Shown: positions 1-38,168 of the stretch, piece by piece
Layout of the letters: the number at the start of each line of letters is the position of its first letter
Position numbering within the stretch: the first letter of the stretch is position 1
Assembly: GCA_007693685.1 (NCBI GenBank)
Contig: REDB01000181.1
Location: 1 to 38,168 of the forward strand
Direction of reading: 5' to 3'
Length of the DNA: 38,168 nt
Source: Oceanospirillales bacterium
Lineage (GTDB): Bacteria > Pseudomonadota > Gammaproteobacteria > Pseudomonadales > Balneatricaceae
Made by a program: the position numbers and the translations under genes
Notes under the pieces: model-generated
Database searches by the model: none
Told to the model about the DNA's origin: nothing
The model's input: only the letters and a program-made list of their open reading frames with translations

Positions 1-35
1 TGATCGTGTGATGTTAGTACCATTAATATTTTCAT
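1..35 (-). CDS. 5' fragment of a DJ-1/PfpI-family protein (partial)
   Basis: Only the first 11 codons are inside the window, read on the reverse strand from an ATG at 35-33; they encode MKILMVLTSHD. An AGGAG ribosome binding site lies 5 bases before the ATG (about 41-45), which makes the start convincing. The peptide resembles the N-terminus of type 1 glutamine-amidotransferase-like (DJ-1/PfpI, Hsp31-like) proteins, which begin with a short hydrophobic beta strand ending in TSHD. The gene runs off the left edge, so no catalytic residue can be checked. It is divergent from the diguanylate cyclase gene to its right; the roughly 165 bases between them must hold both promoters, but I could not place hexamers with confidence. 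Confidence 0.45.
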   Translation of the reverse strand, partial: MKILMVLTSHD

Positions 36-201
36 AGGGTCTCCTGTTTTTCCATAAACATAGGTTACGTAGAATACTAAAAATGTGATCTCTATTTACT
101 GCAATGATCTCTATTGCCTTATCAAGTGAGCAGATATTTATGAATTGACTTTACATATCAGAAATGAGTTTAATGGCTTATTTAAACAAAATACTGCCGA
201 C

Positions 202-2550
202 ATGCAATTCTTGACGCGTCTTTTCAATGCACATTTCGCTTGGCTAATCCTTACATTAGGCCTGTTGCTTTCCCTTTCTACTGCTTGGATAGTCAAACAA
301 GCTATCGAAAGTGATGCGGCTCATCGCTTTGAGTTTGCGGCTGCTGAAGTCACTCTAAAAATTGAAGAAAGATTGCAAGCCTACGCACTGATTCTGCAAA
401 GTGGTGTGGCTTTTTTCAATGGATCTACTGACACGGTTGATCGTCATCAATGGCGGGATTTTGTTGATACCCTTAGAGAGCATCCAAGTGTTTCAGGTAT
501 TCAAGGGATCGGATTTTCAAAAGTCATTCATCCAGAAGATTTGCAAGAGCACGTCGACTCGGTTCGTGCAGAAGGCTTTCCTGAGTATACAGTTTATCCA
601 GCAGGTGAAAGACCGCTTTACACTTCAATTGTTTATTTAGAGCCTTTAGATTGGCGCAATATGAGGGCAATTGGCTTTGATATGTTCTCTGAACCTGTAC
701 GTCGAGTAGCAATGGAAAAGGCAAGAGATACAGGCAAGGCTTCTCTATCGGGTAAGGTTGAACTGGTTCAAGAAGTGGACACCGATATTCAGGCAGGCAC
801 CTTGATGTATGCTCCGGTGTATCGTCAAGGCGATGTGATTGATAGTGTAGAAGCTAGGCGTTCAGCTTTGCTGGGTTGGGTTTATAGCCCCTATCGTATG
901 AAAGATTTAATGTCTCAGGTCTTCATCGACTGGACAACTATTGAAGATAAAGTGCTGGGTCTTCGAATCTATGATGGAACAGATGAGAACCCAGAACGTT
1001 TACTGTTCACTAATTACTCATCATTGGATGACTTAAAGCAGTCCTCGATCTTTAATCAGAATATTAAACTGAATTTTAATGGAACTGACTGGCTATTAGT
1101 GTTTGATGCAAAAGAGGCAAGTGCCAATATCAGTTATTTGAGTGCTTGGGCTGTGTTATTCAGTGGTTTTGCACTCAGTGGTTTGCTGTGTGGTTTGATG
1201 TTATCGCTTAACACGACGCGTCAACGTGCTAATCTTATTGCCGATAATCTAACGAAAGAAATTCAAAAGCGTGAATCCTTGCTAAAAGAAAGTGAGTTTC
1301 GTTGGAGATTTGCCATCGAAGGGGCTGGCGATGGTCTTTGGGACTGGAATCTTGCGGATAATAGCGTATTTTTTAGTTCTCGCCTAAAAGAGATGTTGGG
1401 ATATGATGCTAATGAAATCAGCAGCAACTTTGATGAGTGGCGCTCTCGCGTACACTCAAAGGATTTAAAGCATACCTTAAGTGAAATCCAAGCGCACTTG
1501 GATGGACATACCGATCTGTATAGTCATGAATATCGTCTTAAGTGTAAAGACGGTAGCTGGAAATGGGTATTCGCCCGAGGGGTTGTGGTTGAACGGGATG
1601 CTGACAATAAACCTCTTCGCATGATAGGAACGCATTCCGATATTACCTCAAGAAAAGAGACAGATGAAAAACTTCAGCTTGCCGCCAGTGTCTTTAGTCA
1701 TGCGCGTGAAGGCGTCATGATTACCGACACCAGTGGTCATGTTATTGATGTGAATGAAGCCTTTACTCATATCACAGGATTTAGCGCTGATGAGGTTATT
1801 GGAAAGAACAGTCGTATTCTAAGTTCAGGTCGACATGATAAAGAGTTTTATGCGTCAATTTGGAATTCTCTTAAACAAAAAGGTTTTTGGCATGGTGAAA
1901 TATGGAATCGCCGTAAAACGGGAGAGGTTTACGCAGAAATACTGACTATCTCTGCTGTTAATGACGAAGATGGTGCTGCGCGTCATTATGTTGCCATATT
2001 TTCAGATATCACCTCAGTTAAAGAGTATCAAACTCGTCTTGAAAGCATTGCTCATTACGATGTGCTGACACGGTTACCTAATCGAGTGTTGTTATCTGAC
2101 CGTTTGCATCAGGCGATAGCTCAGGTTAAGCGTAACCGAAAAATGCTGGCTGTCGCCTTCATTGATCTAGACGGTTTTAAAGCGGTTAATGATAATCATG
2201 GACACCAAATTGGTGATGAATTGTTAATTGCAATTTCAGCCCGTCTCAAAGCTGCGGTTCGGGAAGGCGATACTATTGCCCGAATTGGAGGTGATGAATT
2301 TATAGTGGCAATGGTGGATTTAGGATTCCGTGAAGAGTGTTATCCCATGTTGGATAGATTGCTTTCTGTGGTTTCAAAACCGGTGAAAATTGGCGAGTTT
2401 ACGCGTCAAGTATCAGCGAGTATTGGCGTTACTTTTTATCCACAAGAAGAAAATCTCGATGCAGATCAGTTACAACGTCAGGCTGATCATGCAATGTATC
2501 AGGCAAAGTTAAAAGGCAAAAACCGTTATCATGTATTTGAAGACCTATAG
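202..2550 (+). CDS. CHASE-PAS-PAS-GGDEF diguanylate cyclase
   Basis: Inner-membrane sensor that should make c-di-GMP from two GTP. Numbering here is from the upstream TTG at 145 (801 residues). A transmembrane helix lies at about 31-50, then a periplasmic CHASE sensor at about 60-325, a second helix at about 332-355, PAS at about 384-505, PAS at about 508-625, and a GGDEF domain to the end. The active-site GGDEF is intact (715-719), and the inhibitory-site RxxD (REGD, 706-709) sits at the canonical five-residue distance, so product inhibition is expected. There is no EAL domain. The start is uncertain: neither TTG 145 nor ATG 202 has a clear ribosome binding site; I chose the ATG because it leaves a usual short cytoplasmic leader before the first helix. 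Its stop is 4 bases from the stop of the convergent GGDEF-EAL gene, whose last PAS and GGDEF domains are very similar. Confidence 0.9.
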   Translation: MQFLTRLFNAHFAWLILTLGLLLSLSTAWIVKQAIESDAAHRFEFAAAEVTLKIEERLQAYALILQSGVAFFNGSTDTVDRHQWRDFVDTLREHPSVSGIQGIGFSKVIHPEDLQEHVDSVRAEGFPEYTVYPAGERPLYTSIVYLEPLDWRNMRAIGFDMFSEPVRRVAMEKARDTGKASLSGKVELVQEVDTDIQAGTLMYAPVYRQGDVIDSVEARRSALLGWVYSPYRMKDLMSQVFIDWTTIEDKVLGLRIYDGTDENPERLLFTNYSSLDDLKQSSIFNQNIKLNFNGTDWLLVFDAKEASANISYLSAWAVLFSGFALSGLLCGLMLSLNTTRQRANLIADNLTKEIQKRESLLKESEFRWRFAIEGAGDGLWDWNLADNSVFFSSRLKEMLGYDANEISSNFDEWRSRVHSKDLKHTLSEIQAHLDGHTDLYSHEYRLKCKDGSWKWVFARGVVVERDADNKPLRMIGTHSDITSRKETDEKLQLAASVFSHAREGVMITDTSGHVIDVNEAFTHITGFSADEVIGKNSRILSSGRHDKEFYASIWNSLKQKGFWHGEIWNRRKTGEVYAEILTISAVNDEDGAARHYVAIFSDITSVKEYQTRLESIAHYDVLTRLPNRVLLSDRLHQAIAQVKRNRKMLAVAFIDLDGFKAVNDNHGHQIGDELLIAISARLKAAVREGDTIARIGGDEFIVAMVDLGFREECYPMLDRLLSVVSKPVKIGEFTRQVSASIGVTFYPQEENLDADQLQRQADHAMYQAKLKGKNRYHVFEDL

Positions 2551-2554
2551 TCTC

Positions 2555-5500
2555 TTAATCTTCCAATAAGGGTGTTAACTTTTCCAAAAACTGATCGCTT
2601 AACCTTTCTAACTCGATTAGTTTAATTGAGATTTCAGAGCTACAGCCTTGTTCATAGTGTTGGCAAAGATCACCAGCGAAATGGTGTAATCTTTCATGCA
2701 AGCTATCGATGACTTGAATTTCCTGCATCATTTCCGGAGAGTTTTTACGTTGCTCTTCTAGCCAATAATAAAATCCACATTTACGTGAATCGAGTTCTAT
2801 AGACTCAGATAACTCACCTTTTATATAGAGTCTAATGCTATTAATCCAAGCGCGATGTTCTACTATGGAGTATAAAGTGGGTATCTTTGCTTGGTTTACA
2901 TTAACGGTGCTTTGCCATTCTAATGGAGTTTTCCACGAACTTATCCAGCTGAGTATCTCTTCAGCGGGCATAGGTTTTGCGATCACATAGCCTTGTGCTA
3001 ACTCACAACCTAATTGGAGTAATAATTTGCCATGTTCAATGGATTCAACACCCTCTGCTATAACTTGACGGTGAAAGGATTTGGCAAGACCTATGACACT
3101 AATGAGAATCGCGAGATCATCAGGGTCATCAAGCATGTCGCGAACAAAGCTTTGATCTATCTTCAGTACATTGACAGCTAAGCGTTTAAGATAGGTCAGT
3201 GAAGAATACCCTGTACCAAAGTCATCTAGTGCGAATGTAATGCCAAGCTTGCGGCAAGTTTGTATAAGTTCAGATATAAGGTTTATATCTTCTAATGCAC
3301 TGGTTTCTAAAACTTCAATCTCTAAATCACCTCGGCAGACATTGGGATGATTTAACATGATGGTGTTCAATCTTTCTATGAAATTAGGCTGTTGTAATTG
3401 TCGGGCACCAATGTTGATGCTGATAGGAATCTTGAGACCTATTGAGCGCCAATATTCAATCTGAGTAAGCGCAGTATTTATAACCCACTCACCAATGACT
3501 ATCGCCAGTGGATGTTCCTCAATGATTGGAAGGAAGGTGGATGGCGCAAGAAGCCCTTTGCTAGGATGGTGCCAGCGAATTAATGCCTCAACACCTATTA
3601 ACTCACCACTTCTCATGTTCACTTTGGGTTGATAATGAAGTACAAGCTGATGGTTATTTAAAGCATGCCTAATATCTTCTGTTTTTTCATGATGAGAGCG
3701 GAGACTGACATCGTGATCTAAGTCAAAAATAGCGTAGCAGTTTTTTCCAGCCAGTTTAGCTTGGTACATCGCTTGATCAGCTTGGCGATAAAGTTGATCC
3801 GCTTCAACATCCTCATCTTGAGGGAAAAACGTAACTCCTACGCTCGCTGAAACAAAGAGAGCTAATTCTTCAACATAGACAGCATCGCAGACTCTATCTA
3901 ATAGGCGTTCAATCACGCTATGACATGAGTTTTGCTGGGCAAGGTCGACCAGTACAGCAATAAACTCATCACCGCCAATTCGTGCCAAGGTATCACCATC
4001 GCGAAGACATTCTTTCAAACGTTTGGAAATCTCAACTAGTACTTCATCACCAACATGATGTCCATGTGTATCGTTAACACTCTTGAAGCCATCTAAATCA
4101 AGGTAGGCAACGGCTAAAATGTTGCCATTACGTCGCGATTGGGCCATTGCTTGATGAAGGCGATCAGAGAGTAATACACGATTTGGTAAATTGGTTAGGA
4201 CGTCGTAATGAGCTATATACTCCAGCTGATTATGATGTTTTTTAATTGACGTTACATCAGAGAACAGCGCCACATAGTGTTGAGGGTTGCCCTCGGAGTC
4301 TCTGGCTGTTGAGATTGATAACATCTCTGCATAGAGTTCACCGTCTCTGCGACGATTCCAAATCTCGCCATGCCAGCGTCCTGTTTCTTTTAGTTCTTGC
4401 CATAGTTCTGCATAAAAGGTTTGATCTTGACGTCCAGAGCTTAATATACGGGGGTTCTTACCGATAACTTCCGTACTTGTGTAACCTGTAATAAAAGTGA
4501 AGGCTTCATTGACTTGAATGATATTGGCATCCGTATCCGTAATCAAAATGCCCTCGTTAGCGGTATTAAATACTTCTGCTGCCAATTTAAGTTTATTTTC
4601 AGCTTCGATACGTTCGGTTATTAATTCTGTATAGATAATAATTCCACCTACAGATCCATCGCGTAAAAACCAAGGTTTACACTCCCATCGAGTCCAATCT
4701 TGTCGGCCATCTTCATTTAAAAAAGGATCAGCATCGGCTTTTGTAGAAATTCCAGAAAGAGCCAGTTGATGAGCATCTTTCCATTTTTGCGGAAGGTTAG
4801 GAAAAACTTCGTAGTGGTGTTTACCAATAATATTCTCTTCATTGATGTGGTAATCATTAAGATAGCGTTGACTGACATAGATGTAATGCAAGTTTTTATC
4901 ATGAATTGCAACTGCGCTATTGGTATGCTCAACGACGTATCTCATTAATTCTTCAAGGTTTGATAAATCTTCTTCAGATCGTCTAAGATCTGTTACGTCC
5001 TGGATTGATCCAAACAAGCCAATGATTTTGTTTTTTAGGTCTCTTTTAGTGTGACCTCTGGCAAGACATATTCTTGATTCACCATTCTGACGTCTAGCTC
5101 TTAACTCAATTTCATAGGGTGTGCCATCTTTTAGGGAAGCACTGACCACTTCTTGTAATCGCTTTAGATCTGTATCGTCATATAGTACTGCGTGCTCAGC
5201 AAATGAAGGTGCACCATCTTCGGGATTACGATCAAATATTCGATACAATTCATCTGACCAAGTCACAGTATCTGTTTCGATATCCCAATCCCAGCTTCCA
5301 ACGTGCGCAATCTGCTCAGTTCGCATCAACATTGCTTGGCTTTGTCTTAGCTTATGGTCACGCGATTGCAGGGATTCAATGAGTTGATTAAAGCTGTTAA
5401 TTAACTCACCAATTTCATCCTGATGTGACACGGGTATCGGCTTAAGTGGAAGGTGAGTATCTTTAAATTCTGTCAGTGCTTTGACAGCACTCAACATTGC

Positions 5501-6475
5501 CGAAAATTCTCGACGCAGAATTAGCCACATAATGGTACCGGCTAACATTGCTAAAAAAAGAGTCATCCACAGCATGCGCTTCTGCATAGACCGAATGGGA
5601 GCAAACGCTTCCTCAGTGGGCAATACAGTAACCAGAAACCAATTGGCAATTGGAATTCGTTTAGCTGCTGAAAGTTCTACCACACCGCGTGAATTGATCG
5701 CTACACCATATTCTTCCATTCCTAGAAGAATGCGGTCATACATTTTATTAACGCCTGCAGGAGGAGTTTTCGTCATTACTAAGTCAGGGTTTGTGGCGGT
5801 AATGATCAGGTGGTCTTTAGGAGAAATGAGTAAAAAACCACCACTTTTTCCATATGAATTATGTGTAATATTGTCGAAAAAGTTAGGCTGTTTTAGGTTG
5901 ATGACGCCTGTTATGGCAGCTTCAATGCTACCTTGAGGATTGAATATGGGAACTGATATATGAAAAACTGCTGATCTGAATTGCTCATCCATATAAGGCT
6001 TTCCAATATGTGCCTTACCTTCATTAAATACAGGCTCTATTTCATCATGCAGCAACTCACGTGTGTCAGTTTTCGTGCCGCTATCGACAGAAGTGGGCGA
6101 ATGACTAGGAACTGATGCCAGTGTTTGACCATCGCGATGAGTTACAAAAATACCGGCATTGAACATACTTAAAATAGCTGAGCTACCTTCTAATCTTTCC
6201 TGAAGTGCGTCAGGATCAGCCAGCATGAAAGGCTCTATTCTTATCTTACTGTACTGTTCTAAGGAAAATATGCGAGACTCAAGTTCTTTCGAAATACCAT
6301 TAGCAATCAACGAAGTTGTAGATAGTTGCTGCTCACCTAGCATGTTCTGCATGTCATTTTGTAAAGATTTGCTGACTAACCACGCTAGGGATACAACGCA
6401 GACCATTAATATGGCAAGCATGGTGATGGTAATTCGAGCTTTTAAGGACTGTCGTATGTAGCGACTAATTGACAC
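2555..6475 (-). CDS. Cache-HAMP-PAS3-GGDEF-EAL-CZB bifunctional c-di-GMP enzyme
   Basis: A 1306-residue membrane sensor predicted to make and/or degrade c-di-GMP. Order: helix about 15-37; periplasmic double Cache domain about 40-290; helix about 300-321; HAMP about 322-376; three PAS domains about 385-755; GGDEF domain with intact GGDEF (834-838) and RxxD inhibitory site (RDGD, 825-828); EAL domain with EAL (963-965) and DDFGTGYS (from 1084). The metal and catalytic motifs of both output domains look complete. The last ~100 residues form a CZB zinc-binding domain: H1207 (HRAW), C1233 (CGFYYW), H1260 and H1264 (HERLH). The start is GTG at 6475-6473 with AAGGA 10 bases upstream. Its last PAS plus GGDEF region closely matches the neighbouring cyclase, for example IAHYDVLT-LPNRVLLSDRL in both. 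Confidence 0.93.
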   Translation of the reverse strand: MSISRYIRQSLKARITITMLAILMVCVVSLAWLVSKSLQNDMQNMLGEQQLSTTSLIANGISKELESRIFSLEQYSKIRIEPFMLADPDALQERLEGSSAILSMFNAGIFVTHRDGQTLASVPSHSPTSVDSGTKTDTRELLHDEIEPVFNEGKAHIGKPYMDEQFRSAVFHISVPIFNPQGSIEAAITGVINLKQPNFFDNITHNSYGKSGGFLLISPKDHLIITATNPDLVMTKTPPAGVNKMYDRILLGMEEYGVAINSRGVVELSAAKRIPIANWFLVTVLPTEEAFAPIRSMQKRMLWMTLFLAMLAGTIMWLILRREFSAMLSAVKALTEFKDTHLPLKPIPVSHQDEIGELINSFNQLIESLQSRDHKLRQSQAMLMRTEQIAHVGSWDWDIETDTVTWSDELYRIFDRNPEDGAPSFAEHAVLYDDTDLKRLQEVVSASLKDGTPYEIELRARRQNGESRICLARGHTKRDLKNKIIGLFGSIQDVTDLRRSEEDLSNLEELMRYVVEHTNSAVAIHDKNLHYIYVSQRYLNDYHINEENIIGKHHYEVFPNLPQKWKDAHQLALSGISTKADADPFLNEDGRQDWTRWECKPWFLRDGSVGGIIIYTELITERIEAENKLKLAAEVFNTANEGILITDTDANIIQVNEAFTFITGYTSTEVIGKNPRILSSGRQDQTFYAELWQELKETGRWHGEIWNRRRDGELYAEMLSISTARDSEGNPQHYVALFSDVTSIKKHHNQLEYIAHYDVLTNLPNRVLLSDRLHQAMAQSRRNGNILAVAYLDLDGFKSVNDTHGHHVGDEVLVEISKRLKECLRDGDTLARIGGDEFIAVLVDLAQQNSCHSVIERLLDRVCDAVYVEELALFVSASVGVTFFPQDEDVEADQLYRQADQAMYQAKLAGKNCYAIFDLDHDVSLRSHHEKTEDIRHALNNHQLVLHYQPKVNMRSGELIGVEALIRWHHPSKGLLAPSTFLPIIEEHPLAIVIGEWVINTALTQIEYWRSIGLKIPISINIGARQLQQPNFIERLNTIMLNHPNVCRGDLEIEVLETSALEDINLISELIQTCRKLGITFALDDFGTGYSSLTYLKRLAVNVLKIDQSFVRDMLDDPDDLAILISVIGLAKSFHRQVIAEGVESIEHGKLLLQLGCELAQGYVIAKPMPAEEILSWISSWKTPLEWQSTVNVNQAKIPTLYSIVEHRAWINSIRLYIKGELSESIELDSRKCGFYYWLEEQRKNSPEMMQEIQVIDSLHERLHHFAGDLCQHYEQGCSSEISIKLIELERLSDQFLEKLTPLLED

Positions 6476-6623
6476 GATAAGGTCATCCTTGAGGTAAAAA
6501 GTTGTTTATATATGACCTGTTATACATAATAAAAATTATCAGACTCATCCCTGCAAGGTGAATCCGTTTTAAACTTAATTAAATATTAGGTCTGAGAAAT
6601 GGTTCATGCAAGAATAAGTTGTA

Positions 6624-6643
6624 TATATTGCTAATATATTGCT
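6624..6643. repeat. 9-bp direct repeat TATATTGCT x2, 11-bp spacing
   Basis: TATATTGCT occurs at 6624-6632 and again at 6635-6643, one helical turn apart. This is in the 266-bp gap between the divergent GGDEF-EAL gene and the CLCA_X-like gene. A second pair, TTTAACTAA at 6702-6710 and 6717-6725, lies just before the latter gene. The spacing suits a protein-binding site, but the region is A+T-rich and the repeats may be chance. Confidence 0.3.
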
Positions 6644-6741
6644 CTTGGCTTTAACTTTTGACCATTATCTATTCTGCTAAGTGGCTAATAATTAAGTTTC
6701 TTTTAACTAAATATCATTTAACTAAGCATCTATCCTGAACA

Positions 6742-7518
6742 ATGAACAAACACTACTATCGCCGAGGTCCCGAACATCGATATGGTGAAATTGTCGATTT
6801 TCTATCTATTCGCAAGCTCTATGATTTCCGTTCTGTCGAGATAGGTCGCTGGGTTACGCGTGATGAAAATGAAGAAGCTGCCGCACTCTTTTATGATGCG
6901 TTGGCTGATTTGATGATGATTCTAAACGGCACGGAATCACTCATCTCATTGCGTGGAACCCTAGCTTTTCAATACGGAATAGGTGGGCGACCGGGCGTAG
7001 CCGCACATTATCAACCTGCAACACGCTGCTTCTCGCTGGCTAAAAATGCGGGTCCCGGCAGTATCGCACATGAATGGTTTCATGCGCTTGATCATTATTT
7101 AGCGGATAAATGTTTTAGTGACGCACCGAAGAAAATGTTTGCTTCCAGTGCTTGGTTACACGACGCTACCCCCGTGGTGCATCCACTCAATGATCTACTG
7201 TTTAAGTGCTTCAAAGCAATATTTCTTGATGAATCAGGGCAGGAACCGAGTGACCTTTTTTTAGCATCGAAAAACGTAGATAAACAATCTGGGGTGCTTT
7301 ACTGGAGCTTACCTGAAGAGATGGCTGCTCGCGCTTTCGAGTCTTATGTTCAAGATCATGCTATTTGTAATCACTTCTTAGTAAAAGGGACTAAATCATC
7401 GAAAGAAGCGCAGTTGGGGCTATATCCTCAAGGTGAGCAGAGAGCCAGAACCAATTCAGCATTTCAGCAATATTTTCATTGCTTGGGAAATAGCTTGAAA
7501 AAACATCAAACGCAATAA
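6742..7518 (+). CDS. CLCA_X/LPD1-like protein with HExxH metallopeptidase motif
   Basis: A 258-residue soluble protein with no signal peptide or membrane segment. The centre carries HEWFHALDHY (H110, E111, H114), an HExxH zinc-metallopeptidase signature. Downstream, PEEMAARAFESY (E192/E193) is well placed to supply a third, glutamate ligand in the gluzincin manner. The N-terminal part (YDFRSVEIGRWVTRDE) resembles the LPD1/CLCA_X family, whose domain is also found inside very large phage and conjugative-element proteins; here it stands alone. The ATG at 6742 has no good ribosome binding site. It is followed convergently by the lipoprotein gene, with no obvious terminator in the 38-bp gap. Substrate and role are unknown, and the family assignment is from memory of the motif pattern. 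Confidence 0.7.
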   Translation: MNKHYYRRGPEHRYGEIVDFLSIRKLYDFRSVEIGRWVTRDENEEAAALFYDALADLMMILNGTESLISLRGTLAFQYGIGGRPGVAAHYQPATRCFSLAKNAGPGSIAHEWFHALDHYLADKCFSDAPKKMFASSAWLHDATPVVHPLNDLLFKCFKAIFLDESGQEPSDLFLASKNVDKQSGVLYWSLPEEMAARAFESYVQDHAICNHFLVKGTKSSKEAQLGLYPQGEQRARTNSAFQQYFHCLGNSLKKHQTQ

Positions 7519-7556
7519 TTTTAAGGTGCTGCGTTTTAATCTATATGTCTTTTTTA

Positions 7557-8123
7557 TTATCGTCTAGGAAGTGACCTTACATTTGGATACTTTCTACCTT
7601 CTTGAAAGTCGGCAAGAATATCTTGCATCTCCTCAGTGGTCATGTGTCCTATGTAGCGATACCAAGTTTTGCTATCGGGTCCAATAATTAAGTGCTGTGG
7701 TATAACCCTTGAGCCTTCTTCAATTAAAACTCGATTGGCTGGAAGGCTAAAACGACTCGACCAACGTTGCGCATCTTGGATGGTCGCATCGACAAAAGGC
7801 TGATCACCCCCCGTCATCACGGTATAAATCTGCAATTGAGTAGATGCAGTGTCGGTCAAGCGTCGGATATGTGGTGCTTGTTGTGAACTTGCATTACACC
7901 AAGGTGCGGCATAAGTGACCCAAATCCAATTGTATAATGAAGTATCATCACACACATCGATAGACTCACCATTAGCACTTAAGCGGCTCGATCTGTCTAT
8001 GTTACTTGCACAGCCTCCTGCAATATCCCAGTCAGTATAATACTCGCCCGTGGGATCTTTTGAATTGCATCCGGATAAGATGAGTAGAGCCATAAGAACG
8101 ACAAAAATAATGGGATATTTCAT
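7557..8123 (-). CDS. Thioredoxin-fold lipoprotein with CxxS active site
   Basis: 188 residues from the ATG at 8123, chosen because AGGG lies about 10 bases upstream; an upstream in-frame TTG at 8150 is less likely. The N-terminus is a lipoprotein signal ending in the lipobox LSGC (lipidated C19). The mature part has a thioredoxin-like pattern: a hydrophobic strand, then APWCNASSQQAPH at the helix start and a probable cis-proline in VIPQHLI (P142). The normal WCxxC is WCNAS here (C76, S79), so the resolving cysteine is missing. Two other cysteines (C38, C58) lie before the fold and could pair with each other. It sits 52 bases after the sulfate-binding-protein gene and is probably cotranscribed with it. 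A periplasmic thiol or redox-linked role is inferred; no partner is known. Confidence 0.75.
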   Translation of the reverse strand: MKYPIIFVVLMALLILSGCNSKDPTGEYYTDWDIAGGCASNIDRSSRLSANGESIDVCDDTSLYNWIWVTYAAPWCNASSQQAPHIRRLTDTASTQLQIYTVMTGGDQPFVDATIQDAQRWSSRFSLPANRVLIEEGSRVIPQHLIIGPDSKTWYRYIGHMTTEEMQDILADFQEGRKYPNVRSLPRR

Positions 8124-8175
8124 TAATGCTGCCCTATGCAAATCGATCAAACTTAATCATTAACACCAGCATAGC

Positions 8176-9240
8176 TTACTTTCTTACTAACTGATCAAAC
8201 ACTCCTCCATTACTGAAATGTTTTTCCTGAGCAACCGACCAATTGGGATAAAGATCCTCTAGCTTAAATAAATTAATTTGCTGAAAATGTTCAAGATGCT
8301 GAGCATCGACAAGTTCAGGGTATTGCGGGCGATAGAAGTGTTGCGCAGCGACGCGTTGTCCATCTTCTGAGTACAGGTATTCAACATAGGCATTGGCTAC
8401 TTCTGTACTGCCTTTTCTGTCGGTATTACCGGTCATGACCGCCACCGGTGGTTCAGCTAAAATGGACTGGCTAGGAATAATAATCTCAAGACCATTGTGG
8501 CTAAGATTATTGAGGCTTAATAGCGCTTCATTTTCCCACGCAATCAAAACATCTCCCATACCTCGTTCTACAAAGGTAACACTGGATCCGCGAGCACCTG
8601 TGTCCATTAATAAAACATTGCTGTAAAGTTTTTGTACGAAATCTCGTGCAGATTGTTCGGCTAGATCACGGGATGCTTCATCAGCATCATTGAGTTGTTG
8701 AATACCACCCATGGCATTGAGATAGGCATGTCCCCAAGCAGCTAGATAGTTCCAGCGAGCACCGCCTGATGTTTTAGGATTGGGAGTAATGATGCCAATG
8801 CTTTCGTTAACTAAATCATCCCAGTCTTTGATATTTTTAGGGTTTCCTTCACGCACCAGAAATACAATGGTAGAGGAGTAGGGTGCTGACGAAAGAGGTA
8901 ACTGTTCCTGCCAATCCTTATCTAGTCGACCTGTTCGTTCTGCAACCATATCTATGTCATAGGCAAGAGCAAGCGATAACACATCAGCATTGAGCCCTTG
9001 CATCACTGCTAATGCCTGACGACCAGAACCGCCATGAGACATTCTGACTCGAACGGTATCGCCTGTTTTTGCTCTCCAATGATCAACAAAACGTTCATTA
9101 TAATCTTGATAAAACTCACGAGTTGGATCGTATGAGACATTCAATAAGTCAATATCAGCTGTATAAGCACTAATTGGAAGTGTGATAAGCAGGGCTGCTA
9201 AAATGTTTTTAAATTGCCCTGTTTGATGCTTGTCCGTCAT
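8176..9240 (-). CDS. Sulfate/thiosulfate ABC transporter substrate-binding protein
   Basis: Periplasmic binding protein of the Sbp/CysP family, which captures sulfate or thiosulfate for the CysTWA importer. A signal peptide (NILAALLITLPISAYTA) precedes the typical mature start DIDLLNVSYDPTREFY. Family motifs follow: SHGGSGRQA, ADVLSLALAYDID, TPNPKTSGGARWNYLAAW and SVTFVERGMGDVLIAWENEA. Two ATGs compete: AAGGA ends one base before the ATG at 9249 but lies 10 bases before the ATG at 9240, so I took the latter (354 residues). No cysT, cysW or cysA gene adjoins it, so it must use a transporter encoded elsewhere. The thioredoxin-like lipoprotein gene follows it. Confidence 0.9.
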   Translation of the reverse strand: MTDKHQTGQFKNILAALLITLPISAYTADIDLLNVSYDPTREFYQDYNERFVDHWRAKTGDTVRVRMSHGGSGRQALAVMQGLNADVLSLALAYDIDMVAERTGRLDKDWQEQLPLSSAPYSSTIVFLVREGNPKNIKDWDDLVNESIGIITPNPKTSGGARWNYLAAWGHAYLNAMGGIQQLNDADEASRDLAEQSARDFVQKLYSNVLLMDTGARGSSVTFVERGMGDVLIAWENEALLSLNNLSHNGLEIIIPSQSILAEPPVAVMTGNTDRKGSTEVANAYVEYLYSEDGQRVAAQHFYRPQYPELVDAQHLEHFQQINLFKLEDLYPNWSVAQEKHFSNGGVFDQLVRK

Positions 9241-9389
9241 GGTAGTCATTTCCTTGAACTAAAAGTATGGCAAGGATAAACGTTATTATTTAGATCCAAA
9301 AGTAATTAATAATTATTTTTATATAACTAAATTTACTTTCGCATTCTAAAGAGGACAGAAGGATTTTAGATGAGTTGTAAAAAAGCACC

Positions 9390-9435
9390 TGCTCAACCAC
9401 AATTAACAGGACAGAGATAACAATGTGGTTGAGCA
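9390..9435 (-). terminator. Rho-independent-type terminator of the liu operon
   Basis: Perfect 12-bp inverted repeat, TGCTCAACCACA (9390-9401) and TGTGGTTGAGCA (9424-9435), around a 22-base loop. On the reverse strand it begins 39 bases after the stop of the acyl-CoA synthetase gene and is followed by GGTGCTTTTTT. The long loop is unusual, but stem plus T-run fits termination of the reverse-strand operon. Confidence 0.7.
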
Positions 9436-9474
9436 AGCGAAAAAAGATGATCGTCTATTTCATGGAATTTTCGT

Positions 9475-11163
9475 TTAGACGTCATCCAACCCCAATTCTT
9501 TAACGGAGATTTCACGCATTTTGAATTTCTGAATCTTTCCAGTAACCGTCATTGGAAACTCTTCAACAAACTTAAAGTAGCGTGGAATTTTGAAGTGAGT
9601 GATTTTGCCTTTACAGAACTCACGTAAAGATTCGTCACTTATTTCATCAGCACCGGGTTGAAGTTTGATCCAAGCTATCAACTCTTCGCCGTACTTTTTA
9701 TCCGGAATACCCGTCACTTGAACTTCAGCTATGGCTGGGTGGGTGTATAAAAACTCTTCCACTTCTTTTGGATAGATGTTTTCACCACCACGAATCACCA
9801 TATCTTTGATACGACCCTCGATCTTGATATAGCCTTCTTCATCCATACTGGCTAGGTCACCTGTATGCATCCATCCAGCAGCGTCAATCGCTTCTTTGGT
9901 ACCTTGGTCATTGTTCCAATATTTCAGCATCACACTGTAACCACGAGTGCAGAGTTCGCCTATCTCCCCGCGAGGAAGAATGTAACCAGTGCTTGGGTCT
10001 ACAATTTTGCTTTCCAGATGTGGCTGGGTACGGCCAACGGTAGTAACACGTTTTTCAAGCGAATCAGCAGCACCCGTTTGTGTAGAAACAGGACTGGTTT
10101 CAGTCATACCGTAGGCAATCTGAACTTCCTTCATGTTCATTTTGTTGATCACTTGCTTCATCACTTCAGTAGGGCAAAGTGATCCCGCCATGATGCCAGT
10201 GCGAAGGCTGGAAAGGTCCATTTTGTCAAAGTCTGCATGTCCAAGCTCAGCGATAAACATGGTAGGAACACCATAGAGTGCGGTGGCACGTTCTTGGTGG
10301 ACGGCTTGCAGTACCGCACCTGGATCAAAACCTTCTCCAGGATAGATCATGGTAGATCCATGAGTGACACAACCCAGATTACCCATCACCATACCGAAAC
10401 AGTGATAAAGCGGTACCGGTATCACCAGTCGATCTTTTTCAGTGAATCCCATACTTTCGGTTACAAAGTAACCATTGTTTAGAATATTGTGATGAGACAG
10501 GGTTGCACCTTTAGGAAAACCAGTGGTTCCTGAGGTGTATTGAATATTGATCGGATCATCAAACTGTAATTCTGATTGCACCTGATCAAGGGTTTGTTGT
10601 GGAACTTCTTTGTATAGTTCTACAAAGTCTTTCCAACTCCACATACCTGGGTGCTGTTTTTCATCGAGATTGATAACACCTTTAAGCAACGGAAGTTTTT
10701 GTGACTTCAGTTGTCCTTCAGCACACATCTTTAATTCAGGCGCTAATTCATAAAGCATGCTGCGATAATCAGAGGCTTTAAAGCTATCAGCGGTGACTAA
10801 ATAACTCGCTTCTGATTGATTGAGGGCATACTCCAGCTCATGGGTTCGATAGGCAGGGTTGATGTTGACCAGAATGGCACCAATTTTAGCTGTGGCAAAC
10901 TGGGTCAAAGTCCACTCATAGCGATTGGGCGACCAAATGCCGACCCTATCTCCACGTTTTACGCCAATTGCAAGAAATGCCCGAGCGCAACGATTGACTT
11001 GCTCATGAAGTTCTTTGTAGGTCCAGCGAATCCCTTGATGTATAGAGATTAGGGCGTCGTTTTCTGGATAACGGTTAGCGGTTGCATCAAACATATCTCC
11101 AATGGTCATGCCTAGGAGTGGTTTTTCGCTGATACCGCTGGTATAGCTTGGAAGTGTAGTCAT
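9475..11163 (-). CDS. Acyl-CoA synthetase (AMP-forming)
   Basis: Cytoplasmic ANL-superfamily ligase, 562 residues, that activates a carboxylic acid to its CoA thioester through an acyl-adenylate. Visible motifs are the P-loop [12 protein letters not shown], the A5 motif YGMTETSP, the hinge region [16 protein letters not shown] / [16 protein letters not shown], and the C-terminal catalytic lysine in [12 protein letters not shown]. The ATG at 11163 is preceded by GGAG 8 bases upstream; an in-frame TTG at 11193 lacks support. As the last gene of the liu operon it may activate isovalerate, a methyl-branched acid or acetoacetate, but the exact acid cannot be read from the sequence. It resembles medium/short-chain FadD-like synthetases often found beside liu genes. 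Confidence 0.9.
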
Positions 11164-11222
11164 AGTGCAGGCTCCATTATTTTTTTTATGCAAAGAGGCT
11201 GTTTTAATTTAGGAATACGATG

Positions 11223-11795
11223 TTAACGAAACTGTGCGTGATACTCCTTGTTAGGTGCCATTTCTACTGCAAGGGCAATACGATTAGTCATATTGTAAAA
11301 ACCCACTAAGTTACAAATATCCCAAATTCCTTGGTCAGTGAAACCTACATTACGTAATGCTTGTGCATCATCAGGCGTCACTTCAGCAGGCAAACGAGTT
11401 AATCTAGAAGCATAGTCAAGCATGGCGCGTTGCCTTGGTGATAAGTTGGCGCTGCGATAGTTCATGACTAAATGTTCGCCTAGTTCAGGATCACCACTGT
11501 ATTCTCGAACAGCAGCACCATGAGCAACGAGGCAGTAAAAACACTTGTTGTCAGATGATACCACTACAGCAATCATTTCCCGTTCCAACAAACTCAGTTC
11601 ACTTTCTCCAAACATGAGTTGATTATAGAAACGTGAAAAGACATCAAGCTGTTCAAGATTTTGACTATAGGCTTTCAGTACATTGGGAATGAGTCCCAAC
11701 TTTTCCTGACACTTGTCAAAGTAACGTTGAACAGGCTCAGGTAAATCTGTGTAAGAGGGGATGGTTAGATCCAGTGCCACAACTTGATCACTCAT
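11223..11795 (-). CDS. AhpD-like peroxidase-related protein
   Basis: 190 residues of the carboxymuconolactone decarboxylase/AhpD fold, close to the peroxidase-related subfamily. The redox site is CFYCLVAHG (C85, C88, H92), preceded by the conserved acidic helix LLEREMIAVVVS. AhpD-type proteins reduce peroxides or disulfides with these two cysteines. The start (ATG 11795) lies inside the end of the HMG-CoA lyase gene with an 8-bp overlap; GGGAGG upstream supports it, and translation is probably coupled. Its place in the liu operon suggests protection against peroxide made during acyl-CoA oxidation or handling of a reactive intermediate, which is inference. It is not a known step of leucine breakdown. 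Confidence 0.85.
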   Translation of the reverse strand: MSDQVVALDLTIPSYTDLPEPVQRYFDKCQEKLGLIPNVLKAYSQNLEQLDVFSRFYNQLMFGESELSLLEREMIAVVVSSDNKCFYCLVAHGAAVREYSGDPELGEHLVMNYRSANLSPRQRAMLDYASRLTRLPAEVTPDDAQALRNVGFTDQGIWDICNLVGFYNMTNRIALAVEMAPNKEYHAQFR

Positions 11796-12696
11796 GACAA
11801 CCTCCCATCGCTAAGGCAACTTTGGAGCCGTTAGCGCGATTCAGTTGAGTGGTAATCCAGTCTCCGGTATTGATCAGTTTTTGCAGGTCAACTCCGGTTT
11901 CAATTCCTAAACCTTTTAACAGGTATAAAACATCCTCTGTAGCCACATTGCCTGACGCGCCTTTGGCGTAAGGGCAGCCGCCAAGTCCTGCTACGGATGC
12001 ATCGATCACTGCAATACCTTCTTCCAGTACGGCATAAAGATTGCCGATCGCTTGTCCATAAGTGTCATGAAAATGTGCCGCTAATTGATTGATAGGGATC
12101 TCTTTACTAACCGCTTCTAACATGCGCTTAGCTTTTAAAGGCGTGCCAACACCTATGGTGTCACCTAAAGAGATTTCATAACAACCCATCTCAAACATCG
12201 CTTTGGCTACCAGAGCAACTTGTTTTGGATCAACATCGCCTTGATAAGGACAGCCCATAACAGTTGATACATAGCCACGTACTTTCATGCCGTGGTTGCG
12301 AGCGGTTTCCATGATAGGAGCAAACCGCTCTAAGCTTTCGGCAATAGAGCAGTTGATGTTTTTCTGGGTAAAGGCTTCAGAGGCGGCACTGAAAACAGCG
12401 ACTTCATCAGCCTTAGCCGCAATAGCAGATTCCAGCCCTTTCATGTTAGGAGTCAAAGCCGCATAGGTGACCCCAGCCTTACGTGATATGCCTGCCATCA
12501 CTTCAGTGGCATCACCCATTTGAGGAACCCATTTGGGCGATACAAAGCTGGCTGACTCGATATGAGTTAGACCACAATCACTAAGACGGTTAATCAGTTC
12601 AACCTTGATGGCGGTCGGGATGATCTCTCCAGGCTCATTCTGAAGCCCATCGCGTGGGCTCATTTCAAAGATACGAACGGATTGAGGAAGACTCAT
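11788..12696 (-). CDS. liuE: Hydroxymethylglutaryl-CoA lyase
   Basis: Final enzyme of leucine breakdown: splits 3-hydroxy-3-methylglutaryl-CoA into acetyl-CoA and acetoacetate. The 302-residue TIM-barrel protein shows the N-terminal RDGLQNE metal/substrate motif, the HFHDTYGQA histidines, and the signature GLGGCPYAKGASGN containing the active-site cysteine. Length matches the family. The start ATG overlaps the stop of the carboxylase alpha gene as ATGA (12696-12693), so the two are translationally coupled. All expected catalytic residues appear present. Confidence 0.96.
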   Translation of the reverse strand: MSLPQSVRIFEMSPRDGLQNEPGEIIPTAIKVELINRLSDCGLTHIESASFVSPKWVPQMGDATEVMAGISRKAGVTYAALTPNMKGLESAIAAKADEVAVFSAASEAFTQKNINCSIAESLERFAPIMETARNHGMKVRGYVSTVMGCPYQGDVDPKQVALVAKAMFEMGCYEISLGDTIGVGTPLKAKRMLEAVSKEIPINQLAAHFHDTYGQAIGNLYAVLEEGIAVIDASVAGLGGCPYAKGASGNVATEDVLYLLKGLGIETGVDLQKLINTGDWITTQLNRANGSKVALAMGGCHE

Positions 12697-14693
12697 ACAG
12701 CAGCCTCTTCTGTTTCAGTACTGGTGACTGATAGTAATTCAGCACCTTCAGAAACCATTTCGCCTTCTTTGAAGTAAAGCTCTTCAACGATACCGGCAGC
12801 GGGCGCTTTAATCGCATGCTCCATTTTCATCGCTTCCATGATCACTAGAGTTTGTCCAGCTTTCACGGTGTCGCCAGCTTTGACCATGATAGCGACCACA
12901 GAGCCGTTCATCGGTGCGGTTAAACTACCCGCAGCACTGATATCTTCTAGCCCATAGGTTTCTTCATGCGCTTCGCAACGGAAGGATTCACCTTCATGAA
13001 ATATCACTATCTCATTACCTTGTTTGGTGGCATGTACAGTGATTCTATGGCCATTAATGACGGCTTTTAATTGATCGTCAGACACATCAGCATTCAGGCT
13101 GTAAAGGCTGTCTGCAACTCGCACCTCATAGCTATGATTCTTTTCTAGTACTTTCAGTTCGTGAATCTGGTCGCCTACTTTTAAGGAAAGAGGTTTTGCA
13201 TATTCAGAATTTAGACGCCAGCTGTTTTGATGCGCAAAAGGTGACCAACGATCATCGTTGTTAGGGTTATTGCTGCGCGTTTGCTCCAGCAAAAAGCCAG
13301 CGGCCAAAACTAGCGCTTTATGCAGGTCTAGTTTGGCCGGTGGAAACAACAACGAGCGATGTTTTTCAATAAATCCAGTATCCAGATCCGCTTCTCTGAA
13401 AGGTTGCGCATCTGCTAAGGCATGCAAGAATCGAATATTGGTTTTCACACCATTGATTCGATAATGTTCTAGGGCTTGAACCATGCGATTGATGGCTTGT
13501 TCTCGATTTTCATCCCACACAATCAATTTAGCGATCATTGGGTCGTAATGAACACTAACTTCGTCGCCTTCAACAACACCGGTATCAACGCGAACGTGAG
13601 CACTTTCGTCTGGCGTGCGTAGATAGGTGAGGCGACCGGTAGCCGGTAAGAAATCATTGTCAGGATCTTCTGCGTAAATTCGGGCTTCTAGCGCATGGCC
13701 GCGAATACGGATTTGATCTTGCAGCAAGGGTAGAGGAGCGCCTTCCGCCACGCGTAATTGCCACTCCACCAGATCTTGACCTGTGACCATTTCTGTAACC
13801 GGGTGTTCTACTTGTAGACGGGTGTTCATCTCCATAAAGAAGAAGGAGCCATCAACGTCATAAAGGAACTCAACGGTACCGGCACCCACATAGTCGATTG
13901 CTTGAGCAGCTTTTACAGCGGCTTCACCCATAGCAATTCGTGTTTCTGTAGAAAGTCCCGGTGCTGGCGCTTCTTCCAACACTTTTTGGTGACGACGTTG
14001 AACAGAACAGTCACGCTCAGCTAGGTAAACGCCGTTACCATGACTGTCGCAGAAAACTTGGATTTCCACATGGCGCGGTTGGGTTAGGTAGCGTTCGACC
14101 AGCATATCAGGATTACCAAACGCATTTTTAGCCTCACGCTTGGCAGCGGAGAGTGCATCGTCGAATTCATCGATGTTATTAACTACGCGCATCCCTTTAC
14201 CACCACCGCCAGCAACGGCTTTTAATAGCAGAGGGAAGCCACACTTGAGTGCTTCTGCACGAAGGGTTTCAGGATCTTGATCGTCACCATGATAGCCGGG
14301 CACCAGTGGCACACCCGCTTTTTCCATGATCGCTTTAGCTGCAGATTTAGAACCCATAGCGGCAATCGCAGAGGCTGGTGGACCAATAAAGACGATGCCA
14401 TTTTTGCTACAGGCTTCAGCAAAATCAGTATTTTCTGATAGAAAGCCATAGCCTGGGTGTATCGCTTGGGCACCACTTTGTAATGCAATTTCAATAATTT
14501 TATCGCTACGAAGGTAACTTTCACTGCTTGGGGCTGGGCCTAGAAGAAAGGCTTCATCGGCCAAAGCAACGTGACGTGCATTGCGATCCGCTTCTGAATA
14601 TACGGCTACACAGCGTATACCTAAACGATGAGCGGTTTGTATGACGCGACAGGCAATTTCACCGCGGTTGGCTATAAGAATTTTGCTGAACAT
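12693..14693 (-). CDS. liuD: Methylcrotonyl-CoA carboxylase, biotin-carrying alpha subunit
   Basis: 666-residue subunit that carboxylates its own biotin with ATP and bicarbonate, then passes the carboxyl group to LiuB for conversion of 3-methylcrotonyl-CoA to 3-methylglutaconyl-CoA. Order: biotin carboxylase N-domain (MFSKILIANRGEIACR), ATP-grasp domain with the glycine loop GGGGKGMRVV and EMNTRLQVEHPVTE, biotin carboxylase C-domain, linker, and C-terminal biotinyl domain with the lysine in EAMKMEHAIKAP. The propionyl-CoA and acetyl-CoA carboxylase relatives share this layout; the surrounding liu genes decide the assignment. It starts 5 bases after the liuC stop with GGGAG upstream. Confidence 0.95.
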   Translation of the reverse strand: MFSKILIANRGEIACRVIQTAHRLGIRCVAVYSEADRNARHVALADEAFLLGPAPSSESYLRSDKIIEIALQSGAQAIHPGYGFLSENTDFAEACSKNGIVFIGPPASAIAAMGSKSAAKAIMEKAGVPLVPGYHGDDQDPETLRAEALKCGFPLLLKAVAGGGGKGMRVVNNIDEFDDALSAAKREAKNAFGNPDMLVERYLTQPRHVEIQVFCDSHGNGVYLAERDCSVQRRHQKVLEEAPAPGLSTETRIAMGEAAVKAAQAIDYVGAGTVEFLYDVDGSFFFMEMNTRLQVEHPVTEMVTGQDLVEWQLRVAEGAPLPLLQDQIRIRGHALEARIYAEDPDNDFLPATGRLTYLRTPDESAHVRVDTGVVEGDEVSVHYDPMIAKLIVWDENREQAINRMVQALEHYRINGVKTNIRFLHALADAQPFREADLDTGFIEKHRSLLFPPAKLDLHKALVLAAGFLLEQTRSNNPNNDDRWSPFAHQNSWRLNSEYAKPLSLKVGDQIHELKVLEKNHSYEVRVADSLYSLNADVSDDQLKAVINGHRITVHATKQGNEIVIFHEGESFRCEAHEETYGLEDISAAGSLTAPMNGSVVAIMVKAGDTVKAGQTLVIMEAMKMEHAIKAPAAGIVEELYFKEGEMVSEGAELLSVTSTETEEAAV

Positions 14694-14698
14694 TGTTA

Positions 14699-15514
14699 TT
14701 ATTCTCCCGATTCCAGTGTGGACGACCAGTTTGGACGGCGTTTGTTCAGGAAAGCACTGAGTCCTTCCTGCCCCTCATCACTGACACGAATATCAGCGAT
14801 TCGCTGCGTCGTTTCATCGATAACAGCTTGGTTGATTGGCAGGTGACTAACGGCGAAAATCAATGATTTAGCCGCTTGCATGGCCTGAGGGCTATTTTGA
14901 TTAAGTGTTGCAATAAAGGCTTGCGCTGCAGCGGCAAGATCAGCCGAGCTTTCAACGACCTGATGAACCAAGCCAAACCCAAGAGCGGTTTCTGCATCAA
15001 ACACTTCTGCTGTTAAAAAATAGCGTCGTGCTTGGCGCTCACCAATAGCTCTGATGACGTAAGGACTGATCACAGCAGGAATTAAACCGATTTTAACTTC
15101 GCTTAGACAGAAACGTGCATCTTTACTAGCGATCACTAGGTCACAACACGCCGCTAAACCCACGGCTCCACCATAAGCAGCACCTTGAACAAGTCCAATT
15201 ACCGGTTTGCTAAAGTGATTCAGCTTATTCATTAACAGGGCAAGCTGACCTGCATCGGTAAGGTTTTCCGCATGGCTGTTATTCGCCATGCGTTTCATCC
15301 AGTTCAAGTCAGCACCCGCTGAGAAGTGTTTGCCTTCAGAACGTAATAGCAGCATTCGCAACCTTGGGTTCTGATCCGCTTCATCAAGTTTCTCGATGAG
15401 TGCTGCAATCATGCCATCGTCAAAAGCGTTATGCTTATCAGGTCGATTAAGAACCAGTTCAGCCACACCTTCATTAAGGTAGCGAAGCGAAACGCTTTCT
15501 GTAGTCACAGACAT
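14699..15514 (-). CDS. liuC: Methylglutaconyl-CoA hydratase (enoyl-CoA hydratase family)
   Basis: 271-residue crotonase-fold enzyme expected to hydrate 3-methylglutaconyl-CoA to HMG-CoA. The oxyanion-hole segments KHFSAGADLNWMKRM and GAAYGGAVGLAACCDLVIAS are clear, and the LSEVKIGLIPAVISPYV segment has the conserved glutamate region. Family membership is certain; specificity comes from its place between the two carboxylase subunit genes. AAGGAGA sits just before the ATG. It is 11 bases from the liuB stop. Confidence 0.93.
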   Translation of the reverse strand: MSVTTESVSLRYLNEGVAELVLNRPDKHNAFDDGMIAALIEKLDEADQNPRLRMLLLRSEGKHFSAGADLNWMKRMANNSHAENLTDAGQLALLMNKLNHFSKPVIGLVQGAAYGGAVGLAACCDLVIASKDARFCLSEVKIGLIPAVISPYVIRAIGERQARRYFLTAEVFDAETALGFGLVHQVVESSADLAAAAQAFIATLNQNSPQAMQAAKSLIFAVSHLPINQAVIDETTQRIADIRVSDEGQEGLSAFLNKRRPNWSSTLESGE

Positions 15515-15525
15515 GCTTCGTCTCC

Positions 15526-17133
15526 TTACATTCTGAACACGCCAAAGCGTGTTTCTTCGGTGGGGCGATTTAGAGTTGCTGAAAGACTTAATGCGATGAC
15601 TTCGCGGGTTTGCGCTGGATCAATCACACCATCATCCCACATGCGACCACTGGCATAATAAGGGTGACCTTGATGCTCATAAGTATCGACGATGGGTTGT
15701 TTAAAGTCGGCTTCTTCTTTTTCAGACCAGCTTTTGCCGTTCCGCTCCATGCTTTCGCGACGAACCGTTGCTAATACGCCAGCGGCTTGTTCACCACCCA
15801 TGACAGAGATACGTGCATTAGGCCACATCCACAGGAAGTCAGGATTATAGGCACGACCACACATACCGTAGTTACCAGCGCCAAAGCTACCACCGATTAA
15901 CACAGTCAGTTTAGGAACATTGGCACAGGCAACCGCCATCACCATTTTTGCACCATGTTTAGCAATCCCTTCCGCTTCATACTTGCGACCCACCATAAAA
16001 CCGGTGATATTTTGTAAGAAAAGTAGGGGGATATTGCGTTGGCAGCAGAGTTCGATAAAGTGTGCGCCTTTTTGTGCAGACTCGGTAAATAAAATGCCGT
16101 TGTTTGCGATAATGCCAACGGGATAGCCATGAATATGAGCAAATCCTGTGACTAGCGAAGCGCCGTAATACTGTTTGAATTCATCAAACTCAGATCCATC
16201 GACTAAGCGAGAGATCACTTCACGAACATCAAACGGCTTACGAAGATCAGTACCCACAATGCCGTAAAGCTCATCAGCATCATATAAAGGTGCTTTTGGC
16301 TGGGCTATGGCGATATCGAGTTTTTTCTTGCGGTTCAAGTTAGCGATACAGCGACGTGCAATCTGCAGCGCATGTTGATCGTTTTCAGCATAGTGATCAG
16401 CAACACCAGAGATCTTACAGTGCACGTCGGCACCGCCAAGATCCTCAGCACTCACTACTTCACCGGTGGCCGCTTTTACCAAAGGTGGGCCCGCCAAAAA
16501 GATGGTGCCTTGATTACGCACGATGATCGACTCATCTGCCATCGCTGGAACATAAGCGCCACCAGCTGTACATAGGCCCATAACTACTGCAATTTGAGGA
16601 ATCCCTTTTGCAGACATACGTGCCTGATTGTAAAAGATACGTCCAAAGTGATCGCGGTCTGGGAATACTTCATCTTGACGAGGAAGGTTGGCACCACCTG
16701 AATCTACAAGGTAGATACAGGGTAGGTGGTTTTGTTCAGCTATTTCTTGTGCACGCAGATGTTTTTTAACGGTTAGGGGATAATAGGTACCCCCTTTAAC
16801 CGTAGCATCATTGGCAATGATCATGCACTCAACACCGGAGACACGACCGATACCGGTAATGATTCCTGCTGCGGGTACATCTTCATCATAGACTTTGTAA
16901 GCAGCCAGTTGTGAAAGCTCTAGAAACGGAGAGCCATCGTCAATCAGGCGATTGATGCGCTCACGTGGTAACAATTTACCACGTGCTAGGTGTCTAGATT
17001 GATATTCAGCACCACCCCCTTGCTGAATCGTGGCGATTTTTTCTTTTAGATCAGTAACCGCAGCTGACATGGCATCTGCTTTGACCCTGAACTCATCAGA
17101 ACGGGCATTTATTTTTGTTTGCAGAATTGGCAT
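15526..17133 (-). CDS. liuB: Methylcrotonyl-CoA carboxylase, beta subunit
   Basis: 535-residue carboxyltransferase that moves CO2 from biotin on LiuD to 3-methylcrotonyl-CoA. The acyl-CoA-binding N-half ([34 protein letters not shown]) and the biotin-binding C-half ([36 protein letters not shown]) match the MCC beta family and its usual length. GGGAG lies 8 bases before the start. A geranyl-CoA carboxylase paralogue is the main alternative, but the neighbouring liuA, liuC and liuE make the leucine pathway much more likely. Confidence 0.96.
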
Positions 17134-17156
17134 GGTTATGCTCCCAGTGTAAAGCC

Positions 17157-18323
17157 TCAGTTATTTAGAAAAAGTTCGCGGCCTATCAACATGCGGCGAA
17201 TTTCTGAAGTTCCTGCACCTATTTCATAGAGTTTGGCGTCACGGAGGAGGCGGCCTGTTGGATACTCATTGATGTAACCGTTACCACCGAGCAATTGAAT
17301 CGCATCGAGGGCAATTTGAGTTGCCATTTCAGCTGAATATAGGATGACTCCAGCCGCATCTTTTCGAGTTGTTTCACCACGATCTGCTGACAGAGCCACC
17401 ATATAAACGTAAGACTTGGCAGCGTTCATGCGAGTGTACATATCTGCAAGTTTGCCCTGAACCAGTTCAAATTCGCCAATCGCTTTGCCAAATTGCTTTC
17501 TGTCACGAACGTAAGGAACAACAACATCCATCGCTGCTTGCATAATGCCAAGTGGGCCACCCGCTAGAACTAGACGTTCGTAATCCAGACCAGACATCAG
17601 AACCTTTACGCCACCGTTCAGCTCACCTAAGAGGTTTTCTTTAGGAACTTTGCAATCTTGGAAAACCAGTTCACAGGTGTTGGAGCCACGCATACCTAAT
17701 TTGTCGAGTTTCTGAGCTTGGGTGAATCCAGGGCTATCGCGTTCAACAATAAAAGCAGAGATACCTTTAGGACCTGCATGAAGATCTGTTTTGGCATAAA
17801 TGACATAGACATTCGCATCTGGACCGTTAGTGATCCACATCTTATTGCCATTCAGCACATAATGATCACCTGCATCACGAGCGCTTAGCTTCATGGATAC
17901 TACATCGGAACCTGCGTTTGGCTCAGACATTGCCAGTGCACCAATATGTTCCCCGGTGATCAGTTTAGGAAGGTATTTTTCTTTCTGTGCCTGGGTACCG
18001 TTACGGTTGATTTGGTTCACGCAAAGGTTGGAATGTGCGCCGTAAGAGAGGGCTACAGAAGCAGAGGCACGACTGAGTTCTTCCATGGCAATAACATGCG
18101 CAAGGTAGCCCATGCCAGAACCGCCAAACTCTTCGTCAGCCGTAATACCTAGCAGACCCATATCACCAAACTTTTTCCAAAGATCAGCAGGGAAGAGGTT
18201 AGCATGATCAATATCGGCTGCTCTTGGGGCAATCTCACTGGCAGCAAAGTTATTGATCTGTTGACGAAGCATGTCGATCGTTTCGCCTAAACCAAAATTT
18301 AATTCAGAGTATTGAGAGATCAT
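17157..18323 (-). CDS. liuA: Isovaleryl-CoA dehydrogenase
   Basis: FAD enzyme that oxidises isovaleryl-CoA to 3-methylcrotonyl-CoA and gives its electrons to the electron transfer flavoprotein, which is encoded in the divergent operon. The 388 residues have the acyl-CoA dehydrogenase N, middle ([27 protein letters not shown]) and C domains. The catalytic glutamate typical of isovaleryl-CoA dehydrogenases is visible in [15 protein letters not shown] (E249). The C-terminal FAD/dimer motif [13 protein letters not shown] and [17 protein letters not shown] are intact. AGGA lies 7 bases before the start. It follows liuR by 22 bases. Confidence 0.96.
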
Positions 18324-18345
18324 GTCTTATTCCTATTTGTTATTT

Positions 18346-18807
18346 TTAATGGAGTGATGGATCTGGATTAGTTGCCTGAATGGAGGGTTTGACCTCATCA
18401 GGGGATGACCCTTTTTTTGCCTTTAATTCTTGAAGTGCCGCTTCGCAACGAAGTTGAGCACTTTCTAATTCTATTTTCGCCATCTGAATGTCGTTGAGTT
18501 GTTGCTCTAATTGACGCTGCTTTTGACCTAACGTATCCAACATTTTGAGCAACTGACGCTCGCTACCACTTTCCGTTTCGTCCCATAGGTCGAAAAGTTC
18601 TTTTGACTCGGCTAACGAAAATCCCAGACGCTTGCCACGTAAAATTAATTTAAGTCTGACCCTGTCTTTAGAACTGTAGATGCGAGTCTGTCCTTTACGC
18701 TCTGGTCTAAGAAGTCCTTCATCCTCATAAAAACGAATGCTGCGAGTGGTAATGTCAAATTCGCTAGCTAGTTCGCTTATAGAGTAAGTTCTTTTTTTTA
18801 AGCTCAT
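18346..18807 (-). CDS. liuR: MerR-family regulator of branched-chain amino acid catabolism
   Basis: 153-residue DNA-binding regulator. The N-terminal MerR winged helix is clear: YSISELASEFDITTRSIRFYEDEGLLRPERKGQTRIY, here split as SISELASEFDITTRSIRFYE and following, then a dimerisation coiled coil at about 85-135 (LDTLGQKQRQLEQQLNDIQM). There is no metal-binding cysteine loop of the MerR/CueR type, so the effector is likely an organic or acyl-CoA ligand. It is the first gene of the liu operon, as LiuR is in many gamma- and betaproteobacteria. AGGA is 7 bases before the start. A likely operator lies in its own promoter region and another before the transporter operon. Confidence 0.93.
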   Translation of the reverse strand: MSLKKRTYSISELASEFDITTRSIRFYEDEGLLRPERKGQTRIYSSKDRVRLKLILRGKRLGFSLAESKELFDLWDETESGSERQLLKMLDTLGQKQRQLEQQLNDIQMAKIELESAQLRCEAALQELKAKKGSSPDEVKPSIQATNPDPSLH

Positions 18808-18833
18808 GGAGTATTCCTCATCATTGTCATTTG

Positions 18834-18862
18834 AGATTACTCAAAGTTAACGTTTACGTAAA
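18834..18862 (-). promoter_or_regulatory. Probable liu operon promoter
   Basis: On the reverse strand TTTACG (18862-18857) and TAATCT (18839-18834) are separated by 17 bases, a plausible sigma-70 promoter about 30 bases before the liuR start. The 18-bp candidate LiuR element covers the -35 hexamer and most of the spacer, a position usual for MerR-family proteins. The hexamers are only fair matches. Confidence 0.5.
18845..18862. promoter_or_regulatory. Candidate LiuR operator 1 (liu side)
   Basis: AGTTAACGTTTACGTAAA, nearly palindromic around ACGT cores. It matches the element at 19024-19041 in 16 of 18 positions and lies over the putative liuR promoter. ACGT-rich imperfect palindromes of this kind are what comparative work has described for LiuR; the protein assignment here is inferred from position and the adjacent liuR gene. 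Confidence 0.65.
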
Positions 18863-18994
18863 GTGCTTTTTTGTGTTATTTTTAAACAATGTTTAGTGGG
18901 TAGGTTGGTTGCTAATTAGATAACTAACTAATTTAAATATAAAAATAACAATTTTATAAAGAATTTTACCGCCCACTAGACCAAAGTATTACTT

Positions 18995-19006
18995 GTAAAG
19001 CTTTAC
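18995..19006. repeat. 12-bp perfect palindrome GTAAAGCTTTAC
   Basis: GTAAAG/CTTTAC lies 18 bases before operator 2, between the divergent liu and transporter operons. It continues into CTTTACGTTTCG, which partly resembles the operator half-site, so it may be a weaker regulator site or part of the transporter promoter. No function can be assigned from sequence alone. Confidence 0.35.
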
Positions 19007-19023
19007 GTTTCGTTGCTAATTTA

Positions 19024-19041
19024 AGTTGACGCTTACGTAAA
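19024..19041. promoter_or_regulatory. Candidate LiuR operator 2 (transporter-etf side)
   Basis: AGTTGACGCTTACGTAAA, 16 of 18 positions identical to the element at 18845-18862. It sits about 50 bases before the first ATPase gene of the forward operon. TTGACG inside it could be a -35 box, but I see no convincing -10 at the right distance. The pair suggests that LiuR controls both divergent operons. Confidence 0.6.
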
Positions 19042-19092
19042 TGTAATGCAAGCAGGCTGGTCTACAACAATAAAAAGAGGCTGCACAATCTT

Positions 19093-19866
19093 ATGAGTTC
19101 TGAATTCGTTCTAGAAACCCGAGATCTTGTGAAAGAGTTTAAGGGGTTCACAGCCGTTGATAAGGTTAATCTAAAAGTTCGTCGAGGCCACATCCATGCC
19201 TTAATTGGCCCCAATGGTGCGGGAAAGACGACGGTATTTAACCTATTAACTAAGTTTCTGATTCCCACTAGAGGTCAGATTCTTTTCAATGAGCAAGATA
19301 TCACTTCGTTGAAGCCTGCTGCGATTGCACGCAAAGGTATCATTCGATCCTTTCAGATATCGGCAGTTTTCCCTCACATGACCGCTTTGGAAAATGTCAG
19401 AGTGGCCTTGCAGCGTTTTGAAGGGAATAGCTTCCATTTTTGGAAAAGTGAAAAAGCGCTCAATAAACTCAACGATCGCGCCTACGCTTTGCTTGAATCT
19501 GTGGGGCTAGAAAGCTTTGCAGATACAGTCACGGTAGAGATGTCTTATGGTCGTAAACGTGCTCTTGAGTTGGCGACTACCTTAGCCATGGAACCAGAGT
19601 TGGTTTTATTGGATGAGCCAACGCAGGGTATGGGGCACGAAGATGTTGATCGTGTCGTTGAGTTGATTCGTCAAGCCGCTGTCGGGCGCACCATTCTTAT
19701 GGTTGAGCATAACCTCAGTGTCGTCAGCAAATTGTGTGACCAGATCACCGTGTTAACGCGTGGTGCTGTTCTAACAGAAGGCGACTATCAAACGGTTTCT
19801 CAAAACCCTCAGGTTAAAGAAGCCTATATGGGTAGCGAAGCCAATGTTTTAGAGGGGGCTCACTAA
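19093..19866 (+). CDS. livG: Branched-chain-type ABC transporter ATPase (LivG family)
   Basis: 257-residue nucleotide-binding subunit. Walker A GPNGAGKTT (39-47) is intact, the signature is MSYGRKRALELA as usual for LivG in place of LSGGQ, Walker B is LVLLDEPTQGMG, and the switch histidine is in ILMVEHNLS. It should pair with the LivF-like ATPase to drive import through the LivH/LivM permeases. It is the first gene of the forward operon, which has an order with both ATPases before the binding protein. The stop overlaps the livF start by one base (TAATG), implying coupled translation. Confidence 0.93.
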   Translation: MSSEFVLETRDLVKEFKGFTAVDKVNLKVRRGHIHALIGPNGAGKTTVFNLLTKFLIPTRGQILFNEQDITSLKPAAIARKGIIRSFQISAVFPHMTALENVRVALQRFEGNSFHFWKSEKALNKLNDRAYALLESVGLESFADTVTVEMSYGRKRALELATTLAMEPELVLLDEPTQGMGHEDVDRVVELIRQAAVGRTILMVEHNLSVVSKLCDQITVLTRGAVLTEGDYQTVSQNPQVKEAYMGSEANVLEGAH

Positions 19867-20588
19867 TGGCGGATGCAATCAAACCCAACTATGAACAGTT
19901 GAAGATTACTGACCTTCATGCCTTTTATGGTGAGTCTCATATTCTCCATGGCATCGATATGCTTGTACGTCGTGGAGAATTAGTGACTTTACTTGGACGT
20001 AACGGTGCCGGTCGAAGCACAACATTAAAGTCCATTATGAACATGGTTGGGAATCGAACCGGTTCGATCATGATTAATGGGCGCGAAACGATAACCACTC
20101 AAGCTCATCATATTGCGCGCTTAGGTGTCGGTTACTGTCCGGAAGAGCGTGGTATTTTTTCCAGTTTGAACGTGGAAGAAAATTTAATGTTACCTCCCAC
20201 CGTTCGTAGCGGTGGTATGAGCTTAGATGAAATCTATGACATGTTTCCCAACCTTTATGAACGCCGTTTCAGCCAAGGAACGCGTCTATCCGGTGGCGAA
20301 CAGCAGATGCTAGCAATGGCTCGGATTCTTAGAACCGGAGCCAATATGCTGCTTCTTGATGAAATTACTGAAGGGTTAGCTCCTGTTATTGTTCAAAAGT
20401 TAGCAGAAGTACTCATCAAACTTAAAGAGAAGGGCTTAACTATTGTGTTGGTTGAGCAGAACTTCCGGTTTGCGGCCCCTTTAGCAGATCGTCATTACTT
20501 GATGGAGCATGGGCAGATTGTTGAAGAGATTCAAGCATCTGAACTTAGCCAGAAGCAAGAGTTACTGAATACCTATTTAGGCGTCTAG
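19866..20588 (+). CDS. livF: Branched-chain-type ABC transporter ATPase (LivF family) with altered Walker A
   Basis: 240-residue second ATPase of the importer. Signature LSGGEQQMLAMARIL, Walker B LLLDEITEGLAP and the LivF-type LVEQNF switch are present. The Walker A loop reads GRNGAGRST: the invariant lysine is arginine (R50, codon CGA at 20013-20015). Going from a lysine codon to CGA needs two base changes, so one miscalled base would not explain it. ATP binding here may be weakened, with the LivG subunit providing the standard site; some relatives of this subfamily may share the change. GGGGG before the overlapping ATG serves as ribosome binding site. Confidence 0.92.
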   Translation: MADAIKPNYEQLKITDLHAFYGESHILHGIDMLVRRGELVTLLGRNGAGRSTTLKSIMNMVGNRTGSIMINGRETITTQAHHIARLGVGYCPEERGIFSSLNVEENLMLPPTVRSGGMSLDEIYDMFPNLYERRFSQGTRLSGGEQQMLAMARILRTGANMLLLDEITEGLAPVIVQKLAEVLIKLKEKGLTIVLVEQNFRFAAPLADRHYLMEHGQIVEEIQASELSQKQELLNTYLGV

Positions 20589-20654
20589 CCTGTAACAAAA
20601 CGTGTTTGACGTTAACAACAAAAATAAAAGCCAATATGGCAATGGAGAAACACT

Positions 20655-21866
20655 ATGAAAACAATGAAAAAACTCCTCACTGCAGCGGTTGCATCAACGA
20701 TGATTGCAAGTGCTGCTCAAGCCGCAATCTCTGATAATGAAGTACGTATTGGCTACCTGGCAGATATGTCCGGTACCTATCGTGATCTGGCAGGTCCCAA
20801 TGGTCTGACAGCCTTGAGAATGGCGGTTGAGGATTTTGGTGGTCAAGTCAACGGTGCCCCCATCCGTGTTGTGAGTGCCGATGACCGCAATAGTCCCGAT
20901 GTAGCGTCCAGTACTGTTCGTCAGTGGATTGAGGCTGATGGTGTGGATATGGTTGCGGGTATGGTTGCCACCTCAGTGGCGCTTGCTGCAGTTAATATCA
21001 TCGAGCGTGCTGATAAGTTAGCGATTATCTCGGGTTCTGCGGCATCCAGTATCACCAACGAACATTGCACCCCTAACCATATTCATTATGTTTATGATAC
21101 TTATCCCTTAGCCAATGGTACGGCAAAAGCAGTGGTAGATGAGGGCGGTAAATCCTGGTTTATCTTAACCGCAGACTATGCATTTGGTCATGCGCTGGAA
21201 GCGGATATTGAAAGAGTTGTGACTGCGAATGGTGGCACTGTTGTACAGAAGGTTCGTCATCCTTTCCCAACCGGAGATTTCTCTTCGTTCATTCTTCAAG
21301 CGCAAAGCTCAGGAGCTGATGTTGTCGGTCTAGCTAATGCTGGTTCTGATACCATCAATGCGATCACCACTGCGGGTGAGTTTGGTTTGACTCAATCAGG
21401 TCAGTCCATAGCCGCCATGGTGATGTTCTTAAATGACGTACATGCTCTGGGTGTAGAAGCGGCCCAGGGTATTCAGTTAACCACCGGTTGGTACTGGGAC
21501 ATGAATGATGAAACCCGTGCATGGGCTGATCGCTTTATGGAAAGAACCGGTGTTCGTCCAGGCATGGTTCATGCAGGTATCTACTCAAGTACTATGCATT
21601 ATCTTAATGCGATTCAAGCCACTGGAACGGATGATACGCAAACGGTTCGTCGTCACATGATGGATACACCGATCAACGATATGTTCGCGACCAACGGCAT
21701 TATTCGTGAAGACGGTCGTATGGTGCATGATATGTATCTTGCTCAGGTAAAAACACCAGCTGAATCTACCAACGAATGGGATTTGTATAACATCGTTCGT
21801 ACCATTCCTGCTGATGAAGCTTACCGTCCACTCTCTGAAAGTGTATGCAGACTGGTTAACAACTAA
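20655..21866 (+). CDS. ABC transporter substrate-binding protein, branched-chain amino acid type
   Basis: 403-residue periplasmic protein of the type I (Leu/Ile/Val-like, Peripla_BP_6) fold. Signal peptide MKKLLTAAVASTMIASAAQA is followed by the mature start ISDNEVRIGYLADMSG. Recognisable stretches are DDRNSPDVASSTVRQWIEAD, SGSAASSITNEHC and TADYAFGHALEADIERVV. Two cysteines (in NEHCTPNH and SVCRLVNN) could form a disulfide. GGAG lies 7 bases before the ATG. Ligand is uncertain: gene context favours branched-chain amino acids or related short acids, but homologues in this superfamily also bind aromatic acids, amides and urea. A GC-rich hairpin directly after the gene probably raises its mRNA level relative to the permeases. 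Confidence 0.92.
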   Translation: MKTMKKLLTAAVASTMIASAAQAAISDNEVRIGYLADMSGTYRDLAGPNGLTALRMAVEDFGGQVNGAPIRVVSADDRNSPDVASSTVRQWIEADGVDMVAGMVATSVALAAVNIIERADKLAIISGSAASSITNEHCTPNHIHYVYDTYPLANGTAKAVVDEGGKSWFILTADYAFGHALEADIERVVTANGGTVVQKVRHPFPTGDFSSFILQAQSSGADVVGLANAGSDTINAITTAGEFGLTQSGQSIAAMVMFLNDVHALGVEAAQGIQLTTGWYWDMNDETRAWADRFMERTGVRPGMVHAGIYSSTMHYLNAIQATGTDDTQTVRRHMMDTPINDMFATNGIIREDGRMVHDMYLAQVKTPAESTNEWDLYNIVRTIPADEAYRPLSESVCRLVNN

Positions 21867-21874
21867 TCTGTGTG

Positions 21875-21896
21875 GCGCGCTCAGTTATGAGCGCGC
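21875..21896 (+). terminator. Intra-operon hairpin after the binding-protein gene
   Basis: Perfect 8-bp stem GCGCGCTC (21875-21882) / GAGCGCGC (21889-21896) with a 6-base loop, followed by TCTTT. It lies between the binding-protein stop and the livH start. The T-run is short, so it is more likely a partial terminator or a 3' stabilising structure than the end of the operon. Confidence 0.65.
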
Positions 21897-21942
21897 TCTT
21901 TAGATGTTTGGCTGAAAGTTATTTCTAACTGGGATATTCATT

Positions 21943-22830
21943 ATGAGCATGATATTCGGAGTACCTATTGCTGTACTCTCAGGTCAGCTTTTGCTTGGAC
22001 TGATTAATGGCGCATTTTACGCCTTATTAAGTTTAGGTTTGGCCGTTATATTCGGTTTGCTTAAGATTATTAACTTTGCCCACGGTGCATTTTATATGCT
22101 GGGTGCTCTTTGCACAGTGGTTTTATTTAATACGCTTGGCATTAATTATTGGGTGGCTTTATTTCTCGCACCTTTAATCGTCGGTACGCTTGGAATATTG
22201 ATTGAATATTTCTTACTCCGAAAAATCGCTAATGAAGATCACCTCTACAGTTTGCTGCTGACCTTTGGGGTGGCACTGGTTATTCAAGGGGTTCTCACCA
22301 ATATCTACGGTGTGTCTGGTATGCGTTATGCCATACCCGAGGTGTTTAGAGGGGGCGTGAACCTTGGCTTTATGTTCCTGCCTTACTACCGCGCTTGGGT
22401 AATCGTGGCGGCGTTAGTGGTGTGTTTTGGAACCTGGTTTATGATCGAAAAAACCAAGCTAGGTTCCTATCTCCGTGCCGGTACCGAAAACTCTAAACTG
22501 ATGCAGGCGTTTGGTATCAACGTACCGCTGCTGGTGAGTTTAACTTATGGCTTTGGCGTTATGTTGGCTGCCTTTGCCGGTGTGCTTGCCGCTCCTATTT
22601 ACTCTGTTACCCCTGTGATGGGTGGAAACATTTTAATCATCGTATTTGCGGTGGTAGTGATCGGTGGCATGGGATCAATCGTTGGATCTATCTTTACAGG
22701 TCTAGCAATGGGCATCATTGAAGGTCTGACTAAAGTGTTTTATCCCGAAGCATCCAGTACCGTTATTTTCTTAGTGATGGTTATTGTCTTGTTGGTGCGT
22801 CCAGCAGGCTTATTTGGAAAGGAGGCATAG
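21943..22830 (+). CDS. livH: Branched-chain-type ABC transporter permease (LivH family)
   Basis: 295-residue inner-membrane permease with about eight hydrophobic segments. Family landmarks are LLGLINGAFYALLSLGLAVI near the N-terminus, INFAHGAFYMLGA, and the ATPase-contact region with GTENSKLMQAFGINV, which corresponds to the EAA-like loop. It ends with the usual LVRPAGLFGKEA. GGGA lies upstream of the ATG. It should dimerise with LivM to form the channel. Confidence 0.94.
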   Translation: MSMIFGVPIAVLSGQLLLGLINGAFYALLSLGLAVIFGLLKIINFAHGAFYMLGALCTVVLFNTLGINYWVALFLAPLIVGTLGILIEYFLLRKIANEDHLYSLLLTFGVALVIQGVLTNIYGVSGMRYAIPEVFRGGVNLGFMFLPYYRAWVIVAALVVCFGTWFMIEKTKLGSYLRAGTENSKLMQAFGINVPLLVSLTYGFGVMLAAFAGVLAAPIYSVTPVMGGNILIIVFAVVVIGGMGSIVGSIFTGLAMGIIEGLTKVFYPEASSTVIFLVMVIVLLVRPAGLFGKEA

Positions 22831-22832
22831 TC

Positions 22833-23828
22833 ATGTCGACTTCAGCAATAAAAACTCATTCTCGCAAAGCCTATTTGGAATCTAAGCAAAGAGCGGCGCG
22901 CCGTAATATGATCCTTTACGGGGTATTAATTGCCTTTGCTTTAGTTGCACCGGTGATATTTTACCCAGTCTTTTTAATGAAGGTGCTGTGTTTTGCACTA
23001 TTCGCCATAGCGTTTAATCTATTACTGGGGTATGTCGGTTTATTGTCATTTGGCCATGCCGCTTTTTTGGCAACCGGTGGATATACCACAGGATATTTAC
23101 TGACTACTTATTCCGGCTTTAGCCCTGAAATGGCGATTATCATCGCTACTGCAGCGGCAACCTTGCTCGGTTTTGCTTTTGGTGTGATCGCAATTCGTCG
23201 TCAGGGCATTTACTTTGCGATGATTACTCTGGCGTTGGCCCAGCTAGTGTTTTTCTTTTACTTACAGTCGCCCTTTACCCGTGGTGAAGACGGTATGCAT
23301 GGTATTCCAAGAGGAACATTACTAGGTTTTATCGATCTGCAAAATAACTTAGCCATGTACTATTTTGTGCTTGCTGTGTTTATTTTTGGCTTTGCGCTGG
23401 TTCAGCGTATTGTTCATTCTCCTTATGGGCATGTCTTAAAAGCCATTAAAGAGAACGAGCCACGTGCTATCTCATTGGGTTATAACGTTGATCGCTACAA
23501 GTTAGTTGCGTTCACTATCTCCGCTGCTCTTGCGGGTCTAGCCGGTTCGGTCAAAACCATCGTTTTCCAATTAGCCTCATTGACTGATGCGCATTGGCAC
23601 ATGTCTGGTGAAGTGATTCTGATGACATTGGTCGGCGGTGTAGGAACACTACTTGGTCCTGTTATCGGTGCAGCTTTTGTTATCAGTCTTGAGCATCAAT
23701 TGGCGCAGAGCCCATTGGGTGATTGGGTGGACGTTATACTGGGTGTAATTTTTATTCTGTGTGTATTGATGTTTAGAGCTGGTTTTGTCGGTGAATTCCA
23801 GAAATTCTATAAAAAGAACTTTAAATAA
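22833..23828 (+). CDS. livM: Branched-chain-type ABC transporter permease (LivM family)
   Basis: 331-residue inner-membrane permease. The charged cytoplasmic N-terminus is followed by multiple hydrophobic helices; LivM landmarks are NLLLGYVGLLSFGHAAF, FAMITLALAQLVFFF and SPYGHVLKAIKENEPRAISL, the cytoplasmic loop that contacts the ATPase. The ribosome binding site AAGGAGG lies inside the end of livH, only 2 bases separate the genes, and coupling is expected. Length and topology fit the family. Confidence 0.94.
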   Translation: MSTSAIKTHSRKAYLESKQRAARRNMILYGVLIAFALVAPVIFYPVFLMKVLCFALFAIAFNLLLGYVGLLSFGHAAFLATGGYTTGYLLTTYSGFSPEMAIIIATAAATLLGFAFGVIAIRRQGIYFAMITLALAQLVFFFYLQSPFTRGEDGMHGIPRGTLLGFIDLQNNLAMYYFVLAVFIFGFALVQRIVHSPYGHVLKAIKENEPRAISLGYNVDRYKLVAFTISAALAGLAGSVKTIVFQLASLTDAHWHMSGEVILMTLVGGVGTLLGPVIGAAFVISLEHQLAQSPLGDWVDVILGVIFILCVLMFRAGFVGEFQKFYKKNFK

Positions 23829-23859
23829 TCTTGAGCATTATGTTGGGTGAGGAATGACG

Positions 23860-24612
23860 ATGAAGTTACTCGTCGCGGTAAAAAGAGTCATCGATTACAA
23901 CGTAAAGGTTAGAGTTAAGTCAGATCGTACCGATGTTGACTTAGCTAATGTGAAAATGTCGCTTAATCCTTTTTGTGAAATAGCGGTGGAAGAAGCGGTT
24001 AGGTTAAAAGAGAAGGGTGTAGCTTCTGAAGTGCTAGTGGTTTCTGTTGGTAGCAAAGCCTGCCAAGAACAACTTCGCACTGCTTTAGCTTTGGGTGCAG
24101 ATAGAGCCATTCAGGTTGAAGGCCCTGAGAATCCAGATTCTCTCTCGGTAGCAAGAATTCTTGCAGCGATAGTGAAGCGTGAGGAACCGGGTTTGATCTT
24201 ATTAGGCAAGCAATCTATCGACTCGGATAATAATCAAACCGGTCAGATGCTAGCAGCACTGATAGATCGTCCCCAAGCGACATTTATCTCTGAGATACAT
24301 CTCGAAGGCGATCAATTAACGGCTACGCGAGAAGTGGATGGCGGCTTACAAACTCTTAAGTTGACCTTACCTGCGGTGGTAACCACGGATTTGCGGCTGA
24401 ATGAACCTCGCTATGCATCTTTGCCTAACATTATGAAAGCGAAGAAAAAACCGCTAGATGTGATGACGGCGGACGAACTGGGCGTCACGATCGAAAATCG
24501 TATTAATCTGGTTAGCGTTGAACCACCTGCTGAACGTAGTGCGGGTATTAAGGTGTCCTCTGTAACAGAGTTGGTCGAAAAACTTCGCCAAGAAGCTAAG
24601 GTGATCGCATGA
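23860..24612 (+). CDS. etfB: Electron transfer flavoprotein, beta subunit
   Basis: Small ETF subunit, 250 residues, which binds AMP and forms the docking surface for acyl-CoA dehydrogenases. The N-terminus [20 protein letters not shown] and segments [16 protein letters not shown] and [19 protein letters not shown] are typical. An ATG at 23854 has GAGGA immediately before it with no room to initiate; the ATG at 23860 is 6 bases from GAGGA and gives the standard N-terminus, so I chose it. Its stop overlaps the etfA start as ATGA. Placed with liu genes across the divergent promoter, it probably accepts electrons from LiuA. Confidence 0.96.
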
Positions 24613-25538
24613 GTATTTTGATTTTAGCTGAACATGATAATCAAACCCTAAAACCTGTGACCTTGAGCGTTATTGCTGCGGCTAAAGCCATAGGTGGTGA
24701 TATTACTGTGTTGGTTGCGGGTCAGGGTTGTGCTCAAGTCGCTGAACAGGTTGCTCAGGCAGAGGGTGTCACTAAGGTGCTATTAGCAGACTCAGCCAGT
24801 TATCAGCATCAACTCGCTGAAAATATTGCGCCCTTAATGGTTGAGCAAGCTTCTGGTTCAACTCATCTATTAGCTGCTGCTACCACCACAGGCAAAAATA
24901 TTTTTCCTCGAGTTGCTGCGTTATTAGGTGTCAATCAGATCTCTGAAGTCTTGGCGGTAGAGTCTTCTAATCGATTCAAGCGAGCTATTTATGCAGGTAA
25001 TGCCATTGCCACGGTGGAGTCATCTGAAGCTATTCAGGTAATGACCATTCGCGGTACAGCCTTTGATGCGGTTTCAGCAACCGGAAATAGTGCTGAAGTG
25101 ATTAAGCTTTCAAGTGAATTTAATAGTTCAGCTATTAGCTTTATCAGCGAAGCGCTGGCGGAGTCTGATCGCCCTGAATTGACCGCCGCAAAAGTAGTGG
25201 TATCAGGAGGGCGTGGTGTTGCCAGTGCGGAAAATTTTGAGATGCTATATCGTCTTGCGGATAAACTCGGTGCAGCAGTGGGCGCCTCAAGAGCAGCTGT
25301 TGATGCTGGTTATGTTCCTAACGATATGCAGGTCGGTCAAACAGGTAAATTGGTTGCCCCAGAGCTTTATATCGCCATAGGTATCTCTGGTGCGATTCAG
25401 CATTTAGCGGGCATGAAAGATTCAAAAGTGATCGTCGCTATCAACAAGGATGAAGAAGCGCCTATTTTTCAGGTTGCTGATTACGGCTTAGTCGCTGATC
25501 TTTTTGAGGCAGTTCCAGAATTGGAAAAAACGGTTTGA
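24609..25538 (+). CDS. etfA: Electron transfer flavoprotein, alpha subunit
   Basis: 309-residue large ETF subunit that holds FAD and passes electrons to ETF-ubiquinone oxidoreductase. The C-terminal FAD domain is clear: [54 protein letters not shown] and [12 protein letters not shown], then the conserved end [20 protein letters not shown]. No ETF-QO gene lies in the window. Start codon overlaps the etfB stop by 4 bases. Confidence 0.96.
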
Positions 25539-25591
25539 ATAAACGGTTATAACAAGCTGTTTAAATAAGCCAATTTAGTTAGGAGTAGAAG

Positions 25592-26191
25592 ATGCCTTGT
25601 TATCGGATAGATTCAGTCACACCGGTTGTTCATCCCACTGCCTTTGTTCATCCAACGGCAGTGTTAATCGGTGATGTGCAGGTTGGACCTGGCTGTTACG
25701 TTGGTCCAAATGCCTGCTTACGTGGTGATTTTGGCCGAATTATCATGAAACAAGGCAGCAATATTCAAGATACCTGCGTGATGCACGGCTTTCCTGGCTC
25801 AGATACTGTTATAGAGAAGAATGGTCATGTAGGACATGGAGCTGTGTTGCATGGCTGTATCGTGGGTGAGGATGCTTTGATCGGCATGAATGCGGTAGTC
25901 ATGGATAATGCCATCATCGCGGCCCGTTCATTTGTTGCTGCAACCGCCTTTGTTAAAGCCAACTTTACCTGTGAAGAAGCCTCTTTAATTGTCGGTGCTC
26001 CTGCGAAGGTGGTCAGACAGTTATCAGAGGATGAAATGACTTGGAAGCGCAAAGGTACGGCTGTGTATCAACGCTTAACCGAGCGTTGCCATGAGAGTTT
26101 AGAGCTTTGTGAGCCGTTATCCGAAGTGGAAGAAAATCGTCCTCGTATTGATGCAGGTAGCTTGCAGCCTAAAAAAACAAGTGGGATTTAA
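25592..26191 (+). CDS. paaY: PaaY-like hexapeptide-repeat protein (gamma-carbonic-anhydrase fold)
   Basis: 199-residue left-handed beta-helix protein, trimeric in its family. From memory it aligns along most of its length with E. coli Paa[65 protein letters not shown] and a C-terminal helix. Probable zinc histidines are H65, H82 and H87. PaaY is a metal-dependent thioesterase that releases CoA from dead-end phenylacetate intermediates; CaiE and plain gamma-carbonic anhydrases are the alternatives. No phenylacetate genes are present here. An AGGAG lies 7 bases before the start. In this operon a housekeeping acyl-CoA thioesterase role is inferred. Confidence 0.85.
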
Positions 26192-26198
26192 AGGCATT

Positions 26199-27044
26199 AT
26201 GAACGATATGACCACCATGACCGATAGCCTAATGGATCAGTGTTCAGTGGGAAAACCACAGATTATGGATCGTTTTGTTGATATTCCGGGCGGGCAAGTA
26301 TTCGTTAGAACATGGTTGCCCGCAGTGATTCAATCGGAAGTTCCTATGCTATTGCTGCATGACTCATTAGGAAGTGTGGCTCAATGGCGTAACTTTCCAC
26401 AACAGCTATCAGAGCATTTACAGCGCCCAGTGATTGCCTATGACCGCTTAGGTTTTGGTCAATCGACATCGCGTCAGTCACTACCATCCTATGACTTTAT
26501 TACTGAAGAAGCTGAAGTGGTTTTTCCAGTTTTATGTCAGGCATTGAAAATTGATCAATGTTGCCTAGTTGGACACAGCGTCGGCGGAGCCATGGCGATA
26601 GCGATTGCCTCTTTGCATCCTCGTGAGTGTAAAGCGGTAATAACCTTGGCTGCACCGGTTGAAATTCATGATCGACTATTAGAAGGAATTGAAGAAGCAA
26701 AACAGTTTTTTGCACACACTGAGACCTTCAATAAACTTAGAAAATGGCATGGTGAGAAAACACGTTGGGTGTTAGACGCTTGGACAGAAACTTGGTTGTC
26801 AGATGGCTTTAGTTCGTGGACGATCTATCCCTATCTACCGAAGATTACCGCGCCCGTGTTAGCTATGCATGGTGATTCGGATGAGTATGGCCCTGCCAGT
26901 CTGTCGGTTCGTATCGCAGAAGGTATTAAGGGGAAAGGTCAGCAAGCAACCATTAGGAATTGTGGGCATATTCCTCATGCGGAACAGACCGCTGATGTGT
27001 TGGCGCTGATCGCTGAGTTTTTAACGAAGTACAAAGTGAGTTAG
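26199..27044 (+). CDS. Alpha/beta hydrolase
   Basis: 281 residues, cytoplasmic. The fold is marked by VPMLLLHDSLGSVAQW (oxyanion-hole region), the nucleophile elbow GHSVGG (S127), the acid in LAMHGDSDEYGP (D226 or D228) and the histidine in NCGHIPHAEQ (H257), so the triad is complete. The ATG at 26199 follows AAAGG and lies 7 bases after the paaY stop; an upstream in-frame ATG at 26109 would overlap paaY by 83 bases and is less likely. It is the last gene of the transporter-etf operon. Possible substrates are esters, lactones or thioesters; none can be chosen from sequence. Confidence 0.88.
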   Translation: MNDMTTMTDSLMDQCSVGKPQIMDRFVDIPGGQVFVRTWLPAVIQSEVPMLLLHDSLGSVAQWRNFPQQLSEHLQRPVIAYDRLGFGQSTSRQSLPSYDFITEEAEVVFPVLCQALKIDQCCLVGHSVGGAMAIAIASLHPRECKAVITLAAPVEIHDRLLEGIEEAKQFFAHTETFNKLRKWHGEKTRWVLDAWTETWLSDGFSSWTIYPYLPKITAPVLAMHGDSDEYGPASLSVRIAEGIKGKGQQATIRNCGHIPHAEQTADVLALIAEFLTKYKVS

Positions 27045-27054
27045 TCTACTTATG

Positions 27055-27087
27055 GTTAATGATTAAGCTTTAACCTTAATCATTAAC
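27055..27087. terminator. Hairpin between convergent operons
   Basis: Perfect 13-bp inverted repeat GTTAATGATTAAG (27055-27067) / CTTAATCATTAAC (27075-27087) around a 7-base loop, lying exactly between the hydrolase stop (27044) and the kinase stop (27089). It is A+T-rich and lacks long T-runs, but its position suits a bidirectional terminator. Confidence 0.6.
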
Positions 27088-27088
27088 T

Positions 27089-28918
27089 TCAAAACTGAGC
27101 TTTAGGGTTTTTAGGATAATAATGATCAGCAACACGAGCTTGTCTACTAAATTCTCGGGTGTTTTTGTATGGCATTTTCATAAAGCCAGAGACACCCAAA
27201 CCCTCTATGTCGGGCAGCGATTGAACAATACGTTGCAGGGCTGCGGTAAACTCTGCCTCTTTGCTGGGATCTAGCAATACATAGTCGTTATGTATTTTCA
27301 AATGCTTCGGTAGCACCTCAAATATAATCAAGCCAGTATGGCGAATCTCATTAAGCAGAGCGATTTCACGCATAATGCTGTCGGGCAGTTGCAATAGCTC
27401 ATCCGGATCTTGACCGTCTTCAAAATAGGAATGGTTTCGACTGCTTTCTTCATGAAGGGGAGCTTGGGTAACTTCAAAGGGAATCTTCATCTCAGTAGGG
27501 GGAGTAAAGGGCAGGTTTTCATTGTCACGCTCTAGGTGAAGCGTATTTTTAGCATCAAATAAGCAGCACTTAAAAACACCTTCCCGATGAATAGCTCGTG
27601 CCAAGGTAATCATGGTGTTGACTGCGTGAGTGAAGGCGTCTTTTAGGTCTGGATTATGAAGGTTGAGGCTGGAGTCGATGAAAATATCATCATCTTCCCA
27701 ACGTATGGCTAATCCACCCAGTACCGGATATTTACCCAATCGGCTAACGGCACACAAAAAGGCGCGTTCAGTGCTACCCATGCCGTGCATGAAATTCTTG
27801 TAATACTTTTCCAGTTCCACGTCATCCACATCGATTAACAACGATGGATCTAAGTGCCCTTCACGAAGAAAGCTTTTTCGTGAACTATAGACCACGGTTT
27901 CCATCTGCTCCTGCCCTTGAAATACCCAAATCGGGATCAAGGGCTTTGGCGTTGATTTATCCAGTTCAGGTACAACCCATCTCTTCATAAAGGGCATTTG
28001 CGAGATTAAATAGTTTCCAGCTTGACGCTTTTCCTGCTCATTACCCGTTAATAAGGTTTGTAGGGTGATTGCAAAGGCTTTAGGTAGTCCTAGCGAAGTC
28101 GCTGGAATAGCATCATAGCCATAGCGACAGGATTGTCCTGATGCTAGAGCATAGAGGGTTCCTGCTAATCCTTGTTCATCAAAACGGGGAGAGCTAAGTC
28201 CGCCGTTTAACTGCTCTTCACCAATAAAGTAGACATCACCGAGTCGAGCATTAGTGCTGTGCAGATCTTCACTGAAAAAGCTTAGTCCCGGAGCAATCAC
28301 CGGTTGGTTTTCACTATCTCGTTGCGCGAAGACACTGGAACCCCAGTCAATCAGTTTGACGCTTTCATCAACAGGATTAAAAACAATATTGGAGGGTTTG
28401 ATATCACCATGAACGATAGGAGCAGGTTGATCATCTTGCTTAAACGATCTAAGAGAAGTTAGCACTTCAACCAGTTGAGCAGCAATTTTAAGTATAAGAC
28501 GAGGTGAAAGGGGGCCTTGTTGAATCGAGTAAGCTTCAAGATCCAAACCGGGCGCTCGTTCCATCATCAATACGGATTGTCGTGAAATACGGGTATATTC
28601 GCTGACCGCAGGTATTCCCTTGTGTATTAATTGGCTTTGCATCCAGGCTTCATCTTCAAGTCGATCTTGAACCGCTTGAGGTAAATTGATGCGTGAGAAC
28701 TTGAACACATAGTCAAACTCTTCAGCCGATTTTCCAGCAAATACAAACCCGTAAGCGCCTTTGCCGATGAATTCTATATCGGAAAAGCCCAGCAATCTGA
28801 GCTGATCCATACAGAGCTGCACCCAGTCTTTAATCTTTTGAGCATCTTCATGACTCATTAGATAGATCGACTGTTCCTCATTGATATAGAACTGTTGCAG
28901 CAACGGGCGCTTTATCAT
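27089..28918 (-). CDS. Hanks-type protein kinase-like protein coupled to the bkd operon
   Basis: 609 residues from the ATG at 28918, whose A is the last base of the E2 stop codon (TAATG); further upstream starts (ATG 28969, TTG 28978) would overlap E2 and lack a ribosome binding site. The first ~300 residues form a protein kinase fold: glycine loop GKGAYGFVFAG (52-62), lysine in YVFKFSR (K73), catalytic loop HGDIKPSNIVF (D172, N177), metal-binding DWG (D191) in place of DFG, and the helix-F motif DEQGLAGTLYALASG. All catalytic residues are present, so activity is likely. The remaining ~300 residues match no domain I recognise, and I see no membrane segment. Neighbours encode the branched-chain 2-oxoacid dehydrogenase, making it a candidate regulator of that complex, which is inference. 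Confidence 0.85.
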   Translation of the reverse strand: MIKRPLLQQFYINEEQSIYLMSHEDAQKIKDWVQLCMDQLRLLGFSDIEFIGKGAYGFVFAGKSAEEFDYVFKFSRINLPQAVQDRLEDEAWMQSQLIHKGIPAVSEYTRISRQSVLMMERAPGLDLEAYSIQQGPLSPRLILKIAAQLVEVLTSLRSFKQDDQPAPIVHGDIKPSNIVFNPVDESVKLIDWGSSVFAQRDSENQPVIAPGLSFFSEDLHSTNARLGDVYFIGEEQLNGGLSSPRFDEQGLAGTLYALASGQSCRYGYDAIPATSLGLPKAFAITLQTLLTGNEQEKRQAGNYLISQMPFMKRWVVPELDKSTPKPLIPIWVFQGQEQMETVVYSSRKSFLREGHLDPSLLIDVDDVELEKYYKNFMHGMGSTERAFLCAVSRLGKYPVLGGLAIRWEDDDIFIDSSLNLHNPDLKDAFTHAVNTMITLARAIHREGVFKCCLFDAKNTLHLERDNENLPFTPPTEMKIPFEVTQAPLHEESSRNHSYFEDGQDPDELLQLPDSIMREIALLNEIRHTGLIIFEVLPKHLKIHNDYVLLDPSKEAEFTAALQRIVQSLPDIEGLGVSGFMKMPYKNTREFSRQARVADHYYPKNPKAQF

Positions 28919-30162
28919 TAGCGAAGCTTTGTCAGCATAGTCAGTGGATTCTCCAGATAGGCTTTCCATGTGTTGCAAAAGCGTGCCATGCTGGCGCCAT
29001 CAATAATGCGATGATCGCCTGACCAACTGATCTGCATGATTTTATGTGCGCTCACTTGGCCATCTTCATCAAAGCGGGGCAGAGTTTGTATCTTGCCCAA
29101 TGCGACAATAGCGACCTCAGGTTTGTTGATAATAGGAGTAGCGACGGTACCTCCTATGGCGCCAATGTTGGATAGGGTAATGGTGCCTCCTTTCATCTGT
29201 TGAGAGGTTAGCTTGCCTTCTCTGGCGGCGTCTATCAGTTCATTTAACTCCGCAGTGATCTCCATCAGGTTTAAATGCTGTACTCCTTTAATATTGGGTA
29301 CGAGCAGACCTGAAGGGGTATCCACAGCAAAACCTATGTTGTGATCCTCTTGGTAGATGATCTCAGTACAATCCTCGTTAACGCGACTATTCAGTAATGG
29401 GTGTTGCTGAAGCGCCAGTGAGAGTGCTTTGATAAACAAAGGCATCAGGCTTAGACGTAATCCTTCAGCTTCAAAACTGGGTTTGAGGGTTTGGCGTGTC
29501 TTTTCTAGAAGCGTAACATCGAGTTCATCAGAATAGGTGAAATGTGGAATCGTGTTGGCAGAATCCAACATCTGTTTCGCCATTAGCGCTTTGATACCTC
29601 GGATGCTTACGCTGCGATCCTTGCTATCTTTTGTGTCTACCAAGCATGACCTCTGTACCCTGGTATTTTCGTCCTGAAGCTGACGTTGACTTGGGTTCTG
29701 TAAGTCTTCTTTGTAAATACGTCCATTCTTGCCACTGCCCTTGATGGTGTTAAGGTCTAGCTTCATCTCTCTGGCTAAACGCCTGACTGCTGGACTGGCA
29801 ATGGGTTTTTTCGCTATCTCTGACGAGCTTGTTGTTTTGTGATTATCAGCAGGCAGCACTTCAGTTGCTGTTTCTGTTTGGCTTTTTGTCTGTGCCTGTG
29901 GGTCTAATTGGGATGGTTGATCAGCTTCAATCTCAATTTCAAAAAGAGGCTGATGAACTTTAGCAATATCACCTTGTTGATAATAGAGTTTGCTGATCAC
30001 ACCGTTATACATCGAGGTGATTTCAACCAGCGCTTTATCGGTCATCACGTCTGCAACAGGTTGATCTTCTACAACCGTGTCACCTTCATTGATGCGCCAT
30101 TCAACCAGTTCACACTCAACAATGCCTTCACCAATATCAGGCAGAATAAAATCAATTTTCAT
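28918..30162 (-). CDS. bkdB: Branched-chain 2-oxoacid dehydrogenase E2, dihydrolipoamide acyltransferase
   Basis: 414-residue core of the complex; moves the branched acyl group from lipoate to CoA. An N-terminal lipoyl domain has the modified lysine in VMTDKALVEI (K43). A charged linker (about 80-125) leads to the E1/E3-binding domain ASPAVRRLAREMKLDLNTIK, then the catalytic domain ending in SWSGDHRIIDGASM with the HxxxDG active site. One lipoyl domain and this length are usual for BkdB. GGAG lies 6 bases before the ATG. The stop overlaps the kinase start. No E3 (lipoamide dehydrogenase) gene is present, so E3 must be shared with another complex. Confidence 0.93.
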   Translation of the reverse strand: MKIDFILPDIGEGIVECELVEWRINEGDTVVEDQPVADVMTDKALVEITSMYNGVISKLYYQQGDIAKVHQPLFEIEIEADQPSQLDPQAQTKSQTETATEVLPADNHKTTSSSEIAKKPIASPAVRRLAREMKLDLNTIKGSGKNGRIYKEDLQNPSQRQLQDENTRVQRSCLVDTKDSKDRSVSIRGIKALMAKQMLDSANTIPHFTYSDELDVTLLEKTRQTLKPSFEAEGLRLSLMPLFIKALSLALQQHPLLNSRVNEDCTEIIYQEDHNIGFAVDTPSGLLVPNIKGVQHLNLMEITAELNELIDAAREGKLTSQQMKGGTITLSNIGAIGGTVATPIINKPEVAIVALGKIQTLPRFDEDGQVSAHKIMQISWSGDHRIIDGASMARFCNTWKAYLENPLTMLTKLR

Positions 30163-30188
30163 GGGTTACTCCAAACTGAATCGGTCAA

Positions 30189-31166
30189 TTAGTAATGAAC
30201 ACTGGTGAGAATCGCTTCATAGGTTTTCAGGTGATCTGGCATATATTCCTTCTCTAAGGCGAGTGGGAAGGGGGTATCCAAGCCTGTAACCCTGATGATG
30301 GGCGATTCCAAATGTAAAAAGCAGGTCTCTTGAATGCTGGCGGCAATTTCAGCACCAAAGCCAGAGGTTTTGGGTGCTTCATGATTGATAATCAATCGAC
30401 CTGTCTTTTTCACTGAGTTGGCAACAGTGTCTCTATCCCATGGCAGCAATGTGCGTAAATCGATCAGTTCACAGGAAATGCCATCTTTTTCTGCAAGGTC
30501 AGCAGCTTTTTCAATCGCTTCCATTTGCGCTCCCCAGGCAAGCAGGGTGATATCGCTACCTTCACGAATGACCTCGGCTTTACCCAGTGGAAGTTGATAA
30601 TCTTCGTCAGGAACTTCACCGACAGAAGCGCGGTAGATTCTTTTAGGCTCGAAAAATATCACTGGATTTGGATCGCGTATCGCGGCAAGCAGTAAACCTT
30701 TGGCTTGTTCAGGGTTTCGAGGAACCACCACTTTCAAACCGGGAGTATGCGTAAAATAAGCTTCGGGGGATTGGGAGTGATAATGACCTCCATTGATTCC
30801 ACCACCATAAGGAGTCCGTATAGTGATCCCGCCAACATTGAACTCATTTCCTGAGCGGTAACGAAACTTAGCGGTTTCATTAACGATTTGATCAAATGCA
30901 GGAAAGATATAATCAGCAAACTGAATTTCAGCAATGGCTGTCATGCCTTGAGCGGCTAAGCCATTGGCAAAACCAACAATGCCTTGTTCGGTTAGGGGTG
31001 TATTAAAGCAGCGATGTTTGCCAAATTTTTCTTGTAGATGACTGGTCGCTCTAAATACGCCACCGAAATGACCTACATCCTCACCAAAGCATAAGGCTTT
31101 GGAATCGCTAGAAAGGGCAATCTCCAGTGCGTTATTGATTGCTTGAAGCAGGTTCATCTTACTCAT
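30189..31166 (-). CDS. bkdA2: Branched-chain 2-oxoacid dehydrogenase E1, beta subunit
   Basis: 325-residue beta subunit of the thiamine-dependent decarboxylase. Typical stretches are [49 protein letters not shown] and the C-terminal [17 protein letters not shown]. The ATG at 31166 is chosen because GGGAGG is about 7 bases upstream; a GTG one codon earlier is less likely. It overlaps the E1-alpha stop by 8 bases. The E1/E2 set could in principle act on pyruvate, but the E1-alpha length and the surrounding genes favour branched-chain 2-oxoacids. Confidence 0.93.
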
Positions 31167-32349
31167 CACCTAGCCTCCCAGCTGATTTAGGATAGGCATC
31201 TGGATACTTTCTTAAGTGCTTGATCAATGCATCCTGTTGCTCTTTCAAGTGCCAAGGTAAGGTGTCATAAACATCGGTAAATAAGTCGTTAAGAGGAGGT
31301 GGTGGCACTTTTTCAGCTTTTTTCATCGCCGCCATAATGGCATCCCGATGAAACTGCTTGCGTTGTGTGTCTTGGCTTTCGTCCCACCATTGTTGCTGTA
31401 TCAACCAATTTTTTAAGCGCAGAACAGGGCATTTGGCTCGCCATGTGTCTTCTTCAGATTTATTTCTATAACCGCTAGGATCATCCGAGCTGGAATGAGC
31501 ACCTAAGCGATAGGTCATGGCTTCAATCAAGACTGGCTGATGCTGTTCAACTGCCAGTTTGCGAGCTTGTTGCGTTGCTTTCAAGACTGCAAATACATCG
31601 TTGCCATCAACACGAATCGTTTTAAGACCGTAACCTATTCCACGCGGTGCTATACCATCACCGGCATATTGTTCATGTGCTGGAGTAGAGATGGCATAAC
31701 CATTGTTGCGACAGAAAAAGATCACCGGTACTTTGAAAACGCCTGCCATATTCAATGCGGCATGAAAGTCACCTTCCGAGGCAGCGCCTTCACCGAAAAA
31801 GCACAATACACAGTTAGGTTTTTGCTGAGCTTTAAGTGCAAAAGCATAGCCTGTTGCATGGGGGAGTTGTGTGCCTAACGTTGAAGATACAGTGATGTAA
31901 TGTAACTCACTGGAACCATAATGAATGGGCATTTGACGCCCTTTACCCAAGTCTTTTTCGTTAGAAAACAACTGGTTCATGAATTGATCTGGAGTAAAAC
32001 CTCGAAAGGCTAATGCGCCTTGTTCGCGGTATTGCGCCATGATCATATCGTCATCAGCAAGGGCCGCCGTGCTGCCAATATCTGCCGCTTCTTCACCCGT
32101 TTCAGTCATGTAAAAACTGATACGTCCTTGACGTTGTGAGGCGAGCAAGCGTTCATCTAGGGCTCGAATAAACAGAAAAGTATCGTAGATTTTTAGAGCA
32201 AGCGTTTGATCAATTTCAGGAAGAGATGCACCGGGATAAAGGGTACCATCTTCACGAAGGATACGTAGGGTTGGGATATGTAGGGATGTAGCATCAAAAA
32301 ATTTAGGCTCGTGCACGATCAGTGCCGCCGTTTCGCGTTTATCAGTCAT
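31159..32349 (-). CDS. bkdA1: Branched-chain 2-oxoacid dehydrogenase E1, alpha subunit
   Basis: 396-residue alpha subunit that decarboxylates 2-oxoisocaproate, 2-oxoisovalerate and 2-oxo-3-methylvalerate with thiamine diphosphate. The cofactor motif runs from [17 protein letters not shown] to the [10 protein letters not shown] asparagines. The loop [16 protein letters not shown] (serines 286-288) matches the phosphorylation loop of the mammalian enzyme, with S286 at the regulatory serine position. AAGG lies 8 bases before the ATG. First gene of the bkdA1-bkdA2-bkdB-kinase operon; a tandem inverted-repeat element lies 51-80 bases upstream. Confidence 0.94.
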
Positions 32350-32399
32350 AATAAACCTTCTTTTTATTGTTATATCTACTGATTATGTCAATAGCTATG

Positions 32400-32429
32400 C
32401 TGTAAGACAGGATCACTGTCATTACAGTG
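32400..32429. promoter_or_regulatory. Tandem CTGT/ACAG inverted repeats upstream of bkd
   Basis: CTGT-N3-ACAG (32400-32410) is followed by a perfect CACTGT-CATT-ACAG-TG repeat (arms 32414-32419 and 32424-32429). The two elements are about 16 bp apart and lie 51-80 bases before bkdA1, a suitable place for an operator. It does not resemble the LiuR-type element, so another regulator would be involved. Confidence 0.4.
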
Positions 32430-32437
32430 TAAAATCT

Positions 32438-32467
32438 AGCTTCTAATACGGGTGATGTAAAGAAGCT
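32438..32467 (-). terminator. Possible weak terminator after the RND operon
   Basis: AGCTTCT (32438-32444) and AGAAGCT (32461-32467) form a 7-bp stem with a 16-base loop. On the reverse strand it begins 28 bases after the RND pump stop and is followed by AGATTTT. The stem is short and the T-run poor, so read-through into bkd is possible. Confidence 0.3.
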
Positions 32468-32495
32468 TTCATTCTTGTTTGCTCAATCCTGTAGA

Positions 32496-35400
32496 TTAGG
32501 ATGTTAATTTTACTTTTCTCTTAGGTGTAACTAGTTTATATATCAATGGGATAGTAAACAAAGTTAATAATGTAGATACAGAGATGCCCCAGACGATTGC
32601 CGTAGCGACTGGTCCAAAGATCAGTGATTTTCCACCTAATCCTAATGCCAGACCCATCAATCCAGCCATGGTCGTAGCGGCTGTAATAAGGATGGGTACT
32701 AAGCGTCTTCTCGCGGCGTAAACGATGGCGTGTTGCACGCTCATACCGGCTTCCAGTCGACTATTGGCAGCAGCCATTAAGACGATGGCAGAGTTAACAG
32801 CAATCCCTGACAGCGCCACTAAGCCATAAAGGGTGTAGAGGCTTAACGGATTGTTGCTTAGCCATAAACCGTAAGCTACACCAGTAAATGCCATGGGAAT
32901 CGTCAGCAAGATGATAAAGGGTTGAAAATAACTTCTAAACTGAGCACCCAGAATTAAGTACATCAGACCAACGCCCAGCACAAATAACATGGTTAAGGCA
33001 CTTAAAGATTCTTGGATGTCATCCAGTTCCCCAGAAAAATCCAAATTGATGCCCGGATGTTCAGCCGCTATTTGTTGCCATGCTTCTTGGATACGCTGAT
33101 TGGCTTCTAAAGTGTCAATTTGTTCCCGGTCTAAATTGGCTTCAAGTGTAATAGCGCGACTGAAATTGTAATGACGTAAGCTTTCAAATCCTGTTCTTAC
33201 TTCAATTTCCACCAATTCACTTAATGGAATCAACTGGCCACTGGGAGTTGCTATCAGCGTATCTAGCCACTGACGAATATCATCCGTTCTAGTTGAAGGG
33301 GCACGCACGCGAAGGTCGACTTGCTCTCCACGATCTGTCATCTGTGCAACAATTTCCCCATCTGTCATTATTCGTAGAGTTCTAGTGACAGTCACAGGAT
33401 CAAGACCAGCACGACGTATGGCTGGAAGGTTTAACTGAGTGACTAGTTGCTGCATACCGGGTGATGCATCGTTGCTGATATCAGTGACACCATTAATACT
33501 TTGAAGAATGGCGGTTAAATCTTCCACTGCGCGCTGAATGATTGAGTAATCATCACCGCGAACTTTAATGCTGATCGGCATAGAGCTAGGTGGCCCACCC
33601 GATAGCTTCAACAAGTTAATTCGAGCAGGTGCAGGCGCTAACACTGGCAGTTGATCACGCAGCTCTTGAATAATATCGTCGGCAGTTCGAGCACTGTTTT
33701 GGCGAGAGGTTAGGCTGATAAAGATCTGTCCGTAAGATTCACCTAACAAGGGCTCTGTCTCGGTAAAGATCTGACCTGCGTAGGTGACCATTGATCGCAG
33801 TTCATCCGGTTGAATCAGCTCTCTTGATAAGAGCTCGACCTGTTTTGTTGCCTCTAGTGTGTTGTCGAGAGTTGATCCTGCTGGCATTTCGACATTGACA
33901 TAGAAGACTTGCAGGGTGTCAGCAGCAAAAAAGTTAGTCGCGATACGTTCGCTTGCAAACAGATAGATCGCAGATGAAAAGGCACCACAGAGCACCAACA
34001 AAGTGACCCAAGGGTGGCGGAAACTTTTGACTAGAAAGCGACCATAAAGATTTCTTAAACGCATCATGATGCGCTCGCGTTGATTAATGCGATGCTGTAG
34101 ATAGGCAGGGTCAGACTGTAAGAGTTTGGTCTGTGAAGGTAGCATCCAGAAAGCTTGAATAAGGCTGAATAGCAGTGCAAAGGTCACCACTAAAGGTACT
34201 ACACGCATAAAGTCGCCTAGTATGCCGGGCATCAGCATCAAGGGAAGAAAAGCGGCTACCGTCGTCATAATGGCAGCCAATAAAGGCCAGCCCACTTCTT
34301 GCATAGCGCCAATGGCCGCTTCGATGGAATCCAGCCCGCGTTGCAGGCGTTGATGCATCGCTTCCACCATCACCACCGCTACGTCCACAAGCATCCCTAG
34401 TGCAATGATAACGCCTAATAGTACCGTTAGGTTGAGCGTTTCATCCTGTGCTCTTAGTAAAATAAATACGCCGGTTAATGAAAAAGGAATGGCTAATGCC
34501 ACAAGTACACCAATACGCCAGCCTAGAAAGAGCCAACTGACTGCAAAGACAAATAGCAGTCCTTGAATGGCATTAGACTGCATGATTTCAATAGCTCTAC
34601 GAGTTGTTTCGGTCTGGTCATCAGCAAGAATGGCTGTGACGCCCTGAGCAAAGTTGAGCTGATTCCAGTCTTTAAGGTATTGATCTAACGTTTCAACCAG
34701 TTCTAGGGTGTTGGCATTAGCGTCTTTCATGACTGCCATCATGACGGCTGGCTGTTGTTCAAAAAGTACCTTTTGCGTGGCATCTTGGCGAGCGCGATGA
34801 ATACTCGCGACCTCTTCAAGTAACACTTCACCGGATGGTATAGGAAGTTCAAGTCGAGCGAGTTGTTCAGGGTCGGGGGACTGTCCGACATGGCGAATCA
34901 ACCATTGCTGATTGGATACGGTGAGTTTTCCGGCTGCCAGATCTTGCCATTGCATCCCAATCATATCGGCTACTTGTACAGGGCTAACTCCTAACGAGGC
35001 TAGTCGATTGAAATCCAGTTTAACCTGAACTTCAGGGTCGTTAAGCCCTAAGGTATCAATTCGATCTATGCCTCGAAGTTGCTCCAGATCACGTTGCAGT
35101 TGATAGGACATTCTGCGCAAGGATTCATCGTTATCCATGCCTTGTACCACAATAGTGGCAGCTGGGAAGGCGTTGGCACTGGTGATTTCAAGAATGATTG
35201 GCTCGACAATATCACGTGGTAATTCACTACGTTTGCTTTGAATTTCTCGTCGTAAATCGTTTACTCGTTTATCGAAAGTGCGTTCATCTAAATCACGAAA
35301 ACGCACTAAAATATTGGAAAGGCCAACGCGTGATGTACTGGAAACAAAATTAACATCGTTGAGTTTGCGCAGTGCATCTTCCATCGGTTGCGTGACACGC

Positions 35401-35576
35401 ATTTCGACATCTTCAGCACTGGCTCCCGGTAAAGCCGTAACAATCACTATCCAATTGAAGTTGATCGTTGGATCTTGCTGGCGCGGTAACATTTGATAGG
35501 ACAGGGCTCCTATCACTAACACCAAAACAAAAACGAGGTTGGCAAGGACAGTATTACGAAGTAGCGCTCGAATCAT
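32496..35576 (-). CDS. RND-family efflux transporter, inner-membrane pump
   Basis: 1026-residue proton-driven pump of the AcrB-like superfamily. The start MIRALLRNTVLANLVFVLVL, the porter-domain motif DPTINFNWIVIVTALPGASA and the repeated six-helix bundles are typical. In the fourth helix GMLVDVAVVMVEA keeps one of the two aspartates of AcrB, and in the tenth GIAVNSAIVLMAA has no lysine where AcrB has K940, so the proton relay differs, as in several other RND groups. The ATG at 35576 overlaps the adaptor stop as ATGA; an upstream GTG at 35600 is less likely. No outer-membrane factor gene is adjacent. Substrate unknown. Confidence 0.94.
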   Translation of the reverse strand: MIRALLRNTVLANLVFVLVLVIGALSYQMLPRQQDPTINFNWIVIVTALPGASAEDVEMRVTQPMEDALRKLNDVNFVSSTSRVGLSNILVRFRDLDERTFDKRVNDLRREIQSKRSELPRDIVEPIILEITSANAFPAATIVVQGMDNDESLRRMSYQLQRDLEQLRGIDRIDTLGLNDPEVQVKLDFNRLASLGVSPVQVADMIGMQWQDLAAGKLTVSNQQWLIRHVGQSPDPEQLARLELPIPSGEVLLEEVASIHRARQDATQKVLFEQQPAVMMAVMKDANANTLELVETLDQYLKDWNQLNFAQGVTAILADDQTETTRRAIEIMQSNAIQGLLFVFAVSWLFLGWRIGVLVALAIPFSLTGVFILLRAQDETLNLTVLLGVIIALGMLVDVAVVMVEAMHQRLQRGLDSIEAAIGAMQEVGWPLLAAIMTTVAAFLPLMLMPGILGDFMRVVPLVVTFALLFSLIQAFWMLPSQTKLLQSDPAYLQHRINQRERIMMRLRNLYGRFLVKSFRHPWVTLLVLCGAFSSAIYLFASERIATNFFAADTLQVFYVNVEMPAGSTLDNTLEATKQVELLSRELIQPDELRSMVTYAGQIFTETEPLLGESYGQIFISLTSRQNSARTADDIIQELRDQLPVLAPAPARINLLKLSGGPPSSMPISIKVRGDDYSIIQRAVEDLTAILQSINGVTDISNDASPGMQQLVTQLNLPAIRRAGLDPVTVTRTLRIMTDGEIVAQMTDRGEQVDLRVRAPSTRTDDIRQWLDTLIATPSGQLIPLSELVEIEVRTGFESLRHYNFSRAITLEANLDREQIDTLEANQRIQEAWQQIAAEHPGINLDFSGELDDIQESLSALTMLFVLGVGLMYLILGAQFRSYFQPFIILLTIPMAFTGVAYGLWLSNNPLSLYTLYGLVALSGIAVNSAIVLMAAANSRLEAGMSVQHAIVYAARRRLVPILITAATTMAGLMGLALGLGGKSLIFGPVATAIVWGISVSTLLTLFTIPLIYKLVTPKRKVKLTS

Positions 35577-36577
35577 TCTGACGATCCCACTTGAAGCCAC
35601 TGTTGTCCTTGGATGATGATCTGTGCGTTTTCCAATTCATTAGGAACAGGGTATGGACGACCTTCTTGAGCATTCGCCAAGGGATAAAAGCTTGGTAAAT
35701 CATCCTCGAGTATAAAGATACCCAATTGCCCTGTACGACTGACGATATATTCAGCCGGAATGAACGCTTGGGCTTCTGTTAAAATTAAGGTTCCTGAGCT
35801 ACCAATCGCTACAGATTCAGGAGCACGATACCATGCTTTCTGACTACGATTTCTTGCATCGATCACAGGTGAAAGTCTAATGAGTTCAATAGGGTAAAGG
35901 TACTCACTTAATTCAAATTCTGCAGTGACTCCTTGCTGTAAATCAAAGCGATTGACCGGTAGGGTGACTTCGATTTCTGCATCGCTGAGTTGCTGTAAAG
36001 ATAGTAGGAGTGATCCCGGCGCAGTGCGTTCTCCTACACCTGCATGTACAGCTGTAATAGCGGCTTCAAAAGGTGCATTGACAATACAGCGACTGATTTG
36101 GCGTTGTGCTAATTGAATTTCTGTATTAATGGCTGTGAGACGTGCTTGTTGGCGAGTTACTTCACTTTGTGCGTCTTCGGCAGATAAATTATCAGTAAGC
36201 TGGCGCTCTCGTAATGAACTTAACCTGCTGGCCAAACGTTGAGATTGAGTTAAGCTGGCTTGAGTTTCAGATAAGCGAGACTTGAGCAGGCTAAGTTGAT
36301 CTTCTGCATCACGACAGTCTAGAGAAACCAGCGCCTGTCCTTCCGATACCTTATCTCCAGGCCGCGAATAAAACTCCAGCACTGTCGTGAATAATTCGCT
36401 GGATAATTGCGTGTCATTTTGAGTGATAACGGATGCAGCAAAGCGGTGCTGACGAGTCTGTTGGACATCTGACATCAGCGCGGTTGTAAAGCTGGGTAGA
36501 GCCTCGTCAGCGAAAGTAAATGGTATTACGCTAAGTGCGCCGCTTATAAAAAAAGTCTTCAAAATTGAGTGACGCAT
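35573..36577 (-). CDS. RND periplasmic adaptor (membrane fusion protein)
   Basis: 334-residue HlyD/AcrA-type adaptor that links the pump to an outer-membrane channel. A cleavable signal (FFISGALSVIPFTFA) precedes the mature protein; there is no lipobox. The order is a split lipoyl/barrel-sandwich domain (FYSRPGDKVSEGQALVSLDC and later INAPFEAAI-like text, here CIVNAPFEAAITAVHAGVGE), a central coiled coil at about 110-165 rich in Q, S and L, then a beta-barrel part. It is somewhat short for AcrA-type proteins. AGGGG is 4 bases before the ATG. First gene of the pair, coupled to the pump gene by ATGA. Confidence 0.9.
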   Translation of the reverse strand: MRHSILKTFFISGALSVIPFTFADEALPSFTTALMSDVQQTRQHRFAASVITQNDTQLSSELFTTVLEFYSRPGDKVSEGQALVSLDCRDAEDQLSLLKSRLSETQASLTQSQRLASRLSSLRERQLTDNLSAEDAQSEVTRQQARLTAINTEIQLAQRQISRCIVNAPFEAAITAVHAGVGERTAPGSLLLSLQQLSDAEIEVTLPVNRFDLQQGVTAEFELSEYLYPIELIRLSPVIDARNRSQKAWYRAPESVAIGSSGTLILTEAQAFIPAEYIVSRTGQLGIFILEDDLPSFYPLANAQEGRPYPVPNELENAQIIIQGQQWLQVGSSE

Positions 36578-36770
36578 ATAACCCCTAAACCTATCAATGG
36601 ATCATGGAATTTACTATACGAAGAATATTTGTACCATAGTTCATTGGGTTCTTGCTCAGGTAATGTTAGATTGGAACTAATAAAGTTATTAAATAAGAAG
36701 TTTTGAATAAAAAAATACCCTTTGGGTGTGCCCCCTTAGAAAACATTAATCAACCAATCTAGGGGATTTT

Positions 36771-37580
36771 ATGATTAAAATTCGTGTCGGTTATGAGTTG
36801 GTCTATGAGTGTCCTCAACCAACGCCTATGTTGTTGTTACTTAATTTACACTACACACGAGCTTCAGATATTTTGGTGCCCGATCATATCGTGACCTCAC
36901 CTTCGGTACCGATTACTGCTTATCGTGATGGCTTTGGAAATTGGTGTAGTCGAATCATGGCGCCAGCGGGTGAAATACGCATTTCAACCGATGCTGTAGT
37001 CAAGGACTCCGGCCTACCTGATCCCGTTAATGTAAATGCCAGACAGCACGAAGTCTGCGATTTGCCTACCGATACATTGGTATACCTGCTCGGTAGTCGA
37101 TACTGCGAAACTGATCGTATGGTTGAGTTTGCATGGTCAATGTTTGGCAATACCCCTATGGGGTGGCCCAGAGTTCAAGCTATTTGTGATTTTGTTCACA
37201 ACCACATCAAGTTTGGTTACGAATTCTCGCGATCCACAAAAACAGCCTTTGATGCATTCAATGAAGGTGCTGGTGTGTGCAGAGATTATACTCATTTAGC
37301 GATTACCTTATGTCGCTGTATGAATATTCCTGCTCGTTACTGTACAGGTTACTTAGGTGATATTGGTGTGCCTTACTCGCCAGCTCCGATGGATTTTTCC
37401 GCTTGGTTTGAAGCCTACTTGGATGGCAAGTGGTACACCTTTGATCCTCGCCATAACCAACCTAGAGTTGCACACCTATTAATAGCACAAGGTCGCGATG
37501 CCACCGATGTGCCCCTCAGTAATGTATTTGGTCCTAATGTATTAAAATCCTTCAAGGTATGGACTGATCAAGTGGAGTAA
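36771..37580 (+). CDS. Transglutaminase-like protein
   Basis: 269 residues, no signal peptide. An N-terminal beta-rich region (bacterial transglutaminase-like N-terminal type) is followed by the transglutaminase/protease core: GAGVCRDYTHLAITLCR with nucleophile C170, PARYCTGYL, and DFSAWFEAYLDGKWYTFDPRHN, where D225 is present but the usual histidine before AW is serine (S210). As I recall, relatives of this group often lack that histidine too, so this may be a group feature. AGGGGA lies about 5 bases before the ATG. Likely a peptidase or amidase rather than a cross-linking enzyme. The next gene starts at its stop codon. Confidence 0.88.
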   Translation: MIKIRVGYELVYECPQPTPMLLLLNLHYTRASDILVPDHIVTSPSVPITAYRDGFGNWCSRIMAPAGEIRISTDAVVKDSGLPDPVNVNARQHEVCDLPTDTLVYLLGSRYCETDRMVEFAWSMFGNTPMGWPRVQAICDFVHNHIKFGYEFSRSTKTAFDAFNEGAGVCRDYTHLAITLCRCMNIPARYCTGYLGDIGVPYSPAPMDFSAWFEAYLDGKWYTFDPRHNQPRVAHLLIAQGRDATDVPLSNVFGPNVLKSFKVWTDQVE

Positions 37581-37582
37581 TG

Positions 37583-38168
37583 ATGTTGTTAAGCTCAGAA
37601 GAAGCTAGGGTTTTTGAAATCATTAATCCTGAAGGCAAAAGTGATTTCTTGCTGGTGTGTGATCATGCTTCTAATAGAGTGCCTAAATCGTTAAACAACT
37701 TAGGCTTAACGGATGATCAGTTAAATGATCACATTGCATGGGATCCTGGCGCTGCAATAGTCGCTCGAAAACTGTCGCAGCTTTTAGATGCCACGCTGGT
37801 CGTGAGTGGCTATTCAAGGTTGGTGATAGATTGTAACCGTGCATTGATCAGCCCTCAGTTGATAGCGCAGGTCAGTGATGGTATCAAGGTGCCAGCAAAT
37901 CAAAACTTAACTGATACCGAGCGTCAGCAACGGATCGACACCTTCTTTAAACCTTACCATCATGCCATTAACTCTGTGTTAGAGCAGCGTAAAGGTCGAG
38001 ATACCATTTTATTAAGTATCCATAGCTTCAGTCCAGCGCTGGCTGAACCAGACAAGAATACAGCTCGCCCATGGCATATTGGGCTATCTTTCAAAGAAAA
38101 AGCAAAGTTGACCGATCATCTCTATGCAGGGCTTATCAAAGATAAGCAGTTATGTGTTGGCTATCATC
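37583..38168 (+). CDS. N-formylglutamate amidohydrolase-like protein (3' end missing)
   Basis: The first 195 codons are in the window; the gene runs off the right edge. Recognisable motifs of the N-formylglutamate amidohydrolase family are LLVCDHASNRVP, HIAWDPGAAIVARKLS, YSRLVIDCNRAL and LLSIHSFSP, with the metal- and substrate-binding D, H and R residues. Classic HutG deformylates N-formylglutamate in histidine breakdown; this shorter-type relative is of uncertain substrate. GGAG is 5 bases before the ATG at 37583 and only 2 before an ATG at 37580 that overlaps the transglutaminase stop, so 37583 is preferred. It is probably coupled to the preceding gene. Confidence 0.85.
   Translation, partial: MLLSSEEARVFEIINPEGKSDFLLVCDHASNRVPKSLNNLGLTDDQLNDHIAWDPGAAIVARKLSQLLDATLVVSGYSRLVIDCNRALISPQLIAQVSDGIKVPANQNLTDTERQQRIDTFFKPYHHAINSVLEQRKGRDTILLSIHSFSPALAEPDKNTARPWHIGLSFKEKAKLTDHLYAGLIKDKQLCVGYH

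Follow-up and report, generated by a model that had tools for sequence, protein, structure and literature searches.

A protein with a Hanks-like kinase domain, encoded behind the genes of a branched-chain 2-oxoacid dehydrogenase (BCKDH), is most likely a dedicated BCKDH regulator, a protein kinase that acts on the complex. We found it in the window, a stretch of 38,168 nucleotides from an Oceanospirillales bacterium, and favor, with reasonable confidence, the view that it represents a dedicated regulatory protein kinase of mitochondrial-type BCKDH in Gammaproteobacteria and acts on a component of the complex. BCKDH catalyzes the step that commits branched-chain amino acids to breakdown. Direct support comes from the shared operon, the invariant kinase residues, the predicted kinase fold, and the near-exact co-occurrence of kinase and complex even where their genes lie far apart. 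The two form a real, conserved, and apparently undescribed pair, in which phosphorylation is putative.

Operon structure and type of dehydrogenase complex

Four genes on the reverse strand of the window form a solid operon: E1alpha (31159..32349), E1beta (30189..31169), the E2 dihydrolipoyl acyltransferase (28918..30162; 414 aa, with lipoyl, E3-binding, and catalytic domains according to Pfam and PDB relatives), and the kinase-fold protein (27089..28918; 609 aa, delimited by its open reading frame and the family alignment A1). The ATG of the kinase at 28918 begins on the final base of the stop codon of E2 (TAATG), just as an earlier sequence-only reading of this DNA had described. That reading also had the kinase made with the complex through coupling; the operon bears out the first part, and translational coupling may be at work. 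Among 152 same-strand E2-kinase loci, in which some genomes are counted twice and start codons were called automatically, the overlap occurs only in two loci, both from this genome (L005 and L193), and 83 have a gap of 0-30 nt.

By sequence, E1alpha and E1beta are of the mitochondrial BCKDH type. The closest solved structure to E1alpha is BCKDH alpha 1dtw_A (E = 2.9e-122, 411.6 bits), the human enzyme, versus 209.9 bits for 1qs0_A from Pseudomonas; the best of the list for E1beta is BCKDH beta 1dtw_B (E = 2.1e-132). The best solved relative of E2 is the pyruvate dehydrogenase E2 3duf_I over the whole length (E = 7.7e-77), followed by the BCKDH E2 core 2ihw over the catalytic domain (E = 4.9e-75). 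In NCBIfam, the top models for both E1 subunits bear the name pyruvate dehydrogenase (E1), and no model reaches its cut-off. The BCKDH reading of the operon is backed by genes at 9475..25538 of the window for a branched-chain amino-acid ABC transporter, an electron-transfer flavoprotein, and catabolism of the leucine/isovalerate type.

Conservation of the E1alpha loop and candidate target sites

A 16-residue loop of E1alpha (residues 280-295; 31465..31512, reverse strand), aligned with the 1dtw loop, is a candidate target and holds S286 and S288. By the 1dtw alignment, the first serine of the loop, aligned with S286, is presumably Ser292 of the mitochondrial protein. Both serines are present without exception in the 118 rows of genomes that bear the kinase, but also in 4 of 4 close and 30 of 30 distant rows from genomes without the kinase. 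These counts and the constraint comparison below exclude L242, a distant, stop-ridden row from genome G258, and L176, which comes from the same genome as L156; a separate loop comparison counts L242 as one of its 31 far rows. The claim that E1alpha keeps the phosphorylation loop stands, whereas the loop is not special to kinase bearers. Since the serines are equally present with and without the kinase, an outcome that the sequence-only reading itself had named as counting against it, the loop gives no evidence for kinase control, and a loop serine was rejected as a diagnostic of the kinase.

The wider search gave no Ser or Thr in E1alpha, E1beta, or E2 that tracks the presence of the kinase: S156 and S191 of E1alpha mark the close subfamily, yet they are kept in its kinase-less members. 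In four kinase-less relatives, E1alpha, E1beta, and E2 showed no clear loosening compared with their kinase-bearing sisters; the sole positions that differed in two kinase-less rows while staying the same in every kinase-bearing sister were 223 and 335 of E1alpha. A search for the PP2C_2 phosphatase family in the bacterium's own genome found no member.

The E1alpha loop is a possible but rather doubtful phosphorylation site. A dedicated BCKDH kinase might instead have another target, such as E2, E1beta, a different site of E1alpha, or a protein that controls the complex (assembly, lipoylation, or a regulator). We regard this as a serious, if less probable, alternative to the preferred reading; the missing covariation of the loop with the kinase and a genetic tie that embraces the whole operon speak for it, although the residues off the loop do not track the kinase either.

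Kinase domain and C-terminal domain

By domain, residues, and predicted fold, the protein is a Hanks-type kinase with putative Ser/Thr phosphotransfer activity. It comprises an N-terminal segment (residues 1-39; 28802..28918), the protein-kinase domain (residues 40-315; 27974..28801), and a C-terminal domain (residues 316-609; 27092..27973), all on the reverse strand. The Pfam-A Pkinase model matches residues 47-260 with 64.5 bits (E = 1.3e-17; curated cut-off, 31.7). The 139 homologue rows comprise 124 distinct sequences, counting that from the window, and all of them keep G52, G54, G57, K73, E88, E90, D172, N177, and D191, while neither HGD (H170-D172) nor D191-W-G varies across them; K73, the HGD, N177, and the DWG lie where they had been placed from the sequence alone. 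Left outside these rows are the incomplete kinases L015 and L055, as well as L052, which holds no N and was presumably filtered out because of a stop in its reading. In alignment A1 (33 sequences, L055 omitted), the N-terminal segment has the conserved stretch FYI.EEQSIYL.SH with F10, Y11, I12, E14, Q16, S17, Y19, and L20 invariant. Also invariant in A1 is the D-x-K-x-x-N catalytic loop, the Lys of which is a mark of Ser/Thr protein kinases. The predicted model (residues about 5-315) matched Aurora A, AMPK, and PknB in VIA at Z of about 18 (Aurora A 8c1k, Z 18.7, rmsd 3.2 over 240 aligned residues; PknB 2fum, Z 18.1). As the reading had also held, the kinase is not of the GHKL type: it has the protein-kinase fold, and BCDHK_Adom3 and GHKL ATPase domains are absent among its Pfam hits up to E = 1.

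Other features set the protein apart from typical kinases. It carries HGD for HRD and DWG for DFG, the activation segment is atypical in A1, where an APE motif is not recognizable by eye, and residues 213-243 are modeled at pLDDT < 50. The Pfam APH model also exceeded its cut-off (26 versus 23.2 bits). Improbably, the enzyme could phosphorylate a small molecule needed by BCKDH (a cofactor or a CoA- or oxoacid-derived ligand) or be a catalytically idle docking protein; the APH hit, the HGD, the lack of a recognizable APE, and a C-terminal domain that could bind a metabolite would fit. However, the APH score falls far below that of Pkinase, and an APH-type small-molecule phosphotransferase was rejected as the best family. 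The invariant D-x-K-x-x-N loop and the 50 best fold matches shown, all protein kinases at Z of about 18, likewise argue against a small-molecule substrate, and an idle protein would hardly keep its catalytic residues invariant.

The C-terminal 294 residues are predicted to form two helix-strand-strand-helix-strand-strand units (pLDDT 81.8). In the window's own protein, this domain had no Pfam hit and no significant match in the PDB by sequence or fold (best Foldseek E, 0.42; best VIA Z, 4.0), in line with the earlier remark that these approximately 300 residues have no assignable family. A Roadblock/LC7-like reading of the repeats came from an impression of the helix/strand order and drew no support from Pfam, Foldseek, or VIA. 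An internal duplication was also set aside as weak (hhalign E = 0.0022 at a probability of 12.9%, versus E = 0.11-0.4 for five controls).

Co-occurrence of the kinase and BCKDH genes

Genome surveys support a specific tie between the kinase and BCKDH. In a phylum sample of 398 genomes, the kinase and the close E1alpha subfamily occur in the identical 29 genomes, whereas 62 further genomes with only a distant E1alpha (E <= 1e-55) have no kinase match. Among 96 relatives, both are present in the same 21 genomes, and within genera they change in step (G004, G005, G009 at 84% completeness, and G027 lack both). G058 is the sole one with both among the four genomes of its genus. The order survey of 390 genomes yielded 49 with both, 1 with the kinase only, and 4 with the close E1alpha only. 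Pooled as raw counts that ignore kinship, the three overlapping surveys give 82 genomes with both, 1 (G258, with just the stop-ridden L242 match) with the kinase and no close E1alpha, and 4 (G200, G400, G421, and G432) with the close E1alpha and no kinase. Common ancestry and the transfer of linked genes as one block account for part of this co-occurrence. Genera that carry the family include marine and halophilic ones, for example Halomonas, Marinobacter, Oceanospirillum, and Marinomonas, and no copy matched in the PLSDB plasmid collection at E = 1e-30.

That homologues adjoin the bkd genes, a check proposed with the original reading, proved true: 76 of 80 kinase homologues kept from genome contigs lie behind E1alpha-E1beta-E2 on the same strand, and the host genomes of the four unlinked ones have a 69-74% identical E1alpha elsewhere. 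Of the 82 genomes that have both, 66 carry the genes on a single contig at most 7 kb from each other, and 15 have them apart; G333, with an E2 piece beside the kinase on another contig than E1alpha, was taken as linked. Kinase and bkd genes are also apart in three Marinospirillum genomes outside the 82. The neighbors of 18 unlinked kinase loci had no single alternative partner in common. Because kinase and E1alpha subfamily share all 29 genomes of the phylum sample and are both kept in the 15 unlinked genomes, the kinase is not a chance neighbor. It is very improbable that it has another cellular job and merely accompanies bkd through linkage and common ancestry: joint gain and loss would be expected for the 67 linked genomes (G333 included), and the orphan kinase of G258 would fit, but the 15 unlinked pairs, the identical phylum-sample distribution, and repeated separation on the E1alpha tree (five changes by parsimony, at least three by starred branches) argue against it.

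Comparison with known systems and proposed mechanism

Pseudomonas-type bacterial BCKDH comes with the Lrp-type regulator BkdR. In the order survey, the E1alpha of this type is 38-43% identical and has no kinase with it. Ten distant loci that we read have the same order E1alpha-E1beta-E2; an Lrp-type gene is adjacent at 4 of them and also lies beside bkd in three of the four kinase-less close operons. Bacterial kinases for a single metabolic enzyme have a precedent in AceK, the isocitrate dehydrogenase kinase/phosphatase (PMC9138534). The aceK gene sits in the operon of its pathway. The putative BCKDH kinase resembles AceK in that role but differs in family, AceK being absent among its five Pfam-A hits (up to E = 1), and is not known to have phosphatase activity. 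With the bacterial Hanks-type kinases PknB, Stk1, and StkP, the bkd kinase has the catalytic core and fold in common; it differs in its HGD, DWG, and unrecognizable APE, in having no PASTA domain among its Pfam hits, and in its apparent tie, judged from co-occurrence, to one partner complex.

The mitochondrial kinase BDK/BCKDK inhibits E1alpha via phosphorylation at Ser292 (PMC8872256) and docks onto the lipoyl domain of E2 (PMC10412597). Both it and, putatively, the bacterial protein are dedicated kinases of homologous BCKDH complexes, with a GHKL fold in the former versus a predicted Hanks-like fold in the latter; without a GHKL relation, "convergent" would be the apt word. Kinase control of BCKDH is, to our knowledge, known only from eukaryotic mitochondria. 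In the titles and abstract openings of the open-licence PMC articles that our searches listed, we found neither this kinase nor phosphorylation of bacterial BCKDH described.

We infer protein phosphorylation, a substrate within the complex, the E1alpha loop as its site, and the direction of the effect as follows. The kinase would be made together with the complex, and its kinase domain would phosphorylate a component, with E1alpha close to its active-site loop as the most plausible target, and so reduce flux at times when branched-chain oxoacids need to be conserved; the C-terminal domain may dock the kinase on the complex or sense a metabolite. Set against this explanation are the loop serines, the lack of clear loosening in the kinase-less operons, G258, the four E1alpha-only genomes, the part of the co-occurrence owed to ancestry and block transfer, the APH hit, the NCBIfam names, and the absence of a PP2C_2 match in the bacterium's own genome. 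More tentatively, the protein could be part of a self-contained bacterial control unit that evolved apart from BDK, in which a Hanks-like kinase, fused to a C-terminal domain of new fold that serves for sensing, docking, or even resetting, is obligately paired with mitochondrial-type BCKDH, and lineages with an Lrp-type regulator beside bkd could lose the kinase, exchanging control of the enzyme for control of its genes.

The kinase probably switches a mitochondria-like BCKDH complex in many marine and salt-loving bacteria. If so, the same control point would have been invented twice with unrelated kinases, an orphan bacterial kinase would gain an assigned substrate along with a new C-terminal domain to solve, and these bacteria, with natural kinase losses already present, would offer a tractable model of BCKDH control.

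Operon structure and properties of the kinase

The 609-aa kinase-fold protein is encoded at 27089-28918 (minus strand), the last gene of an operon for a branched-chain 2-oxoacid dehydrogenase (BCKDH) that also comprises E1alpha (31159-32349), E1beta (30189-31169), and E2 (28918-30162) on the same strand. As the sequence-only reading had claimed, the kinase start overlaps the E2 stop codon, with its ATG opening on the final base. The nearest named kinase homologues, 83% identical, are from Nitrincola, and the source genome, judged from sequence, is Nitrincola-like. Neighbouring genes include leucine/isovalerate-type catabolic ones, ETF genes, and those of a branched-chain amino-acid ABC transporter. 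E1alpha scored 411.6 bits against human BCKDH alpha 1dtw, versus 209.9 bits against Pseudomonas 2-oxoisovalerate dehydrogenase alpha 1qs0; E1beta was also closest to 1dtw. The top NCBIfam models for both subunits carry pyruvate dehydrogenase names, all scoring below cut-offs. We read the complex as a mitochondrial-type BCKDH. E2 ORFs of several relatives (loci L214, L218, L224, and L228) span 515-566 aa compared to 414 aa in the window and probably include a second lipoyl domain.

Elsewhere in the window, an alpha/beta-hydrolase ORF (26109-27044) has its listed GTG start inside the PaaY gene (83-base overlap), and its real start probably lies further in. An LPD1 (large polyvalent protein-associated) domain protein is encoded amid metabolic genes at 6742-7518, and a CHASE-PAS-GGDEF protein and a PAS-GGDEF-EAL protein, the latter carrying a CZB-like zinc-binding domain, are encoded end to end on opposite strands at 145-6475.

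The kinase matched Pkinase at residues 47-260 (E = 1.3e-17), and the complete set of kinase residues noticed earlier proved invariant across all 139 rows of homologues, which comprise 124 distinct sequences. Its predicted structure (pLDDT 76.5) gave protein-kinase matches with Z up to 18.7. Atypical motifs are HGD in place of HRD and DWG in place of DFG, and no APE motif was seen by eye in the family alignment. A second conserved domain, set apart from the kinase domain, spans residues 316-609; modelled alone (pLDDT 81.8), it is predicted to consist of two similar helix-strand-strand-helix-strand-strand units. This domain matched nothing significantly in Pfam, among PDB sequences (lowest E, 0.18), or among PDB folds (lowest Foldseek E, 0.42; highest VIA Z, 4.0). 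Besides the operon kinase, the genome has three Pkinase matches, two of them above cut-off; thus this protein is not the sole kinase there.

Co-occurrence and linkage of the kinase and E1alpha

Three overlapping whole-genome surveys covered relatives (n = 96), the order (n = 390), and the phylum (n = 398), all within one phylum, Pseudomonadota as judged from named homologues. E1alphas fell into well-separated classes, the close, window-type subfamily (E ≤1e-130) and distant ones (1e-83 or weaker); close E1alphas formed one clade (support 99, 87-row tree, quick method). Among relatives, the kinase occurred in 21 of 96 genomes and close E1alpha in the identical 21, counting full-length kinase orthologues and the broken-up one of G002; in the other 10 of 31 listed genomes, the kinase hits were all weak (E from 1e-9 to 5e-6). 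The order yielded 50 genomes with the kinase, 53 with close E1alpha, and 49 with both, and in the phylum the kinase C-terminal profile and close E1alpha were found in the identical 29. The union of the surveys gave 82 genomes with both, one with the kinase only (G258), and four with E1alpha only (G200, G400, G421, and G432), all raw counts that ignore kinship. Distant E1alpha alone, with no kinase, was present in 62/398 (E ≤1e-55) and 10/390 (E ≤1e-60) genomes, and in 17/96 relatives (E ≤1e-50, no full-length kinase). The two genes vary together within single genera: G004, G005, G009, and G027 are without both, and G058 is the sole member, of four in its genus, with both. The E1alpha match of G258 is a distant one and full of stops, and its kinase is perhaps a decaying orphan. 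That kinase gene is open (L159:7952-9766), with no bkd (BCKDH) genes adjoining, and the conserved N-terminal segment is absent as called.

A check put forward with the sequence-only reading, how often kinase homologues adjoin bkd genes, came out in favour of the link. A genome_contigs scan, which reaches close relatives only, confirmed 301 relatives; 76 of the best 80 of these, which were retained, follow E1alpha-E1beta-E2 on the same strand. For the other four, from Pokkaliibacter and three Marinospirillum, E1alpha lies elsewhere in the genome and shares 69-74% identity with the window's E1alpha. By coordinates, the two genes lie ≤7 kb apart in 66 of the 82 genomes; G333, with the genes on two contigs and an E2 piece adjoining the kinase, was scored as linked. 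They are apart in 15 of 82 (G015; G220, G241, G261, G318, G336, G403, G420; G631, G654, G702, G727, G737, G749, G766), in some cases on separate contigs. The kinases of these genomes had no bkd genes around them, and no single alternative partner was common to the 18 unlinked loci examined. The unlinked state requires five changes on the E1alpha tree, at least three by starred branches, so linkage alone does not account for the kinase-BCKDH pairing.

In three loci of one family (L215:7832-12062, L221:7158-11265, and L228:7185-11337), the kinase has a methyltransferase-like gene before it and TesB-like and PaaY-like genes after it (PaaY by tblastn, the other names by eye). In the draft assembly of a Nitrincola (sp. 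A-D6 in L055; G002 in L015), kinase and E1alpha/E2 matches are fragmented or partial, probably reflecting sequence quality.

Candidate phosphorylation site and probable role of the kinase

The E1alpha loop (residues 280-295) had been advanced as evidence for phosphorylation. This argument fails: across the 118 E1alpha rows of kinase-bearing genomes, representing 115 distinct sequences, S286 and S288 never vary, and both are kept in 4/4 close and 30/30 distant E1alphas from kinase-less genomes, so loop conservation is uninformative on phosphorylation. None of the Ser/Thr positions of E1alpha, E1beta, or E2 tracked kinase presence, and kinase-less members gave no clear signal of loosened constraint. 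By analogy with Ser292 of human E1alpha, reported as the BCKDH phosphorylation site (PMC8872256), the loop might be the kinase's site, a rather doubtful assignment.

The protein is best read as a probable protein kinase dedicated to this BCKDH. A PP2C_2 family search found no such phosphatase gene in its genome (a control matched in 7 of 14); resetting by an unrelated phosphatase or by the kinase's C-terminal domain is thus conceivable, though unsupported. The latter would resemble the bifunctional AceK (PMC9138534).

Kinase loss and Lrp regulators

In the E1alpha tree, the kinase-less close E1alphas of G200, G400, and G432 nest within kinase-bearing ones, and that of G421 lies near the base. 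An Lrp/AsnC-type regulator gene adjoins E1alpha in the former three (L155:5017-5511, L156:7860-8339, and L158:5540-6019); G421 had no Lrp match in the 1.2 kb upstream, where the contig ends. Lrp beside E1alpha is rare where the kinase is present: of 96 such loci, 93 had 1.5 kb or more of sequence upstream (the remaining three fell short), and Lrp occurred at just 3 of the 93 (L178, L179, and L181), all in the same clade as G200, G400, and G432. Among 20 other loci with enough sequence, mostly E1alphas of unlinked genomes, Lrp was absent from 17 and present in L176 (second locus of G400), L167, and L241 (both G333); 25 more had too little sequence. Distant E1alpha loci carried Lrp in 4 of 10 cases. 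There are two kinds of Lrp with ~35% mutual identity, L155 and L181 having one and the rest of the clade the other, which implies one or two acquisitions. Loss of the kinase together with gain of Lrp fits a swap in which enzyme-level control of the complex would have given way to transcriptional control, although the events are few.
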